Shown one piece after another: positions 1 to 64,000 of a DNA stretch of 64,000 bases. Within the stretch, counting starts at the first letter, position 1. Each line of letters begins with the position of its first letter. The stretch comes from Agromyces mediolanus (GTDB taxonomy: Bacteria; Actinomycetota; Actinomycetes; Actinomycetales; Microbacteriaceae): the NCBI RefSeq assembly GCF_023715325.1, contig NZ_JAMBNX010000004.1:310001-374000 (forward strand), given 5' to 3'. The notes beneath the pieces are model-generated. The model saw nothing but the letters and a program-made list of their open reading frames with translations. It was not told where the DNA came from and searched no databases. The translations under genes and the position numbers were made by a program.

Positions 1-11
1 GCGCCCGCTAG
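1..11 (+). CDS. 3' end of an upstream gene, probably fliN (partial)
   Basis: Only the last codons are visible: the frame ends Ala-Arg followed by a TAG at 9-11. That stop shares its G with the GTG start of fliO (TAGTG), the same tight coupling seen in the rest of the operon. In flagellar operons fliN or fliM-fliN normally precedes fliO, so fliN is the likely identity, but this is inferred from gene order alone. Confidence 0.4.
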
Positions 12-562
12 TGGATGCCGTCTTCCTCGTCCTCCGCGTGGTCGTCGCCCTCGGCGTCGTCCTCGCCGTCATCTGGGTGGCGCACCGCCAGCTCAGCCGG
101 CGGCGTTCGGGGTCGAGGAAGGCGAACCTCGTGCAGGTCGTGGCGCGCCAGTCGCTGTCGCCGAAGGCCTCGGTCGCGATCGTGGATGCCGACGGCCGCC
201 GCCTCGTGCTGGGCGTCACCGAGCACGGGGTCTCGGTGCTGAGCGATCGCCCGGCGCCGGTGCCCGACGCGGAGTTCGACGCGGTGCTCGCCGCCGCAGT
301 CGCGCCCGCCGAGCCCGTGCGGGCCGAGGCATCCGCGCAGCCGTCAGCAGCGCGTCGTGAGGACGACGCCCGCGAGGACCTCGACCCCTTCGCCATCTTC
401 GACGGCCCTTCGGCTGACGCCGAACCGCCCGCCACCCGCCGTGCCGCCCTCGCGGCGGCCTCCACCGGACCCGCATCGCACGGATCGCGCCGCGGGTCGA
501 TCCTCTCGGCCGAGACATGGAAGCGCTCGCTCGCCGGGGTGAAGGAGGGCCTCGGCATATGA
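11..562 (+). CDS. fliO: Flagellar biosynthetic protein FliO
   Basis: Probable FliO (183 aa), a small membrane protein that helps assemble the FliP ring of the flagellar export gate. Residues 2-24 form one membrane segment, followed by a basic stretch (RRRSGSRK) and a cytoplasmic region with the FliO-type motif pattern around LVQVVARQSLSPKASVAI and VLGVTEHGVSVL. The Ala/Pro-rich C-terminal part is not conserved in the family. The GTG start overlaps the preceding stop, and its TGA overlaps the fliP ATG (ATGA), so translation is coupled. FliO is poorly conserved; the call rests on this N-terminal pattern plus position directly before fliP. Confidence 0.85.
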   Translation: MDAVFLVLRVVVALGVVLAVIWVAHRQLSRRRSGSRKANLVQVVARQSLSPKASVAIVDADGRRLVLGVTEHGVSVLSDRPAPVPDAEFDAVLAAAVAPAEPVRAEASAQPSAARREDDAREDLDPFAIFDGPSADAEPPATRRAALAAASTGPASHGSRRGSILSAETWKRSLAGVKEGLGI

Positions 563-1416
563 CGCGCCCCTCGGCCGGCAGCAGCCGGTCGGGGAAGCCT
601 CTGCGGATCGCCGCCATCGCGGCCGCTTCCATCCTGATCGCGCTCCTCTGGGTCGTGCTCTCCTCCGCAGCCGGCTTCGCCGTGGAGATCGACCCCACCG
701 TCCCGGAACCGCCGAGCGACCCCGTCGCCCCCGTGGATCCCGGGCAGGGCGGCTTCGGCGTGTCCATCAACGGCCCCGACGGCACGCCCTCCTCGGCGAT
801 CGTCACTCTCATCGGCATCACCCTGCTCGCCGTCGCCCCGGCGCTGCTGATCATGACGACCTCGTTCACGAAGATCTTCGTGGTGCTCGCGATGGCCCGC
901 AACGCGCTGTCGCTGCCGGCGATCCCGCCGAACCAGGTGCTCGCCGGCCTCGCCCTGTTCCTCTCCTTCTTCGTCATGCAGCCGGTGCTCGCGCAGGTGA
1001 ACGAGCTCGGCATCCAGCCCTACCTCGCCGGTCAGCTCGACGCGAGCCAGGCGTTCGAGGCGGGCGTCGCGCCGCTGCGCGACTGGATGCTGTCGTTCAC
1101 CCGGGAGGAGGACCTCGCCCTGATGACCAGGGCCGCAGGGCTCCCGAACCCCGCGGACCCCTCGGCGGTCGACCTCTGGACGCTGATCCCCGCCTTCGTC
1201 ATCTCGGAGCTGCGTTCGGCGTTCATCATCGGCTTCGTCGTGTTCGTGCCGTTCCTCGTCATCGACCTCGTCGTCTCCGCGGTGCTGATGTCGATGGGCA
1301 TGATGATGCTGCCGCCGGTGATGATCTCGCTGCCGTTCAAGATCCTGCTGTTCATCCTCGTCGACGGCTGGGGCCTGCTCGCCACGACCCTCGTCTCCAG
1401 TTACCGGGGAGGCTGA
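559..1416 (+). CDS. fliP: Flagellar export gate protein FliP
   Basis: Export-gate protein FliP (285 aa), which forms the core pore of the flagellar type III secretion system with FliQ and FliR. A cleavable signal-like segment (about residues 15-38) is followed by the mature domain with the family sequences LLIMTTSFTKIFVVLAMARN and SELRSAFIIGFVVFVPFLVI and a C-terminal pair of helices ending in the conserved KILLFILVDGW. The ATG at 559 is chosen because it overlaps the fliO stop in an ATGA; an in-frame ATG 42 nt upstream lies inside fliO and would give a charged extension before the signal. The next gene starts immediately after the stop. Confidence 0.97.
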   Translation: MTRPSAGSSRSGKPLRIAAIAAASILIALLWVVLSSAAGFAVEIDPTVPEPPSDPVAPVDPGQGGFGVSINGPDGTPSSAIVTLIGITLLAVAPALLIMTTSFTKIFVVLAMARNALSLPAIPPNQVLAGLALFLSFFVMQPVLAQVNELGIQPYLAGQLDASQAFEAGVAPLRDWMLSFTREEDLALMTRAAGLPNPADPSAVDLWTLIPAFVISELRSAFIIGFVVFVPFLVIDLVVSAVLMSMGMMMLPPVMISLPFKILLFILVDGWGLLATTLVSSYRGG

Positions 1417-1692
1417 GTGGACACCGCCGCCGTCCTCGACATCGGCCTGCAGGGCCTCCTCGTCGCCGCGAAGCTCGGCGCGCCGGCGCTGCTCACCGCG
1501 CTCGTCGTGGGCTTCGCGATCTCGCTGCTGCAGTCGATCACGCAGATCCAGGAGGTGACGCTCTCGTTCGTGCCGAAGGCGGTCGCCGTCGGCATCGCGC
1601 TCGTCGTCTGCGGGCACTGGATGATCAGCGAGATCGTGGCCTTCACGCTCGGCCTGTTCGAGCGCATCCCGAGCCTCGTGGGGGCCGGCTGA
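1417..1692 (+). CDS. fliQ: Flagellar export gate protein FliQ
   Basis: FliQ (91 aa), the two-helix export-gate subunit packed around FliP. Length and pattern match the family: helix 1 at about residues 14-37, the conserved LLQSITQIQEVTLSFVPK loop, then helix 2. It starts with GTG directly after the fliP stop with no intergenic base, and its TGA shares one base with the fliR ATG. Confidence 0.96.
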   Translation: MDTAAVLDIGLQGLLVAAKLGAPALLTALVVGFAISLLQSITQIQEVTLSFVPKAVAVGIALVVCGHWMISEIVAFTLGLFERIPSLVGAG

Positions 1693-2450
1693 TGGAGTTC
1701 ACCTTCGACCCCGCCTGGCTCGAGGCCGTGATGCTCGCGAGCGTGCGGATGGCCGCGTTCCTCGTGATCGCCCCGCCGTTCTCGAACCGGGCGGTGCCGA
1801 TGCGGGTGAAGGCCGGGCTCGCGCTCGCGCTCGGGCTGGCCGTGTCGCCCGCCGTGGTGCCCGGCTACACGCCGCCCGACGGCGCCGGCTTCCTCGGCGC
1901 CCTCATCGCGGAGGTCGGCACGGGGGCGCTGCTCGGCTTCCTCGTCTACGCCGTGTTCAGCGCGATCCAGTCCGCCGGCGGGCTGCTCGACCTCTTCGGC
2001 GGCTTCCAGCTCGCGCAGGGCTTCGACCCGCAGTCGATGGTGCAGGGCGCCCAGTTCGCCCGCTTCTTCAACCTCGCGGCGATCGCGCTGATGGCCGCCT
2101 CAGGCGCGTACCTCGTGGTGCTGATGGGCATGTTCCAGTCGTTCGACGCGATCCCGCTCGGCGTCGGGATCGACGTGGCCCGCTCGGCGGAGTCCGCGGT
2201 CGACGCGGCGAGCGGCATCCTCGTCTCCGCGGCGCAGATCGCGGGGCCGCTGCTCGTCGTGCTGTTCCTCGCCGACGCGGGCCTCGGCCTGCTGACCCGC
2301 GTCGCACCGGCCTTGAACGCCTTCGCGATGGGCTTCCCGCTGAAGATCCTGCTGACCCTCGCCCTCGCCGGGACCGTCTTCGTCGCACTCCCCGGCGTCG
2401 TCGACGCGCTCGCCGAGACCGCGATCGGCGCGATGCGGAAGGGGTGGTGA
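1692..2450 (+). CDS. fliR: Flagellar export gate protein FliR
   Basis: FliR (252 aa), the gate subunit that completes the FliP5FliQ4FliR1 pore. Six membrane segments can be followed. Family landmarks include the N-terminal RMAAFLVIAPPFSNRAVPMR and the GGLLDLFGGFQLAQGFDPQS segment typical of FliR. The start shares one base with the fliQ stop; three bases separate its stop from flhB. Confidence 0.96.
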   Translation: MEFTFDPAWLEAVMLASVRMAAFLVIAPPFSNRAVPMRVKAGLALALGLAVSPAVVPGYTPPDGAGFLGALIAEVGTGALLGFLVYAVFSAIQSAGGLLDLFGGFQLAQGFDPQSMVQGAQFARFFNLAAIALMAASGAYLVVLMGMFQSFDAIPLGVGIDVARSAESAVDAASGILVSAAQIAGPLLVVLFLADAGLGLLTRVAPALNAFAMGFPLKILLTLALAGTVFVALPGVVDALAETAIGAMRKGW

Positions 2451-2453
2451 GCG

Positions 2454-3551
2454 ATGAGCGACGTCGGTGAGCGCAGCGAGCAGGCGACGGACAAGCGGAT
2501 GCGCGAGGTGCGCCGCGAGGGCAAGCTGCAGCGCTCGCAGGACCTCACCGCCTGGGTCGGTATCGGCGCGATCGCCGTCGTGCTGCCGGCGACGATCGCG
2601 GTCGGGACGGATGCCGCGGTGGCCCAGTTCCACCTCGTGGCCGAGGTCGCCGCCGCCCCATCTGGCGCCGCGGCGACCCAGGCGCTCGAGGCCGGGTTCG
2701 CCTCGATGCTGCCGACCCTCGGCCTCGCGTTCGTCGTCGTCTCGCTCGTCGTGCTCGCGGCCGCGGTGCTGCAGGGCGGCGTGCACTTCCGCCGCAAGTT
2801 CTGGCGCTTCGAGCAGTTCGACCCGGTGAAGGGCGTCGGTCGCGTCTTCGGTTTCCAGGCGCTCTGGCAGGGCGCCAAGGCGCTCGCGAAGACGGCGATC
2901 CTCGGCATCGTGCTCTGGTCGGTCGTGCAGTCGCTCATGCCGATCCTCGCGGGGGCCGGCGGACTGCCGCTCACCACCGTGCTGCAGGCCGCCTCGGACG
3001 GCGTCGCCGCCCTCGTCGTCACCGCCGTCGCGGTGGGCCTCGTGCTCGCCGCGCTCGACGTGCTGGTCGTGCGCCGCCGCAACCGCAAGCACACGATGAT
3101 GACGAAGAAGGAGGTGCGCGACGAGGCGAAGCACACCGACGGCGACCCGCTCGTGAAGTCGCAGCGCCGCTCGCGGCAGTTGGCGATGAGCCGGAACCGC
3201 ATGATCGCCTCCGTCGCCGACGCGAGCGTCGTCGTCGTGAACCCCACCCACGTGGCCGTCGCCCTCCGCTACGAGCCCGGACGCAGCGCCCCGCGGCTCG
3301 TCGCGAAGGGCAAGGGGCACATCGCCGCCCGCATCCGCGAGGAGGCCGCGGCGGCCGGGGTGCCGCTCGTGCGCGACGTTCCGCTCGCCCGGGCGCTGCA
3401 CGCGGCGTGCCGGCTCGGCGAGGAGATCCCCGTCGAGCTCTACCAGGCCGTCGCCGTCGTGCTCACCTTCGTGCAGGCCCTCCGCCGCCGCGGCAGCACC
3501 GCCGGCGTGCACACCATGACCACCATGACCCCCGCCGGAGGTGTCGGATGA
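2454..3551 (+). CDS. flhB: Flagellar export switch protein FlhB
   Basis: FlhB (365 aa), the substrate-specificity switch of flagellar export. The N-terminus has the family sequence ERSEQATDKRMREVRREGKL, four membrane segments follow, and a cytoplasmic domain carries the autocleavage motif NPTH at residues 263-266 (cleavage between Asn263 and Pro264). This motif marks a functional switch from rod/hook to filament export. The C-terminal 25 residues are extra and low-complexity. The stop overlaps the flhA start (ATGA). Confidence 0.97.
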   Translation: MSDVGERSEQATDKRMREVRREGKLQRSQDLTAWVGIGAIAVVLPATIAVGTDAAVAQFHLVAEVAAAPSGAAATQALEAGFASMLPTLGLAFVVVSLVVLAAAVLQGGVHFRRKFWRFEQFDPVKGVGRVFGFQALWQGAKALAKTAILGIVLWSVVQSLMPILAGAGGLPLTTVLQAASDGVAALVVTAVAVGLVLAALDVLVVRRRNRKHTMMTKKEVRDEAKHTDGDPLVKSQRRSRQLAMSRNRMIASVADASVVVVNPTHVAVALRYEPGRSAPRLVAKGKGHIAARIREEAAAAGVPLVRDVPLARALHAACRLGEEIPVELYQAVAVVLTFVQALRRRGSTAGVHTMTTMTPAGGVG

Positions 3552-5596
3552 ACCGCAGGCTCTCCATGATCGCGGTGCCGCTCGGCGTCGTCGGCATCCT
3601 GCTGCTGCTGATCGTGCCCGTGCCCGCCTGGATGCTCGACGCCCTCATCGTCGTGAACATCCTCTTCGCGCTCGTCATCCTGCTGACGACCATGTTCGTG
3701 AAGAAGCCGCTCGACTTCTCGGTGTTCCCCTCGCTGCTGCTCGTGGCGACCCTGTTCCGGCTCGGCCTGAACGTGGCCTCCACGCGCCTGGTGCTCGGCG
3801 AGGGCTACGCGGGGCAGGTCATCGCGGCCTTCGGGCATGTGGCGGTCGGCGGCTCGATCATCATCGGCGCGGTCGTGTTCCTCATCCTCGTCGTCATCCA
3901 GTTCGTCGTCGTCACGAAGGGCGCCGAGCGCGTCGCCGAGGTCGGCGCCCGCTTCACCCTCGACGCGATGCCGGGCAAGCAGATGGCGATCGACGCCGAC
4001 CTGAACGCGGGCCTCATCACCGAGACCGAGGCGCGCCGCCGCCGCGAGGAGGTCTCGGCCGAGGCCGACTTCTACGGCGCGATGGACGGCGCCTCGAAGT
4101 TCGTGAAGGGCGACGCCATCGCCGGCATCGTCATCATCCTCATCAACATCATCGGCGGCATCACGATCGGCATGGTGCAGCGCGGCATGGAGATCGGCGA
4201 CGCGCTGAACACCTACACGCTGCTCACCATCGGCGACGGTCTCGTCACCCAGATCCCCGCGCTGCTGATGGCGGTGTCCACCGGCATGGTCGTCACCCGC
4301 TCGAACAGCGAGACCGACATGGGCGACAGCGCAGCGGCGCAGCTCATGCAGTCGCGCACCGCGCTCGGCATCGCGGCGGGCGCCGCGGTGCTGATGGGCT
4401 TCATCCCCGGGATGCCGATCCTGCCGTTCCTCGGCGCCGGCATCGTGCTCGCGATGCTCGCCCAGCGGGTGCGCACGAGGGAGCGCTCCGCGGAGCAGCA
4501 GGCGCGGGCGGACGAGATCGAGGCCGCGGCGCCCCGCGCCGAGACGACGGAGGACATCCTCGCGCAGGCCCGGGTGCACGCCCTCGAGATCGGCCTCGCC
4601 ACCGACCTCGTCGACCTCGTCAACGGCTCCGCCGACGACCTCCTGGCCCGGGTGAAGGCCCTGCGGCGCAAGCTCGCGATGGAGATGGGCTTCGTCATCC
4701 CCCCGGTGCGCACGCGCGACAGCGTCGAGCTGCCGCCGTCGACCTACTCGATCCGCGTCGCGGGCGTCGAGGTGGGCCGCGGGCAGGCGCCGCCCGGCCG
4801 CGCCCTGGCGCTCGGCGACCACCTGGAGTCGCTGCCCGGCGAGCCGACGATCGAACCGGTGTGGGGGCTCGCGGGCAAGTGGGTGCCTACGGAGTCGCGC
4901 CGCAACGCCGAGCTGCTCGGCGCGACCGTCATCGACCGGGTGTCGGTGATCGTGACGCACCTGTCGAGCATCGTCGGGGATCACGCCGCGCGCCTGCTCA
5001 GCCGCGAGGACGTGCGCGTGCTCACCGAGGGCGTGCGGGCCGAGAACCCGGCGGCCGTGGAGGAGCTCACGCCGACCCCGCTGTCGCTCGCGGAGGTGCA
5101 GCGGGTGCTGCAGGGCCTCCTCGCCGAGCGGGTGCCGATCACCGACCTGCCGCGCATCTACGAGGCCGTCTCGCTACGGGCGAAGACGACGACCGACCCG
5201 GAGCTGCTCGTCGAGGCCGCCCGCGACGCCCTGGGCGCGGTGCTGCCGACGGCGTTCGCCGACGACGGGGTGCTCCGCGTGGTGATGATCGACCCGATGC
5301 TCGAGCAGCGCATGCTCGAGGGACTGCGGCCGAGCGAGCACGGCAGCCAGATCCTGCTGCCGCCCGAGACGATCGAGCGTGTGCTCACGGGCGTGCGCGA
5401 CCGGATCCGTTCGGCGGAGGCCGAGGGCGGCCGGGCGGTCCTCGTCTGCGCGCCCGCGCTCCGGCCCGCCGTGCACCGGCTCGTCGCGGCGCAGTCGCCG
5501 GGGACCCCGGTGCTCTCCTACCAGCAGGCGTCCGCGGGCGCCGCGACCATCGAGACCGTGGGGGTGATCCGGAGCGATGCCGAGCTTCCGGCGTAA
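3548..5596 (+). CDS. flhA: Flagellar export protein FlhA
   Basis: FlhA (682 aa) makes the nonameric ring of the export gate and docks export substrates. It has about eight N-terminal membrane segments, a FHIPEP-type signature (PSLLLVATLFRLGLNVASTR, then GDAIAGIVIILINIIGGITI) and a cytoplasmic domain from about residue 330. The conserved FTLDAMPGKQMAIDADLNAG loop is intact. The ATG at 3548 overlaps the flhB stop (ATGA); an earlier in-frame start would only add an Arg-rich tail read antiphase through flhB. The last 20 nt overlap the next gene. Confidence 0.97.
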   Translation: MNRRLSMIAVPLGVVGILLLLIVPVPAWMLDALIVVNILFALVILLTTMFVKKPLDFSVFPSLLLVATLFRLGLNVASTRLVLGEGYAGQVIAAFGHVAVGGSIIIGAVVFLILVVIQFVVVTKGAERVAEVGARFTLDAMPGKQMAIDADLNAGLITETEARRRREEVSAEADFYGAMDGASKFVKGDAIAGIVIILINIIGGITIGMVQRGMEIGDALNTYTLLTIGDGLVTQIPALLMAVSTGMVVTRSNSETDMGDSAAAQLMQSRTALGIAAGAAVLMGFIPGMPILPFLGAGIVLAMLAQRVRTRERSAEQQARADEIEAAAPRAETTEDILAQARVHALEIGLATDLVDLVNGSADDLLARVKALRRKLAMEMGFVIPPVRTRDSVELPPSTYSIRVAGVEVGRGQAPPGRALALGDHLESLPGEPTIEPVWGLAGKWVPTESRRNAELLGATVIDRVSVIVTHLSSIVGDHAARLLSREDVRVLTEGVRAENPAAVEELTPTPLSLAEVQRVLQGLLAERVPITDLPRIYEAVSLRAKTTTDPELLVEAARDALGAVLPTAFADDGVLRVVMIDPMLEQRMLEGLRPSEHGSQILLPPETIERVLTGVRDRIRSAEAEGGRAVLVCAPALRPAVHRLVAAQSPGTPVLSYQQASAGAATIETVGVIRSDAELPA

Positions 5597-6674
5597 GGCG
5601 GCCAGCCTCGAGGAGCTGCGCATGCAGGTGCTCCTCGCCTACGGGCCCGAGGCCCGCATCACCGAGGCGACCCGGGTGACCCGCAAGGGCCTCGGCCGCT
5701 TCCTCGCGCACGAGGAGATCGAGGCGACGGTCATCGTGCCCGACGACGCGGCGCCCGCCGGCGGGATCGCCCCCGAGCGCGTGGACCGCGCGGGCATCGC
5801 GGCGCTCCTCGCCGACGCGGATCGCGCGGACGGCGGCAGCGGCACGGCCGGGCCCCCGATCGCCCGCGGGGCCGCGGCCGCCGAGCCGGCCGCCGGCCCG
5901 CAGGCCTCGACCTCGAGCCGGGACTTCGCGGCGCTGCTCGCCGACGTCGAACGCGCGATCGCCGTGCCGCCGACGGCGACGGCAGCGGCAGCGGCGGGGG
6001 CGGCAGCGACGACGGTGTCGGCGTCGGCGTCGGCAGCGACGACGGCAGGGACGGCGACGCCGGCGTTCGCAGCCGGCGGGGCCGAGCTGAACGGATCCCC
6101 CAGTACCAGCGGGGCGCCCGAACCGGAGGCCTCCGCCGACACCGCAGACCCCGATGACCGCCCGATCGTGCTCGAAGCCGTGCGCCCGTCGCTCGCCGAG
6201 CTCGAGGCGCCCGAGGTGCCCTTCGTCGCGGACCGTGCATCCGCCGGCGACTTCGTGCTCGTCCTCGGCCTGGGCGACGACGCGACGACGGCGGCGCGCG
6301 GGCTCGTCGGCCAGGCCGCCGGCGCCCCGCTGCTCCTCCACGGCCGGACGGCCGACGCCGCGGCCGACATCCCCGATCGACGGGCCGCGCTCGCCGCCCG
6401 GATGCGGGCCGTCGAACAGCACGCGGCCGTCGTGCTCGCCGTGTCGGTCGGGCTCCAGGAGGAGCTGACCGCGCTCGCCGAACTGCGCCCCGACGAAGTC
6501 TGGGTCGCCGTCGACGTCAGCCGGCGCACCGACGACACGGGCTACTGGCTGGCCCGGGTGGATGCCGCGCTGCCGATCTCGGCGATCGCGGCCGTGGGTG
6601 CGGAGCGGACGAGGCATCCGCTCGACGTCTCACGGTTCGGTCCCCGCGTCGGGTGGCGACAGCCGCCGAGCTGA
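5577..6674 (+). CDS. FlhF-like protein with degenerate GTPase domain
   Basis: A 365-aa protein in the usual flhF position after flhA. Residues 13-55 ([20 protein letters not shown], then [17 protein letters not shown]) match the N-terminal B domain of FlhF, the SRP-type GTPase that places polar flagella. An Ala/Thr-rich linker (about 130-170) follows. Residues 224-350 look like the G domain, but the P-loop position reads [14 protein letters not shown] instead of GxxGxGKT, so nucleotide binding looks lost. The usual DTAGR-type motif is not seen; [14 protein letters not shown] stands near its place. FlhF family is inferred from the N-terminus and context; activity as a GTPase is doubtful. Confidence 0.7.
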
Positions 6675-6747
6675 TCGGCGCCATCCGCCCCGTTCTGCGT
6701 CGGTGCCGCGCATGATGGTGGTAACGGCCGCCGGGGAGTCTGCGGCC

Positions 6748-6768
6748 AGGAGGAGTGAAGCAGGGATG
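6748..6768 (+). promoter_or_regulatory. csrA leader with Shine-Dalgarno and GGA motifs
   Basis: AGGAGG at 6748-6753 lies 12 nt before the csrA ATG, a long spacing. The stretch also offers GGA triplets at 6749-6754 and 6764-6766 (AGGGATG, fitting the CsrA core ANGGA), with another GGA near 6736. GGA sites over the ribosome binding site are the hallmark of CsrA-repressed leaders, so autoregulation is plausible; this is inference. Confidence 0.45.
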
Positions 6769-6996
6769 CTGGTACTGACCCGGAAGTCGAACGAGCGCGT
6801 GCTCATCGGCGACGACATCGTCATCACGGTGCTGGAGGTCCGGGGCGACAGCTCCGTGCGGCTCGGCATCGAAGCGCCGCGCGATCGGCGCATCCAGCGC
6901 GAGGAGATCGTGGTCGGCGTGACCGACGCGAACCGCGAGGCCGCCGCCATCGGCTCGGGCGCGGAGTCCGAGCTGCTCAAACTCCTCGGCCGCTGA
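6766..6996 (+). CDS. csrA: Carbon storage / flagellar translational regulator CsrA
   Basis: CsrA (76 aa), an RNA-binding homodimer that represses flagellin translation until titrated by FliW. It starts with the family hallmark [18 protein letters not shown] and keeps the RNA-binding Arg44-type region ([14 protein letters not shown]). The tail of about 15 residues after the core domain is normal for Gram-positive CsrA, where it contacts FliW. The ATG at 6766 is fixed by the N-terminus. It is the last gene of the forward flagellar run and ends facing fliW. Confidence 0.97.
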
Positions 6997-7020
6997 CCCC
7001 ACCCCGCCCACGCCCCCATC

Positions 7021-7208
7021 CCCCTGCCGCGCCCCCCCCTACCGCGCCCCCCAACCGCTGAAGGGGTCATTTTGCGGCATCCGCAGCGGGCTCCGGCCAT
7101 GGCCATGCCGGAAATCGACCCTTTCGGCAACAGCGGCACGCAGCGGAGCGGGGCGGGGCGAAGCGGGGCCCGGCGGGGCGGGGCCCGGCGGAGCGGGGCC
7201 CCGGCGGC
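7021..7208. repeat. GC-rich repetitive gap between csrA and fliW
   Basis: The gap between the convergent csrA and fliW genes. It contains an imperfect inverted repeat (GAAGGGGTCATTT at about 7061 against GAAATCGACCCTTTC near 7110) followed from 7141 by degenerate tandem copies of a GCGG(A/G)GCGGGGC-like unit interleaved with GGGGCCCGG. It may serve as a shared terminator region. No coding signal was seen. Confidence 0.5.
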
Positions 7209-7577
7209 TCAGGCGGCGGCGAGCACCTCGGCGAGCGGGGCGCGGAGCGGCCAGTCCCCGCGATCGAGGATGGTCTGCCGGGCGCGGCCGTCCGCGGCCA
7301 CGACGATCGGCGCCTGCAGGTTGACCGTCGTCGGCGCCGCCGAGGGGTTCACCACGACGTACACGGCGGGATCGGCGTCGCCGAGCTCGTCCAGGTCGAT
7401 GCGCGGCACGACGGGGTGGTACCCGGGCAGGTGCAGCGAGGCATCCAGCACGTAGAGGCGCGCGTCGCCGGACGCCGCACGGAGGGCGAGCAGGCCCGGG
7501 GCGCCGTCGACCGCGGCGAGCTCGAAGTCCGTGTCGGCGAGGCCGAACGGCGGGGCGAGGAAGGTCAGTCGGGTCAT
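7209..7577 (-). CDS. fliW: Flagellar assembly factor FliW
   Basis: FliW (122 aa), the chaperone-like protein that binds CsrA and flagellin and so couples filament assembly to flagellin translation. The sequence keeps the family pattern: FLAPPFGLADTDFELAAVDG near the N-terminus, LYVLDAS, and the typical VVVNPSAAPTTVNLQAPIVV core. It is somewhat shorter than the usual 130-155 residues. Its ATG overlaps the flgL stop (ATGA), so it is translated with the hook-filament genes, and it ends opposite csrA. Confidence 0.9.
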   Translation of the reverse strand: MTRLTFLAPPFGLADTDFELAAVDGAPGLLALRAASGDARLYVLDASLHLPGYHPVVPRIDLDELGDADPAVYVVVNPSAAPTTVNLQAPIVVAADGRARQTILDRGDWPLRAPLAEVLAAA

Positions 7578-8452
7578 CGCAGGAAGTCCATCAGGGTCGG
7601 GCGCACGGCGCGGGCGGTCGCGGCGAGCGCGGCCTGGTGCGCGATCTCGCTCGTCGAGAGGTCGATGGCGGCCGTCGCGACGTCGATGTCCTCGAGCCGG
7701 CTGCGGGTCGCCTCGAGGTCGATCTTCTGCGCGAGGTTGCGGTCGACCGCCGCGAGCACCGTCGAGTGCCGCGCTCCGGCGGCCGCGTGCGCATCGAGCA
7801 CCGCCGAGCGGTGCGCGTCGAGCGCGGTGATCTCGCCGCCGATCGGGGTCCCCGCCCGGAGCCCGGCGGAGATGCGGTCGATGGTCGCGAACACCGAGCC
7901 CGCGCCGACGCCGAAGACGCTCGAGCCGTCGACGTCCACGCGCACCGTGGTGCCGTCGTCGATGCGCCGGTCGACGGTGCCGGCGCCGCCCGAGAAGGCG
8001 TAGCCCGCGTCGAACGCGGGCTGGTCGGAGGTGCCGGCGAACACCTGCCGGCCCCCGTAGCTCGCGTTCGCCTGGGCGAGGAGCAGATCCCGCACCGCGT
8101 CGAGCTCGGCGGCGATCGCGTCCTTCTGCGGCTGCGAGAGTGCGCCGTCGTTGGAGCCCTGCAGGGTGAGGTCGCGGGCGCGCCCGAGGAGCGAGGTGGT
8201 CGACTGCAGCGCCGAGTCGATCGTCGAGAGCCAGGCGTTGCCGTCCTGGATGTTCCGGGAGTACTGCAGGTTCGCGCGCTGCTCGGCCCGGACCTGCATC
8301 GCGCGGGCGGTGGCCGCCGGATCGTCCGACGGCTTCGTGATGGCCTTGAAGTCCGTCGCCCGCTGCTGCGCCCTGGCGAGCTGGGATGCCGCGAGCTGCA
8401 GATTGCGCGCCGAGGACTGCGCGATGGACATCGTGGTGACGCGGTTCATCAT
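7574..8452 (-). CDS. flgL: Flagellar hook-associated protein 3, FlgL
   Basis: FlgL (292 aa), the flagellin-like junction protein between hook and filament. The N-terminal helix MNRVTTMSIAQSSARNLQLA and the KAITKPSDDPAATARAMQVR segment are typical flagellin-D0/D1 features; the C-terminal helix (LEDIDVATAAIDLSTSEIAH) matches as well. Two tandem ATGs (8452, 8449) follow GGGAGG at a good distance, located in the end of flgK. The stop overlaps the fliW start. Confidence 0.95.
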   Translation of the reverse strand: MMNRVTTMSIAQSSARNLQLAASQLARAQQRATDFKAITKPSDDPAATARAMQVRAEQRANLQYSRNIQDGNAWLSTIDSALQSTTSLLGRARDLTLQGSNDGALSQPQKDAIAAELDAVRDLLLAQANASYGGRQVFAGTSDQPAFDAGYAFSGGAGTVDRRIDDGTTVRVDVDGSSVFGVGAGSVFATIDRISAGLRAGTPIGGEITALDAHRSAVLDAHAAAGARHSTVLAAVDRNLAQKIDLEATRSRLEDIDVATAAIDLSTSEIAHQAALAATARAVRPTLMDFLR

Positions 8453-8455
8453 CGC

Positions 8456-9874
8456 CTACCTCCCGACCAGGCCGGTGCGGGTGATCAGCACCTCGAGCAT
8501 CTCGTCGATCGCGGTGAACACGCGCGCCGCCCCCTGGTAGGCCGTCTGCGCCGTGACGAGCGCGAGGTTCTCCTCGTCGAGATCGACGGCGGACTCCGAC
8601 TGCTGCCGCCCCACCGCGTCGACGAGCCCGAGCGCGGCGACCTGCGCCCGCGAGGACTCGGCCCCGGAGGCGATGCCGACCTTCGCGACGAATGATCCCC
8701 ACACCTCGTCGGGCGAGCCGGCGGCGCGTCCGATGCCGGCGATCCGGTCGGCGATCGTGCCGTCGTTCGGGCCGGCGCCGGGGAGCGCGGCGGCGATCCC
8801 CGAGACGTCCGTCGGCACGACGCGCAGTCCGAGGGCGGCCGGCACACCCGGGTCGAAGGTGAAGAAGTCGAGGCCGGTGGTGTCGCCCGGGGTGGCCCCG
8901 GTGCGGTGCACGGCGTTCACCTGCTCGGCCAGGGCCGTCGCGACCGCGTCGTAGGAGGCGAGCGCCTCGTTCAGCGAGCCGCCGGTGCCGCCGGACGCGG
9001 GCGCGAGCATCGAGAGCGCTCCGGCGAGCTCGCCCCCGTCGAGGTCGATGGCGGTGCCGGGACGGCGCTCCCACTGCACGGAGACCGCGCCGGTGCCGCC
9101 CGGCGTCGTCGGGCCGGCGAGCACGAGCCGGTTGGCGGTCGTGCCCGTGACGATCGGGTTGCCCGCGACGAGGACGTCGACGGTGCCGTCGCCGCGGTCG
9201 TACACCTGGCCGCCGGCGATCGAGGCGAGGTCGGCGGCGACCCGGTCGCGTTCGTCGAGGAGCTCGTTGACCTGCCCGCCGGCGAGCGTGGAGCGGCGGA
9301 TGGTGTCGTTCAGCTCGGCGACGCGGGCGGCGGCGTGGTTCACCTGGTCGACCATCGTCGAGGCATCCTTCCGCAGCGCCGTCCACTGGGAGGAGACCGC
9401 GCGGGAGCCGTCGGCGATCCGCGAGGCGAGCGTCGCCGCCTGCTGCAGCACGACCGCGGCCGCGGCGCCGTCACCGGCCGCGTTGCCGAGGTCCTGCCAC
9501 GACGCCCAGAACTCCTGCATGCGCGCGGAGAGGCCGTCCTTGCCGGGTTCGCGGAGGCCGGTCTCGAGGGTCTCGAGCGCGGCGGCGCGGGTCGCGTGGT
9601 AGCCGGAGCTCGCGGACGCCTCGCGCACCCCCTCGTTGAGCATCTCGTCCGCGAGGCGGGCGATGCCGGTGACCATGACGCCCTGGCCGGGACCGGGCCG
9701 CGAGAGCGCGAGCACACCGATCGGCCCCGCGACGGGCGAGGAGGCGAGCTCCGCGCGCTGTCGGGTGTAGCCGGGGGTCTTCACGTTCGCGATGTTCTGG
9801 CCGGCGACGTCGACGGCGGTGCGCGCGGCGTTCAGGGCGGTATGGCTCGTGTTCAGCCCGCCGAAGGTGCTCAT
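8456..9874 (-). CDS. flgK: Flagellar hook-associated protein 1, FlgK
   Basis: FlgK (472 aa), the first junction protein on the hook. The N-terminal rod-type signature is clear (AGQNIANVKTPGYTRQRAEL at about residues 25-44), the central helical part includes the FlgK-type LNDTIRRSTLAGGQVNELLD segment, and the C-terminal helix (VTAQTAYQGAARVFTAIDEM) matches the flagellar basal-body C-terminal domain. Its ATG shares one base with the flgN stop. It is followed by flgL after three bases. Confidence 0.96.
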   Translation of the reverse strand: MSTFGGLNTSHTALNAARTAVDVAGQNIANVKTPGYTRQRAELASSPVAGPIGVLALSRPGPGQGVMVTGIARLADEMLNEGVREASASSGYHATRAAALETLETGLREPGKDGLSARMQEFWASWQDLGNAAGDGAAAAVVLQQAATLASRIADGSRAVSSQWTALRKDASTMVDQVNHAAARVAELNDTIRRSTLAGGQVNELLDERDRVAADLASIAGGQVYDRGDGTVDVLVAGNPIVTGTTANRLVLAGPTTPGGTGAVSVQWERRPGTAIDLDGGELAGALSMLAPASGGTGGSLNEALASYDAVATALAEQVNAVHRTGATPGDTTGLDFFTFDPGVPAALGLRVVPTDVSGIAAALPGAGPNDGTIADRIAGIGRAAGSPDEVWGSFVAKVGIASGAESSRAQVAALGLVDAVGRQQSESAVDLDEENLALVTAQTAYQGAARVFTAIDEMLEVLITRTGLVGR

Positions 9875-10356
9875 CAGGTCTCCTCGTCCACCAGGGTGGC
9901 TTCAACGACGTCGCGGGTGAGGCCGCGGGCGTCGTAGGTCGTGGTGCCGCGCCGGGCGGCGTGCTGGGCGACGCCGGCGGGCCGGGCCGCTTGCTTCAGC
10001 AGCTGCTCGTTCGCGTCGCGGAGCTCGGTGATCTCGCCGGTCACCTCGCGGAGGGCCGCGAGGTGGGCGAGCAGGATGTCGCGCCAGACCTCGTCGCCGA
10101 CCGCGTCGGCGAGCTCCTGGAGGGTCGCCTCGGCGGACAGCTGCAGCTCCTCGGCGACCTCGGCGGACTCGACGGCGCGGGCGAGCCCGACCTCCTTCAG
10201 GCGGGCGGTGAGGAACTCGATCTCGTGCGCCGCGCGGCCGAGCCAGCGGCGCCGGTCGGTCGCGAGCAGCAGGCGCTCCACCTCGAGCTTGTACAGCAGC
10301 ACATCGAGCAGCTCCCGCTCGCGCCAGAGCACGGCGGAGAGTTCATGCAACGACAT
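9874..10356 (-). CDS. flgN: FlgN-like export chaperone for FlgK/FlgL
   Basis: A 160-aa, mostly helical protein immediately before flgK. The N-terminal region (LSAVLWRERELLDVLLYKLE) follows the FlgN pattern of paired leucine-rich helices, and FlgN chaperones FlgK and FlgL. The start MSLHELSAV at 10356 is preceded by GGAGAGG at good spacing; a longer frame upstream would run through a palindromic repeat and is rejected. FlgN is poorly conserved, so the call is from pattern, length and position. Confidence 0.8.
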   Translation of the reverse strand: MSLHELSAVLWRERELLDVLLYKLEVERLLLATDRRRWLGRAAHEIEFLTARLKEVGLARAVESAEVAEELQLSAEATLQELADAVGDEVWRDILLAHLAALREVTGEITELRDANEQLLKQAARPAGVAQHAARRGTTTYDARGLTRDVVEATLVDEET

Positions 10357-10436
10357 GCGGTCCGCCTCTCCTCGATGCATCCGACTATCGGCCGTGCGCC
10401 CGCCCCCGGTAAGCGCGGCCGCCCGTTCCCCTTTCC

Positions 10437-10470
10437 GACTTGCCCGACTTTCATGAAAGTCGGGCAAGTC
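10437..10470. repeat. Perfect 34-bp palindrome (family A hairpin repeat, copy 1)
   Basis: A perfect palindrome centred on TCATGA. The half-site is GACTTGCCCGACTTTCA. The inner 28 bp (half TTGCCCGACTTTCA) recur twice near 45.0 kb. Here the outer arm is GAC/GTC. It lies between the divergent flgN and the gene at 10629, about 80 bp upstream of flgN, so a regulatory role for the flagellar operon is possible here. Confidence 0.85.
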
Positions 10471-10628
10471 CGCACAAAGGCGGACCGTGCCGCGCATGTA
10501 TTTCTTGCCGGGATGTCCGCACTAATGAGGACACCGCTGAGGACACCGCTTCGCGGCCCGGCGGGTGGACCCGCACCCGCTGCACACGATCCAGGGCCCG
10601 CGAGGGCCGAACCCGAGGAACGAGCACC

Positions 10629-11360
10629 ATGCCCGCAGAGCAGACCACGACCGCCCCGCACCCGCTGGAGGGGTGGACCGAACGCCGCGATCACCCGGAC
10701 GGCGTCTCGTACTGGCGCCGCGGCGAGCGCCACCGCACCGTCGGCTGGGCGGTCGACCGCGCCGGCGTTCGTGAGGCGTGGCTCTTCGGCCGTCGCATTC
10801 CGACCCCGGCGCACCCCGAGCAGCTGGGCTTCGCCGGGCAGGCCGCCGACGGCGTGCTCGAGTGGCAGGACGACGACGGCCGGGTGCGCGTGCTGCAGTG
10901 GACCACCGCGGGCGGGGTCGAGGAGACCCGCTATCTCGGCACCGACGGCGCACCGGAGGCGCACCCGGGCGGGTACCACCGCGTCCGCGTGCTGCGCACC
11001 GGCGAGCGCCGGTACTACGAGGACACGGCCGACGGGCCGCGCCTGCACCGCCTGGACGGCCCGGCACTCGAGGACGCGGGCAACGCGCGCCGCTCGCGCT
11101 GGCTCGAACACGGCGCCCCGGTCACCGCTCCGGAGGAGCTGCTGAACGCGGCCAAGCGCCGCGCGCTGGCCGCATGGAACCGCGGGGTGGACGCTCCGGC
11201 GCACGTGCTCGCCGAGGCGGATGCCGAGCGCATCGCCGCCGTCGTCGCGGCCGAGCCCGACTGCGAGCTCTCGTGGGAGCTGTCGATCGCGTTCCCCACC
11301 CCATGGATCGCCGGGATCCGACGCGCCGGGCTCGCCGAGCGTCCCCCAGTCCGGGGGTGA
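10629..11360 (+). CDS. Hypothetical protein with HRLDGPA-type repeat motif
   Basis: A 243-aa protein of unknown function. Residues around RLHRLDGPALEDAG followed by WLEHGAPVTAPEE resemble the MORN-like 'HRLDGPA...WY.NG' units found in many uncharacterised bacterial and phage proteins; a weaker unit, YWRRGERHRTVGWAVD, is near residue 30. There is no signal peptide or membrane segment, so it is probably cytoplasmic. The ATG at 10629 follows GAGGAACG. It stands alone between flgN and the HA-repeat gene. Confidence 0.7.
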   Translation: MPAEQTTTAPHPLEGWTERRDHPDGVSYWRRGERHRTVGWAVDRAGVREAWLFGRRIPTPAHPEQLGFAGQAADGVLEWQDDDGRVRVLQWTTAGGVEETRYLGTDGAPEAHPGGYHRVRVLRTGERRYYEDTADGPRLHRLDGPALEDAGNARRSRWLEHGAPVTAPEELLNAAKRRALAAWNRGVDAPAHVLAEADAERIAAVVAAEPDCELSWELSIAFPTPWIAGIRRAGLAERPPVRG

Positions 11361-11367
11361 ACCCCGG
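11351..11367 (+). terminator. Short GC hairpin over the stop codon
   Basis: CCGGGG (11351-11356) pairs with CCCCGG (11362-11367) around a GTGAA loop that contains the TGA stop of the preceding gene. There is no U-tract. It may act as a weak terminator. Confidence 0.4.
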
Positions 11368-11623
11368 GGGCTCCGCGGGGCGGCCAGCCCCTCGGATGCC
11401 CGGAATCACGCGGATCCGCCGGGGGTGAGAGCGCGATCCCGAAGCGGATTCGTCAGGGTCCCTTCCGACGTTCTTGCCCAAGCTGTGCAATGGCTGTGAG
11501 AATCGCCGCAGCGGCCGGTTCACCGGCGTTCGGATTCGGGTTCCGAATGCCTCCGGTCGCCTCGGCGACCGCGGGGGCGGTCGCCGTGGCGTGCGCGCAG
11601 CGCCGCCGGATTCGGGGTATGGA

Positions 11624-13525
11624 ATGGGCGACGACAGCTCGGCGCGGACGCGGCTCGCGTCGCGGCCCGGCATCGCCGCCGTGCGCCCGCGCAGCGAGGC
11701 GCCGCTGCCCCCGCGCACCGTCCTGGCGCCGAGGCACGGGAGCGCCCTGCACGACGGCGACGCCGAGTGGGAGGCGCGGGTCGACCGCCTGCGCGCGCAC
11801 CTCGGCGCGACGGGCCGTCCGCCGCGGGACGCCTCTGGCGCGCCCGACGCCGAGCGGGCCACCGCCCGCTGGGTGAAGCGGCAGCGCGAACTGCTCCGCA
11901 CGGGCGCCCTCGCCGAACGCCGGCTGCGCCACCTCGACTCGGTCGTGCCCGGCTGGCGCGACCCGCGCGGCACCGAGTGGCACGGCACGGCCGTCGCCGT
12001 GGGGCTGCACCTCGCCGAGACGGGGGCGTACCCGGCGCCGAGCGCCGACGACGAGGTCGAGCGACGCCTCGCGACCTGGCTGCGCACGCAGCGGCGTGCC
12101 GAGGCATCCGGCCGTCTGGCGCCCGATCGACTCGCCTGGCTCGAGCTCAACCTGCCCAGCTGGCGCCGCCCCGCCGACGAGGACTGGGGCGACACCGTGG
12201 CCGCCATCGCCGGCTTCATCGCCGAGACGGGTCGTTTCCCGCGCGAGACGGCGAACGACGAGCCGGGAGAGCGGCGGCTCGCGGGCTGGCTCCGCCGGCA
12301 GCGCGAGGCCGCGGCCGACGAACGACTGGACGACGAGCGTCGTCGGGCACTGGACGACGCCGTGCCCGGCTGGCTCGACCCGGCCGCCGCGCGGTGGACC
12401 CGCACCGCGCGGCGACTCGCCGGCTGGACCGCGGCGCACGGCCGCCCTCCCTCGAAGCACGCCGCCGACCCGGTCGAGCGCCGGCTCGGCGAATGGCTCG
12501 CCGGGCAGCGCCGGCTCGCCGCCGCGGGGTCCCTGCCCGAGACGCGGACGGCGCGCCTGGACCGCTCGGTGCCGGGCTGGCGCGAACGACCGGATGCCGC
12601 GTGGCGCGCCCGCCTCGAGGAACTCACCGCCTTCGTCGCGGAGGCCGGTCGCGCGCCGGCGCGGTCGAACGACGCCGGCGACGACGAACGCCGCGCCGCA
12701 GCCTGGCTCGCGGAGCAGCGCACGGCGGCGCGCGCCGGCCGACTGAGCGAGGCGCGACGCACCCTGCTCGATCGAGCGGTCGTCGGCTGGTTCGACGACG
12801 AGCGCGACTGGCGCATGCAAGCCGACCGGCTCGCCCGGCGCCTCGCCACCGGCGGGAAGATCCCCGCGAGCCACGCCGACGACTCCGAGGAACGTGCCCT
12901 GGCCAGGTGGCTGCAGCGCCAGCGGAGCCTCGCCGGGAGCGGCGGGCTCGACGAGTCCCGGGAGCGCTGGCTCGACCGTCAGCTGCCCGGCTGGCGCGAT
13001 CATCGGCTCACTGCCTGGGAGCACACCGCCAACCGCCTCCAGGCCTTCCGCACCGAGCACGGCCGACTGCCGGCGCGGGGCGCCGACGCGACGGCCCAGG
13101 AGCTCGAGCTCGGCGTCTGGTTGAACAACCAGCGCTCGGCCGCCCGCCGCGGCGGGCTGTCGGCCGAGCGGGAGCGGTGGCTCGACTCCCGCATCCCGGA
13201 GTGGCGCGACCCGCACCTCGCGAGCTGGCTCCGCCGCGCCGCGGAGGTCGCGGACTACCTCGCGGAGCGCGGCCGGCTGCCCTACGAGCGCTCGACCGTC
13301 GAACGCTCCAGGCGCCTCGGCACCTGGCTGCAGACGCAGCGGCGCGCGCACCGCGGCGGCACGCTCGACGCGATCCGGATCGCCTGGCTGGACGTGAACA
13401 CGCCGGGCTGGGCCGGCGAGGGCAGCGGCCCGAGGCCGGTCCCGCCGTCGGAGCCGGCGACGCCCCAGCGCGCCTCGACCGCGCGACGGCTCGGCGAGGA
13501 CGACGAGCTGCCGCGCATCGCCTGA
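11624..13525 (+). CDS. Protein of eight tandem helicase-associated (HA) domains
   Basis: A 633-aa protein built almost wholly of eight repeats of about 68-70 residues. Each begins with a Trp (EWEARV, EWHGTA, DWGDTV, RWTRTA, AWRARL, DWRMQA, AWEHTA, SWLRRA), continues with a helix, G(R/K)xP, an ERRLxxWLxxQR helix and ends LDxxVPGW. This is the pattern of the helicase-associated domain usually found C-terminal to DEAD-box-like helicases. No helicase motifs are present here. HA domains are thought to bind nucleic acid, so a DNA/RNA-binding array is a reasonable guess. ATG at 11624 is chosen over a TTG 150 nt upstream because the intervening codons look non-coding. Confidence 0.8.
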   Translation: MGDDSSARTRLASRPGIAAVRPRSEAPLPPRTVLAPRHGSALHDGDAEWEARVDRLRAHLGATGRPPRDASGAPDAERATARWVKRQRELLRTGALAERRLRHLDSVVPGWRDPRGTEWHGTAVAVGLHLAETGAYPAPSADDEVERRLATWLRTQRRAEASGRLAPDRLAWLELNLPSWRRPADEDWGDTVAAIAGFIAETGRFPRETANDEPGERRLAGWLRRQREAAADERLDDERRRALDDAVPGWLDPAAARWTRTARRLAGWTAAHGRPPSKHAADPVERRLGEWLAGQRRLAAAGSLPETRTARLDRSVPGWRERPDAAWRARLEELTAFVAEAGRAPARSNDAGDDERRAAAWLAEQRTAARAGRLSEARRTLLDRAVVGWFDDERDWRMQADRLARRLATGGKIPASHADDSEERALARWLQRQRSLAGSGGLDESRERWLDRQLPGWRDHRLTAWEHTANRLQAFRTEHGRLPARGADATAQELELGVWLNNQRSAARRGGLSAERERWLDSRIPEWRDPHLASWLRRAAEVADYLAERGRLPYERSTVERSRRLGTWLQTQRRAHRGGTLDAIRIAWLDVNTPGWAGEGSGPRPVPPSEPATPQRASTARRLGEDDELPRIA

Positions 13526-13534
13526 CGGGGCGCG

Positions 13535-14584
13535 CTACGGGCGCAGCAGCACCTTGACCGCGCGGCGGTCGTCCATGGCGGCGTAGGCCTCGGCGGCGTC
13601 CTCGAGGGGCAGCTCGAGATCGAAGACCAGTCCAGGGCGGATGGCCCCGGAGCGCACGTCGGGCAGCAGCTCCTCGATGTAGCCGCGCACCGGCGCGACC
13701 CCGCCGTTCACGCCGACGTTGGTCTCGAAGAGCCGGCGCACCGGCAGCTCGGGGCCGCCGTTCGGCACCCCGACGTAACCGACCATGCCGCCCGGACGGG
13801 CGGATCGGATCGCCTGGTCCATGGACTCCTTCGTGCCGACGCACTCGAGCACCCGGTCGGCGCCGAGGCCGCCGGTGACCTCGCGGACCGCCTCGATGCC
13901 GGCGTCGCCGCGCTCGGCGACGACGTGGGTCGCGCCGAACTCGCGGGCGAGCGCCTGACGTTCCGGATGCCGGCTCATCGCGATGATCGTGGTCGCGCCG
14001 AGCCGCTTGGCGGCGATCACGGCGCAGAGCCCGACGGCGCCGTCACCGACCACCGCGACCGCGTCGCCGGGGCCGACCCCGGCCGAGACCGCGGCGTGAT
14101 GGCCGGTGCCCATGACGTCCGAGAGCGTGAGCAGCCCCGGCACCTCGTCGTCGGCCACCGGACCGGGCACGACGGCCAGCGTGCCGTCGGCGAGCGGAAC
14201 CCGCACGCGCTCGCCCTGGGCCCCGTCGGCGAAGCCGCCCTCGCGGTCGGCCGAACCCCACCAGCCGCCGTGCAGGCAGGAGGTGGAGACCCCGTTGCGG
14301 CAGTTCGCGCAGGTGCCGTCGCACACATAGAACGGCGCGATCACGAAATCGCCGGGCCGCACCCGCTCGACGGCGTCGCCGACCGCCTCGACGACACCGA
14401 CGAACTCGTGACCGATTCGGCGCGGCTCGCGGGTGGGGGTCACGCCGCGGTACGGCCAGAGGTCGGAGCCGCACACGCACGCCGCGACGACCCGCACGAT
14501 CGCGTCGCGACCGGTGGAGAGCACGGGGTCGGGCACGGTCTCCACACGGATGTCACCGGGGCCGTGGATGAGGGTGGCGCGCAT
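13535..14584 (-). CDS. Zinc-dependent alcohol dehydrogenase family protein
   Basis: A 349-aa medium-chain dehydrogenase/reductase. Catalytic zinc ligands are Cys38 and His59-Glu60 (GHE), structural zinc ligands are Cys88, Cys92, Cys95 and Cys103, and the NAD(P)-binding GDGAVG motif is at about 180-185. Residues RHPERQALAREFGA form the end of the second strand; the preceding Ser and the basic HPER suggest NADP rather than NAD. The substrate is not predictable. It is transcribed from its own promoter in a palindrome that includes the start codon. Confidence 0.9.
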   Translation of the reverse strand: MRATLIHGPGDIRVETVPDPVLSTGRDAIVRVVAACVCGSDLWPYRGVTPTREPRRIGHEFVGVVEAVGDAVERVRPGDFVIAPFYVCDGTCANCRNGVSTSCLHGGWWGSADREGGFADGAQGERVRVPLADGTLAVVPGPVADDEVPGLLTLSDVMGTGHHAAVSAGVGPGDAVAVVGDGAVGLCAVIAAKRLGATTIIAMSRHPERQALAREFGATHVVAERGDAGIEAVREVTGGLGADRVLECVGTKESMDQAIRSARPGGMVGYVGVPNGGPELPVRRLFETNVGVNGGVAPVRGYIEELLPDVRSGAIRPGLVFDLELPLEDAAEAYAAMDDRRAVKVLLRP

Positions 14585-14612
14585 GAGGGCGAGCCTACGC
14601 CCTCATGCGCGC
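14577..14612 (-). promoter_or_regulatory. 15-bp inverted repeat enclosing promoter and start of the dehydrogenase
   Basis: GCGCGCATGAGGGCG (14577-14591) is repeated inverted at 14598-14612 with a 6-nt centre. On the minus strand the centre reads TAGGCT, a good -10 box, with CTGACG 17 nt upstream as -35 (14615-14620). The ATG start lies inside the downstream arm 7 nt after the -10 box, so the mRNA is probably leaderless. An operator over the promoter is the simplest reading. Confidence 0.65.
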
Positions 14613-14639
14613 ACCGTCAGGTCGTCGTCCGGTCGCCGA

Positions 14640-17600
14640 TCAGGCGCTCCGGCGGCGGCGCACCGCGAGCAGCACCAGGAGGGCGAGCCCGGCGAGGATG
14701 CCTCCCGCCGCGAGCAGCATCGGCAGCAGCGTCTCGACGCCGGTGCGGCTGAGGCCGCCCGGCATACTGCCGTTGCCGCCGTCTCCGGGCACCGAGGCCG
14801 GCACCACGAGCGTCGTCTCCGCAGCGATCACGCGGGCGGAGCCATCCGCCCCGACCCCGCTCGCCGCGAGCGCGTGCTCGCCGGCTGCGAGCGTCTCCGG
14901 GATGGTGACCTCTGCCGAGAACGCGCCTGCGCCGTCGGCCACGGCCGAGCCGAGCGGGGTGAGCGTCGAGTAGACGCCGAGCGCGATCGGCGCGCCGGGG
15001 AGGAAGCCGGCGCCGGAGACCGTCACCGTCTGGCCGCGACGGAGCTCGGCCGGCACACCGCCGAGCACGCCGTGGACGGTGGCGGGCAGCTGCGAGGGCA
15101 GGGCGACCTCGTCGTCCACGGTGAGCGAGAACTCGAGCACGTCACTGCCGTAGGCGTTCGTCGCGACGAGTTCGATCGCGGAGGTGGCGGCATCGCCGAG
15201 CGCGGGCGTGCCGCTCAGGGTCGCGGTGCCGTCGCCGTGGTCGGTGAGCGTGAGCCACGCCGGCAGGCCGCTCGCGGTGATCGCGGCGGCGGGGTGGCCC
15301 GCGACCGACACGTCGATCGAGCGGGCCGCGCCGGGCAGCACGGTGACGTCGGAGTGGGCCGCGAACTCGGGCACCTCGCCGACGGCGAGCGTCGCCTCGG
15401 CGCTGGTGGCCTGGCCGGCCGCGTTCGTGAAGACGGCCCGGTAGCGGGCGCCGTCGTCGCCGAGGGTCGCGGTGAGCGTGAGCGTCCCGGCGGTCGCGCC
15501 GGCGATCGGCTGCCAGCTGGCGCCGCGGTCGCCGGAGCGCTGCCACTGCACGCTGGGGGCGGGGAATCCGCTCGCCGCCGCGGTGAACCCGAGCGCGGTG
15601 CCGGCGACCGCCGAGGCGTCGGCCGGATCCTGCGTCACGGCGGGGGTCTCGTTCACGACGAGGCGGAAGGCCTGCCGGTCGGTCCCGAAGGCGTTCGAGA
15701 CGACGAGATCGAACTCGACCGTGCCGCCCGCTCCCGCCGGCGGCGTGCCGACGAGCTGCTGGGCCCCGGCGGGGCCGCTGAGGCTCAGCCAGGCCGGCAC
15801 GGTGCCGCCGAAGGCGACCGGCCCGGCGACGGGGTAGCCGCCCACGACCGTGATCGGCAGGGAGCCGGCCGAACCGACGGTGAAGGTCGTCGTCGCGGCG
15901 CTCGTGACTGACGGGGCGAGCCCGATGACGAGCCCGATGTCCTGGTGCAGGCTGCCGGCGCTGTTCGCGACGTCGATGCCGAGCAGGTAGGAGCCGGCCG
16001 CCGCGGCGGTGGCGGTGCCCTGCAGTCGCACGCGGCCGCCGCCGAGGTCGCTCGCGGTGATCCCGGCCGGCAGCGCGGAGTCGTCGATGGCGGTCACGCC
16101 CGGCGTCGGCGAGCCGGCGAACGCGATCGTCTCGTCGATCGGCGCGCCGGCGGCGACCGAGTAGCCGGTCGGGCCCGCGTAGGCGGGTGCCGCCACGACG
16201 GTCAGCGTGAAGACCTGCGTGGTCGTCCCCGCCGGGTTGCTGAGCGAGATCACGAACTCGTGCGTTCCGCCGGCGCTCCGCGGCGGCGTGCCGACGAGCC
16301 GCGTGCCGCCATCCGTGGTCAGGCTGAGCCAGGCCGGGGCGCCGCTGAGGGCCGGGGCCTCGGTCGCGGCGGGGTAGCCCGGCGAGAACGTGATCGGGAA
16401 GCTCTGCTCGGTCCCGTCCGCCGTGAAGCTCGCGCGGTCGCTGCTGGTGATGCCGGGCGGTGCGGTGACCGTGATCGTGTAGCTCGTGACGGTGGCGCCG
16501 AAGCGGTTCACGGCCCGCAGCTCCACCGGGAAGGCGCCCGAGGCGGTGGGGGTGCCGCCGAGCTTGGCGGTGCCGTCGAGCTGGTCGGTGAGGGTGAGCC
16601 CGGCGGGGAGGCTTCCAGACGCGAGCTCGATCGCCGGCGCGGGGTCGCCCACGGCCGTGATCGTCACGTCGGCGGCCTGCCGGATGCCGAGCGTCGGCGT
16701 GGTCGAGCCGCTGAAGCTCGGCACGGCGCCGACGGAGATGACGAGCGTCTGCGTCGCCGTCGCCCCGTTCTCCGCGCGGAGGCCGATCGGGTACTCGCCC
16801 GCGGCGTCCGTCGCGGTGCCCGTGATCTTCGCGCTGCCGTCCGGGCCCGCGGTGAAGACGAGGCCGTTCGGGAGCGTCCCAGAGACCCGGCTGATCACCG
16901 GTGCGGGCGAGCCGACGGCGGTGACGTCGAAGTCAATGGGGAGGCCGATGGTCGCGACGAGCTCGTCGGGGCTCGTGAAGGCGGGGATCGCGGTCACGTC
17001 GATGGCGACGGGGACGGATGCCGCGTCGAGGCCCAGCGCGGCGCCGCCGCTGCCGCCCGTGGCGCCCGCGGTGAAGACCCCGGAGACGAGCCCGTTCGCG
17101 ATCGTGACGGACGCGGGCGAGACGGTGGATCCCGCGGGGCCGCTCGCGGTCCAGCCCGCGGACACGCCCTGGAACGCGCTGAGCTCGGCCGCGGGCACCC
17201 CGGCGCCCGCGGAGTCGACGAGGAGCGAGCCCGTGAGCTGAGACGTCGATCCGGAGTTCACCGCGGCGGGGGACGCGACGGCGGACAGCTTCAGGTACGG
17301 CGACGAGGTGCCGGTCGCGATGGCGGCGAGGTCGCACGGTGCGCTGGTCGGGCCGAGGTTGCACCCCCACCAGTTGAGCGTGGCGGTCACGGCGCTCGAG
17401 GCATCCGCGCTGAGCGCCGCGGCGCCGGTGTTGCCCGCGATGCGGTTGTACTGCGCGGTGACCGCGCCGCCCTCGGCCTCGATGGCGGCTCCGCCCGCGG
17501 AGCCGCCCTGCACGGCGTTCCCGGTGAAGGTGCTCGCCGTGATCGTGGCCGGGCCGGACTGCTGACGGACCGCACCGCCGAGCGCCGGGGAATGGTCGCT

Positions 17601-18449
17601 CGTCGTCACCCGGTTGCCGGTGAAGGTCGAGCCGCTGATCTCGACCGCGGCGCCCTTGGCGTCGTAGGCGACGGCGCCGCCGCCATTGGCGAGGCCGCCA
17701 GCCGCGGTGACGGTGTTGTCGCGGAACGCCGAGCCCGTGATCGTGAACGACTGGTCGGCGGGCGTGCCGAACGCCTCGTAGTAGACCGCGCCGCCGGCGG
17801 CGGTGCCGGCGGTGTTGGCCTCGAAGACGGAGTCCTCGATGGTCAGCGTGCCGCCGATGAACTGCACGGCGCCGCCGGGGGCGGCCGATCCCGCGGTCGA
17901 TGCGTTGTCGCGGAAGGTGGTGTTGCGGAGCACGAGCTCGTCGCGGTCGGGCTGTTCGGCCGAGCCGCCGATGATCGCGCCGCCGCCGTACGCGGCGTCG
18001 ACGCCGCCCTCGAAGGAGAGGCCGTCGATGGTGACCGAGATCCCGCCGGACATCGACTCATCGAGGATGAGCAGCTGGGCGGTGCCGTCGCCGATGATCT
18101 CGGCGGCCCCACCGGTCGACTCCACGAGGAGCGTCGAACCCGCCGTGGTGCCGAGCGTCAGCGGGCCGAGCGTGCCGAGCTCCGTCAGGCGGTACTCGCC
18201 CGCGGGAACCTGCACGGTCGCGTCGCCCTGGTTGCTGGCGACGCAGAGCGCGTTGCGCAAGGTGGCGGGCGAGGCCTGCGTGGTGACGCGGTCGTCGTCG
18301 CACGCGGCGTTCGCGTCACCGTCGGTGAACGCGCTGACGACGAGCACTGCCGGGGCGGCGACGGCCGGCGGCGCGAAGAGGAGTCCGCCGCTCACGAGCG
18401 CGACGGTGATGAGCGCCGCTGCGGCACTCCGGACGTGTCCAGCCCGCAA
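14640..18449 (-). CDS. Large wall-anchored surface protein with beta-helix and Ig-like domains
   Basis: A 1269-aa putative adhesin. A signal peptide (residues 1-31, ending AVAAP) precedes a region of Pmp/CSLREA-like beta-helix repeats (about 40-370; many 'TVTGSxFxxNxA' units). Then come an invasin-like domain, about six He_PIG-type Ig repeats (each with GSLPAGLTL- or GxPAWLSL-like strands), one I-set-like Ig (WQRSGDRGASWQPIAG), and an IPT-like domain. A sorting signal LSRTG (from 1233) with a hydrophobic segment and RRRR end suggests sortase anchoring. TTG at 18449 has GGAAAGGG at proper spacing and gives a clean signal peptide; a TTG 48 nt upstream is the alternative. It diverges from the tail-collar operon. 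Confidence 0.85.
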   Translation of the reverse strand: MRAGHVRSAAAALITVALVSGGLLFAPPAVAAPAVLVVSAFTDGDANAACDDDRVTTQASPATLRNALCVASNQGDATVQVPAGEYRLTELGTLGPLTLGTTAGSTLLVESTGGAAEIIGDGTAQLLILDESMSGGISVTIDGLSFEGGVDAAYGGGAIIGGSAEQPDRDELVLRNTTFRDNASTAGSAAPGGAVQFIGGTLTIEDSVFEANTAGTAAGGAVYYEAFGTPADQSFTITGSAFRDNTVTAAGGLANGGGAVAYDAKGAAVEISGSTFTGNRVTTSDHSPALGGAVRQQSGPATITASTFTGNAVQGGSAGGAAIEAEGGAVTAQYNRIAGNTGAAALSADASSAVTATLNWWGCNLGPTSAPCDLAAIATGTSSPYLKLSAVASPAAVNSGSTSQLTGSLLVDSAGAGVPAAELSAFQGVSAGWTASGPAGSTVSPASVTIANGLVSGVFTAGATGGSGGAALGLDAASVPVAIDVTAIPAFTSPDELVATIGLPIDFDVTAVGSPAPVISRVSGTLPNGLVFTAGPDGSAKITGTATDAAGEYPIGLRAENGATATQTLVISVGAVPSFSGSTTPTLGIRQAADVTITAVGDPAPAIELASGSLPAGLTLTDQLDGTAKLGGTPTASGAFPVELRAVNRFGATVTSYTITVTAPPGITSSDRASFTADGTEQSFPITFSPGYPAATEAPALSGAPAWLSLTTDGGTRLVGTPPRSAGGTHEFVISLSNPAGTTTQVFTLTVVAAPAYAGPTGYSVAAGAPIDETIAFAGSPTPGVTAIDDSALPAGITASDLGGGRVRLQGTATAAAAGSYLLGIDVANSAGSLHQDIGLVIGLAPSVTSAATTTFTVGSAGSLPITVVGGYPVAGPVAFGGTVPAWLSLSGPAGAQQLVGTPPAGAGGTVEFDLVVSNAFGTDRQAFRLVVNETPAVTQDPADASAVAGTALGFTAAASGFPAPSVQWQRSGDRGASWQPIAGATAGTLTLTATLGDDGARYRAVFTNAAGQATSAEATLAVGEVPEFAAHSDVTVLPGAARSIDVSVAGHPAAAITASGLPAWLTLTDHGDGTATLSGTPALGDAATSAIELVATNAYGSDVLEFSLTVDDEVALPSQLPATVHGVLGGVPAELRRGQTVTVSGAGFLPGAPIALGVYSTLTPLGSAVADGAGAFSAEVTIPETLAAGEHALAASGVGADGSARVIAAETTLVVPASVPGDGGNGSMPGGLSRTGVETLLPMLLAAGGILAGLALLVLLAVRRRRSA

Positions 18450-18595
18450 ACGAAGCCCTTTCCCGATGCGCCGTCCCGACGGCGCGATGCACCCCAACTG
18501 GGTACGCCCGAATGCTATCGGCAGATTCGATCGGAGAGATAGTGTGGGCCCGCCGCCCAGTTCGGGGGGCGTGCTTTCGGGATCTCAGGAGCGAC

Positions 18596-19033
18596 GTGAC
18601 GTCAGGACTCTCACGCCGCACCGCACTCGGGGCCGGCGCAGCTGCGCTCGGCGCCGCGGCGGTCGGCACCGCTGTGCCCGCGCAGGCGCAGCCGGCGGCG
18701 CGCGCGGCGACCGCATCGACCCCCGCTGCCGGTGCGACGGCGAGCGACCCGGGGATGCCCGTCCGCGCTCAGTTCCTCGGCCGTGAGGGCACGGTCTACG
18801 ACGGGGCATCCCAGTGGTCGGCCCACCGGCTCACGCTCGACCGCGTCGGCGAGCTGCCCGGCGACGGCGATGCCGAACATCGCTTCGCCGTGCGGTTCAC
18901 GACGGATGACGCGGCGCGCGACGGCATCTACCGCCTCACCTCGCCCGGCGAACCCGACGCGATCCTGTACCTCACGCGGGTCGGCGGCGGCGCCCCCACG
19001 CTCGAGGGCATCGTGGATCGGCGGTCCATCTGA
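18596..19033 (+). CDS. Tat-exported DUF6916-like protein
   Basis: A 145-aa protein whose N-terminus SRRTALGAGAAALGAAAVG is a twin-arginine signal. The mature part (PVRAQFLGREGTVYDG to YLTRVGG) resembles DUF6916, a small domain often encoded beside tail-collar proteins. The GTG start is chosen because AGGAG lies just upstream and it puts the Arg pair near the N-terminus. Its stop shares one base with the first tail-collar gene, so the products are likely made together. Function unknown; the family name is from memory of the pattern. Confidence 0.65.
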   Translation: MTSGLSRRTALGAGAAALGAAAVGTAVPAQAQPAARAATASTPAAGATASDPGMPVRAQFLGREGTVYDGASQWSAHRLTLDRVGELPGDGDAEHRFAVRFTTDDAARDGIYRLTSPGEPDAILYLTRVGGGAPTLEGIVDRRSI

Positions 19034-19545
19034 TGGCCGAACCCTTCGTCGGGGAGATCCGGGTCTTCGCCGGCAGCTTCGCCCCCGTCGGCTGGGAGCT
19101 GTGCAACGGCCAGCTCCTCTCCATCGCGCAGAACGATGCGCTGTTCGCCTTGATCGGCACGACGTACGGCGGCGACGGTATCACCACCTTCGGGCTCCCC
19201 GACCTCGCCGGCCGGATTCCGGTGCACCGGGGCGTGCTGCCCGGCGGCGGCACCTACGAGCTCGGCGCGACGGGCGGTGCGGAGCGAGTCGCGCTGACGC
19301 AGAACCAGCTGCCGCAGCACACTCACGTGCCGAACGCCACGGCGACGCCCGACACCACGAGTCCAGCGGGCGCGGTCTGGTCGACGCAGACCACCGGCGC
19401 CTACCAGCCGGCCGACCCGGGCACGCCGATGGGCGCCCAGGCGGTCCAACCGGCCGGCGGCTCCCTCCCCCACGAGAACATGCCGCCGAGCCTGGCGATC
19501 ACCTACATCATCGCCGTCCAAGGCATCTTCCCGCCTCGGGGCTGA
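19033..19545 (+). CDS. Phage tail-collar domain protein (copy 1)
   Basis: A 170-aa protein of the tail-collar/microcystin-dependent (MdpB-like) family. It has the hallmark opening (MAEPFVGEIRVFAGSFAPVG), the WELCNGQLLSIAQNDALFAL segment, TTYGGDGITTFGLPDLAGR, the HTH metal-ligand-like motif near QHTHV, and the end SLAITYIIAVQGIFPPRG. There is no signal peptide. It is one of three tandem paralogs with the same frame layout, made after the Tat protein and coupled to it by a one-base overlap. Confidence 0.9.
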   Translation: MAEPFVGEIRVFAGSFAPVGWELCNGQLLSIAQNDALFALIGTTYGGDGITTFGLPDLAGRIPVHRGVLPGGGTYELGATGGAERVALTQNQLPQHTHVPNATATPDTTSPAGAVWSTQTTGAYQPADPGTPMGAQAVQPAGGSLPHENMPPSLAITYIIAVQGIFPPRG

Positions 19546-19556
19546 GAGGAGCACTC

Positions 19557-20057
19557 ATGGCCGACCCCTATCTCGGTGAGATCCGTCGCGTCGCCTTCAA
19601 CTACGCCCCGAAGAACTGGGCGTTCTGCGACGGGCAGATGCTCTCGATCAGCACGTTCCAGGCCCTGTTCTCGGTGCTCGGCACCACCTACGGCGGGAAC
19701 GGCGTCACCACCTTCGCCCTGCCGAACCTGCAGGGCCGCACGCCGCGCGGGGCGGCGGAGCGCTCCGACTGGGGGCGCGTCGAGGGGGAGGAGTTCCACT
19801 GGCTCACGGTGAACGAGATGCCGACGCACACCCACCAGGTGAAGGCGTCGAGCGGCCCGGCCGCGGCATCGTCTCCGGCGTCCGCGTACTGGGCCACCAC
19901 CGAGCAGGCCGCCTACGGCAGCGGACAACCGTCGGCGCAGCTGCGGCCCGCTGCGATCTCCACCGCCGGCCAGACCGCGCCGCACGAGAACCGCCCACCG
20001 TTCCTCGTCGTGAACTACATCATCGCCCTCAACGGCATCTACCCCTCGCGGGGCTGA
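19557..20057 (+). CDS. Phage tail-collar domain protein (copy 2)
   Basis: A 166-aa paralog of the preceding gene. Landmarks are GEIRRVAFNYAPKNWAFCDG, TTYGGNGVTTFALPNLQGR, THTHQVKASSG and the terminal VVNYIIALNGIYPSRG. GAGAGGAG precedes the ATG at 19557. Sequence between the collar core and the end differs clearly from copy 1, so the three proteins are diverged rather than recent copies. Confidence 0.9.
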   Translation: MADPYLGEIRRVAFNYAPKNWAFCDGQMLSISTFQALFSVLGTTYGGNGVTTFALPNLQGRTPRGAAERSDWGRVEGEEFHWLTVNEMPTHTHQVKASSGPAAASSPASAYWATTEQAAYGSGQPSAQLRPAAISTAGQTAPHENRPPFLVVNYIIALNGIYPSRG

Positions 20058-20082
20058 CGGCCACCGATCGGAGCACGCGAAC

Positions 20083-20610
20083 ATGGCCGACCCCTACTAC
20101 GGAGAGATCCGCACCATCGGATTCAGCTACGCGCCCTCGGGCTGGGCGCTGTGCAACGGACAGCTCCTCCCCGTCCAGCAGAACGCACCGCTGTTCTCGA
20201 TCCTTGGCACCCAGTACGGCGGCGACGGCACGAGGACGTTCGCGCTGCCGAACCTGAACGGCCACGTGGCGATGGGGCAGGGGGGCGGTCCCGGGCTCAC
20301 GCCGCGCACCGTCGGCGACGCGACCGGGACTCCGACGGTGACCTTGCTGACCATGGAGATGCCGCAGCACACGCACCCGGCGATGTCCGTGGACGCGGGA
20401 GCCACCACGGGCTCTGCGGCGAACGGCGCCTGGGCGCAGCAGAAGTACGGTCGAGTGGCCCGGCGGGCGTTCACCGGCACCCAGAACGTGAACATGCGCC
20501 CGGACGCACTGGGCCTCGCCGGCGGCAACCAGGCGCACAACAACCTGCCGCCGGTCCTCGGGATGTTCTTCATCATCTCCCTCGGCGGCATCTTTCCGCC
20601 GCGTCCCTGA
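20083..20610 (+). CDS. Phage tail-collar domain protein (copy 3)
   Basis: A 175-aa third paralog: GEIRTIGFSYAPSGWALCNG, TQYGGDGTRTFALPNLNGH, PQHTHPAMS and the terminal FIISLGGIFPPRP. The His-x-His pair seen in all three lies at the equivalent place and could coordinate metal as in phage collar domains. It is followed after 6 nt by the acetyltransferase gene. Confidence 0.9.
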   Translation: MADPYYGEIRTIGFSYAPSGWALCNGQLLPVQQNAPLFSILGTQYGGDGTRTFALPNLNGHVAMGQGGGPGLTPRTVGDATGTPTVTLLTMEMPQHTHPAMSVDAGATTGSAANGAWAQQKYGRVARRAFTGTQNVNMRPDALGLAGGNQAHNNLPPVLGMFFIISLGGIFPPRP

Positions 20611-20616
20611 CCACCG

Positions 20617-21147
20617 ATGACCGCCGAGCACGACCTCCGGCATCCGCTCGTGCAGCAGATCGCCGCCTCGGTGCTGCGGGAGCGGCTGCCCGGGATCCCG
20701 GCGGAGCTCGCCGTCCCGCTCGTCGCCGGGCAGCTCGCGGCGAAGTTCGCCACGATGCGAGCCGAACACCCCGGGGCGACCGTCGTGCTGCTGCCACGCT
20801 CCGATGCGGAGCCCGAGGCGGTCGGCTACCTCGTGGCCGACCGCAGTGGCGACGAGATCCGCCTCGTCGACCTGGCCGTGACCGCCCCCGTCCGCGGACG
20901 CGGGATCGCGAGCGCGGCACTCGACGCGCTGGCCGAGGAGGCGGATGTCTCGGGCCGGGCGATCACGCTGTCGGTGTGGGCCGGCGATCCCGCGGAGCGG
21001 CTGTACGCGCGGCACGGCTTCGAGCGGGCGGATGCCGACACCGCCGAGAGCGGTTACCGCGAGCTGCGGCGTCCGCCCCGGCCGACCGAGCGCCAGAGCA
21101 CCGTGTGCACAGGCGACACCAGCACGAGCAGCAGCAGCGCCCAGTAG
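20617..21147 (+). CDS. GNAT family N-acetyltransferase
   Basis: A 176-aa GNAT acetyltransferase. The acetyl-CoA binding motif A is recognisable as VTAPVRGRGIASAALDAL (V/I-x-P-x-x-R-G-x-G form) after the LVDLAV strand, and the C-terminal LYARHGF motif B is present. It follows the third tail-collar gene by 6 nt, so it belongs to the same operon and might modify one of its products. The last 32 codons overlap, on the opposite strand, the end of the ion-channel gene; the natural family end is at about residue 150. Confidence 0.85.
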   Translation: MTAEHDLRHPLVQQIAASVLRERLPGIPAELAVPLVAGQLAAKFATMRAEHPGATVVLLPRSDAEPEAVGYLVADRSGDEIRLVDLAVTAPVRGRGIASAALDALAEEADVSGRAITLSVWAGDPAERLYARHGFERADADTAESGYRELRRPPRPTERQSTVCTGDTSTSSSSAQ

Positions 21148-21722
21148 CCGATCGCCGGCACGAGGATCGACAGGGCGAGGGCCACGAGGAAGAGCCCGGT
21201 GGTGATGACGTCCGCCAGGATGCCGCGGCGGAGGCGCGGCTCCGCGATCGCGTGCAGCGCAGGGTGCCGGAGCAGGTACCAGCGGATGGCGAGCGACATG
21301 CCGCTCGTCAGCACCAGACTGCCGATGTAGACGAGCTTCTGCGCGTCGTCGGTCTCCATCGCGCCGAGCATGGCCGTCGGCACCGGCAGCCAGACGATCG
21401 TGAACATCCAGCCGATCGTGAGCCAGAGCAGGGTCGGGCTGGTGCGCTCGACGCGGGCGAACACCCGGTGGTTCGCGAGCCAGAACGTGGCGATGAGCGC
21501 GAAGCTGAGGGCGAAACTCATGAGCTGCTCGGCGTGCTCGCCGAACCAGACGGCGACGCCGCCGCCCTCGGCACCGGCGTCCGTGACGCTCTCCATCAGC
21601 GGCAGGATCAGCAGCGTCATGGCGATGGCCACGACGGCGTCGGTGAACGCTTTCAGGCGTTCTGCCGAGGTGGTGGTCGGGCCGGTGCCGTCGTCGTCGA
21701 CGGCGGGCTCGTGCGAGGTCAT
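21054..21722 (-). CDS. TMEM175-like (DUF1211) membrane protein
   Basis: A 222-aa protein with about six membrane segments. The RLKAFTDAVVAIAMTLLILP sequence in segment 1 is the DUF1211/TMEM175 signature, a family that includes potassium channels of bacteria and lysosomes. The ATG at 21722 follows a TACCCT -10 box by 6 nt, suggesting a leaderless mRNA. The 3' end runs 94 nt into the convergent acetyltransferase gene. Confidence 0.85.
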   Translation of the reverse strand: MTSHEPAVDDDGTGPTTTSAERLKAFTDAVVAIAMTLLILPLMESVTDAGAEGGGVAVWFGEHAEQLMSFALSFALIATFWLANHRVFARVERTSPTLLWLTIGWMFTIVWLPVPTAMLGAMETDDAQKLVYIGSLVLTSGMSLAIRWYLLRHPALHAIAEPRLRRGILADVITTGLFLVALALSILVPAIGYWALLLLVLVSPVHTVLWRSVGRGGRRSSR

Positions 21723-21742
21723 GCACGCAGGGTAGCGGAGGT

Positions 21743-21790
21743 GTGCGCGTGCGGCCGAGGGGGGGGGAGGAGGAACGGCCGCACGCGCAC
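21743..21790. repeat. Hairpin with a G-rich loop
   Basis: GTGCGCGTGCGGCCG (21743-21757) is perfectly complementary to 21776-21790. The 18-nt loop is almost pure G/A with a run of nine G. It lies in the 222-bp gap upstream of the TMEM175-like gene; the rest of the gap (about 21830-21944) is noticeably AT-rich and holds no gene I can support. Confidence 0.6.
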
Positions 21791-21944
21791 GGTGAGGAGC
21801 CGCGCTCGTGGCGGGCTCAGTCGGTCGGCGCTCTGCCGTGCAATGTCCTAGAGCGTATGGGATTCCAGTGTACTCATTCAAGGTAGAAACGCCTCATTCC
21901 TGCGCGAAAGACCGCTGGGCGCACAGATAGCGCCAGTTCCACGA

Positions 21945-23558
21945 TCAGACGTGGGGAACGAAGCGCTGCCAGGCGATCCGGCGCTCGCCTCGAGGATCGG
22001 CCTCGATCCGGTCCCGCCGGTCGAAGATCAGCGTGAGCCGCTCGGGCTCGGCGTACGGCGGCCAGTCGAGGCATCCGTCGGCGCCGCCGTTCCCGTCCGA
22101 GCCGCCGCGCCCGAGTGGCGACCGCGCCGGCTCGGGAGTGCCGACCGCGGCGAACGCCGCCCAGCGCGCCTGCATCCGCCGGCCGACCGCGGCGAACATG
22201 CCACGTCCGCCGAGCACCGTGAGCCCGACGCCGACCGGGGTGTCGAACTTCTCGAACAGCGCGAAGAGCTCGAGGCCGTGCGTGGCATCCAGCCCGAGCA
22301 GTCGGGCCATCCGCGGCGCCGCGTCGAAGCGGTAGCTCCACGTCGGGGCGAAACGCGCGTGCCGCTCGGCGAGCTTCACGCTCGGGAACCAGAACGTGAA
22401 GTCGCCCGCGAAGTCGGCGGCCGGCCGCCGCTCGGGCAGCCCGGGGTACTGCCGCTTGATGCGCTTGCGCGCCTTCTTGCCGGTGTTCGCGAAGATCGCC
22501 CGGATGCGCGGCTTGGTGGTCGGCAGGATGTCGATGCGCCCCTCGAACAGCGACCCCTCGCGGTCGTTCGTGCCGATCACGAGCGGCACCCGGTGCGCTC
22601 GCCCCTCCTTGAACGCGTCGAGCGGTCGCCACGGCAGCAGCTCGCCGTCGATGACCGGGGCGAGGCTGATCGTGCCCGGGTTCTCGTCCGGAGTGCGGAC
22701 CGCCAGCTCCGTCGTGGCCCGGGCGAGCACGGCCGGGTCCGCGAACCGCAGCATCCGCGCGGCATCCTCCGGCGCCTCGCTCTCGAGGTCGTCGTCGTCG
22801 ACGAGCCGGCTGAGGAGGCGCACGTACTCACCCGCCCAGCGCTGCGCGACCTCGGCCGGGTAGACCGCGTTCGCCGGTGAGGACTGGGCGATCGCCCGGG
22901 CGAACAGCCCCGCGGCGGCCGGCACGGTCATGAGCGTGGTCACCGAGTTCCCGCCGGCCGACTCGCCGAAGAGGGTCACCCGCGACGGGTCGCCGCCGAA
23001 CCGGCGGATGTTCCGCTGCACCCACTCGAGCGCCGCCAGCTGGTCGCGAAGGCCGAGGTTCGCCTCGATCGGATGGCCCGGCATCGAGTAGGCGCGCAGG
23101 TCGAGCCACCCGAGGGCGCCCAGCCGGTAGTTGCAGCTCACGTAGACGATGCCGTGCCGGGCCGCGAAGAGCTCACCCTGCCGCGGATACTCGCCGGAGG
23201 ACCCCACGCTGTAGGCGCCACCGTGCAGGAACACCATGACCGGCAGCCCGGCCGTCGGCCCGGCACCCTCCGGCGAGATGACGTTGAGGCTCAGGCAGTC
23301 CTCACTCCGGGGCAGGTGCGGCGCCGCGCCGATGAACTGCCCGCGCCGGAGCTGCGGGGCGACCGGCCCGAACCGGTGGGCGGCGCGCACCCCGTCCCAT
23401 CCGCTCGCCGGGCGCGGCGCCCGGAACCGCGCGGCTCCCGCGGTCGACGCGGCGAACGGGATGCCCCGCCAGCTCCGCACGCCGCGGCGCCGGACGCCGC
23501 CCACCGCCCCGAGCTCGGTCTCGACGACGAGGCCGTCGTCGGCAGTGCGTGCCCCCAT
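21945..23558 (-). CDS. Type B carboxylesterase
   Basis: A 537-aa alpha/beta-hydrolase of the carboxylesterase type B family. The family signatures are EDCLSLNVISP and the nucleophile elbow VTLFGESAGGNSV (catalytic Ser). Oxyanion-hole HGGAYSVGS precedes it. No signal peptide, so probably cytoplasmic. The ATG at 23558 is chosen because a TAACAT -10 box sits 7 nt upstream on the coding strand, giving a leaderless mRNA; an ATG three codons upstream is possible. Substrate unknown. Confidence 0.88.
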   Translation of the reverse strand: MGARTADDGLVVETELGAVGGVRRRGVRSWRGIPFAASTAGAARFRAPRPASGWDGVRAAHRFGPVAPQLRRGQFIGAAPHLPRSEDCLSLNVISPEGAGPTAGLPVMVFLHGGAYSVGSSGEYPRQGELFAARHGIVYVSCNYRLGALGWLDLRAYSMPGHPIEANLGLRDQLAALEWVQRNIRRFGGDPSRVTLFGESAGGNSVTTLMTVPAAAGLFARAIAQSSPANAVYPAEVAQRWAGEYVRLLSRLVDDDDLESEAPEDAARMLRFADPAVLARATTELAVRTPDENPGTISLAPVIDGELLPWRPLDAFKEGRAHRVPLVIGTNDREGSLFEGRIDILPTTKPRIRAIFANTGKKARKRIKRQYPGLPERRPAADFAGDFTFWFPSVKLAERHARFAPTWSYRFDAAPRMARLLGLDATHGLELFALFEKFDTPVGVGLTVLGGRGMFAAVGRRMQARWAAFAAVGTPEPARSPLGRGGSDGNGGADGCLDWPPYAEPERLTLIFDRRDRIEADPRGERRIAWQRFVPHV

Positions 23559-23707
23559 GGCGCGCATGTTAGCCGCCCGGCGTGAACGGCGGCGGAGGAG
23601 ATCGCCGTGGCGGGAGGTCCCACCTGGCCACGAAGTCCTCCGGGCCCGACCATCCCCTCCCGCGAGACGCGTCGCGCCGAACGACGCCACCTGGCAGACT
23701 CGGGGCC

Positions 23708-24196
23708 ATGGAACTCGGCGTGCACTTCCGACTGACCGACGACGAAGCCGCCCGCGTGCTCGCGGCGGCCGGCGACGACGAGCGGCTCGGGGCGGTGCTG
23801 GCTGAGCTGGAGGCCGACGAGGAGGTCTGGGCGAAGGCCTGCGAGACCGACAAGGCCTGGGACCCGATCGCCTGCTCCCTCGCGCCGGCGGGCGCGTCCG
23901 GCGACTGGCCCGCTCGCGGGGTCATCGGCGGCGCCCGCACCCTGCAGGCCGATGACGAGGAGAGCTGGATCACCCACCTCGCCCCGGGCGAGGTCGCCGA
24001 GGTGGCCGACTACCTCGCCGGGCTCGACGACGCGGCGTTCATCACGGCGTACGCGGCGATGCCCGAGGAGCTGCGCAACCCCGAGTTCGGCCCCGACGAG
24101 CAGGAGTACGCGCTCGCGATGCTCGCGGGACTCCGCCCCTTCTTCGAGGCCGCGCGCCGCGAGGGACAGCACGTGGTCTTCACCGTCGGGTTCTGA
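23708..24196 (+). CDS. DUF1877 (YfbM-like) protein
   Basis: A 162-aa acidic soluble protein. The arrangement MELGVHFRLTDDEAARVLAA, the KAWDPIACSLAP turn and the PEFGPDEQEYALAMLAGLRPF region followed by a GQHVVFTV end matches the YfbM/DUF1877 family, whose function is unknown. A CAGACT -10 box 7 nt before the ATG suggests a leaderless mRNA. It diverges from the carboxylesterase and converges with pucR. Confidence 0.8.
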   Translation: MELGVHFRLTDDEAARVLAAAGDDERLGAVLAELEADEEVWAKACETDKAWDPIACSLAPAGASGDWPARGVIGGARTLQADDEESWITHLAPGEVAEVADYLAGLDDAAFITAYAAMPEELRNPEFGPDEQEYALAMLAGLRPFFEAARREGQHVVFTVGF

Positions 24197-24233
24197 CCGG
24201 CGCGGCGACGCGGTCCCCGTACGCCGCCGCGGC

Positions 24234-25661
24234 TCAGCGCTCGAGCGCGCGGATGGCGAGCCAGGCCGCGGCGCGGTCGTCCGGGCTCGCGAGGGAGAGG
24301 CCGGTGAGCTCCTCGATGCGGTGCAGGCGGGAGGCGAGCGTCTGCCGGTGCACGCCGAGGGCGGTCGCCGTCACGCCGAGTGCGCCGTGTTCGGCGAGGT
24401 AGACGCGCAGCGTCCGCAACAGCTCTCCATCGTCGACCGTGAGCGGCTCCAGCAGGTCGCCGATGCGCGCCGAGGCATCCTCGTCGAGCCGGTCGAGCAC
24501 GTAGGCGACCGTCGGCAGGGCGCGATACCGGACCACCGCCCGCGCGTCCGCGACCGCGGCCTCGTGCGCCTGGCGCGCCTCGGCGGCGCTGCGGGCGAGC
24601 GCGTCGCCGGGCGCGGAGGAGCCGAGGCCGAGCCGGAGCACGACCCGGCCGTCGAGCAGGAACTCCTCGACCCGGCGAGCGAAGGCGTCGACCTGCCCGT
24701 CCCTGAGGAAGCCGATGACCCGCTCGTGCGACTCGGTCACGACGTGCACCGCCCCGAGTTCGTCGAGCCAGCGGGTGACGAGCCGCTCCAGGTCGACGCC
24801 CTTGGACCGGCTGGTGAGCGCGAAGGCGGTCAGCGTGCGGTCGCGCACGCCCCAGCGGCGCAGGAGCTCGGATGCCTCCGGCCCGCCCGCGAGCAGGGTG
24901 TCGACCATCACCGAGCGGCCGAGCCGTTCCGTGCCGCCGTGGTCGTGCGTGCGCAGCAGCAGGTCGAGGAGGGCCGCGGCCTGGGAGGCGAGGTCGCGCG
25001 TGCGGCTCGTGGAGCTCTCGCGCGAGGAGACCACGAGATAGGCGGTGAGGTCCTCGCCGGGGCCGACGGCGTGCACCTGGAGACCGGGGTGACGCACCCG
25101 CACCGGCCGGTGGAACGCGACGGCGACCGCGTCCTGCACGTGCAGCCCGCCCGCCCCCGCGGTGGTGATGACCTGCCCGTGCACGTCGAGGAGCACGGCC
25201 CAGCCGTCGATGCGGTGCGCGAGCTCGGCGACGACCGCCCGGGCGCCGCCGCGGCGGGCGACCTGCGTGAGCACTTTCGTGCCGGTGGTGACGAGGCGGT
25301 CCTCCGCGGCGCGGTCGTCGGCGAGCTGCGCGACGAGCGCGGCGTGCAGCAGCTCGGCGGGCTGCCCGCGACCGAACACGGCGGTCGCATTCGCCTCGGC
25401 GAGCGCGGTGCGCAGCGCGTTCGTGGCCGCCGGAGCGACCAGCACGGCCCCGGTGAGCTCGACCGAGCGGGCGTCGCCCGCGCGGAGCGCGGTGAGCAGC
25501 TCGGCGGCGGTGCCGACGACGAGCGTGGCGAAGGCGGGATGTCCGACGACCGCGAAGTCCGCGAGCGGCACGGCGTCGTCGACCGGGGTCGACGGATCGA
25601 CGCGGCCCTCGACGAGTTCGCCGCCGAGCGTCGCCGCGACGGAATCGAGTCGCCGGGCCAT
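24234..25661 (-). CDS. PucR-family transcriptional regulator
   Basis: A 475-aa regulator. The N-terminal half (about 1-110) is a PucR-type sensing domain, a GGDEF-like spacer follows, and the C-terminal helix-turn-helix is clear (ALGVTATALGVHRQTLASRL, then HRIEELTGLSL). PucR regulators often control purine, amine or alcohol catabolism genes beside them. It diverges from the alcohol dehydrogenase at 25779 with only 117 nt between, so it is the probable regulator of that gene and of the permease. A TACAAT -10 box lies 6 nt before the ATG. Confidence 0.9.
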   Translation of the reverse strand: MARRLDSVAATLGGELVEGRVDPSTPVDDAVPLADFAVVGHPAFATLVVGTAAELLTALRAGDARSVELTGAVLVAPAATNALRTALAEANATAVFGRGQPAELLHAALVAQLADDRAAEDRLVTTGTKVLTQVARRGGARAVVAELAHRIDGWAVLLDVHGQVITTAGAGGLHVQDAVAVAFHRPVRVRHPGLQVHAVGPGEDLTAYLVVSSRESSTSRTRDLASQAAALLDLLLRTHDHGGTERLGRSVMVDTLLAGGPEASELLRRWGVRDRTLTAFALTSRSKGVDLERLVTRWLDELGAVHVVTESHERVIGFLRDGQVDAFARRVEEFLLDGRVVLRLGLGSSAPGDALARSAAEARQAHEAAVADARAVVRYRALPTVAYVLDRLDEDASARIGDLLEPLTVDDGELLRTLRVYLAEHGALGVTATALGVHRQTLASRLHRIEELTGLSLASPDDRAAAWLAIRALER

Positions 25662-25778
25662 CCCCCGATTGTACGGAATGTCGATCGAATCGGCATTGAT
25701 TCACACTTCTTCGCAATGACGAACCCTCGACTCCCTGCCTAGCATCGGCATGCCCAGCAACAGATCCAAGGGAGCATC

Positions 25779-26876
25779 ATGAAAGCCATCGTCTTCCGCG
25801 AGCCGGAGACGCCGATCGAGGTCGCCGAGGTCGCCCTCGCCGCCCCCAAGGCCGGCGAAGTGCGCGTGAAGATCGCCGCGGCCGGAGTCTGCCACTCCGA
25901 CCTCCACGTGAAGCGAGGGGAATGGGACGCCCCGGCTCCGCTCGTCATGGGTCATGAGGGCTCGGGCGTGGTCGTCGAGCTCGGCGAGGGCGTCACCTCC
26001 CTCGCCGTCGGCGACCACGTCGTCCTCAGCTGGGTGCCGCCGTGCGGCGAGTGCCGCTACTGCCGCTCGGGCCACGAGGCGCGCTGCCAGAAGGTCGCCA
26101 CCGTGGTCGCCCCGAAGGGCGTGCTCTTCGACGGCACCTCGCGCCTCAGCAGCGGCGACGAAGAGCTGCACCACTACCTCGGCGTCTCCTCCTTCGCCGA
26201 AGAGGTCGTCGTGCCGGCATCCGGCGCCGTGAAGGTCCGCGACGACGCCCCGCTCGACGTCATCGCCGTCGTCGGCTGCGCCGTCGCCACCGGCGTCGGC
26301 GCCGTGCTCAACACCGCGGCCGTCGAGCCCGGCTCGACCGTCGTGGTCATCGGCTGCGGCGGCGTCGGGCTGAACGTCGTCCAGGGCGCGAAGCTCGCCG
26401 GCGCCGAGCGCATCGTCGCGATCGACGTGCTGCCCGAGAAGACCCAGCTCGCCCTGCAGTTCGGCGCCACCGACCGCATCGACGCGTCGAAGGGCGACGC
26501 CGTCGAGCGGCTCTTCGAGCTCATCCCCGACGGCGTCGACTACGCGTTCGACGCGATCGGGCGCACCGTCACGACCGAGCAGGCCATCCGCATGCTCGGG
26601 CTCGGCGGCGCCGCCGTCATCGTGGGGCTCCCCCCGACCGGGGCCAAGGCCAGCTTCGAGCCGCTCGTGCTCGCGGAGGCCGACCAGCGCATCCTCGGCT
26701 CGAACTACGGCTCGGTGCGCCCCTCGATCGACATCCCCGCGCTCGTCGACCGCTACATGGACGGCCAGCTGAAGCTCGACCCGCTCATCTCCGCCCGGCG
26801 CCCGCTCGTCGAGGCCGCCGCCGCCTTCGACGACCTCGAGTCCGGCGAGGCGCTGCGCACCCTGCTCATCCCCTGA
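25779..26876 (+). CDS. Zinc-dependent alcohol dehydrogenase (class III-like)
   Basis: A 365-aa medium-chain dehydrogenase. Catalytic zinc ligands Cys38 and His59 (GHE) and the structural zinc cysteines 89, 92, 95 and 103 are all present, as is the GCGGVG dinucleotide motif near residue 195. VAIDVLPEK ends the second strand with Asp, indicating NAD. The long form between residues 105 and 150 (KGVLFDGTSRLSSGDEELHH) is typical of class III/MycoFAC-type enzymes. Probably oxidises a primary alcohol or aldehyde-thiol adduct derived from a substrate imported by the next gene. Confidence 0.92.
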   Translation: MKAIVFREPETPIEVAEVALAAPKAGEVRVKIAAAGVCHSDLHVKRGEWDAPAPLVMGHEGSGVVVELGEGVTSLAVGDHVVLSWVPPCGECRYCRSGHEARCQKVATVVAPKGVLFDGTSRLSSGDEELHHYLGVSSFAEEVVVPASGAVKVRDDAPLDVIAVVGCAVATGVGAVLNTAAVEPGSTVVVIGCGGVGLNVVQGAKLAGAERIVAIDVLPEKTQLALQFGATDRIDASKGDAVERLFELIPDGVDYAFDAIGRTVTTEQAIRMLGLGGAAVIVGLPPTGAKASFEPLVLAEADQRILGSNYGSVRPSIDIPALVDRYMDGQLKLDPLISARRPLVEAAAAFDDLESGEALRTLLIP

Positions 26877-26985
26877 CGCTCGTCCGCCGACCCGGTCGGC
26901 CGGTCGCGTTCCGATCGGCCGCCGGGCCGGCACCCGCACCACCGCTCCTCCTCCGTTCCCCCACCCGACTCATTGGAGAGTTGCC

Positions 26986-28428
26986 ATGACCGCCCCCACC
27001 CAGGCCGGCGCCCCCGCGCAGGCCCCCGTCGACGCCGGCCTCCGCCGCGGCGTCATGAGCGGCCCGGAGCTCGCCGCTCAGGCCATCGCCAACATCGCGC
27101 CCAGCGCGGTGATCGCGTTCACCGCCGCCGGCATCTACCTCGGCGCCGGCAACGGCACGATGCTCTCCTTCGTGCTCGCCACCCTCGTGATCCTCGCGGT
27201 CGGCTACTGCGTCGCCGTCTTCGCGAAGCGGCACGCCTCGGCGGGCTCGCTCTACACCTACGTCGCGAAGGGCCTCGGCCCGTTCGGCGCCTACCTCGCG
27301 GGCATCGCCCTCCTCGTGGGCTGCTGGGGCATCGCGGCCGGCTCGCTCGGCGGCGCGGTCTCGTACATGAACCAGTTCCTGCTGCTCATCGGCGTCCCCG
27401 CCGAGGGCCTCGGCTGGTCGATGGCGCTCGCCGTCGTGCTCGGCGGCCTCGCGACGCTGTTCACGATCCGCGGCATCCGCCTGTCGGCCCGCGTGTCGCT
27501 CGTGCTCGAGCTCGTGTCGGTCACGATCATCCTGATCCTGCTGGTGCTGGCGCTCGTCTGGGCCGGCCCGGCCGCGTGGGACCCGGCGCAGTTCTCCTTC
27601 GAGGGCGTGCCGTTCCAGGGCGTCGCCGCGGGCATGGTGCTCGGCATCCTGGGCTTCGTCGGCTTCTCCTCGGCCGATGCGCTCGGCCGCGAGGCGCGCA
27701 ACCCCTACACCGCGATCCCCCGCGCCATCATGTGGAGCGCGGTCACCGTCGGCATCCTCTACGTCTTCGCCGCGTACACCCAGATCGCGCTGCTCGGCGA
27801 GGACCTCGGCACCGTCGCGAGCCCGCTCGAGGCGATCGCGACGCAGATCGGCATGCCTGGCTGGTTCGCCCCGATCCTGACCTTCGGCGTCGGCGCCTCG
27901 TTCTTCGCCGTCGTGGTCGCGCCGCTGAACGTCGTCGGCCGCATCATCTACGTCATGGGCAAGGAGGGCGTGGTCGCCGAGCGCTTCGGCCGCACCCACG
28001 ACCGCCACCTCACCCCGCACCGGGTGCTGCTCATCGCGGGACCCGCCGCCATCGCGCTCGACCTGATCCTGCTCGGCATCGGCGTGAACCCGATGGACAT
28101 CGTCGTGTGGGTCGACACCTACGGCACGTACGGCTACATGGTCGCCTACGCCCTCGTCGCGATCGCCTGCGTCGCGTACACGCAGCGCGAGAAGATGCGC
28201 AACGGCCTCGTCTGGTTCTGCGCGATCGTCTCGGTCGCCGCCATGGCCTACGTGTTCTTCGCGAACGTGTGGCCGGTGCCGGCGTGGCCGCTGAACGTCA
28301 TCCCGTACCTGTTCCTCATCACGATGATCGCCGCGATCGCCTGGTATCTGCACCTCGCCAAGCGCCGCCCCGAGGTCATCGCCCGGATCGGCAACACCGA
28401 GACCGACGCGCTCGAGGGCGTCGGCTAG
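26986..28428 (+). CDS. APC-family amino acid/amine permease
   Basis: A 480-aa permease with 12 predicted membrane segments. The first segment (AAQAIANIAPSAVIAFTAAG) and the SSADALGREARNPYTAIPRA motif of loop 6-7 are typical of APC transporters. GGAGAG 6 nt before the ATG is a good ribosome binding site. Its position in a PucR-dehydrogenase-permease-GntR block suggests uptake of an amine or amino-alcohol; the substrate is inference. Confidence 0.92.
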   Translation: MTAPTQAGAPAQAPVDAGLRRGVMSGPELAAQAIANIAPSAVIAFTAAGIYLGAGNGTMLSFVLATLVILAVGYCVAVFAKRHASAGSLYTYVAKGLGPFGAYLAGIALLVGCWGIAAGSLGGAVSYMNQFLLLIGVPAEGLGWSMALAVVLGGLATLFTIRGIRLSARVSLVLELVSVTIILILLVLALVWAGPAAWDPAQFSFEGVPFQGVAAGMVLGILGFVGFSSADALGREARNPYTAIPRAIMWSAVTVGILYVFAAYTQIALLGEDLGTVASPLEAIATQIGMPGWFAPILTFGVGASFFAVVVAPLNVVGRIIYVMGKEGVVAERFGRTHDRHLTPHRVLLIAGPAAIALDLILLGIGVNPMDIVVWVDTYGTYGYMVAYALVAIACVAYTQREKMRNGLVWFCAIVSVAAMAYVFFANVWPVPAWPLNVIPYLFLITMIAAIAWYLHLAKRRPEVIARIGNTETDALEGVG

Positions 28429-28520
28429 GCCCACGACCCGCGCTCCGTCGTCGCAGCCCGGCGGTGGGGCGTGGCTGACCGCAGCGGCGTCCGGTTCCCC
28501 CGACCGGGCGCCGCTGTGGT

Positions 28521-28534
28521 ATCCCTAGAGGGAT
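28521..28534. promoter_or_regulatory. Palindrome overlapping -10 and start of the GntR gene
   Basis: ATCCCT-AG-AGGGAT; the right arm runs into the ATG at 28533, and a TATCCC -10-like box overlaps the left arm. Such a small symmetric site over the start is a typical autoregulatory operator. Confidence 0.5.
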
Positions 28535-29915
28535 GTCGAGGATACGCAGCAACGACGACACCGCCGTGGAGCGGGTCCTCCGGGGGCTCCGCGACGAAAT
28601 CATCGACGGCATCAGACCCGGCGGGCAGCACCTGGTGGAGCGGGTCATCGCCGAGCAGTACGAGGTCAGCCGGCTCCCCGTGCGCATCGCGATGCGCCGG
28701 CTCGTGCTCGACGGACTGGTCGACCAATTTCCCCGCCGCGGCAGCTTCGTGCGGGTGATGACCCGCTCCGACGTCGCCGACGTGGCCGAGCTGCACAGTG
28801 CGTTCGACCGCCTCGCCGTGCGGCGGGCGGCGGTGCGCCGCAGCACGGCCGACGTCGAGCGCTTCCGCCGCGACCTCGACGCCGCCGAGGCGGCCGAGGC
28901 CCGCGGCGACCACGCCGAGCTCGCCAGGGTCGGCGTGCAGTTCCGCTCCGACGCCTACCGGGCGAGCCGCAGCCGCCCGCTGCTCGAGATCCACGACGTC
29001 CTGCTCTGCCGGACGCAACGCATGTTCGCCCTGGCCGAGCCGTCGGTGACCGCCCCGCTGCCGTACTACCGTCGCTTCCTGTCCGCCTTCGAGCGCGGCG
29101 ACTCCGACGCGGTCGAAGCCGCGATGGCGGAGTTCAGCGACCATCTCCGCGCGGCGCGACAGGAGCGGATGCTCCGCCGCCTCGACGGCGCCCTGGCCAG
29201 CCAAGCCGCCGACACCTGGTCGGCGGAGCGGGAGCGCCTCGCCGCGCTCGCTGCCGAGCCCGCCCAGGAATCGGGGGCGAGCGATGAGTGCACCGACGCG
29301 CAGACGGTGCTCGACGGCGTCCGCGCCGACATCATCGGCGGCCGGCGCGCTCCAGGCGTGGTGCTCTCCGAGCGCACGCTGGCGCAGGAGTACGGCGTCG
29401 GACGCATCCCCGTGCGGCAGGCGATCGACGCGCTCGCCCTCGAGGGTCTCGCGACCGTCGGCACGAGCCGCGTCTCGGCCCGGGTGCGGGCCGTCCCCGC
29501 GGAGGACGCGGCGGACTTCTTCGACCTCTGCGTCACCCTCGACGTGCTCGCGAGTCGGCTGGCCGCCCAACGCCCGACCCGTGAGGAGCTCGCCCTGCTC
29601 GAGCAGTGCCTCCTCGCCGAGGAGCGCACGCCGCTCACGCACGCCGAGGAGCTGCTGGATCGCATGTTCGCGTTCCGCCGCCAGGTGTACGTGATGGCCG
29701 AGAACCGACTGTTGCTCGAGATCGGCCGACTCGTCGAGGCGCGGATGCGCATGCTCGTCGCGGACGCGCCGCTCGCCGCGCAGGTGAAGCGCGGACACCG
29801 GTTCCTGTTCGAAGCGATCGCCAGCCGCGAGACCGGGCTCGCCGAGGCGGTCTACCTCAGCGTGTTCACGCACCCGCTGCAGCGCGACCGGCTCGTCGAC
29901 GGGCCCGCCGACTGA
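28533..29915 (+). CDS. Double GntR (FadR-type) regulator
   Basis: A 460-aa protein made of two complete GntR regulators in one chain. Unit 1: winged helix at about 10-75 (IAEQYEVSRLPVRIAMRRLV) and an FCD helical domain to about 225. Unit 2: winged helix at about 255-320 (LAQEYGVGRIPVRQAIDALA) and a second FCD domain to about 455. Typical members have one unit of about 230 aa and dimerise; this one would be a built-in dimer. It is last in the catabolic block and probably regulates the permease or dehydrogenase. Confidence 0.85.
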   Translation: MSRIRSNDDTAVERVLRGLRDEIIDGIRPGGQHLVERVIAEQYEVSRLPVRIAMRRLVLDGLVDQFPRRGSFVRVMTRSDVADVAELHSAFDRLAVRRAAVRRSTADVERFRRDLDAAEAAEARGDHAELARVGVQFRSDAYRASRSRPLLEIHDVLLCRTQRMFALAEPSVTAPLPYYRRFLSAFERGDSDAVEAAMAEFSDHLRAARQERMLRRLDGALASQAADTWSAERERLAALAAEPAQESGASDECTDAQTVLDGVRADIIGGRRAPGVVLSERTLAQEYGVGRIPVRQAIDALALEGLATVGTSRVSARVRAVPAEDAADFFDLCVTLDVLASRLAAQRPTREELALLEQCLLAEERTPLTHAEELLDRMFAFRRQVYVMAENRLLLEIGRLVEARMRMLVADAPLAAQVKRGHRFLFEAIASRETGLAEAVYLSVFTHPLQRDRLVDGPAD

Positions 29916-29939
29916 GCGAGCCTGGCCTGGGCCGCTCGC

Positions 29940-29945
29940 TAGGCT
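29940..29945 (+). promoter_or_regulatory. Leaderless promoter -10 box
   Basis: TAGGCT six bases before the ATG at 29952; no ribosome binding site is seen. Confidence 0.55.
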
Positions 29946-29951
29946 GGCGCC

Positions 29952-30647
29952 ATGCCGCAGCCAGAGCCAGGCGCCCCGCGTTCCGATGCACGGCCCGATT
30001 GGCGCACGATCGCCCCGGCGCTCGTCGCGAAGGAGCGGGCGGACGCCGCCTTCGTCGAGCGGCACCGGGCGACCCGTCGGCTTCGCGCGGACGGGGTGAA
30101 GGCCGGGCCCGGCGCCTACGCCGCGCTCCCGGCCCTCGGCTGGCTCGAGCTCGTCGGCGGCAGCGGCACCGACCTCGAGTCGGTCCGCGGCTGCACCGGC
30201 CTCGAGGTGCTCCGGGTCTCGTACGTGCGCGGGCTGGCCGACGCCTCGGCGCTCGCCTCGTGCACGGGCCTCGAGGTGCTGCAGCTGTACGCGCAGCCGC
30301 GCCTCGCCGAGCTGCCCTCCCTCGCGGGCAACGATCGGCTGCTGCGGGTCGAGCTCGGGATGCTGCGCGGGCTGCGCTCCCTCGCGCCGGTGCTCGAGGC
30401 GCCGAACCTGGAGGAGATCGTGCTCACGAAGGACGTGCCCGTGAGCGAGCACGACGTCGAGCTCATGCTCGCCCACCCCACCCTGCGGGCGTTCCTCTGG
30501 GTCGCCTACGACGTGCCGCTGCACCGCAGCCGACCGCTCGTCGAACGGATGGATGCCGCCCTCGAACGCGCTCGCTCCGTGCACGTCGACGCGTGGCTCG
30601 CGTCGCGGCACGGGCTCGACGAGGCATCCGCTCCCACGGAGCTGTGA
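29952..30647 (+). CDS. Leucine-rich repeat-like protein
   Basis: A 231-aa soluble protein. Between about residues 65 and 165 it has irregular leucine-rich repeats (LGWLELVGGSG, LEVLRVSYVRG, LEVLQLYAQPRL, LLRVELGMLRG, LEEIVLTKD). No signal peptide. Similar 'leucine-rich repeat' hypothetical proteins of actinobacteria have no assigned role. It is probably monocistronic with its own leaderless promoter. Confidence 0.75.
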   Translation: MPQPEPGAPRSDARPDWRTIAPALVAKERADAAFVERHRATRRLRADGVKAGPGAYAALPALGWLELVGGSGTDLESVRGCTGLEVLRVSYVRGLADASALASCTGLEVLQLYAQPRLAELPSLAGNDRLLRVELGMLRGLRSLAPVLEAPNLEEIVLTKDVPVSEHDVELMLAHPTLRAFLWVAYDVPLHRSRPLVERMDAALERARSVHVDAWLASRHGLDEASAPTEL

Positions 30648-30706
30648 AACCGCTGCACAGCTGACGGATCCGCGTCATCCGAGCCACCCGTGGCCGTCTC
30701 TCAGGT

Positions 30707-30913
30707 ATGACCCGATCCCCCGCCTTCCCGGGTGCTTCCCCCATCGAGCACGCGGAAATCTTCACCGTCCCGGACACCGGCGAGCGCATCCGCGTGCGCT
30801 GCCGCTGCGGTCGATCCGCCGACCACGAGTTCCGCCGCGAGCGCGACGGGCGGAACGACGGGCGCGGCAGCGCGACCGTGCTCGCCGATCCGGTGCGGGT
30901 CAGGCGCGGCTGA
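30707..30913 (+). CDS. Small hypothetical protein with CxC motif
   Basis: A 68-aa frame starting MTRSPAFPGASPIEHAEIFT. The RVRCRCGRSADHEF stretch carries two cysteines and a histidine that could bind a metal. Codon choice is GC3-rich like its neighbours. It overlaps the convergent YceI gene by 14 nt, and no strong ribosome binding site is seen, so it may not be real. Confidence 0.4.
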   Translation: MTRSPAFPGASPIEHAEIFTVPDTGERIRVRCRCGRSADHEFRRERDGRNDGRGSATVLADPVRVRRG

Positions 30914-31601
30914 GCTCCAGGGAGAACTCGACGGTGCCGGCCGGCTCGACCGAGACGAAGCCGAGGTTCGGTGCCACGACGCCGAAGTCCGCGAAGGTGA
31001 TCGGGATGCTGCCGGCGACCTGCCCGGTCGCGCCGTTCAGCACCGCCTGCAACTCGACCGTGACCGCCTTCGTGACCCCCGCGAGCGTGAGCTCGCCCGT
31101 CGCCTGGATCGTCTGCACCTCGCCGACGGCGGGGGCCGAGTCCACCGCGATCGGCTGGGTGAGCACGAAGCTCGCGGTCGGGAACTCGTCGGTGCGCAGC
31201 GCCTCGGTGCGGAAGTAGTCGTCGCGGTTCGTCGAGTCGGTCGCGATCGACGCGACGTCGACCTCGAAGGCGGCGGATTCGAGCGTCAGGCCCGAGACGG
31301 TGAGTTCGCCGGTGACCTGCTCGGTGCGGCCGGTCACGGTGACGTCGGTGCCGTTCAGCACCTCGTCGACCCGGTAGCCCGCGAAGGAGCCGTCGGCGAC
31401 CGTCCACGCACCACTCAGATCGCCGGCTTCCGCGGCATCGCTCACGCTCGCCTCTGGGGCCGCGGTGACCGTGGGGGCCGTGTCCGGCTTCGCCGCGATG
31501 ACGTCGCGATAGATGATGGGGCCCGCGATGGCGGCGGTCGCGCCGAGCACGAGTGCCGCGGCGACGATCGAGGCGGTGATGATCTTGGTGCGCTTCTGCA
31601 T
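30900..31601 (-). CDS. YceI-family secreted/anchored protein
   Basis: A 233-aa protein with an N-terminal membrane anchor or signal (residues 5-27) and a YceI lipocalin-like barrel from about residue 63 (GAWTVADGSFAGYRVDEVL to the final VEFSLELSRA). YceI proteins bind isoprenoid-type lipids. NRDDYFRTEALRTDEFPTAS in the middle is the most conserved family segment. A GAAAGAG precedes the ATG. It converges with the small gene before and diverges from the ASCH gene. Confidence 0.9.
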   Translation of the reverse strand: MQKRTKIITASIVAAALVLGATAAIAGPIIYRDVIAAKPDTAPTVTAAPEASVSDAAEAGDLSGAWTVADGSFAGYRVDEVLNGTDVTVTGRTEQVTGELTVSGLTLESAAFEVDVASIATDSTNRDDYFRTEALRTDEFPTASFVLTQPIAVDSAPAVGEVQTIQATGELTLAGVTKAVTVELQAVLNGATGQVAGSIPITFADFGVVAPNLGFVSVEPAGTVEFSLELSRA

Positions 31602-31797
31602 GGGACTCTTTCGTTCATCGTGTTCGACGGGTCGCGTCGGGTCGCGGTGACGGAGTTCCAGGGTGGCGGACGAACGTATGAGAAACCATGGAGTTCGCCC
31701 GGAAGGCGCCGCAGATGACGCGGCGTGACTGTTGAGCCGATCCGGTCGGCGGATGGCGCGGGCGCGAACCGCTCGCGGCGGCTGTCAGACTCGGAGC

Positions 31798-32301
31798 ATG
31801 GACAACGCGCCGATCGACACCGACGCCGCCCACGCCCTCTGGGCCGAGTACCGCGCTTCCGCCCCGGCCCACTGGGTCGAGGACGAGGCTCCCTCGATCG
31901 AACGGTTCGGCGACCACCCCGAGCTCACCGACGAACTCCTCGACCTCGTCATCCACGGGCCGAAGCGGGCCACCGCGGGACTCGTCGCGGAGTTCGAGGC
32001 CGAGGGCGCGCCGCTGCCGCGCGTCGGCAGCCACTGGATCGCGTGCGACTCGATGGGACGGCCCCGCGTCGTGCTCCGCTCGGTCGAGCTGCGCGTCGGG
32101 CCCTTCACGAGCGTCGACGAGCGCTTCGCCTTCGACGAGGGCGAGGGCGACCGCTCGCTCGCGAGCTGGTGCGAGGGCCACCGCGATTACTGGACCCGCG
32201 TCGGCACCGCCCTCGGCATCGAGTGGACCGACGCGCACGACATCGTCTTCGAGCGCTTCGAGGTGGTCTGGCCGCCCGAGCACGCCGACGCCCGCCCCTG
32301 A
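31798..32301 (+). CDS. ASCH-domain protein
   Basis: A 167-aa protein of the ASCH superfamily, which shares a fold with RNA-binding PUA domains. The core runs from GPKRATAGLVAEFE through LPRVGSHWIACDSMGRPRVV and ends with the conserved FERFEVVW. The ATG at 31798 follows a CAGACT -10 box by 6 nt (leaderless); CGGAG also precedes it. Function unknown; possibly RNA-related. Confidence 0.85.
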   Translation: MDNAPIDTDAAHALWAEYRASAPAHWVEDEAPSIERFGDHPELTDELLDLVIHGPKRATAGLVAEFEAEGAPLPRVGSHWIACDSMGRPRVVLRSVELRVGPFTSVDERFAFDEGEGDRSLASWCEGHRDYWTRVGTALGIEWTDAHDIVFERFEVVWPPEHADARP

Positions 32302-32400
32302 CCAGCCCCGGCCGATCCCGGCCGATCCCTGGCCGGGGTGGCGTCAGCATGTGCGGGTCAGCGCGCCGCCGCACCCGCAAGGACTGCCGTCGATCCCGCG

Positions 32401-33471
32401 TCAGGCCGTCGTCGGCTTCCAGCCGAGGGCCGGAGCGACGTGCTCGGCGAAAGCGGCGATGAGCCGCAGGTTGAAGGCGACGCCGAGCTGCGACGGGATC
32501 GTGAGCATGAGCGTGTCGGCCGAGCGGATCGCCGCGTCCCGCTGCAGCTGCTCGACGAGGCGCTCGGGGGTGTCGGCGTAGGTCTTGCCGAACGTCGAGC
32601 GGAACCCGTCGATGTAGCCGACGCCGTCCGACTCGTCGCGCCCGCCGAAGTAGAGCTCGTCCTCGGCCGTCGTGATCGGGAAGATGGAGCGGCTCACCGA
32701 GACGCGCGGCTCGCCCGCGTGCCCGGCCTCGCGCCAGGCGGCGCGGAAGGCCTCGATCTGCTCGGCCTGCAGTTCGTCGAAGGGGATGCCGCGGTCCTCC
32801 GTCAGCAGGGTCGACGACATCAGGTTCACGCCCGCCCGGCCCGCCCACTCGGCGGTGTCCCGGCTGCCGGCGCCCCACCAGATGCGGGAGCGCAGACCCG
32901 GGCTGTGCGGTTCGATGCGCTGCAGCCCGGTGCCGCCGCCGAAGGGCGACGAGGCATCCCGCTCCGCGAGCCCCTCGCCCTCGATCGCCTGCAGGAAGCG
33001 CGCGAAGTGATCGCGGGCGAGATCCGCGCCGCGGGGGTCCTGCGAGCCGGTGTAGCCGAAGGCCTCGTAGCCGCGCACGACCGTCTCGGGTGATCCGCGG
33101 CTCACGCCGAGCGCGAGTCGTCCGCCGGAGATGAGGTCGACGGCGGCCGCGTCCTCGGCGAGGTGCAGCGGGTTCTCGTAGCGCATGTCGATGACGCCGG
33201 TGCCGACCTCGATGCGCTCGGTGCGCGCCGCGATCGCGGCGAGGAGCGGCATCGGCCCCGCCTGCTGGCGCGCGAAGTGGTGCACGCGGAAGTAGGCGCC
33301 GTTGACGCCGAGCTCGTCCATGCCCTGCGCGAGGTCGATCGCCTGCAGCATCGAGTCGGCGGCGCTGAGCTCGCGCCCGCCGCCGAGGGGGCCGTAGTGA
33401 CCGAAGGAGAGGGTTCCGAAGCGTTCCACGTCGGTGGCAACATCCGCCCCGTCAGGTCTATTCCGACGCAT
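32401..33471 (-). CDS. LLM-class flavin-dependent oxidoreductase
   Basis: A 356-aa luciferase-like monooxygenase/F420 enzyme fold. The N-terminus after residue 15 (VERFGTLSFGHYGPLGGGRE) and the segments RVHHFARQQAGPMPLLAAIA and LALGVSRGSPETVVRGYEAF are typical of actinobacterial LLM proteins. The ATG at 33471 has GAGG six bases upstream; an internal GTG at residue 15 matches the usual family start and is an alternative. It may use FMN or F420 as cofactor. Confidence 0.88.
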   Translation of the reverse strand: MRRNRPDGADVATDVERFGTLSFGHYGPLGGGRELSAADSMLQAIDLAQGMDELGVNGAYFRVHHFARQQAGPMPLLAAIAARTERIEVGTGVIDMRYENPLHLAEDAAAVDLISGGRLALGVSRGSPETVVRGYEAFGYTGSQDPRGADLARDHFARFLQAIEGEGLAERDASSPFGGGTGLQRIEPHSPGLRSRIWWGAGSRDTAEWAGRAGVNLMSSTLLTEDRGIPFDELQAEQIEAFRAAWREAGHAGEPRVSVSRSIFPITTAEDELYFGGRDESDGVGYIDGFRSTFGKTYADTPERLVEQLQRDAAIRSADTLMLTIPSQLGVAFNLRLIAAFAEHVAPALGWKPTTA

Positions 33472-33579
33472 GGATGCCTCGGCGCCGGTCGCGCGGACCC
33501 TGGCGGCTCCGCGGCATCCGGTCTACCGTGAGCGGCGGGGGATTCCGCCGAGGCATCCAGGAATATCGAACCGAGAACC

Positions 33580-33606
33580 AAAGTTGAGTTCAGTAGACTC
33601 AACTTT
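33580..33606. promoter_or_regulatory. HAIR element (HspR operator) upstream of clpB
   Basis: The inverted repeat GTTGAGT-N7-ACTCAAC, extended to 10-bp perfect arms by AAA/TTT, matches the HspR-associated inverted repeat (consensus CTTGAGT-N7-ACTCAAG). It sits 39 nt before the clpB start, where HspR would block transcription until heat shock. HspR itself is not in the window. Confidence 0.85.
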
Positions 33607-33644
33607 AGGACGACGGGACCGAGTTCCCAGAAAGGATCGACTGA

Positions 33645-35946
<2,302 letters not shown>

Positions 35947-35951
<5 letters not shown>

Positions 35952-35986
35952 CCCGGGCTCGATCGGAGTAGCCCGGGCTCGATCGG
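35947..35986. repeat. 20-bp exact tandem duplication at the clpB stop
   Basis: AGTAGCCCGGGCTCGATCGG occurs twice in direct succession; the first copy contains the clpB TAG. Each unit holds the palindrome GCCCGGGC. Confidence 0.8.
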
Positions 35987-36029
35987 ACCATCGCGGGGGC
36001 GTCGACTTCAGTCGGCGCCCCCGCGCCCG

Positions 36030-36332
36030 CCCACCGACTCGACAGCGCCACTTCGCCCTCCACGCGCCACCTCGAATGGCGCAACGACACCGAAGTGGCG
36101 CTCCCGCGCGCGACCCCGGCCACCGGCACCCACCCACCGACCCGACAGCGCCACTTCACCCTCCACGCGCGCGTCCCCGGCCATCGGCATCCGCCCACCG
36201 ACTCGACAGCGCCACTTCGACGCACCCGCGCCCGCCCCCGGCCACCGGCATCCACCCGCCGACCCGCCAGCGCCACTTCACCCTCCACGCGCCACCTCGA
36301 ATGGCGCAACGACGCACAAGTGGCGCTGGCGG
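36030..36332. repeat. Intergenic array of family B nested hairpin repeats
   Basis: Within this 477-bp gap between clpB and the membrane gene lie four direct copies of G(A/C)CAGCGCCACTTC at 36041, 36144, 36205 and 36266. Two are complete nested hairpins. Copy 1: outer arms AGCGCCACTTCG 36044-36055 and 36091-36102, inner arms GCGCCA/TGGCGC 36064-36069 and 36077-36082. Copy 4: outer arms of 15 bp at 36264-36278 and 36318-36332. The two middle copies have lost the right half. No coding signal. Confidence 0.75.
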
Positions 36333-36428
36333 ATGCCTCGACGCGCACACGCCCGCTCCGCTACGGTGGGCGCATCGGACGCGCTCCGGACGACCCCGGA
36401 GCGGCCGCGCTCCAAGGGGGATGGACGC

Positions 36429-36896
36429 ATGACCGAAGAGTTCGAGGCGGGCGGCGCGGTGCTGAACCGCACGCAGGTGAACGTGGTGCGGCTGACCGGG
36501 CTCGCCGGCATCATCGGCGGAATCCTGCTGATCATCGTGGCCGTCGTGGCCTGGGTGGGCGTGTCGTCGCAGTTGCGCGCGGAGAACATCGTGATCCCCG
36601 ATGACGCGCCGATCCTCGCGGGCAAGGTCGTCGACGGACCGATCGACGCGTTCGTGCAGGCCGGCGTCATCGACATGCACGCGCGCGAGATGGCCGACGG
36701 CAAGACGTACGCGGAGCTCGATCAGGACGACCCGCTGCGGCCCGTCGTGATGAACGCCTCGTTCCTGCGCGCGTCCCTCTTCACCTCGGTGATCTCGTTC
36801 GGCATGGCGCTGTTCGCCGGCGGCGCGGGCGTGCTTTTCCTGCTGTTCGGCTGGGCGATCCGCACGATGGTGCCGCCACTGCCACGCAGTCGCTAA
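36429..36896 (+). CDS. Two-helix membrane protein ('LigA'-annotated family)
   Basis: A 155-aa protein with membrane segments at about residues 22-44 and 117-145. The extracellular part between them contains FAGK-type ILAGKVVDGPIDAFVQAGVI and the MADGKTYAELDQDDPLRPVV motif. Close relatives in actinobacteria are often labelled aromatic ring-opening dioxygenase LigA, which the sequence does not support. A GGGGG stretch precedes the ATG. Function unknown. Confidence 0.8.
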   Translation: MTEEFEAGGAVLNRTQVNVVRLTGLAGIIGGILLIIVAVVAWVGVSSQLRAENIVIPDDAPILAGKVVDGPIDAFVQAGVIDMHAREMADGKTYAELDQDDPLRPVVMNASFLRASLFTSVISFGMALFAGGAGVLFLLFGWAIRTMVPPLPRSR

Positions 36897-37379
36897 CGCT
36901 CGCGCCCGGGCACGCTCGGTCGGCGCCCACGCTGCTCGGCTGTCGCCAGGCAGTGGACCGCGGGCGGTGGTCTGTGGTCTGTGGGCCGTGGACCGTGGGC
37001 CGTGGGCCGTGGGCCGTGGGCCGTGGGCCGTGCGCCGTGCGCCGTGGGCCGTGCGCGCCACTTCAGCCTCGTTGCGCCACTAGCGATGGCGCAACGACAC
37101 CGAAGTGGCGCGCACGGAAGGCCTGGCCAGCGGGGCCGACGGGCAACGAGCAACGGGCAACGGGCAACGAGCCAACGGGCACCAGGGCCTGCGGGCCAAC
37201 GGGGCACCAGGGCCAGCGGGCCAACAGGCACCACGGCACCACGGCACCACGGCACCACGGCCAACACGGCACCAGTGCCAGCACGGCAACGGCCGAAGGG
37301 CACCAGGCGCGCACACACCCCGCGCACACGCCCACCCACACACGCGCACCGGGGGCCGGCGCGAAGGTCGGCGCCGCCG
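36897..37379. repeat. 483-bp gap with simple repeats and a nested hairpin
   Basis: The gap between two convergent genes. From about 36970 to 37050 it has (CCGTGGG)n 7-mers. At 37051-37115 is a perfect family B nested hairpin: outer arms GTGCGCGCCACTTC, inner arms GTTGCGCCA/TGGCGCAAC (37071-37079 and 37087-37095, 7-nt loop). After it, about 37140-37290 holds degenerate CAACGGG and CACCACGG repeats, then CACACG-rich sequence. No gene is supported. Confidence 0.75.
37051..37115. repeat. Family B nested hairpin, best copy
   Basis: Fourteen-base outer arms (37051-37064, 37102-37115) enclose a nine-base inner stem with a seven-base loop. The right spacer GACACC between inner and outer arms is identical to copy 1 at 36086. 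It may be a bidirectional terminator for the flanking convergent genes. Confidence 0.8.
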
Positions 37380-38678
37380 CTAGTCGCCGGCCGCCTCCGA
37401 CACCCCGGCTCCGGCAGCGCCCTCGGCCGCAGCTTCGGCCTTGACGCCGTTCGCCGCGGGCGACACTCGGCGTTCGAGCGCGATCGCGAGCACGCAGATG
37501 GCGGCGCAGCCGGCGATCATGACGGCGATGAACCATCCGGCCTGCCCCTCGCCGAGCAGCAGGCCCGCGGCGATCGGCCCCGTGATCGCGCCGCCCTGGA
37601 ACGCGGCAGAGTTGATCGCGTTGTAGCGGCCCCGGTTGCGGTCGCTCGCGAGATCGTTGTAGATGGCGGGCACCGTCGGCTGCAGCATGGTCTCGCCGAA
37701 GGCGAAGACGCCCATGAACGCGAGTACACCGATCGCCGCGGCGAGCGAGTCGGGCAGCAGGCCGGTGGCGCCGAGCAGCAGCCACGACACCGCCCAGATG
37801 AGCGCCATGACCTGCATGACGCGAGTGCGGCGGCGCCCGCTGATCAGTCGCAGCACGGCGAACTGCAGCAGCACGATGACGGCGGTGTTGACGGCGAAGG
37901 AGAGCCCGACCACCCGCGTCGACACCTCGGACACCTGCCGGGCGAACGCGGGGAACCCGGCCTCCATCTGCCCGTAGCCGATGAACACGGAGATGAAGGT
38001 CAGCAGCGTGAGCCAGAGCACGGCGGGCTGCCGGAGAATCGCCCGGTATCCCGCGACGGGCACCTCGCCCGGCTCGGGGTCGCCCTGCGTGCGCACGCGG
38101 CGCAGCGGCCCGAGGAGGAGCGCCATGGGGATGAAGGTCGACACCGCGTCGACGAGGAAGATCGCCGTGAAGGTGCTCGGGTTGTGCACGTCGACGAAGA
38201 AGCCGCCGATGATGCCGCCGACGCCGATGCCGAGGTTCACGAGCGCGAAGTTCACGCCGAAGTACTGCTGCCGCACCTCGCCGTCGACGACGGTGGCGAT
38301 GAGCGCGTTGAAGCCGGGCCAGGAGACGCCGAAGTTCACGCCGATGAGCACGAGCGCGACCGCCGCCACGGCGGGGTGGGTCGCGAAGGCGAGCAGCGTG
38401 CAGCCCGCGATCATCGCGGCGAGCCCGACGAGCAGCACCCGCTTGGCGCCGTAGCGGTCGATGAGGGTGCCGCCGGGGCCGGTGACGAGGAGCCCGGTGA
38501 CCGCGATGAGGCTCATCAGCGCCCCGGAGAGGCCGAGGTCGAAGCCGCGCACCTCGTGCAGGTAGATGATCGTGAACGGCAGGGTCATGCCGCGGCCGAG
38601 CGTCTGGATGGCGACGGTGGAGAGCAGCCATCGCCCCTCGGTGGGGAGGGCCTGCCAGAAGGACTTCATGCCGGTCAC
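37380..38678 (-). CDS. MFS drug/metabolite exporter
   Basis: A 432-aa major-facilitator protein with 12 membrane segments. The loop 2-3 motif [17 protein letters not shown] fits motif A of drug:H+ antiporters. An Ala/Glu-rich tail follows the last helix. GTG at 38678 is preferred because a CAGAAT -10 box lies 6 nt upstream; an ATG three codons later (38669) is the alternative. Substrate unknown. Confidence 0.9.
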
Positions 38679-38804
38679 CAGTGCATTCTGCCGGAGGCCG
38701 CCGACATCGGAGGATGCCGCGGCGCACGAACCGCGCCGCCGGGAAGAGATCCACTCGACGTACGGTTGAAGCTGCAGACGCAGGATTCGACGAAGGGGAC
38801 CTCC

Positions 38805-39239
38805 ATGCCTTTGAACGGCGAGTACGCACCGAGCACATCCGAGTGGGCGCGCAAGCAGGCGGAAGTCTTCGAGGCATCCGCCGGCGCCGAGGCCAACGAG
38901 CTGCGCGGCCGGCCGATCATCGTGCTGACCACGCTCGGCGCGAAGTCCGGCAAGCTGCGCAAGACGGCGCTCATGCGGGTGGAGCACGACGGCGAGTACG
39001 CCGTGGTCGCCTCGCGCGGCGGCGCGCCCGAGCATCCGCAGTGGTACTGGAACCTCAAGGCGCACCCCGAGGTCGAGCTGCAGGACGGCGACGAGAAGCA
39101 CGACTACCTCGCCCGCGAGGTGGAGGGCGCCGAGCGCGAGGAGTGGTGGGCCCGGGCGAACGAGGCCTGGCCCGACTACGCGAACTACCAGGAGAAGACC
39201 GACCGGCAGATCCCGGTCTTCGTGCTCAGCCGGGCCTGA
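38805..39239 (+). CDS. Deazaflavin (F420)-dependent nitroreductase-family protein
   Basis: A 144-aa protein of the DUF385/DDN family. The conserved core is [20 protein letters not shown] and the [20 protein letters not shown] segment. These split-barrel enzymes use F420H2 to reduce quinones or nitro compounds and are typical of actinobacteria. GAAGGGGA precedes the ATG at 38805. Confidence 0.92.
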
Positions 39240-39254
39240 GCCCGCCGCGCCGCC

Positions 39255-40526
39255 TCACAGCCCGCGCATCGTGAAGACGCGGGCCAGTGCGGCGCGCGCC
39301 GGCGGCAGCGCGAGCACGCGCACGGCGAGGTTGCGCAGGGCGAGACGGATGCCTCGAGCCGGCCCGCCCATCGCCATGTTGAACGCCGCCCGGCGGATCG
39401 CCCGGGACGCCGCCCGGCGGCGGTGACGTTCGTACGGGCCGAAGGGCGCCGGGCCGCCCGCGCCCACCGCCGGGCCCGCGCCCACCGTCCCGCCGGCGCC
39501 CCCGCCCACCGCCGCGTCGGCGCCCGCGCCCGACGCCCCGCCGGCCGGCGACACCGCGGCGAGCACTCCGGCGAGCTCCTCCGCATCCCGGAAGCCGAGG
39601 CTCATGCCCTGCCCGCCGATCGGACTGATCTCGTGCGCCGCGTCGCCGACGAGCGCGACCCGCCCGGCCGCGAAGCGCGTGGCGAGCCGCTGCCGGGCGA
39701 CGAAACCGCTCGGCTCGACGTCGCCGGCGAGGCGCACTCCGACGCGGCCCTCGACGAGCGAGGCGAACGCCGCGGCATCCGGCCAGTCGTGCGGAGCGGA
39801 ACCGGAACGCGACCGACCGGGCCGCCCCAGGTGCGCGACCCAGCGGAGGCCGCCGGGGATCGGCAGCGCCTCGACGACCCCGCCCCGCTCGAAGCAGAGC
39901 CGGGCGGACGCCTCGGACCCCGCGGCGACGCCGCCCGCCCGAGGCCCGGTGACGTCCGCCATCGTGTAGCGGGCGCTCCCGCGGCGCAGCCGCCAGGCGA
40001 TACCGAGCTCGGCGCGGAGTCGGCTGCGCACCCCGTCCGCGAGCACGGCGTAGTCGGCCGAGAGCTCCGTCGCGTCGGCGAGGCGAACCCGGACCCCCGC
40101 CGGCGCGGCGCGCTCGCCGGCCGGCGCGACGACCGCCACCGCCTCCGCCCCGCGCCTCAGCGCCCCCGGACGCAGCTCCGCGAGCCGTGCCTCGAGCGCA
40201 ACCTCGACGAGGTGCTGCGGCACGGAGCGCACCGCCGCGTCGCCGGGGAAGCGCATCCGGCCGAGCACCCTCCCGTCGCACTCGACCTCGCCGCCGGTGA
40301 TCGCCACGCTGCTCGACTCGAGCCGCTCGGCGACCCCCGCGGCCTCGAGCACCCGCCAGCCGGGCGCGTGCACGCCGACCGCCTTCGGCCGGGTCGCGAT
40401 GCGGGTGCGGCGCTCGACGACGACGGGCTCGAGCCCGCGCTGTGCGAGCAGCACGGCGAGCAGCAACCCGACCGGCCCGCCGCCGACGATCACGACGTCG
40501 CCACGAACGGGAGCCCCGTCAGACAC
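39255..40526 (-). CDS. FAD-dependent monooxygenase (SrsC-like)
   Basis: A 423-aa flavoprotein hydroxylase: Rossmann GGGPVGL near residue 15, the central aromatic-hydroxylase-type strand, and the FAD motif LVGDAAHEISPIGGQGMSLG at about 300. It is the third gene of an operon with a type III polyketide synthase and a methyltransferase, the same trio as srsA-srsB-srsC of Streptomyces griseus, where the flavoprotein hydroxylates an alkylresorcinol to a quinone precursor. GTG at 40526 is preferred; an ATG 18 nt upstream would enlarge the overlap with the methyltransferase. C-terminal Gly/Ala-rich linker is unusual. Confidence 0.85.
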   Translation of the reverse strand: MSDGAPVRGDVVIVGGGPVGLLLAVLLAQRGLEPVVVERRTRIATRPKAVGVHAPGWRVLEAAGVAERLESSSVAITGGEVECDGRVLGRMRFPGDAAVRSVPQHLVEVALEARLAELRPGALRRGAEAVAVVAPAGERAAPAGVRVRLADATELSADYAVLADGVRSRLRAELGIAWRLRRGSARYTMADVTGPRAGGVAAGSEASARLCFERGGVVEALPIPGGLRWVAHLGRPGRSRSGSAPHDWPDAAAFASLVEGRVGVRLAGDVEPSGFVARQRLATRFAAGRVALVGDAAHEISPIGGQGMSLGFRDAEELAGVLAAVSPAGGASGAGADAAVGGGAGGTVGAGPAVGAGGPAPFGPYERHRRRAASRAIRRAAFNMAMGGPARGIRLALRNLAVRVLALPPARAALARVFTMRGL

Positions 40527-41262
40527 GCGAGCGCCCCGCGGCATCCGCCTGCCACACGAGCTCCAGCCGCGACGGGAACGCCCGTCGCACCCGCCAGCCC
40601 GCCGGCAGGATCGCCTCGAGCTCGGCGGCGGTGTGGCTGCGTCGGATCGAGGTCAGCCCGTCGGCGCGGATGAAGGATCCGCGCAGCAGGTTCGGCTCGA
40701 ACGGCAGCGTGCCGAGCGCGAACGCCGCATAGGCCAGCCGGCTGCGCTCGAGGTCGGCGTGCACGACGGTGCCGCCGAGCTCGGCGAGCCGTTCCGAGTC
40801 GGCGAGCAGCGCGCCGAACTCCCGCCCGTCGAGGTGGTGCAGCACGTGGTTCGAGCAGACGAGGTCGAAGTGCTCGTCCGCCGCGGCGAGCTCCGCGGTC
40901 GTGGCGTCGAGCAGGGTGAGCCCCGGCGTCCCGGCGCCGGCGGCCTCCGCGAACGCGAGCGCCCGGCGGTCGGGATCGATCGCCGTGACCCGGAGACGCA
41001 GCCCGTCGGCCTCCGCCCAGCGCAGCCAGAGCAGCGGCAGATCGGCCGCGCCGGTGCCGACGTCGAGCAGTCGGGTCTCGAAGGCGGGCGAGAGCCGGGG
41101 GCGGATCCACCGCAGGTAGCGCTCGCGCGGCGCGGACACCGCCCGGTTCACGGGAGTGAAGCGGAGGTAGGTGCGGGCGAGGGTGTCGCCGTCGCAGTCG
41201 GGATCGTCCATCAGCTCGACCGCGTCGGCGTCCCGGCTGCCGAGCTCGCGCCACCAGCCCAT
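40519..41262 (-). CDS. SAM-dependent methyltransferase (SrsB-like)
   Basis: A 247-aa class I methyltransferase with the SAM motif LLDVGTGAADLP near residue 65, AIDPD as acidic strand 2 and the FDLVCSNHVLHHLDG post-motif. In the operon it would methylate the phenolic product of the polyketide synthase. Its stop overlaps the monooxygenase start; 11 nt separate it from the synthase. Confidence 0.88.
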   Translation of the reverse strand: MGWWRELGSRDADAVELMDDPDCDGDTLARTYLRFTPVNRAVSAPRERYLRWIRPRLSPAFETRLLDVGTGAADLPLLWLRWAEADGLRLRVTAIDPDRRALAFAEAAGAGTPGLTLLDATTAELAAADEHFDLVCSNHVLHHLDGREFGALLADSERLAELGGTVVHADLERSRLAYAAFALGTLPFEPNLLRGSFIRADGLTSIRRSHTAAELEAILPAGWRVRRAFPSRLELVWQADAAGRSRV

Positions 41263-41273
41263 CGCAGGCCTGC

Positions 41274-42458
41274 TCAGCCGGCCACGGTGAGGAGGGCGGA
41301 CTCGACCGTGAGGCCGGGGCCGAAGGCCATCGCGGCGACACGCTCCCCCGGCATCGCCGGCCGCGCCGTCACCTCGCCGTCCGCGCCCGGCCGCGCCGCG
41401 GCCGCCCCGTCGAGGATGCGCCGCAGCACGAACAGCACGGTCGCGCTCGACATGTTGCCGTACTCGCGGAGGATGCCGCGGGCGGGCGCCAGCTGCGCCT
41501 CGCTCAGCGCCAGCCGCGCCTCCACCTTGTCGAGGATGCTGCGTCCGCCGGGGTGGATGGCCCAGTGCTCGACGGCCTCGCTCGAGGCATCCGCGGCGAG
41601 CGCGGCCGCGAGCCCGTCCTCCTGGGCGAACAACGGTTCGAGGGCGCCGGTGATGTGCGCGTCGATGATCGCCGGCACGGCCGTCGAGAGCACCATCTCG
41701 AAGCCGTGGTCGCCGATCTTCCAGGCCATGTCGCCCTCGCCGACCGGCGTGATCCGGGTGGCGAAGCCGTCGAGCAGGTAGGCGGGCTCGCCGGGCTCGG
41801 GCTCGCGGGTGCTCACGACGGCGGCCCCCGCGCCGTCGGCGAAGAGCGAGGAGGCGACGATCGTGTCGGGGTCGTTCGAGGCGCGCAGGTGCAGCGTGCA
41901 GAGCTCGACCGAGACGACGAGCACGACGGCGTCGGCATCCGCCTCGCAGAGCTGGCTCGCCAACCGCAGCGCGGGGATCGCCGCGTAGCAGCCCATGAAG
42001 CCGAGGTGGTAGCGCTGCACCCCCGGGTCGAGGCCGAGGTCGCGGGCGAGGACGTAGTCCGGTCCGGGGGCGTAGAAGCCGGTGCAGCTCACCGTGATGA
42101 CGTGCGTCACGTCGGCGGCCTCGAGTCCGGGCGTCGCTGCGATCGCCGCGGCCCCCGCCTCGAGGTAGAGCCGGGTGGCGTGCTCGATGTACAGCTCGTT
42201 GCGCGCCTTCGTGCCCGGCAGCAGCAGCTCGCCGCTCGCCGCGTCGTAGAACTCCGGCTCATCGGAGCGCGCGGCGCGGGTGAGCTCGGCGAGCACGGTG
42301 TGCCGGGTCTCGATGCCCGACACGTCGAAGCTCGTGGTGACGATGCGTTGGCCGAGCCGGTTCAGGCCGGGTTGCGCGGCGAACACGTCGCGAACCTCGG
42401 GCTGCACGAGGACCGTCGCCGGGACGACGGTCGAAAGGCCCCTCAGGGTGACGCGCAT
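41274..42458 (-). CDS. Type III polyketide synthase
   Basis: A 394-aa chalcone-synthase-fold enzyme. The catalytic triad is complete: Cys125 (ITVSCTGFYAPG), His302 (AIHPGGRS) and Asn335 (EYGNMSSAT). GFMGCYAA is the family loop near 155. Such enzymes extend fatty acyl-CoA with malonyl-CoA to alkylresorcinols or alkylpyrones. With the two following genes it forms an SrsABC-like phenolic-lipid pathway. ATG at 42458 follows a TAGACT -10 box (42466-42471) by 7 nt; a longer frame upstream is antisense to the arylsulfatase and is rejected. Confidence 0.93.
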   Translation of the reverse strand: MRVTLRGLSTVVPATVLVQPEVRDVFAAQPGLNRLGQRIVTTSFDVSGIETRHTVLAELTRAARSDEPEFYDAASGELLLPGTKARNELYIEHATRLYLEAGAAAIAATPGLEAADVTHVITVSCTGFYAPGPDYVLARDLGLDPGVQRYHLGFMGCYAAIPALRLASQLCEADADAVVLVVSVELCTLHLRASNDPDTIVASSLFADGAGAAVVSTREPEPGEPAYLLDGFATRITPVGEGDMAWKIGDHGFEMVLSTAVPAIIDAHITGALEPLFAQEDGLAAALAADASSEAVEHWAIHPGGRSILDKVEARLALSEAQLAPARGILREYGNMSSATVLFVLRRILDGAAAARPGADGEVTARPAMPGERVAAMAFGPGLTVESALLTVAG

Positions 42459-42620
42459 GGTCCGCAGTCTAGGTGCCGGGTCGAGCCGGGCACCATGGGG
42501 TTGTGCTCCGGTTGGAAGCTCTTCCCAGGCGAGGCATCCGTCAGTAGCGTGGGCAGTGCGGCGACGCCGCCGCACAGATTGCGGCCGCGCCGCGCGGCCG
42601 CCTGGCATCCGGGGGGATCC

Positions 42621-44963
42621 ATGGCGAACGAGCCGACAGGCAAGCCGGCGTTCTCGGGAAAGATCGCACTCGACGTGCGCGATGCGGTGGCCGACTGGGC
42701 GCCGTACGAGCAGCCGAAGGCGCCCGAGGGGGCTCCGAACATCCTGGTCATCCTGTACGACGACACGGGCATGGCCTCGTGGTCGCCGTACGGCGGCCGC
42801 ATCAACATGCCGACGCTCGACCGGCTCGCCGAGAACGGCCTGACCTACACGCAGTGGCACACGACCGCGCTCTGCTCGCCGACGCGCTCGACGTTCCTCA
42901 CCGGCCGCAACCACCACGTGAACGGCATGGGCAACATCATGGAGGGAACGAACGGCTTCCCGGGGCTCTCCGGCCACATCCCGGACGAATGCGCCACCAT
43001 CGGCCAAGTCCTGCAGCAGAACGGCTACTCGACGTTCTGGGTCGGCAAGAACCACAACGTCCCGGAAGAGGACGTCTCGGCCGGCGGCAGCAAGGCGCAG
43101 TGGCCGCTCGCGATGGGCTTCGACCGCTTCTACGGCTTCCTCGGCGGCGAGACGAACAACTGGTACCCCGACCTCGTCGAGGACAACCGCTTCATCGAGC
43201 CGCCGTACACCCCCGAGGAGGGCTACCACCTCTCGAAGGATCTCGCCGATCAGACCATCCGGATGATCCGCGACCAGAAGTCCTCGAACCCCTCGAAGCC
43301 CTGGTACACCTGGTTCTGCCCCGGCGCGAACCACGCCCCGCACCACGCGCCCGAGGAGTACATCGACAAGTACCGCGGCAAGTTCGACGACGGCTACGAC
43401 GCCTACCGCACCTGGGTGCTGGAGCGGATGGTCGAGCGAGGCATCCTGCCCGAGGGCACCGAGCTGACCCCGTTCAACCCGATGCCGGAGGACCAGGCCA
43501 ACCCGGCCGACTGGGTGAAGCCGTGGGCGGAGCTCTCCGCCGACGAGCAGCGGCTCTTCAGCCGCATGGCCGAAGTGTTCGCGGGCTTCAGCGAGTACAC
43601 CGACGCGCAGATCGGCCGCGTCGTCGACTACCTCGAGGCATCCGGTCAGCTCGACAACACGCTCATCTTCTACTGCGCCGACAACGGCGCGTCCGGCGAG
43701 GGCTCGCCGGACGGCTCGGTGAACGAGAACAAGTTCTTCAACGGCTTCCCCGACGACCTCGCCGAGAACCTCGCGAAGATCGACGTGCTCGGCGGCCCGG
43801 AGACCTACAACCACTACCCCACGGGCTGGGCGGCGGCGTTCTCGACGCCGTTCCAGATGTTCAAGCGGTACTCGCAATTCTCGGGCGGCACGTGCGACCC
43901 GATGATCGTGCACTGGCCCGCCGGCATCCGCGCGAAGGGCGAGGTGCGTCACCAGTACCACCACTCCACCGACATCGTTGCGACGATCCTCGACGTCATC
44001 GGCATCGAGTTCCCGAGCGTGTTCCGCGGGGTCGAGCAGCGCCCGCTCGACGGGGTCTCGATGAAGTACAGCTTCGACGCGGCCCCCGACGCGCCGACCG
44101 AGAAGCAGGTGCAGTACTACGCGATGCTCGGCACGCGCGGCATCTGGAAGGACGGCTGGAAAGCGGCCGCCATCCACGCCCCGCTGACCGGGCACGGCCG
44201 CTTCGACGAAGATCGCTGGGAGCTCTACCACGTCGACGCCGACCGCTCGGAGTCGACGGACCTCGCCGCCGAGCACCCCGAGAAGCTGCAGGAGCTCATC
44301 GACGCCTGGTTCGCCGAGGCCGAGAAGAGCTTCGTGCTCCCGCTCGACGACCGTTCGGCCCGCGATCAGCTGACGATCGAGCGCCCGCAGGCGGAACCGC
44401 CGCGCACCCGCTACGTGTACTACCCGGACACGGGCGCCGTGCCGGAGAGCGTGGCCGTGAACGTGCGCGGCCGCTCGTTCAAGATCATCGCGGACGTGCG
44501 CGTCGAGGCGGGCACGAGGGGCGTCATCTTCGCGCACGGCTCGCGCTTCGGCGGGCACTCCCTGTTCCTGAAGGACGGCAAGCTGCACTACGTGTACAAC
44601 TTCCTCGGCATCCCGCCGGAGCAGCATTTCGTCTCGGAGGCGCTGGAGCCCGGCGACCACGCGCTCGGCATGGAGTTCGTGCGCGAGTCGGCCGGCGAGC
44701 ACGGCGAGTCGATCGGCACCTGCAAGCTCTACGTCGACGACCAGGTCGTCGCGGAGGGGCCGATGCGGGCACAGGTGGGCAAGTTCACGCTCTGCGGCGA
44801 CGGGCTCTGCGTCGGATACGACAGCGCGGATGCCGTCAGCAGCGAGTACACGAACCCGTTCCCGTTCGAGGGCGGCGAGCTGCTCGGCGTCGCGGTCGAC
44901 GTGAGCGAGGAGCAGTACCTCGACCTCGAGCTTGAGGCGCTCGCCGCACTCGCCCGCGAGTGA
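42621..44963 (+). CDS. Arylsulfatase
   Basis: A 780-aa sulfatase of the formylglycine class. The modification motif CSPTR is at 85-89 (Cys85 becomes formylglycine), with metal ligands Asp47-Asp48 in YDDTG and the GRNHHVNGMG segment after it. No signal peptide is seen, so it is probably cytoplasmic, which is unusual for a sulfatase but common in actinobacteria. GGGGGG precedes the ATG at 42621. It lies divergent to the type III polyketide synthase. The C-terminal 200 residues form the beta-sandwich of the large arylsulfatase group. Confidence 0.93.
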   Translation: MANEPTGKPAFSGKIALDVRDAVADWAPYEQPKAPEGAPNILVILYDDTGMASWSPYGGRINMPTLDRLAENGLTYTQWHTTALCSPTRSTFLTGRNHHVNGMGNIMEGTNGFPGLSGHIPDECATIGQVLQQNGYSTFWVGKNHNVPEEDVSAGGSKAQWPLAMGFDRFYGFLGGETNNWYPDLVEDNRFIEPPYTPEEGYHLSKDLADQTIRMIRDQKSSNPSKPWYTWFCPGANHAPHHAPEEYIDKYRGKFDDGYDAYRTWVLERMVERGILPEGTELTPFNPMPEDQANPADWVKPWAELSADEQRLFSRMAEVFAGFSEYTDAQIGRVVDYLEASGQLDNTLIFYCADNGASGEGSPDGSVNENKFFNGFPDDLAENLAKIDVLGGPETYNHYPTGWAAAFSTPFQMFKRYSQFSGGTCDPMIVHWPAGIRAKGEVRHQYHHSTDIVATILDVIGIEFPSVFRGVEQRPLDGVSMKYSFDAAPDAPTEKQVQYYAMLGTRGIWKDGWKAAAIHAPLTGHGRFDEDRWELYHVDADRSESTDLAAEHPEKLQELIDAWFAEAEKSFVLPLDDRSARDQLTIERPQAEPPRTRYVYYPDTGAVPESVAVNVRGRSFKIIADVRVEAGTRGVIFAHGSRFGGHSLFLKDGKLHYVYNFLGIPPEQHFVSEALEPGDHALGMEFVRESAGEHGESIGTCKLYVDDQVVAEGPMRAQVGKFTLCGDGLCVGYDSADAVSSEYTNPFPFEGGELLGVAVDVSEEQYLDLELEALAALARE

Positions 44964-44977
44964 TCACCGCCTGAAAC

Positions 44978-45017
44978 ACCGAGTTGCCCGACTTTCATGA
45001 AAGTCGGGCAACTCGGT
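44978..45017. repeat. Perfect 40-bp palindrome (family A, copy 2)
   Basis: Half-site ACCGAGTTGCCCGACTTTCA. The inner 28 bp equal copy 1; the outer six bases ACCGAG/CTCGGT differ but remain complementary. It lies just after the arylsulfatase stop. Confidence 0.9.
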
Positions 45018-45022
45018 ATTCA

Positions 45023-45066
45023 ACGCAGGGTTGCCCGACTTTCATGAAAGTCGGGCAACCCTGCGT
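45023..45066. repeat. Perfect 44-bp palindrome (family A, copy 3)
   Basis: Starts only five bases after copy 2. The outer eight bases ACGCAGGG/CCCTGCGT are again complementary. The pair fills the gap between two convergent genes and can form two long hairpins, so it may act as a bidirectional terminator. Confidence 0.9.
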
Positions 45067-45077
45067 GTGGCTCCGGG

Positions 45078-45437
45078 TCAGCCGAGGAGCTTGGCCTTGG
45101 CGGCCGCGAACTCCTCGGGGGAGATGAGCCCCTGCTGCTGCAGCGTCGCGAGCTTCTGCAGCTCGCCGACGAGGTCGACGCCGGGAGCCGCGGCCCCGGC
45201 GGGCGCCGCCGCTTGAGCTGCGGGTGCCTGCGCGGCCGCCGCCTGCGCCGCCGCCTGCTGCATCGCCTCCTGTTGCTGAGCCGCCTGGTACTGCTCGGCC
45301 TCGTACTGCTCCTGCGCCTTCTCCTGCTGGCGCCGGGCCATCCCGCCCGACACCGCGGTCGCAGTGCCGGCGACCACCGCGGTGCGCGCCGCGAGGCCGA
45401 TCAGCCCCGGGCGTCCGACTCGCCTGATGAACGGCAT
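45078..45437 (-). CDS. SHOCT-domain protein
   Basis: A 119-aa protein. Residues 10-32 may be a membrane helix, a Gln/Ala-rich coiled part follows (about 35-85), and the end LQKLATLQQQGLISPEEFAA is a SHOCT domain, a short module of unknown function common in actinobacterial membrane-stress proteins. Often paired with DUF6325, as here; the pair is likely co-transcribed. Confidence 0.85.
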   Translation of the reverse strand: MPFIRRVGRPGLIGLAARTAVVAGTATAVSGGMARRQQEKAQEQYEAEQYQAAQQQEAMQQAAAQAAAAQAPAAQAAAPAGAAAPGVDLVGELQKLATLQQQGLISPEEFAAAKAKLLG

Positions 45438-45446
45438 CGCCGCCTC

Positions 45447-45881
45447 CTACTCCGCCTCGGTGCTCGCCTCGGCGAGCACCTGGTTCACGACCGGCGCGGG
45501 AATCCGCACCGACTCCAGCACGACGCCGCCCGCCTCCGCGAAGCGCGAGGCGAGCCGCTTGGCCCAGACGAGCTCGACCGCGAGCAGCACCGCCGAGGTG
45601 CCGGGCTCGATCGTCTCGGCGAACTCCGCGACGTCGTCGTGCCCGACGAGCCCGCTCGCGGGCAGCTCGAGCGCGGTCACGTCGAGCTCGTCGCCGAGAT
45701 CCTCGATCTCGATCGCCTCGAGACCGCCGTCCTGATCGCGCGAGACGAGCAGCGCGTCGAGCAACCGGATCTGCCCGGCCTCCACGAGCTCCGCCAGCGC
45801 GTCGAGCGTGCCGCCCGAGGGCCGCTCGTTCTGCAGTGCCACGACCACGATCTCGACCGGGCCGTACTCGAATTCCGCCAT
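45447..45881 (-). CDS. DUF6325-family protein
   Basis: A 144-aa acidic soluble protein, MAEFEYGPVEIVVVALQNER at the N-terminus. The pattern fits the actinobacterial DUF6325 family usually encoded with SHOCT proteins. GGGGGG precedes its ATG at a close spacing, a leader shared with several genes of this block. Function unknown. Confidence 0.75.
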   Translation of the reverse strand: MAEFEYGPVEIVVVALQNERPSGGTLDALAELVEAGQIRLLDALLVSRDQDGGLEAIEIEDLGDELDVTALELPASGLVGHDDVAEFAETIEPGTSAVLLAVELVWAKRLASRFAEAGGVVLESVRIPAPVVNQVLAEASTEAE

Positions 45882-45905
45882 GAATCCCCCCTTTTGTCCG
45901 TGAGC

Positions 45906-45951
45906 TTAGGCCCGCTCGCGTTCGGGCGGAACCCCCGAGAGCCGGCGCAGC
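45906..45951. repeat. 46-bp direct repeat, left copy
   Basis: Exactly repeated at 46541-46586. It begins TTAGGCCCGCTCGCG, and on the minus strand it encodes the last 14 residues and stop of the AI-2E exporter. The two copies bracket a 635-bp segment of different composition. Confidence 0.9.
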
Positions 45952-46162
45952 GGCCGCGGCAGCCGGCCCACCTGTTCCACGATCGGCTTCGGGTCACCTG
46001 CACGGTACGCGATGAGCGCGGCGTGATAGGCGGCGATATCCGTGAGCAGACCGGCCGAGACGGGCACGACGACCGAGCGGGCGACCTCATTGCGAAGCAT
46101 CGCTTGCCCGAGCGCCCGCACGGTGCGGCTGTTCCCATCGGTGAATGAAGGCGCTCTCTCCC
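45906..46162 (-). pseudogene. C-terminal fragment of a Fic-family protein
   Basis: The frame reads APSFTDGNSRTVRALGQAML then PVSAGLLTDIAAYHAALIAY before RAGDPKPIVEQ. This matches the end of Fic proteins, whose catalytic loop is HPFxxGNGR: here the His is Ser-adjacent (PSFTDGNSR), the second Gly is Ser, and everything upstream is missing. It then fuses into the 46-bp repeat and so ends with the same residues as the AI-2E exporter. Probably inactive. The antisense frame further upstream is not Fic. Confidence 0.6.
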
Positions 46163-46196
46163 CCGCTGCAAATGCCGGAGAGGCAGAATAGAGGTC

Positions 46197-46520
46197 GTGC
46201 ACGCCTTCAAGACGGTCCACGCGGAGCCCCGGGATTCTGTTGAATCCCCAGTGTTCCGGGTGAACTTCTGGCAGCGCAATTCTCCCGGGGCCGCGTGGAG
46301 TTTGGACGCGTATGTTCTCACCGACATCCGCGACGTCAACGAGGTGCTCCGCTGGGTCGATCTTCATGCCGATGGGCGCCGGTTCGAGGTCTTCGCCGAA
46401 ATGGATCCGGAGCCGGTCGGAGCGTTCCAAGAACCACGCACAACTTCCCTGCTCCGTCTCATCGGAGAGGATCCGAACGCTGGTGATTCGGTCCCGATCG
46501 GCCAATTTATCGAGAACTAG
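46197..46520 (+). CDS. Conserved hypothetical protein inside the insert
   Basis: A 107-aa soluble acidic protein (VRVNFWQR-like core: PVFRVNFWQRNSPGAAWSLD, DLHADGRRFEVFAEMD). I recall similar small proteins in other actinobacteria but no function. GC is about 60% in lines counted, clearly below the neighbourhood. A CAGAAT box (46184-46189) lies 7 nt before the GTG, so it has its own leaderless promoter. It may be the cargo of the insert. Confidence 0.65.
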   Translation: MHAFKTVHAEPRDSVESPVFRVNFWQRNSPGAAWSLDAYVLTDIRDVNEVLRWVDLHADGRRFEVFAEMDPEPVGAFQEPRTTSLLRLIGEDPNAGDSVPIGQFIEN

Positions 46521-46540
46521 TCTCGGGCGGGAGAATTCGG

Positions 46541-46586
46541 TTAGGCCCGCTCGCGTTCGGGCGGAACCCCCGAGAGCCGGCGCAGC
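46541..46586. repeat. 46-bp direct repeat, right copy
   Basis: Identical to 45906-45951. It is the natural 3' end of the AI-2E exporter gene (residues RRLSGVPPERERA and stop), with different sequence on each side of the two copies. Confidence 0.9.
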
Positions 46587-47689
46587 ACTGCGGCGCGCGG
46601 ATCGGGCTCCACGAGCAGCGCCCGCACGAGCAGCGTGAGCGGGATGCACAGGATCGCCCCGATCGGCCCGATGACGAGCGCCCAGAACACGACCGAGAAG
46701 AAGGTGAGCGTGAGGCTGAGGCCGACGGCGTCGCTCACGAACTTCGGCTGCACGAGCACCTGCAGCACCACGTTGATGGCGCTGTAGGCGAGCACCACGA
46801 CGAGCGCGAGCGGCCAGCCGCCGACGACGAGCGCGAGCACGGCGGGCGGGATCACGCCGATCACGAAGCCGATGTTCGGGATGAAGTTCGTGACGAAGGC
46901 GAGGATCGCCCAGACAAGCGGAGCCGGGATGCCGAGCGCCCACAGCAGCAGCCCGTCGAGCACCGCGACGACGGCGCCGAAACTCGCGTTCACGACGTAA
47001 TAGCGGCGCACGCCCATGAAGTACCGGCCCGCGACGACGTCGCCCACGCCGCCGCCGAACACCGCGCCGCCGCGGCGGAAGCCCGAGGCATCCGCCGCCA
47101 TGAAGATGACGTAGGCCAGCACGAAGAAGAACGCCGTCGCGAAGCCCAGCACCGCGTCGGCGATGGAGGCCGCGATCGGCACCAGCGTCGCCGGATCGAG
47201 GGCGGATGCCGCGGCGGAGGCCGTGGCATCCGTCGCGCCGAGCGACTCGAGCCAGCCCGCGATCTCGGTCGCCGTGCGCTGCAGCTCGTCGGCGTAGTCC
47301 GGCAGCATCGCCACGAACTGGGCCGAGGCGACGAGGAGCAGCAGCGCGAGCGCCGCGAGGATCAGATACGCCACCACGATCACCGCGGTCGTCGCGAGCC
47401 AGCTCGGCCACCCCCGCCGCTCGAGGGGGAAGCGCACGGGGTGCGCGATGATCACGACCACCGCGGCCACCGCCGCGGGGGCGAGCACGTCGCGCGCCAT
47501 CCAGACCCCCGCGAGCACGACGACCGTGGCGGCGAGGGTCAGCAGCACCCGGGTGCCGTGCGCGAGTCCGCCCGCTGCAGCGGGCGGCGAGGCGGGCTCG
47601 AGCGGCGAGGCGGGCGCGGGCGCGGGCGGCGGCGCGGGCGCGGGCGGCGGCGCGGGCGGCAGGGCGGGCGCGGGCGGCGGGGCGCTCAT
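46541..47689 (-). CDS. AI-2E family transporter (PerM/TqsA-like)
   Basis: A 382-aa membrane protein. A Pro/Ala-rich N-terminus of about 45 residues precedes about eight membrane segments typical of the family. The central region with GVRRYYVVNASFGAVVAVLD and the FIPNIGFVIGVIPPAVLALV segment is the family hallmark. Substrates vary and the name does not prove autoinducer export. The ATG at 47689 shares one base with the upstream stop. Confidence 0.9.
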   Translation of the reverse strand: MSAPPPAPALPPAPPPAPAPPPAPAPASPLEPASPPAAAGGLAHGTRVLLTLAATVVVLAGVWMARDVLAPAAVAAVVVIIAHPVRFPLERRGWPSWLATTAVIVVAYLILAALALLLLVASAQFVAMLPDYADELQRTATEIAGWLESLGATDATASAAASALDPATLVPIAASIADAVLGFATAFFFVLAYVIFMAADASGFRRGGAVFGGGVGDVVAGRYFMGVRRYYVVNASFGAVVAVLDGLLLWALGIPAPLVWAILAFVTNFIPNIGFVIGVIPPAVLALVVGGWPLALVVVLAYSAINVVLQVLVQPKFVSDAVGLSLTLTFFSVVFWALVIGPIGAILCIPLTLLVRALLVEPDPRAAVLRRLSGVPPERERA

Positions 47690-48360
47690 CAGAACTGCCC
47701 GATCCCCTTGCCGATGACGACGACGCCGATCACGAGGAGCAGCACGGCCATCACGGTCGCGTTGTTGTGCACGAGCCAGTGCCGCAGCGACTCCAGCGGA
47801 CCGGCCATCTTCGCGGAGGCGACGAGGTAGGCGATCACCGGTACGGCGACCGAGCAGGCGGCGACGACCGTGAAGATCACGATCGCGAGGGTCGACTCGC
47901 CTCCGCTGAGACCCGCGGTGCCGATCGTGACCCCGGCGGCGACCGCCATCAGGAGATTCTTCGGGTTCACCGCGGAGAGCAGGAAGCCGAGCCCGGCGCC
48001 CTTCACGGCGTTCAGCTGGTCGATGGCCGACATCCACTTCGGCATCGGCGGCTCGGCGCCGCCCGTCGGCCGCGAACGCCACTGCTTCACCGCGAGGAGC
48101 AGCAGCAGCACCCCGAGCACGATCTGGATGGTGCCCGCGATCGGCTTCGAGGCGTCGGGGTCGGAGGCCGGGATGATCGCGCCGAGCAGGGTGAACACGA
48201 CGACCGCGACGACGATGCCGAGCACCCAGCCGAGGAGGAAGCCGACGCTCGTGCCCTTCGCCTTCGGCGAGAGCAGCATCAGGATGGCCGCGATGATCGG
48301 GATCGGGCTGATCGCGATACCGAGGGCGAGCGGCAGGGTGCTGCCGATGACGCCGTTCAT
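47689..48360 (-). CDS. GAP-family (Sap-like) membrane transporter
   Basis: A 223-aa protein with six membrane segments, starting MNGVIGSTLPLALGIAISPI, the GAP (sulfolipid-1-addressing protein) pattern. Such proteins are linked to export of surface lipids in mycobacteria. AAGGAGG precedes the ATG at 48360, favoured over an upstream start. The ATG overlaps the stop of the DUF1254 gene (ATGA), so the three genes are coupled. Confidence 0.88.
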   Translation of the reverse strand: MNGVIGSTLPLALGIAISPIPIIAAILMLLSPKAKGTSVGFLLGWVLGIVVAVVVFTLLGAIIPASDPDASKPIAGTIQIVLGVLLLLLAVKQWRSRPTGGAEPPMPKWMSAIDQLNAVKGAGLGFLLSAVNPKNLLMAVAAGVTIGTAGLSGGESTLAIVIFTVVAACSVAVPVIAYLVASAKMAGPLESLRHWLVHNNATVMAVLLLVIGVVVIGKGIGQF

Positions 48361-49808
48361 GCGTGCGCCTCCTTCTTCACCTCGGGGAGCCGCCAACTGC
48401 CGTCGAACCAGGGTTCGAGCGGGCCGTAGAGCCGCAGCATCGGGAACCAGCTCTTGCCCGGCGCCGTCTGGATCCAGTTCGACTCGTGCCCGTCGGGCGC
48501 CGTCGGGCCGAACCGGAGCACGAAACTGCCGTCCTCCTCCGCCTGCACCGTGCCGTCGAGACTCGAGATCGCCGGGTGGGGCGTCGACGGCACCTGCAGC
48601 AGGGAGCGGGTCTGGGTGTCGTAGAGGTCGATCGACCAGAAGTTCTTGGCGGGCGGGTCCGCGGGAATGCGGAGCGAGTACGTCGCTCCGCCGTCGAGCA
48701 CCTTCCCTTCGGCGTCCTCCGCCGTGTAGGCGTAGGCGGAACCGGCGCCGACCTCCGCATGCGACATCGCGGGGGTGATCACCGTGGCGAAGTAGTGGAA
48801 CTGCGTGCGCGCGTCGAGGAGCCGGGCGCCGTTCCGCAGGAACTCGAAGCTGCCGCCGACGAAGGCGTTCTTCCAGGAGACGCCCTCCCAGAAGAACGCG
48901 GCTGGATCGCGCGGCTTGTAGACGAGCGCGCGGGCGATCGCGGCGCCGAGCTTCGCCCCCCGGTCGAGGATGCCGAGGCGGTGCGCGTCGGGGGTGAAGG
49001 GCTGCCCGTGCACGATGCCGAGGGCGGCCAGCTGGCCGGCTCGCTCCACGTCGAGCGCCTCGACGGGCTCCTCCTGCACGAGCTCGTCGATCTCGCGGAA
49101 GAACTCGGCGTCGTTCGAGTGCACCGTGTTGATCTTCGCACCCGCGATGTTCACGAAGACGTTCTCGCGGGGGGCGTCGGCCTCGGAGAGCGGGTAGATC
49201 CGGGTCTGCTCCATCGCCGGCACCCCGCCGAGCGCGCGCAGCACGACCCAGTTCGCGTAGGTCGGGCTCTCATAACTGAAGTAGCCCTCCGGGCGCTCGC
49301 CGTCGTAGCCGGGCGGCAGGAAGAGGTACTTGCCGCCGGCCCCGCGGTCGGGCCCGGGGATGCCCATGTCGGCGACGTAGCGGAACCAGAAGTCGTCGAC
49401 GACGCAGAGCGACTGCGGCGGCGCCTCGATCACGGTCGGCCCCCAGGCGCGGAGGTCGAGGAAGGTCGTCCCGTAGGTCGTCTCGGTGTTCGGCGTGAGG
49501 TACAGGCCGCCCGAGTTCGCGCGCGGGTCGGTGATGCCGATGACGTCCGGGCCGGTCAGGCCCGCCGCCCGCAGGCCGCGGCGCAGCGCCACCAGCGAGG
49601 CCCCGGGCATCGCGTTGAGGAACGCCTCCACGGCGCGCATGAGGTCGAGCCCGTCGTACAGCGTCGCGACGCTGGCGTCGAGGGGCACCCCGTCGAAGAG
49701 CTCGATCCTCCCGAACGGGGTGTCGAGCTCGCCCGGTGTGCTGAGCCGCTCGACCGCCTCGGCGAGCTCTCGCTCGCTCATACTCTTCGCTGCCTGTTCC
49801 ATGGCCAT
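48357..49808 (-). CDS. DUF1254/DUF1214 domain protein
   Basis: A 483-aa soluble protein. The DUF1254 part (about 40-180, with LTPNTETTYGTTFLDLRAWG) is followed by DUF1214 in the C-terminal third (ATYSLRIPADPPAKNFWSID). The family is widespread; a few members are annotated in peptide or lipid metabolism, none convincingly. GGGGGG precedes the ATG at 49808. No signal peptide. Confidence 0.9.
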   Translation of the reverse strand: MAMEQAAKSMSERELAEAVERLSTPGELDTPFGRIELFDGVPLDASVATLYDGLDLMRAVEAFLNAMPGASLVALRRGLRAAGLTGPDVIGITDPRANSGGLYLTPNTETTYGTTFLDLRAWGPTVIEAPPQSLCVVDDFWFRYVADMGIPGPDRGAGGKYLFLPPGYDGERPEGYFSYESPTYANWVVLRALGGVPAMEQTRIYPLSEADAPRENVFVNIAGAKINTVHSNDAEFFREIDELVQEEPVEALDVERAGQLAALGIVHGQPFTPDAHRLGILDRGAKLGAAIARALVYKPRDPAAFFWEGVSWKNAFVGGSFEFLRNGARLLDARTQFHYFATVITPAMSHAEVGAGSAYAYTAEDAEGKVLDGGATYSLRIPADPPAKNFWSIDLYDTQTRSLLQVPSTPHPAISSLDGTVQAEEDGSFVLRFGPTAPDGHESNWIQTAPGKSWFPMLRLYGPLEPWFDGSWRLPEVKKEAHA

Positions 49809-49851
49809 TCGGTCCCCCCGGTCCTTCGTCTCGATCTCGGTCTCGGTCGGC

Positions 49852-51537
49852 TCAGGCGCCGCCGTGCTCGGTGGCGGCCTGCGCCGTGTCGCCGGCGAGC
49901 GCCGCCAGCGCCGCGCGGTTCGTCTCGTAGCTCGCCCGGTCACCGAGCAGGCCGAGGTGCTCGAGCCGCGCCTTCGCGTCCGGTCGCACCCGACTGAAGC
50001 TCAGGTCGATGTGCGCTCGCTCGAGCCAGGCCAGCAGCGCCTCGAAGCTCTCGGCGCCCGTCACGTCGACGTCGGTGACCGCCTCCATGTCGACCACGAG
50101 GTGGCGCACCGGCCCGTTGCCGGCCGCCTCAGCGCGCTCGACCGCCCGCTTCACCGCGTCGCTGAAGACCGAGCCGTTCGCGAAGAACAGCGGAGCGGCG
50201 AGCCGGACCACGACGACGCCGGGTGCGGTCACCTGCCCCTTCGGCGCCTCGTCGAGCAGCGAGTCCGTCGGTTCGCCGCTCGACGCGAGCACGTCGATGG
50301 CCGGGTTCGCGGCCCGCTTCGCGAGGTTCACGAGCGCGAGCACGAAGGCCACCACGATGCCGGGGATGGAGCCGATGAAGAGCGTGACGAGGAAGCAGAC
50401 CGCGCCGACGACGAATTCGAAGCGATCGGCCTTCCACAGCCCGATGAAGTCGCGGATGCCGAGCAAGGGCAGGATCGCGACGCCGACGATCGCCCCGATC
50501 GCGGGGCTCGGGATGTCGGCGAGCAGCGCTGTGCCGAAGAGGAGCAGGAGCAGCGTGCCGACGGCGAGCACGAGGGACGGCAGCTGGGTGCGCGAACCGG
50601 CCTGGTCCATCGCGGCGGTGCGGGAGGTCGAGGAGCCGACGGCGAAGCTGCCCGAGGCGCCGGCGGCGAGGTTGCCGAGGCCGAAGGCGAAGAGGTCCCG
50701 GTTCGGGTTCGTCGGATACCCGCGCTTCTCCCCGTAGGAGCGGGAGACGAGCAGCCCCTCGGCCGTCGTGACCAGGGTGAGCGCGATCGCCGAGGGGATC
50801 AGCATGAGCCAGGTCGTCCAGTCGACGATGGGCCAGGTGAGCGCCGGCGGCCCGGCGGGCACCTCGCCGAGCACCGAGACGCCGGCGTCGTCGAGGCTCG
50901 CGACGACGACCACGACCGTCGCGACGACGAGCACGACGAGGGCCCAAGGCACCATGGGAAGGAAGCGCTTGCCGGCGAGCAGCACGATCACCGAGAGCAC
51001 GGAGATCTCGAGCGAGACGAGGTTCGTCGTGCCGAAGCCGGTGACGAGGCCGGCGACCTTGTCGACGAACTCACCGCCGGAATCGATCTTCACGCCGAGC
51101 ATCTTCGCCACCTGGCTGACCAGGATGTCGAGCGCGAGGCCGCCGACGAAGCCGACGAGGATCGGCTTCGAGAGGAAGTTGGCGAGGAAGCCGAGCTTGA
51201 ATACGGCGAGCAGCAGGAACATGATGCCGCAGAGCACCGCCTGGGCGAGGGCGAGCGTCGCGTAGTCGTCGCTGCCGGCCACGGCGAGGCCGCCGATGGA
51301 GCTCGCGACGAGGGCGGCCGCCGCGGCATCCGGCGACGCGATGAGCTGCCGACTCGACACGGTGAGCGCGTAGACCACCGTCGGCACGATGAGCGCGTAG
51401 AGCCCCGCCGTCGCCGGCAGCCCGGCGATCTGCGCATAGCCGATGTTCAGCGGGATGGCGATGGCGATGAGCGTCACGCCCGCGACGAGCTCGCGGACGA
51501 GGTTGTGGCGCGTCAGTCCGGCCAATGGTCGTTGCAC
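49852..51537 (-). CDS. SulP-family anion transporter with STAS domain
   Basis: A 561-aa SulP transporter: about 10-12 membrane segments starting with LVAGVTLIAIAIPLNIGYAQ, then a C-terminal STAS domain (about 425-545, HLVVDMEAVTDVDVTGAESF). These carry sulfate, bicarbonate or other anions. GTG at 51537 is preceded by GGGGGGATCAC, the leader shared across this block. Confidence 0.9.
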   Translation of the reverse strand: MQRPLAGLTRHNLVRELVAGVTLIAIAIPLNIGYAQIAGLPATAGLYALIVPTVVYALTVSSRQLIASPDAAAAALVASSIGGLAVAGSDDYATLALAQAVLCGIMFLLLAVFKLGFLANFLSKPILVGFVGGLALDILVSQVAKMLGVKIDSGGEFVDKVAGLVTGFGTTNLVSLEISVLSVIVLLAGKRFLPMVPWALVVLVVATVVVVVASLDDAGVSVLGEVPAGPPALTWPIVDWTTWLMLIPSAIALTLVTTAEGLLVSRSYGEKRGYPTNPNRDLFAFGLGNLAAGASGSFAVGSSTSRTAAMDQAGSRTQLPSLVLAVGTLLLLLFGTALLADIPSPAIGAIVGVAILPLLGIRDFIGLWKADRFEFVVGAVCFLVTLFIGSIPGIVVAFVLALVNLAKRAANPAIDVLASSGEPTDSLLDEAPKGQVTAPGVVVVRLAAPLFFANGSVFSDAVKRAVERAEAAGNGPVRHLVVDMEAVTDVDVTGAESFEALLAWLERAHIDLSFSRVRPDAKARLEHLGLLGDRASYETNRAALAALAGDTAQAATEHGGA

Positions 51538-51548
51538 GTGATCCCCCC

Positions 51549-52853
51549 TCACGATCCCGCCGGGGCGGCCGTCGCTTCGGGGCCTGAACGTCCGCGCGGG
51601 TGCACGACGAGCTCGGGCGCCTTCGTGACGATCAGCCAGACCGGCAGCACGATCACGCACAACAGTGGCAGAACGAGGGGGTCCCCGACCAGAGCGACGG
51701 CGACGAAGATCGCGATCCAGCCGTCTTTCGTGGCCGCGAGCACGATGCCGAGCGCCCCGCAGGCGATCGCGAGCGACATGGGCACCCCGGGGATCAGCGC
51801 ATAGCCCAGGAGTCCGAGCGCGACACCGATGAACACGGCCGGGAAGATGCGGCCGCCGCGGAAGCCGGCCGCGGCCGCGACGACGAGCGCGACGATCTTG
51901 ATGCCCGCGAAGAGCGCGAGCTGGGCGGGGGCGTACCGCTCCGGATGCTCGATCAGCTCCCCCGTCTGCTCGAGGCCTTTGAACAGGGTCATCGGGCCGC
52001 CGATCATGCCGAGGACGCCGAGCGCGAGCCCGCCGAGCGTCGTGTACAGCAGCGGGTGCTTCAGCGAGTGGAACGCCCGGTGCAGGATCGGCAGCAGCCA
52101 GGCGGCCAGGATGCCGGCGAGGGCCGAGCCCGCGGCGATGACGAGGCCCGTGAGCACGAAGACCGGTTCGACCTCGCCCATCGGGGATACCGTGAACGAG
52201 ATCGAGGAGCCGCCGAGCAGGTGCATCGTGACCGCGCCGGCGCCGGCGGCGGCGAGCGGCAGGAACAGCTTGTCCCAGAGGGCGCCCCCGGCCTTCACCG
52301 CGGCGACCGTCCCCGTCAGCACGAGGGCGGCGGCGACGGGGGTGCCGAACAGCGCGCCGATGGTCGCGGAGACGGCGAGCAACACGACGAGCTGCTGCGG
52401 CACGGCCTTGCTCGACCGAGCGAGCAGGGTGACCGCGAGGGCCGTGTTGATCGCGATGATCGGGTTCTCGGGGCCGAGGCTCACCCCGCCGGCGAGGCTC
52501 AGCGTCACGGCGACGAGGAGGCCCGGCACGACGAGGATCGGCATCGGCGGCGCGTCGAGCTCGGTCGTCGCCGAGTCGACGCCGGCGTGCCCCGGGACGA
52601 ACTGCACGACGAGGCCGACGGCCGCGCCCGTGGCGGTGAGCACGACGAGGATCCACCAGGGGGTCGCCGCGTCGGCGCCGAAGGCCCCGGGGAGCAGCTC
52701 CCACAGCACCACGTGCAGCTGCTCCGCGAGCAGGTCGACGAGCCAGAGCACGACGGCGGAGACGATGCCGATGACGAGGGCCGGGATGGAGAGCAGCAGC
52801 AGTCGGCGCACCGTCGGAGTGCCCGGCGCCTCGAAAGCGGGGGTGGCCTGCAT
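51549..52853 (-). CDS. ClC-family chloride/ion transporter
   Basis: A 434-aa ClC protein with the selectivity motif GGVSLGPENP (122-131; GxxxGPE) and the second hallmark GFRGGRIFPAVF. The usual first motif GSGIP cannot be seen clearly; the N-terminal part is shorter than classical ClC exchangers. Twelve nt separate it from the SulP gene. Chloride or fluoride as substrate is not decided by what I see. Confidence 0.88.
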   Translation of the reverse strand: MQATPAFEAPGTPTVRRLLLLSIPALVIGIVSAVVLWLVDLLAEQLHVVLWELLPGAFGADAATPWWILVVLTATGAAVGLVVQFVPGHAGVDSATTELDAPPMPILVVPGLLVAVTLSLAGGVSLGPENPIIAINTALAVTLLARSSKAVPQQLVVLLAVSATIGALFGTPVAAALVLTGTVAAVKAGGALWDKLFLPLAAAGAGAVTMHLLGGSSISFTVSPMGEVEPVFVLTGLVIAAGSALAGILAAWLLPILHRAFHSLKHPLLYTTLGGLALGVLGMIGGPMTLFKGLEQTGELIEHPERYAPAQLALFAGIKIVALVVAAAAGFRGGRIFPAVFIGVALGLLGYALIPGVPMSLAIACGALGIVLAATKDGWIAIFVAVALVGDPLVLPLLCVIVLPVWLIVTKAPELVVHPRGRSGPEATAAPAGS

Positions 52854-52878
52854 GCTCGGCTCCTTCCGATCGCGCCGA

Positions 52879-53685
52879 TCAGGTCTGGAACGGCGGGGTG
52901 AGCGGCGCGGCGGGCGGATCGCTCGTCACGGTCGCGGGGATGCCTCGCCCGGCCAGCGCCTCGGCGAGCGAGTCGACCACGGCGGAGCTGACGGTCGTGC
53001 CGTGCTTCGGGTGATGCCAGAAGCGCACCCGGTAGATCTGGCGTTCGGGCGAGCGGCTGCGGCTCAGCACGTCGACGCGCTCCCGCTGGTGCACGCCCTC
53101 GACGGCGCGCACCGCCTCGGTGATGGCCTCGGGCATCCCGTCCGCCGCTGCGCCGACGCGCACCTCGACCTCGCTGCGCCGGGCCCCGTGCGCGCTCTCG
53201 TTGACGAGGGGCTGCTGTAGCACGGCACCGTTCGGCAGGTGCACGATGCGCCCGTCGAAGGTCTTCACGACGACCGCGCGCCCGTTGAGCTCGACGACTT
53301 CGCCCTCGATGTCGTCGCTCGTGAGCACGTCGCCGACCTCGATCGGCCGGCGCGTCTGCAGCACGACGCCGGCGGCGAAGTTGTCGGCGATGCCGCGCAG
53401 CACGAGCACGAGGACGACGGCGACGATGAGGGCGATCGCGAGCAGGGGCTGCACGGAGGCGCCGAGGAAGCCGAGCGCGACCCCGACGCCGAGGAGGATG
53501 AGCGCGTACACGACGACGCGGACGATCGCGGTGCGCACCGCCTCGCCGAGCGAGGGCAGACGCGCGAGCAGCCGGGTGAGGCCTCGACGGGCGAGCCGGG
53601 AGAGCACCCAGCCGGCGACGAGGGAGAGGGCGGCGAAGAGCAGGCTCCAGCCGTCGATGTCGAGCGACGCGACCCACTCCGCCAT
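52879..53685 (-). CDS. MscS-like small-conductance mechanosensitive channel
   Basis: A 268-aa channel: three membrane helices, the MscS pore helix (VLRGIADNFAAGVVLQ) and the beta domain start RRPIEVGDVLTSDDIEGEVV with PNGAVLQQPLVNES. It would release solutes on hypo-osmotic shock. GGGGGGATCGC precedes the ATG. Adjacent to the ClC and SulP genes. Confidence 0.93.
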   Translation of the reverse strand: MAEWVASLDIDGWSLLFAALSLVAGWVLSRLARRGLTRLLARLPSLGEAVRTAIVRVVVYALILLGVGVALGFLGASVQPLLAIALIVAVVLVLVLRGIADNFAAGVVLQTRRPIEVGDVLTSDDIEGEVVELNGRAVVVKTFDGRIVHLPNGAVLQQPLVNESAHGARRSEVEVRVGAAADGMPEAITEAVRAVEGVHQRERVDVLSRSRSPERQIYRVRFWHHPKHGTTVSSAVVDSLAEALAGRGIPATVTSDPPAAPLTPPFQT

Positions 53686-53868
53686 GCGATCCCCCCTTGC
53701 GGCCGAGCGTAGCGCGTTGGAAGGACTACTGACACGACACGCCGTAGCGCGCTATGGTGCAGACGGAAGCATCATCCGGGGGGAACGCGGGCCAGTCCGC
53801 GATGCGAGCCCGAGTGCTCCCTCCGGCCGCGGCAGCGGTCGCGATCCTCGAATCGGAAGGGCTCACTC

Positions 53869-54270
53869 ATGAGTTTCTGGCAGAGCTTCTGGGACATCAT
53901 CTGGTGGACCATCTGGATCTTCGCGTTCTTCGCGTACCTCTGGGCGGTCATCGCGATCATCACCGACCTGTTCCGCGATCACCAGCTCAACGGCTGGTGG
54001 AAGGCCGTCTGGATCATCTTCCTGTTGTTCTTCCCGTTCGTGACGGCGCTGATCTATCTGATCGCCCGCGGCCGCGGCATGGCCGAGCGCGCGCAGAAGG
54101 ACGCCGTGCAGGCGCAGCAGGTGACGGCCGAGTACATCCGGCAGGCCGCCGGCACCTCGGCGAGCCCCGCCGACGAGATCGCCAAGGCCAAGGCCCTGCT
54201 CGACTCGGGCACCATCACGCCGCAGGAGTACGACCTCCTGAAGGCGAAGGCGCTCGCCCACCAGGGCTGA
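53869..54270 (+). CDS. PLDc_N membrane protein with SHOCT domain
   Basis: A 133-aa protein. Two membrane helices (about 5-27 and 43-64) match the phospholipase-D nuclease N-terminal (PLDc_N) pattern, and the C-terminus (EIAKAKALLDSGTITPQEYD) is a SHOCT domain. GAAGGG precedes the ATG. It diverges from mscS across 183 bp with no further gene seen; a GGGGGG stretch occurs at about 53780. Confidence 0.88.
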   Translation: MSFWQSFWDIIWWTIWIFAFFAYLWAVIAIITDLFRDHQLNGWWKAVWIIFLLFFPFVTALIYLIARGRGMAERAQKDAVQAQQVTAEYIRQAAGTSASPADEIAKAKALLDSGTITPQEYDLLKAKALAHQG

Positions 54271-54273
54271 TCG

Positions 54274-54327
54274 CGCACCGACGACGGGGCCGGATGCCGA
54301 GCGGCATCCGGCCCCGTCGTCGGTGCG
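54274..54327. terminator. Strong bidirectional terminator hairpin
   Basis: A perfect 25-bp stem (54274-54298 with 54303-54327) and a GAGC loop, located between the stops of the convergent gene pair at 54270 and 54334. It contains GGATGCC/GGCATCC in the stem top. Confidence 0.9.
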
Positions 54328-54333
54328 GGCGGC

Positions 54334-54693
54334 CTAGTCGGCGCGGGGCTCGGCGAGCAGGCTCGCGAGGCGCTCGAGCGACCCGGGGACGAGGGCGTAG
54401 TAGGCCCAGCTGCCGCGCCTGGTCCGGCTGAGGAAGCCGGCTTCGGTGAGGATCTTGAGGTGGTGCGAGACCGTCGGCTGCGAGAGCCCGGTGGGCTCGG
54501 TCAGGTCGCAGACGCACGCCTCCTGACCGTCCGCCGCGGCGACGATCGAGATCAGCAGCACGCGCGTGGGGTCGCCGAGCGCCTTGAACAGGGCGGCGGT
54601 GCTCGCGGCCTGCTCGGGAGTGATCGGCGCGCTCGTCGCGGGGGCGCAGCAGGACTCCTGCTGGATCACGGGCAGCTCGATGACGTCGGCCAT
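54334..54693 (-). CDS. arsR: ArsR/SmtB-family repressor
   Basis: A 119-aa arsenic-type repressor. Winged helix with LSQPTVSHHLKIL recognition, and the metal motif CVCDL (Cys60, Cys62) plus a CC pair at 15-16. ATG at 54693 follows a TAGGCT -10 box by 6 nt (leaderless). It diverges from the flavoprotein gene and should control the whole arsenic set. Confidence 0.93.
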   Translation of the reverse strand: MADVIELPVIQQESCCAPATSAPITPEQAASTAALFKALGDPTRVLLISIVAAADGQEACVCDLTEPTGLSQPTVSHHLKILTEAGFLSRTRRGSWAYYALVPGSLERLASLLAEPRAD

Positions 54694-54696
54694 CAC

Positions 54697-54778
54697 CCCA
54701 GCCTACGCCATATTGACATTCATCGATATGGGATGGATGCTTGCTGCATCGATGTTCTTCGATGCCGAGGAGGCACCC
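54697..54778. promoter_or_regulatory. Divergent promoters and operators for arsR and the ArsO-like gene
   Basis: Toward arsR: a -10 box AGCCTA (plus strand, 54700-54705). Toward the flavoprotein: -35 TTGACA at 54713-54718. Between them lie CATCGAT-type half sites; CATCGA-N6-TCGATG (54747-54764) is an inverted repeat fitting an ArsR operator. Confidence 0.6.
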
Positions 54779-56128
54779 GTGACCCTGACCGACCTCACGA
54801 CCCCGAGCCTGCGCGCGGATCCGCTCGACGGGCTCCCGGTCGCGATCATCGGCGCCGGCCCGATCGGGATGGCGGCCGCGGCGAACCTGGCCGAACGCGG
54901 CATCCCGTTCGAGATCTTCGAGGCCGGCGACTCCATCGCCGCCTCGATCGGCCAATGGGGCCACACCCGGCTGTTCTCGCCGTGGCGGCACCTCGTCGAC
55001 CCGGCGTCGCGTCGGCTCCTCGAAGCCACGGGCTGGGCGGCCCCGAAGGAGGATGGCCTGCCGACCGGCTTCGAGCTCGTCGACGCGTACCTTCGCCCGC
55101 TCGCCGCACTGCCCGCGATCGCCGACCACCTCACGACCGGCGCGCGAGTGACGGCAGTCAGTCGCGACGGCGCGGACCGCACCCGCACGAGCGGACGCGA
55201 GCGCACCGCCTTCCTGCTCCGCGTGACCGGCATCGACGGAGCGGCGGAGATCCGGGCCCGGGCCGTGCTCGACGCCTCCGGCACCTACCGCACCCCGAAC
55301 TCGCTGGCGTCGTCCGGGCTCGACCCGCTCGGGGCCGAGGAGGCGCAGGAGTTCCTCTCCCACGCACTGCCCGACGTCCTCGGACGCGAACGCGAACGGT
55401 TCGCCGGCCGCCACACGATCGTCGTCGGCGCCGGGCACTCGGCCGCGAACACGCTGCTCGCCCTCGCCGAGCTCGCACGCTCCGCGCCGGACACCACGAT
55501 CACCTGGGTCATCCGCACCGGCTCCGCCGTCCGAGTGAGCTCCTCCCCCGACGACGAGCTGCCCGCACGTGCCTCCATCGGCGGACGCCTCGAGAAACTC
55601 GTCGCCGGCGGGCAGGTCCGGCTCGTCGATCGATTCGAGACCCTGCGGCTCCGTCGGCAGGGCGACCGAGTCACCCTCGTCGGTCGCCGCGGCGACACCC
55701 TCAGAGAGCTGACGGCGGACGTCATCGTGAATGCCACCGGATTCCGCCCCGACCTCGACCTGCTCCGCGAGATCCGGCTCTCCCTCGACGAGGTCGTCGA
55801 GGCACCACGACGGCTCGCGCCGCTGATCGATCCGAACGTGCACTCCTGCGGCACCGTGCGGCCGCACGGCTTCGTGGAGCTCGAGCACCCGGAGCCCGGC
55901 TTCTTCCTCGCCGGCATGAAGTCGTACGGGCGCGCCCCGACGTTCCTGCTGGCGACCGGCTACGAGCAGGTGCGCTCGATCGTCGCGCACCTGGCCGGCG
56001 ACCACGCCGCCGCCGCGCACGTCGAACTCGTCCTGCCCGCGACCGGCGTGTGCTCTTCGAGCATCGGTGAGTCCGCGAGCGCGAGCACCTCGTGCTGCGG
56101 CCCCGCAGCGCCCTCGAGTTGCGCGTAG
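54779..56128 (+). CDS. ArsO-like FAD-dependent oxidoreductase of arsenic operons
   Basis: A 449-aa flavoprotein with two dinucleotide motifs (GAGPIG near 25-30 and VVGAGHSAAN near 220). It has the pattern of flavin monooxygenase-type proteins of ars operons. GTG at 54779 is fixed by GAGGAG at a 7-nt spacing. The C-terminal tail holds Cys-rich VCSSSIG, SCCGPAAPSSC, perhaps a metal-handling tail. It lies between arsR and arsC. Confidence 0.82.
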   Translation: MTLTDLTTPSLRADPLDGLPVAIIGAGPIGMAAAANLAERGIPFEIFEAGDSIAASIGQWGHTRLFSPWRHLVDPASRRLLEATGWAAPKEDGLPTGFELVDAYLRPLAALPAIADHLTTGARVTAVSRDGADRTRTSGRERTAFLLRVTGIDGAAEIRARAVLDASGTYRTPNSLASSGLDPLGAEEAQEFLSHALPDVLGRERERFAGRHTIVVGAGHSAANTLLALAELARSAPDTTITWVIRTGSAVRVSSSPDDELPARASIGGRLEKLVAGGQVRLVDRFETLRLRRQGDRVTLVGRRGDTLRELTADVIVNATGFRPDLDLLREIRLSLDEVVEAPRRLAPLIDPNVHSCGTVRPHGFVELEHPEPGFFLAGMKSYGRAPTFLLATGYEQVRSIVAHLAGDHAAAAHVELVLPATGVCSSSIGESASASTSCCGPAAPSSCA

Positions 56129-56165
56129 CATCCATCCGTTCACCCGAATCAGAGAGCATTGACCC

Positions 56166-56579
56166 ATGAGCACCCGACCCACCGTCCTCTTCGTCTGCGT
56201 CCACAACGCCGGCCGCAGCCAGATGGCCGCCGGCTACGCCCGAGCCCTGTCCGGCGGCCGGGTCGACGTCCGATCCGGCGGCTCCGAACCGGGCACCGCG
56301 ATCAACCCCGCGGCGATCGAGGCGATGCGCGAGGAGGGCATCGACATCAGCGAGGCGGTCCCGCAGCTGTTGCAGACCGATGACGTGCGCGCGGCCGACG
56401 CGGTCATCACGATGGGCTGCGGCGACGCCTGCCCGATCTTCCCCGGCAAGCGCTACGAGGACTGGGAGCTGGAAGACCCGGCGGGCAAAGACCTCGAGAC
56501 GGTGCGCCGAGTCCGCGACGACATCAAGCGACGGGTGCGCGCGCTGCTCGAGGAGCTCGACCCCACGCTGGTCGCCTGA
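56166..56579 (+). CDS. arsC: Arsenate reductase, low-molecular-weight phosphatase type
   Basis: A 137-aa ArsC. The active-site loop is CVHNAGRS at 11-18, with Cys85 and Cys89 as the disulfide partners used by thioredoxin- or mycothiol-linked enzymes. It reduces arsenate to arsenite, but no arsenite exporter is encoded in the window. It follows the flavoprotein by 37 nt. Confidence 0.93.
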   Translation: MSTRPTVLFVCVHNAGRSQMAAGYARALSGGRVDVRSGGSEPGTAINPAAIEAMREEGIDISEAVPQLLQTDDVRAADAVITMGCGDACPIFPGKRYEDWELEDPAGKDLETVRRVRDDIKRRVRALLEELDPTLVA

Positions 56580-56684
56580 ACGCACCACGCTTCCGCGACG
56601 AGGCGTGGCGCATACCCGCAAAACCTGGCAAGACGCTGAGCACGTCTGGCATCCCAAATGCCAACCTCCGCTACCTTGCCCGCT

Positions 56685-57980
56685 ATGAACCCGATACTCT
56701 CACTACCGATGCGCGCGCTCGTCGCGCTCCTCGCCCTGTTCGCCCTGCTCGCCTCGCTCTCGGTCCTGCCCGCGGGGCCGGCGCGGGCCGACGACGCCAC
56801 CGAGGGCTACCCGCGCCTCGGCGCGGGGAGCGAGTCCCGCATGGGGCATCCGATCGCCTGGAGCGGCTCGCGGGCGTTCCCGCAGCTGTTCGCGCTCTAC
56901 TCCCGTCCCGGCGACCAGCCCGACCTGTTCGCCTACTGCATCGAGGTCCTCGTTCCCGCCGGCTTCGGCGACGGTCTCGCCGTCGGCGGCTGGGACACCT
57001 TCCCCGGCGACAACCGGTTCGCCACCGACGAGCGAGTGCGCGAACAGGTCTCCTGGATCATCGCGAACTCGTACCCGACCCTGTCGCTCTCCGAGTACGC
57101 CGCGGCCACCGGCCTCCCCGGCCTCACTCGCGAAGAGGCGATCACCGGCACGCAGGTGGCGATCTGGCAGCTCACGGATGCCGCGCCGGCCCCCGCTGCG
57201 TTCGAATACCGCGGCCTCGCGACGCGGGGCGGGATCGACGTCGCCTCCCCCGCCGCGCAGCGGGTGCAAGCGCTCGTCGACCACCTCACGGGCGACGCCA
57301 ATGTCGGCCTCGCCGAGTCGGTGCTGCCCGAGCTCACCCTCGATCCCGCCGTGCAGCAGGGCGACGCCGGGAGCCTCGTCGGCCCGGTGACGATCACCGC
57401 CACAGCGGGCGAGCTCCTGCTCAGCAGCTCGTCGGACGACCCGCTCGTCACGGCCGACGGGACACCGGTCGACCCGACCGCGCCGCCTCGCGACACGGCA
57501 CTGTTCCTCGATGTGCCCGCCGACGCTGCCGCAGGATCGGCCACCCTGACCGCGCGGCTCACGGGCGTGGCGCACGAGGGCCTCCTGCTGAGCTCGGCCG
57601 ACCCCGCCGTGCGTCGGCAGACCCTGATCATCGCCGACAGCGGGCGCAGCTCGGTCGAGGCGAGCGCCGCGCTGTCCTGGCTCGGTGGCCACACTCCGCC
57701 CGAGCGGCCCGAGGAGCCGGGCACCCCGTCGACTCCGCCGACGCCGGCCGGTCCCGGAACGCCGGTGACCCCGAGCACGCCGCCGACGGGCACGCCGGAG
57801 CACCCGGCCCCGGTTCCGCGCACGGCGGACGCCGCCCCGGTCGCGAACACGGACGGTCGGCTCGCGGAGACGGGCGCCGACCCCCTCCTCCCGGCGCTCG
57901 GAGCGGTCGCGCTCTTCGCCGCGGGCACGCTGGTGATGCTGATCCGGCGGCTGCAGCGAGGCCGGCGCGAGCTGGCCTGA
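56685..57980 (+). CDS. Thioester-domain adhesin with sorting signal
   Basis: A 431-aa surface protein. Signal peptide residues 1-35. The thioester domain has Cys85 (YCIEV) and Gln157 (TQVAIWQLTD), which would form the internal thioester used to attach covalently to host or surface amines. A DUF-type beta domain and a Pro-rich wall-spanning stretch (PTPAGPGTPVTPSTPP) follow, then LAETG with a hydrophobic helix and RRLQRGRR. The start is chosen by a TACCTT -10 box 7 nt upstream. Sortase anchoring is inferred. Confidence 0.85.
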   Translation: MNPILSLPMRALVALLALFALLASLSVLPAGPARADDATEGYPRLGAGSESRMGHPIAWSGSRAFPQLFALYSRPGDQPDLFAYCIEVLVPAGFGDGLAVGGWDTFPGDNRFATDERVREQVSWIIANSYPTLSLSEYAAATGLPGLTREEAITGTQVAIWQLTDAAPAPAAFEYRGLATRGGIDVASPAAQRVQALVDHLTGDANVGLAESVLPELTLDPAVQQGDAGSLVGPVTITATAGELLLSSSSDDPLVTADGTPVDPTAPPRDTALFLDVPADAAAGSATLTARLTGVAHEGLLLSSADPAVRRQTLIIADSGRSSVEASAALSWLGGHTPPERPEEPGTPSTPPTPAGPGTPVTPSTPPTGTPEHPAPVPRTADAAPVANTDGRLAETGADPLLPALGAVALFAAGTLVMLIRRLQRGRRELA

Positions 57981-57986
57981 TCACGT

Positions 57987-58022
57987 CCGAGGGGCGGGCC
58001 GCCCTGCGGTCCCGCCCCTCGG
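57987..58022. terminator. Bidirectional terminator
   Basis: CCGAGGGGCGGG (57987-57998) pairs with 58011-58022 around a 12-nt loop, between convergent genes. Confidence 0.8.
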
Positions 58023-58030
58023 CCGGGCGT

Positions 58031-59206
58031 TCAGCTCGTCGCGACTCCCGCGTCCGCCTCGAGGGCAGGGGATTCGTCGCCCGCGACTCCGCCCGCCGCG
58101 CCGGCCGTGCGGAGGAAGACGATGATCCAGCTGAAGATCAGGCAGGCGGCGACGAGCTCGACCGCCGTCAGGTTGTAGTACCCGGTGAAGAAGAACACCG
58201 CCATCACGACGATCACCACGACGTAGACGTAGCCGAGGCCGACGAACACCCGCGGCACCGTGCGGATGAGCCAGGGCAGGAACACGACGATCGCCGCGAA
58301 GCACACCGCCATGCCGGTCGCGACCGTGTTGTGCAGCAGGAAGAAACGGTCGACGGGGAAGATCCCCACGCAGGCGAGGAAGACGCCGATGAGGACCAGG
58401 CCGAGCCGCACGAGGTCACGGCCCCGTCGGTCGGGCGGATTGCCGGCGGGCAGCGTCGCCGTCGCGTACCGCGCGATGATCGTGACGATCGCGCCGGCGA
58501 CGATGAGCGTCAGGTTAAACGCCATCGCCGAGATGTCGTTGGTCATGCCGAGCGCCGAGAGGTTCTCCTTCCACCAGTGCGGATCGCTCGCGGAGAGCAT
58601 GCTCGCGAGCGCACCGACCACGAGGAACACCGCCAGCACGAGCGAGAGCAGCATCGGCGTCATCCGGGCCGCCGAGAGGAAGCAGATGTACCCGGTCAGC
58701 GCCATCGCGACCGCGGCGAGCCCAGCTCCCGGCAGCGTGAACACGACCGCGTCGCGGAAGCAGAACTCGAGCACCGTGGCGAGCGCGAACCAGCTGAGCA
58801 GCGCGATCGCCCCGTGCGCGATCGCGAGCGCGGCCACGTCGAACCAGTGCAGGCGAGCGCCCGGCACGGAGAGGCCCCGGCCGATCTCCCGGCGGAGCGC
58901 GGGATTGGCGGTGCGCCGCACGAGCACCCGGCCGAGCACGAAGGCGACGACCGCGACGACCGCCCCCGCGATGCCGACGAACTCGCCGAGCGAACCCTGA
59001 CCGCCCGCGATCGGCAGGTCGCGCCCCCAGAAGAAGGCGAGGGCGACGAGCCCGCCGACGACGAAGAACGCGCTGCCGATCAGGAGCGCCACCGACTCCA
59101 GCGATTCGGCACTCTCGGCGGGATGCCGCAGCGCGGCCCGCAACGAGACGGGATCTTCATGCTGCCGGGGCTTCGGACGTGCCGGCTGCTCCTGCGTCGT
59201 ACTCAT
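58031..59206 (-). CDS. DUF998-type membrane protein
   Basis: A 391-aa protein with about nine membrane segments and short charged ends. The central DPHWWKENLSALGMTNDISA and the LVRLGLVLIGVFLACVGIFP regions fit the DUF998 family of unknown function. GGGGGAGG precedes the ATG at 59206; an upstream start is possible. Confidence 0.8.
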   Translation of the reverse strand: MSTTQEQPARPKPRQHEDPVSLRAALRHPAESAESLESVALLIGSAFFVVGGLVALAFFWGRDLPIAGGQGSLGEFVGIAGAVVAVVAFVLGRVLVRRTANPALRREIGRGLSVPGARLHWFDVAALAIAHGAIALLSWFALATVLEFCFRDAVVFTLPGAGLAAVAMALTGYICFLSAARMTPMLLSLVLAVFLVVGALASMLSASDPHWWKENLSALGMTNDISAMAFNLTLIVAGAIVTIIARYATATLPAGNPPDRRGRDLVRLGLVLIGVFLACVGIFPVDRFFLLHNTVATGMAVCFAAIVVFLPWLIRTVPRVFVGLGYVYVVVIVVMAVFFFTGYYNLTAVELVAACLIFSWIIVFLRTAGAAGGVAGDESPALEADAGVATS

Positions 59207-59333
59207 GGCGCCTCCCCCACGGCGCGCCCGACCGCCGGTCGCGCTCGGCACCACTCTAGGGCGCGGGTCGGCGGTGAGCGCGGACCTTCATCGGGACGCG
59301 TGCCGAGTCCGGAGTCCGATCATCGGGCGCGGA

Positions 59334-60860
59334 TCAGCGGATGCCTCGGCGCGGCCGGAGTGAACGTCCCCCTCGGCGAGCGGCGAGCAGGAGCAGCCCT
59401 GCCCCGGCGAGCACCGTGGCGACCACCGCGGGCGCACCCACCTCGACCCCGGTCTCGGGCAGGTGCGGGCGGAACCGCGCCGCGTTCGGCGAGGCCAGCC
59501 ACGGACCCACGCCCGCCGCGTTCGCCGCCGCGACCTCGGCGACGACGTCGACCCCGTCGGCGACCCCGGTGAACTCCTGCGGCGCGGGCGCGCCGAGCAC
59601 CACGCGCTCCGCCAGTGGTTCGCCGGCCGCCGTGCGGAGGCGGACCACGTAGGACTCGATCCCCGGCTGCGCGTCGGTCCACCCGACCTCGACTCGGCGG
59701 TCGCCCTCCGTGAGGCTCACCTGCTGGACCGCCGCCGGGAGGCCGTCCACCGGGCCCACGACGATCTGGCCAGTGAGGTTGTCGAAGCCGACCGAACGGC
59801 CGACGAAGAAGACGTTGCCGGTGTTGAAGTACGGGCCGCTCGCGGCGAGCGCCGCGGCATCCTCCGCCTCGCCCGGCGGCGTGGTGCCAGTCGGCCGGTA
59901 CAGCCCGGCGGCGCGGTAGCCGTCGGCGACGGTGCGGGTCCAGAACGGCGCCCCGCCGGGGGTCGCGAAGGAGATCGGCGTGCCCGCGTTCAGATGCGCG
60001 ATCTCCTCGGCACCCCCACCCGGGAACGGTGTCGGCGAGGGGATCGGCGTCGCCCACGCCTCGAAGTCCCCCATCATCACCGCGCCGCGCTCCCCGGAAT
60101 CGATGGTCGTGGGCAGGCAGTTCATGACTGTGTCGATCGACCAGCAGCTCTCGACCTGCTTCGTGAACGTCGGGTGGTCGCTGTCGGGGTAGATGCCGCC
60201 CGTCAGCGGGGCTTGGAAGACGGCATCCGCCTCGCCCACGACGGGTGCGCCGAGCGTCAGCGTGCCGATCCGCTCCCCCCGCGCGGTGGGGGCGTGCGTG
60301 ACCCGGATGGTGTGGCCGTCGCCGGCGCCGTCGGGCAATTGAGCGATCGCCGACCACCAGGGGTACTGCGTCTCACCGGCCTCACCCCAGGTGCGAAGTC
60401 CCTGACTCACGCCGAGGATGCCGTCGAGACCGTCGTCGCCGCCCAGGCAGTCGGTCGGCTCGCACCGGTGGGCGAGCACGAACGGCAGCCGTGCGGGAGC
60501 CGCGCCGCCGATGGCGACGTCGGCGAGCGCGACGTGCCCGAAGACGTGCGCACCGTTGTAGTCGGGATCCGCGGCGACCTCGGTCCGCTCGACGGTGGTG
60601 TCGCCCTCGAGCCGGTTCGGGTAGACGACGAGTCCCTCCGACCCGGTGTCGAGCAGGAGGGTGAGCGGGCGCTCGCCCACCTGCACCTCCACGGCGGGCA
60701 GGAAGGTGCCGTCCCGGAGCGATTCGGCGATGATCGGCACCTCGACGGGATCGCCGAGCGGTTCGGCGAGCGCCGCCGTCGACGCGGTGGTCGCGGCCGC
60801 GCCGGCGAGCACGGCCCCCGCGACGGCCAGGGCCGCGTTCCTCAGCATCCGTCCGCGCAT
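59334..60860 (-). CDS. LPETG-anchored aspartic-protease-like protein
   Basis: A 508-aa secreted protein. Signal peptide to about residue 32. DTGSEG at 71-76 resembles the first aspartic-protease motif; a second DSG motif (TIDSGERGAV) is near 250, so a pepsin/DUF3443-like fold is likely. A fibronectin-like domain (about 380-460) and LPETG at 467 with a helix and RRGGRSLRPRR follow. Sortase anchoring is inferred; protease activity is a guess from the two motifs. Confidence 0.85.
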   Translation of the reverse strand: MRGRMLRNAALAVAGAVLAGAAATTASTAALAEPLGDPVEVPIIAESLRDGTFLPAVEVQVGERPLTLLLDTGSEGLVVYPNRLEGDTTVERTEVAADPDYNGAHVFGHVALADVAIGGAAPARLPFVLAHRCEPTDCLGGDDGLDGILGVSQGLRTWGEAGETQYPWWSAIAQLPDGAGDGHTIRVTHAPTARGERIGTLTLGAPVVGEADAVFQAPLTGGIYPDSDHPTFTKQVESCWSIDTVMNCLPTTIDSGERGAVMMGDFEAWATPIPSPTPFPGGGAEEIAHLNAGTPISFATPGGAPFWTRTVADGYRAAGLYRPTGTTPPGEAEDAAALAASGPYFNTGNVFFVGRSVGFDNLTGQIVVGPVDGLPAAVQQVSLTEGDRRVEVGWTDAQPGIESYVVRLRTAAGEPLAERVVLGAPAPQEFTGVADGVDVVAEVAAANAAGVGPWLASPNAARFRPHLPETGVEVGAPAVVATVLAGAGLLLLAARRGGRSLRPRRGIR

Positions 60861-60940
60861 GCCCGTCCCCCGTCGTCACGATCGTCGCGACGCCATCCCG
60901 AGACGCCGCGTACGCACCCTACCCATGCGCGGCACACCCG

Positions 60941-60963
60941 CGGTAGCCCCGCTACGCGGGGTC
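60941..60963 (-). terminator. Hairpin after the DUF2017 gene
   Basis: CCCCGC and GCGGGG stems with a short loop lie just downstream of the DUF2017 stop on the minus strand. Confidence 0.45.
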
Positions 60964-60982
60964 CGGAGCAGCGCGGAGCCGC

Positions 60983-61471
60983 TCAGGCATCCATCGGGTC
61001 GAGGATCTCCAGCATCGAGCCCTGCACGAAACCCGCCCATTCGTAGGCGGCACGCAGGTAGTCGTCGCGCTCCTCGTCCTCGGTGTAGCCGCCGTCGTCG
61101 GTGACGCCGACCCGCTCGGCGAGGATCAGGCGCAGGTCGGTGAGGAAGGTGAGCCAGCCCCAGGCCTGCGACTCGTCGAGCTCGATCTCGACGAGGTCGC
61201 GACCGTCGCTCACGTCGGTGGCGTCGCGCACCGACTGGGCCGCCTGCCGCTTGCCGTCGACGAGGCTGCCGCGGGTGTACCGCTCGAACTCGTCCGCCGC
61301 CTCGACATCATCGGGATAGGCGTTCGGCAGCAGGCGATCGATGGCCGGGTCGTCCCCGGACCCGAGGAGCAGCACCGAGTCGACCTGGTCTGCGAGCTCG
61401 GAGAGCAGCATCGCCTCCTCCGCCTCCAGCACGAGCCGGACGCCCTCGCCGCTGCGACCGGCGACGATCAC
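60983..61471 (-). CDS. DUF2017 protein
   Basis: A 162-aa acidic protein always found after clpS in actinobacteria. [20 protein letters not shown] opens the family region and [19 protein letters not shown] is the most conserved segment. GTG at 61471 overlaps the clpS stop (GTGA), so the two are coupled. A role in ClpS-ClpC proteolysis is suspected, not shown. Confidence 0.9.
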
Positions 61472-61776
61472 GATTCCGCCCTCGCGACCGTCGCCTGCAG
61501 CCCGTAGCCGTGCATGGCCTGCACGTGCCGTTCCATCGCCTCCCGATGGCCGGTGGCGACGACGGCCTTGCCCGTCGTGTGCACGAGCAGCATGAGCCGC
61601 TCGGCCTCCTCGCGCGAGTAGCCGAAGTAGCTGCGGAACACGTAGCTGACGTAGCTCATGAGGTTCACCGGGTCGTCCCACACGATGGCGCGCCACGAGC
61701 GCGCCACGCCCTCACGGGTGGCGCGGTCGAGGTCGACGTCGAGGTCGACGTCGGTGGCTTCGAGGATCCCGGTCAC
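61468..61776 (-). CDS. clpS: ATP-dependent Clp protease adaptor ClpS
   Basis: ClpS (102 aa), the adaptor that hands N-degron substrates to ClpCP. The substrate pocket sequence [18 protein letters not shown] is clear. GTG at 61776 is 6 nt after a CAGGCT -10 box (leaderless). Followed by DUF2017. Confidence 0.95.
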
Positions 61777-61816
61777 GCCTCCAGCCTGACACGATGCCGG
61801 CGGACGCGCACCCCCG

Positions 61817-62722
61817 TCAGCGCCCAGGCGGGGCATCCGGTTCCCGCGGCCGGTAGACGAACGTCACGAGCACCACCGAGATGATCATGAGCAGGAACCA
61901 CGACACGAGCTTCGACGCGGAGACGGGGTGCCAGCCGTCGAGCTGGTCCGGGTAGAGCCACGCGCCGCCCCAGGTGGCGATGTTCTCCGCGAACCAGATG
62001 AACAGGGCGACGAGCCCGAAGGCGACGAGCAGCGGCATCCGGTGCACCCGCCGCCACACCCGGAAGTGCATCATCGTCGGCCACCACAGCACGACCACCG
62101 CGGCGAGCAGCAGCCAGCGGAAGTCGACGATGAAGTGATGAGCGAAGAAGTTGGCGTAGATCAGGGCGGCCACGACGGCCGTGAGCCAGCGCCGCGGATA
62201 GCGGGTGAAGCGCAGGTCGAAGAGCCGGTACACGCGCACCATGTACGAGCCCACGGCCGCGTACATGAAGCCGGAGAACAGCGGCACCGCCCCGATCCGG
62301 AGCACCCCGTCGCCGTCGTAGCTCCACGAGCCGACGTCGGTCTTGAACAGCTCCATCGCGGTGCCGGTGAGATGGAACAGCACGATCACCCACAGCTCGC
62401 GGCCCGACTCGAGACGGGTGGCGAGCATCGCGATCTGGATGGCGACGGCCGCGAGGGTCAGCGCGTCGTTGCGAGCGAGCCAGGCGTCGTCCGGGTACCA
62501 GAAGCGGGCCGCGACGATGACGGCGAGGAGCGCCGCCCCGAAGACGCAGGCCCAGGCTTGCTTCGCGCCGAAGACGAGGAACTCGAGGAGCTTCGCCTTG
62601 ACGCCGTGGGCGGGGGCGCCGGCGAGCAGCCGGTGCGCGGCCCGGTCGAGACGCTGCTCGACGGAGGTGAGTCGGCGCGGATCGGGACGTTCCCCGCCGG
62701 CCGGCTGGTCCGCCGCCGTCAC
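61817..62722 (-). CDS. DUF817 membrane protein
   Basis: A 301-aa protein with about nine membrane segments and the family core [20 protein letters not shown], then [23 protein letters not shown] start overlaps the stop of the methyltransferase gene (GTGA). Function unknown. Confidence 0.88.
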
Positions 62723-63888
62723 GCGCCCGCTCGCTCGGCCCGCCGGGAGGCGGTCACCGTGAACTTCGCGTTACGGGCGATCTGTCGCGTCGGCCCGACG
62801 ATCCGCTCGAGCAGCGGCCGGTAGCGCAGGTGCGAGTTCCACACGCACCAGAGCTCGCCGCCCGGAACGAGCACGCGCGCGGCCTCGGCGAAAAGATGAC
62901 CGGCGATGCCCGTGGACAGCGCCGCGTCGCTGTGGAACGGCGGATTCAGCAGCACGAGCGATTCACTCGCGTCCGCGAGGAGCTCGAGGCCGTCGGCGCG
63001 CTCGACCGTCACCCGGTCGCCGACCCCGTTCGCCTCGGCGGTGAGGCGGGCGGATGCCGCAGCCGCCGCCGACCGGTCGCCCGCCGTGACCCGGATGCCG
63101 GGTCGCGAGAGCGCGAGCCTCGTCGCGATGACGCCGCTGCCGCAGGCGAGGTCGACGGCGGATGCCGCGTCGGGCACGGCCTCGGCGAGGTGCCCGAGAA
63201 GGAAGCGGGTGCCGATGTCGACCTTCGTGCCCGCGAAGACCCCGCCGTGCGCGACCACGACGAGGCCGTGCTCGTCGTGCCGCTCCCGGCGCGGCCAGCG
63301 GGCCGGCGTCGCGGCGCTCGAGGCATCCGTGTCTTCCCCCGTCCGGCGCATCGCCGGACGCGGGCCGCTCGCCCGCAGCACTCGCGACTTCTGCCGCGCG
63401 AGGCTCACGTCGATGCGCGCGAACGCGCGGCCGAGCACCTCGTTCATCGCGGGCGACATGTGCTTCAGCCGTCCGCCCGCCACGATCTGCACGTCGTCGG
63501 CCGCATACCGCGCGACGAGCTCGGCGATCTCGTCGAGCCGGTCGAGCGAGCGCGGCAGCCGCAGCAGCACGAGGCGCGCGCCGGTGACGAGCGCGGGGCC
63601 GAACGGCTCCGAGCGCACCTCGTGGGCGAGCCCGAGGCGGGCGGCGTTCTCGGCGAGCGCCCGCTCCCCGGTGATCGGGTCCTGGTGCACGCGCACCGCG
63701 CGGGCGCCGAGGCTCACAGCTCCGAGGGCGAGCGCCCCGAACGCGTCGTCGATCACGACGAGCTCGCCGGGCGCGAGCGCCCTGATCGCCGGGGTCGCCT
63801 CGTCGAGGATCAGCCGGTCGGCGGCATCGGATGCCTCGAGGCCGGGCCCCTCGACATCGGGATGCCGGCGCAGCGCAGTGAAGTCCAC
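62719..63888 (-). CDS. RlmG-like 23S rRNA methyltransferase
   Basis: A 389-aa class I methyltransferase with an N-terminal RsmC/RlmG-type domain and the catalytic NPPFH at 315-319 for guanine-N2 methylation. SAM motif DLACGSGVIA precedes it. GTG at 63888 has a TACCCT -10 box 6 nt upstream; an ATG 81 nt upstream adds rare codons and is rejected. RlmG versus RsmC cannot be decided here. Confidence 0.88.
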   Translation of the reverse strand: MDFTALRRHPDVEGPGLEASDAADRLILDEATPAIRALAPGELVVIDDAFGALALGAVSLGARAVRVHQDPITGERALAENAARLGLAHEVRSEPFGPALVTGARLVLLRLPRSLDRLDEIAELVARYAADDVQIVAGGRLKHMSPAMNEVLGRAFARIDVSLARQKSRVLRASGPRPAMRRTGEDTDASSAATPARWPRRERHDEHGLVVVAHGGVFAGTKVDIGTRFLLGHLAEAVPDAASAVDLACGSGVIATRLALSRPGIRVTAGDRSAAAAASARLTAEANGVGDRVTVERADGLELLADASESLVLLNPPFHSDAALSTGIAGHLFAEAARVLVPGGELWCVWNSHLRYRPLLERIVGPTRQIARNAKFTVTASRRAERAGA

Positions 63889-63960
63889 CTCGGCAGGGTA
63901 CCCGGCCTGGACTGGGAGGCTCTGGAGGCATCCAGCCGGGTTTGCTACCCTCGCATCCGC

Positions 63961-64000
63961 ATGCGTCACCGCCGGTTCCCCCGCTCCACCGACCCGGCCG
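63961..64000 (+). CDS. Possible 5' end of a divergent gene (partial)
   Basis: An ATG at 63961 opens MRHRRFPRSTDPA and runs off the window. A TACCCT box lies nine bases before it. Divergent to the methyltransferase. Not enough sequence to judge. Confidence 0.25.
   Translation, partial: MRHRRFPRSTDPA

Follow-up and report, generated by a model that had tools for sequence, protein, structure and literature searches.

A 589-Base Insert of Recently Acquired Foreign DNA Directly Behind a Transporter Gene of a Soil Bacterium

Structure of the Locus

The window, i.e., the whole 64,000-nucleotide stretch of an Agromyces mediolanus contig that was analyzed, contains an AI-2E family transporter gene on the minus strand (46541–47689; PF01594, E 2.4e-42 over 46544–47692, with the start codon taken from the sequence), and the end of this gene is present twice. 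An exact 46-nt direct repeat (46/46 identical) lies at 45906–45951 and 46541–46586, 635 nt from start to start, and each copy, read on the minus strand, corresponds to the last 14 codons and the stop codon of the transporter gene (C-terminal residues LRRLSGVPPERERA). The inner copy (46541–46586) is the functional 3′ end of the gene, up to the stop codon, with which the inner repeat boundary coincides; the outer copy (45906–45951), judged from its identity and from a junction like that in relatives with an empty site, is a remnant of the same 3′ end beside native downstream DNA. The native downstream neighbor is a DUF6325 gene (45447–45881, minus strand; PF19850), which has the same position in the relatives G030 and G003. 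Between the copies lies an insert (45952–46540) that is missing in both relatives, with a GC content of 63.8% vs. 72.9% for the window; 2.3% of the 589-bp windows of the contig have a GC content as low. A sequence-only reading had described exact 46-bp repeats bounding a lower-GC segment at a gene 3′ end, both copies encoding the last residues and stop of the AI-2E gene, and this description was borne out, including the spacing of 635, with the insert proper measuring 589 bp.

An internal fragment of a Fic-family gene, cut at both ends, lies on the minus strand of the insert (45968–46145) and was recognized by 74% DNA identity to genome G021 and by tblastn to Fic homologs. It aligns to an internal stretch of a 410-aa G021 protein that matches Pfam Fic PF02661, from FTDGN to ~110 residues before the end of that protein. 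The complete Fic motif is HxFx(D/E)GNGRxxR; the fragment begins after the H, reads FTDGNSRTVR in place of FTDGNGRTGR (GNG changed to GNS), and has no Pfam match of its own. The earlier label of a Fic C-terminal fragment did not hold up, as ~110 C-terminal residues are missing relative to the G021 protein, and the piece is, by its sequence, internal, decayed, and dead. Since the repeats beside this strongly decayed piece are still exact, its decay is probably older than the insertion. The cargo, on the plus strand, is an intact 107-aa orphan gene with a GTG start (46197–46520; 60.8% GC) that has homologs in Micrococcales and no family match, and a 20-nt gap (46521–46540) separates its stop codon from the inner repeat copy. 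The same reading had called this gene leaderless, which is not established, given that AGAGGT is found a little ahead of the GTG.

At up to three mismatches, a 32-nt core of the repeat has two sites genome-wide, both at the AI-2E locus, and an exact 23-nt core was absent from IMG/VR. No Rfam match at the gathering score and no tRNA were found in the window. Regarding transposons and insertion sequences, neither scanned frame of the insert had a Pfam match, the repeat is 46 nt long, and no inverted pair of at least 18 nt joined the ends of the insert among the 25 longest of 41.

Empty Sites in Related Genomes

The flanks were searched against 60 genomes of the genus, including that of the host (G000). 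When the window flanks were joined via one repeat copy, the resulting sequence could be aligned to G030 (1189/1265 identities) and G003 (1187/1264 identities), both presumably members of Agromyces, with no gap where the flanks meet. The single repeat copy matches at 45/45 positions in G030 and 41/45 in G003, and in each the outermost base is C vs. T in both window copies. The insertion is clean, because both relatives have an empty site with one copy, and it is therefore younger than the split from both, or was imported; the empty single-copy site that the sequence-only reading had named as its own refuting check was thus found, and the reading was not refuted. The AI-2E 3′ ends differ between species, and no second repeat copy was seen at the AI-2E ends of relatives, though most of these have diverged too far for the 46 nt. 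Among 60 genomes of the genus and 398 of the family, none was found to be a donor that has the cargo beside the same homologous gene, no second copy of the small gene or the Fic piece was detected in the host genome, and the nearest relatives found for parts of the insert have 74–75% DNA identity. The 589-base insert is recently acquired foreign DNA directly behind the transporter gene.

The window at ~42500–46900 is ~96% identical to G030, vs. ~91% to its right, and the insert lies ~0.3 kb inside the right edge of this stretch, which is possibly a recombination tract.

The 107-Residue Protein and Its Family

Homologs of the small gene among those aligned share 44–75% identity and belong to Micrococcales. 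The 107-aa protein has no match in Pfam, NCBIfam, PHROGs, or PADLOC, and among 17 members of its family, a single one gave a weak match to SMC_hinge (E 0.036). Its predicted fold is strand-strand-helix-strand-strand (pLDDT 80.3), for which a PDB fold search gave no match at E 0.001 or better. The family is sporadic, occurring in six of the 60 genus genomes and 13/396 of the order (own genome in both counts), and 17 loci come from named genomes, including Cryobacterium, Arthrobacter, Agrococcus, Brevibacterium, and Rathayibacter. Some relatives of the small gene also lie behind duplicated ends of other genes, a recurrence hinting that the gene moves between bacteria by an uncharacterized route. 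A phage or plasmid origin was considered and rejected, with no phage DNA match and one distant Kocuria plasmid match only; no stretch in IMG/VR matched six peptide patterns of the protein.

In that plasmid match (Kocuria rosea NZ_CP127860.1, 2950–6321; L183), a small-gene homolog lies directly downstream of an integrase, an HTH_26 gene, and a second PF00589 protein, the latter just over the cut-off and annotated as Fis family; a similar divergent gene set adjoins this integrase set. In G131, three PF00589 matches stand in a row 5.4 kb from a small-gene homolog.

Parallel Loci With Duplicated Gene Ends

At four further Micrococcales loci, a relative of the small gene lies in an insert of 0.65–4.4 kb with a copy of a host-gene 3′ end on either side. 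One is G554, where two copies of a CbiQ-type gene end (95% identity over 381 columns, with two differences in the last 285 nt) enclose 1.6 kb that includes the small gene; the corresponding site is single-copy in G662 and G841. Two Brevibacterium genomes add one locus each: L217 has 40 nt of a molybdopterin oxidoreductase gene end on both sides of 650 bp, and L220 has 80 nt of a DUF998 gene end on both sides of 682 bp. In Rathayibacter iranicus (L224), the end of a gene that we take to be lysS from its C-terminal sequence recurs twice, once partly, at a 4.4-kb insert. The G554, L217, and L220 inserts are 68–78% alike in their shared part, with related small genes behind three different genes. 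Gene-end repeat lengths vary from ~24 to 381 nt, and the target genes are unrelated. Additionally, a 6.5-kb locus with a weak homolog (L181) is bounded by a tRNA-Gly-type 3′ end, the tRNA having been read by eye. This recurrence of small-gene relatives behind duplicated gene ends at four other Micrococcales loci, as read from their sequences, is new.

Direct repeats (E 1e-5 or better, within 3 kb on each side) flank the small gene at 9/29 loci, including the window that prompted the idea, vs. 17/295 random positions in three Agromyces genomes unmatched for accessory regions or GC (Fisher p 1e-4). The 29 loci exclude L212, L215, and L218, which are the same loci as L176, L178, and L177, and include three from L175. 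Atypical among the nine are L177, which repeats part of a glyoxalase-type gene in mid-gene, L214, which repeats a whole gene, and L216, where the repeat is the small gene's own end and lies upstream of it; L222, also positive, is unassigned. In L214 (Arthrobacter bussei), a 529-nt duplication (2386–2914 and 4974–5502; 99.8%) surrounds the small-gene homolog, and each copy contains a whole 158-aa gene and has CTGAGGGATC at its end, the same site as in the G772 array described below. Two further candidates were rejected: G036 (L031), tried as a second fragment insertion beside the small gene, is better explained by a tandem duplication of 2 kb that has lost an internal part by deletion, and an L049 match across a junction looks like chance.

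Repeat Boundaries at Stop Codons

The sequence shared past the stop codon amounts to 0 nt in the window, 2 nt in G554 (6 with one mismatch), 3 in L217, 4 in L220, and 1 in L224. It is also 0 nt in a case without the small gene, 170 kb from the window locus, where ~24 nt of a TauE-type gene end, stop included, are duplicated around a ~0.48-kb low-complexity insert (G000:C44:184982–185535, L104; the 185-kb case) that is missing in G030 and G003. These stop-codon cases were picked for lying at gene ends, where L177 does not lie. Elsewhere, the overrun is 6 nt in L214, where the gene is fully duplicated, ~7 nt with a mismatch in L216, and 2 or 4 nt in a G003 case at 200 kb.

Under one rule, a scan of ORF ends found a copy beyond the small gene at 5/27 small-gene loci (471 ORF ends), with the window and the whole-gene duplication of L214 among the five and L224 missed. 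The control, in 1.18 Mb of the same three Agromyces genomes and likewise unmatched for accessory regions or GC, gave 3/2709 ORF ends, the window locus included, after 14 raw matches were sorted by eye to three loci; a copy without the stop, paralog and intragenic repeats, an interspersed repeat, and one chance site present in all three genomes were dropped. Fisher's test of 5/471 vs. 3/2709 gave p 0.003 for these counts sorted by eye, with the window counted on both sides.

In a list, judged by eye, of exact repeats of at least 25 nt within 20 kb (377-kb contig plus 800 kb of two relatives), all but the window repeat were interspersed palindromes or tandem, intragenic, or paralogous repeats, with the sole exception of a 29-nt gene-end copy in G003 (200223/200329). 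There (G003:C1 ~1170223–1170357, L144), the gene end, 29 nt exact, is repeated within 106 nt with a diverged third copy between, and is single in G000 and G030. As a general feature of Agromyces, a wave of such inserts was rejected, as other repeat-bounded differences were, by eye, mostly interspersed palindromes or tandem and intragenic repeats, the 185-kb case in G000 and the 200-kb case in G003 being exceptions.

Selection accounts for the stop codon being part of the repeat but not for the repeat going no further. Where incoming DNA and host have a gene in common but differ in what lies downstream, the repeat is expected to stop at the stop codon or close to it; repeats ending there are unexpected for blind target duplication and fit incoming DNA with the same gene end. 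This boundary rule is predicted by homology-assisted import as well as by an integrative element that restores gene ends, but not by blind duplication. The surprising part is the recurrence; the mechanism is one that we infer.

Origin of the Insert

The locus is read here, tentatively, as a small insert, gained recently, that restored the end of its target gene and resembles a non-autonomous mini-element of the form attR-cargo-attL. Incoming foreign DNA would have carried a matching AI-2E gene end, then the orphan 107-aa gene and the dead Fic fragment, and would have recombined with the AI-2E gene within its final 46 nt, so that the incoming end would complete the gene and the displaced original end would become the outer copy; the integrase of the element would have been lost or would act in trans. 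The inner repeat copy would thus have arrived with the insert, and a site-specific recombinase may have carried out the insertion. The att-site and tyrosine-recombinase interpretation of the sequence-only reading stands in part, with a precise insertion at a gene 3′ end, the end regenerated, and an empty single-copy site; against it, none of the nine genome matches to tyrosine integrase (PF00589) lies on the 377-kb contig C44, the cargo family occurs behind unrelated genes, and the 23-nt core is missing from IMG/VR. No PF00589 match was present in the fetched stretches of G554, G772, and G007; at 650 and 682 bp, the inserts of L217 and L220 leave no room for a PF00589 gene beside the small gene, and the check in L224 covered two ORFs. 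In favor of an integrase are the two PF00589 proteins next to the homolog on the Kocuria plasmid and the three matches 5.4 kb from the homolog in G131. A single integrase using a single att site would not account for the same cargo family behind several unrelated genes, and since AI-2E 3′ ends vary between species, an attP matching 46/46 must come from a very close host. With the integrase evidence mixed, no import donor, and the cargo behind different genes, the integrative element was ranked first with modest confidence, and import close behind.

Import assisted by homology, which needs no integrase, is a possibility to be taken seriously: a donor with the cargo behind the same gene would have recombined homologously on one side and by illegitimate joining inside the gene end on the other (or by bridging between sister chromosomes), leaving a second gene end. 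It likewise predicts repeat ends at stop codons, variable repeat lengths, different targets, and the lack of an integrase, and it accords with an insert ~0.3 kb inside the end of the ~42.5–46.9 kb stretch of ~96% identity to G030, beside a ~91% stretch, although 11% of 4-kb windows are equally similar to G030, which makes the tract weak evidence. The remnant copy in G554 runs into 89 nt diverged from all 11 compared relatives (77–85% identity) while its 285-nt core differs at two sites, in keeping with import, but this mosaic could also be gene conversion; the missing donor and the recurrence of the cargo behind different genes count against pure import. A similar model has been proposed for Vibrio immunity-gene arrays (PMC5361080).

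Target duplication at insertion, by a staggered break with filled-in ends or by template switching, in which end joining would capture the foreign DNA, appears unlikely. The copies are identical, and Ku is encoded in 58/60 genus genomes, G000 included, so end joining is available; yet no LigD was found among six ORFs scanned at the Ku locus, the six measured repeats end 0–4 nt past the stop (6 nt in L214 and ~7 nt with a mismatch in L216), and the by-eye sorting of 14 matches left such second copies at only 3/2709 ORF ends in 1.18 Mb, including the window locus. Very improbable is a larger tRNA-type or gene-end island that kept attL and attR and lost its middle by deletion: the low GC, the Fic fragment cut at both ends, and the existence of larger repeat-bounded loci (L224, 4.4 kb; L181, 6.5 kb) are in keeping with it, but the repeats have stayed exact next to a strongly decayed Fic piece, the insert has no other recognized gene, and inserts just as small (650 and 682 bp) carry relatives of the small gene elsewhere.

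Some integrases enter the 3′ ends of coding genes and restore them, as in the e14/icd type. The window locus is like this type in its duplicated 3′ end, one copy of which completes the gene, in the boundary at the stop codon, and in the single-copy empty site, and unlike it in that no integrase was seen, the insert is only 589 bp, and the same cargo family stands behind unrelated genes. Integron gene cassettes are similar in having one small gene per insert and in the G772 array of such units with a repeated short site; in contrast, the G772 site was not found in the window insert. In orphan immunity-gene arrays, homology-facilitated illegitimate recombination displaces an effector end and puts a new effector-immunity module in its place (PMC5361080); displaced 3′ ends, small orphan genes, and a process that would need no recombinase are shared with the present locus, whereas here both ends of the transporter gene are identical. 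Literature coverage was partial, and within it no report of such gene-end-bounded inserts was found.

How single accessory genes come into the chromosomes of actinobacteria when no integrase is in sight has been poorly accounted for. With a short insert whose empty site is known, and with parallel loci that have cargo and boundary rule in common, the question becomes testable, as the junctions predicted for blind capture differ from those for homology-assisted import, and both from those for site-specific recombination acting in trans. Should the boundary rule hold, recent gene gains could be traced in any genome through duplicated gene ends.

A Cassette-Like Array in G772 and Palindromic Repeats

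In G772 (L175, G772:C1:2736000–2754000), short genes form an array split by a directly repeated site with the consensus G.GCGGTGAGGGATC, at sites 2118 to 17551, and the array holds three copies of the small-gene family. Within these 18 kb, TGAGGGATC or a close form occurs 14 times on one strand and once on the other, compared with 0.35 expected from 100 Markov shuffles (maximum 3), and 7/9 genome-wide matches to the 14-mer site with up to one mismatch fall within 21 kb. Two units are near-identical, one of them with the site on both sides (443 bp), and PF00589 had no match near the array. By its sequence, this looks like a cassette array outside integrons, and it may be a larger result than the window insert.

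A broader and rather doubtful reading makes the 107-aa family the payload of a recombinase-less mobile unit that would insert directly after the stop codons of unrelated genes, for proteins and perhaps for tRNA, throughout Micrococcales and rebuild each gene end; in G772, such units would have formed an ordered array of cassettes that have a short site in common (TGAGGGATC type). If true, such a unit would amount to a gene-cassette system outside integrons.

Palindromes of the AGTTGCCCGACTTTCATGAAAGTCGGGCAACT type form an interspersed family with many copies in Agromyces contigs, represented in the window at 10438–10469, 44982–45013, and 45029–45060, and some strain differences fall between copies. 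Another repeated palindromic intergenic unit, GCGCCACTTC...GAAGTGGCGC, is clustered in the window at 36030–36102 and 36255–36327.
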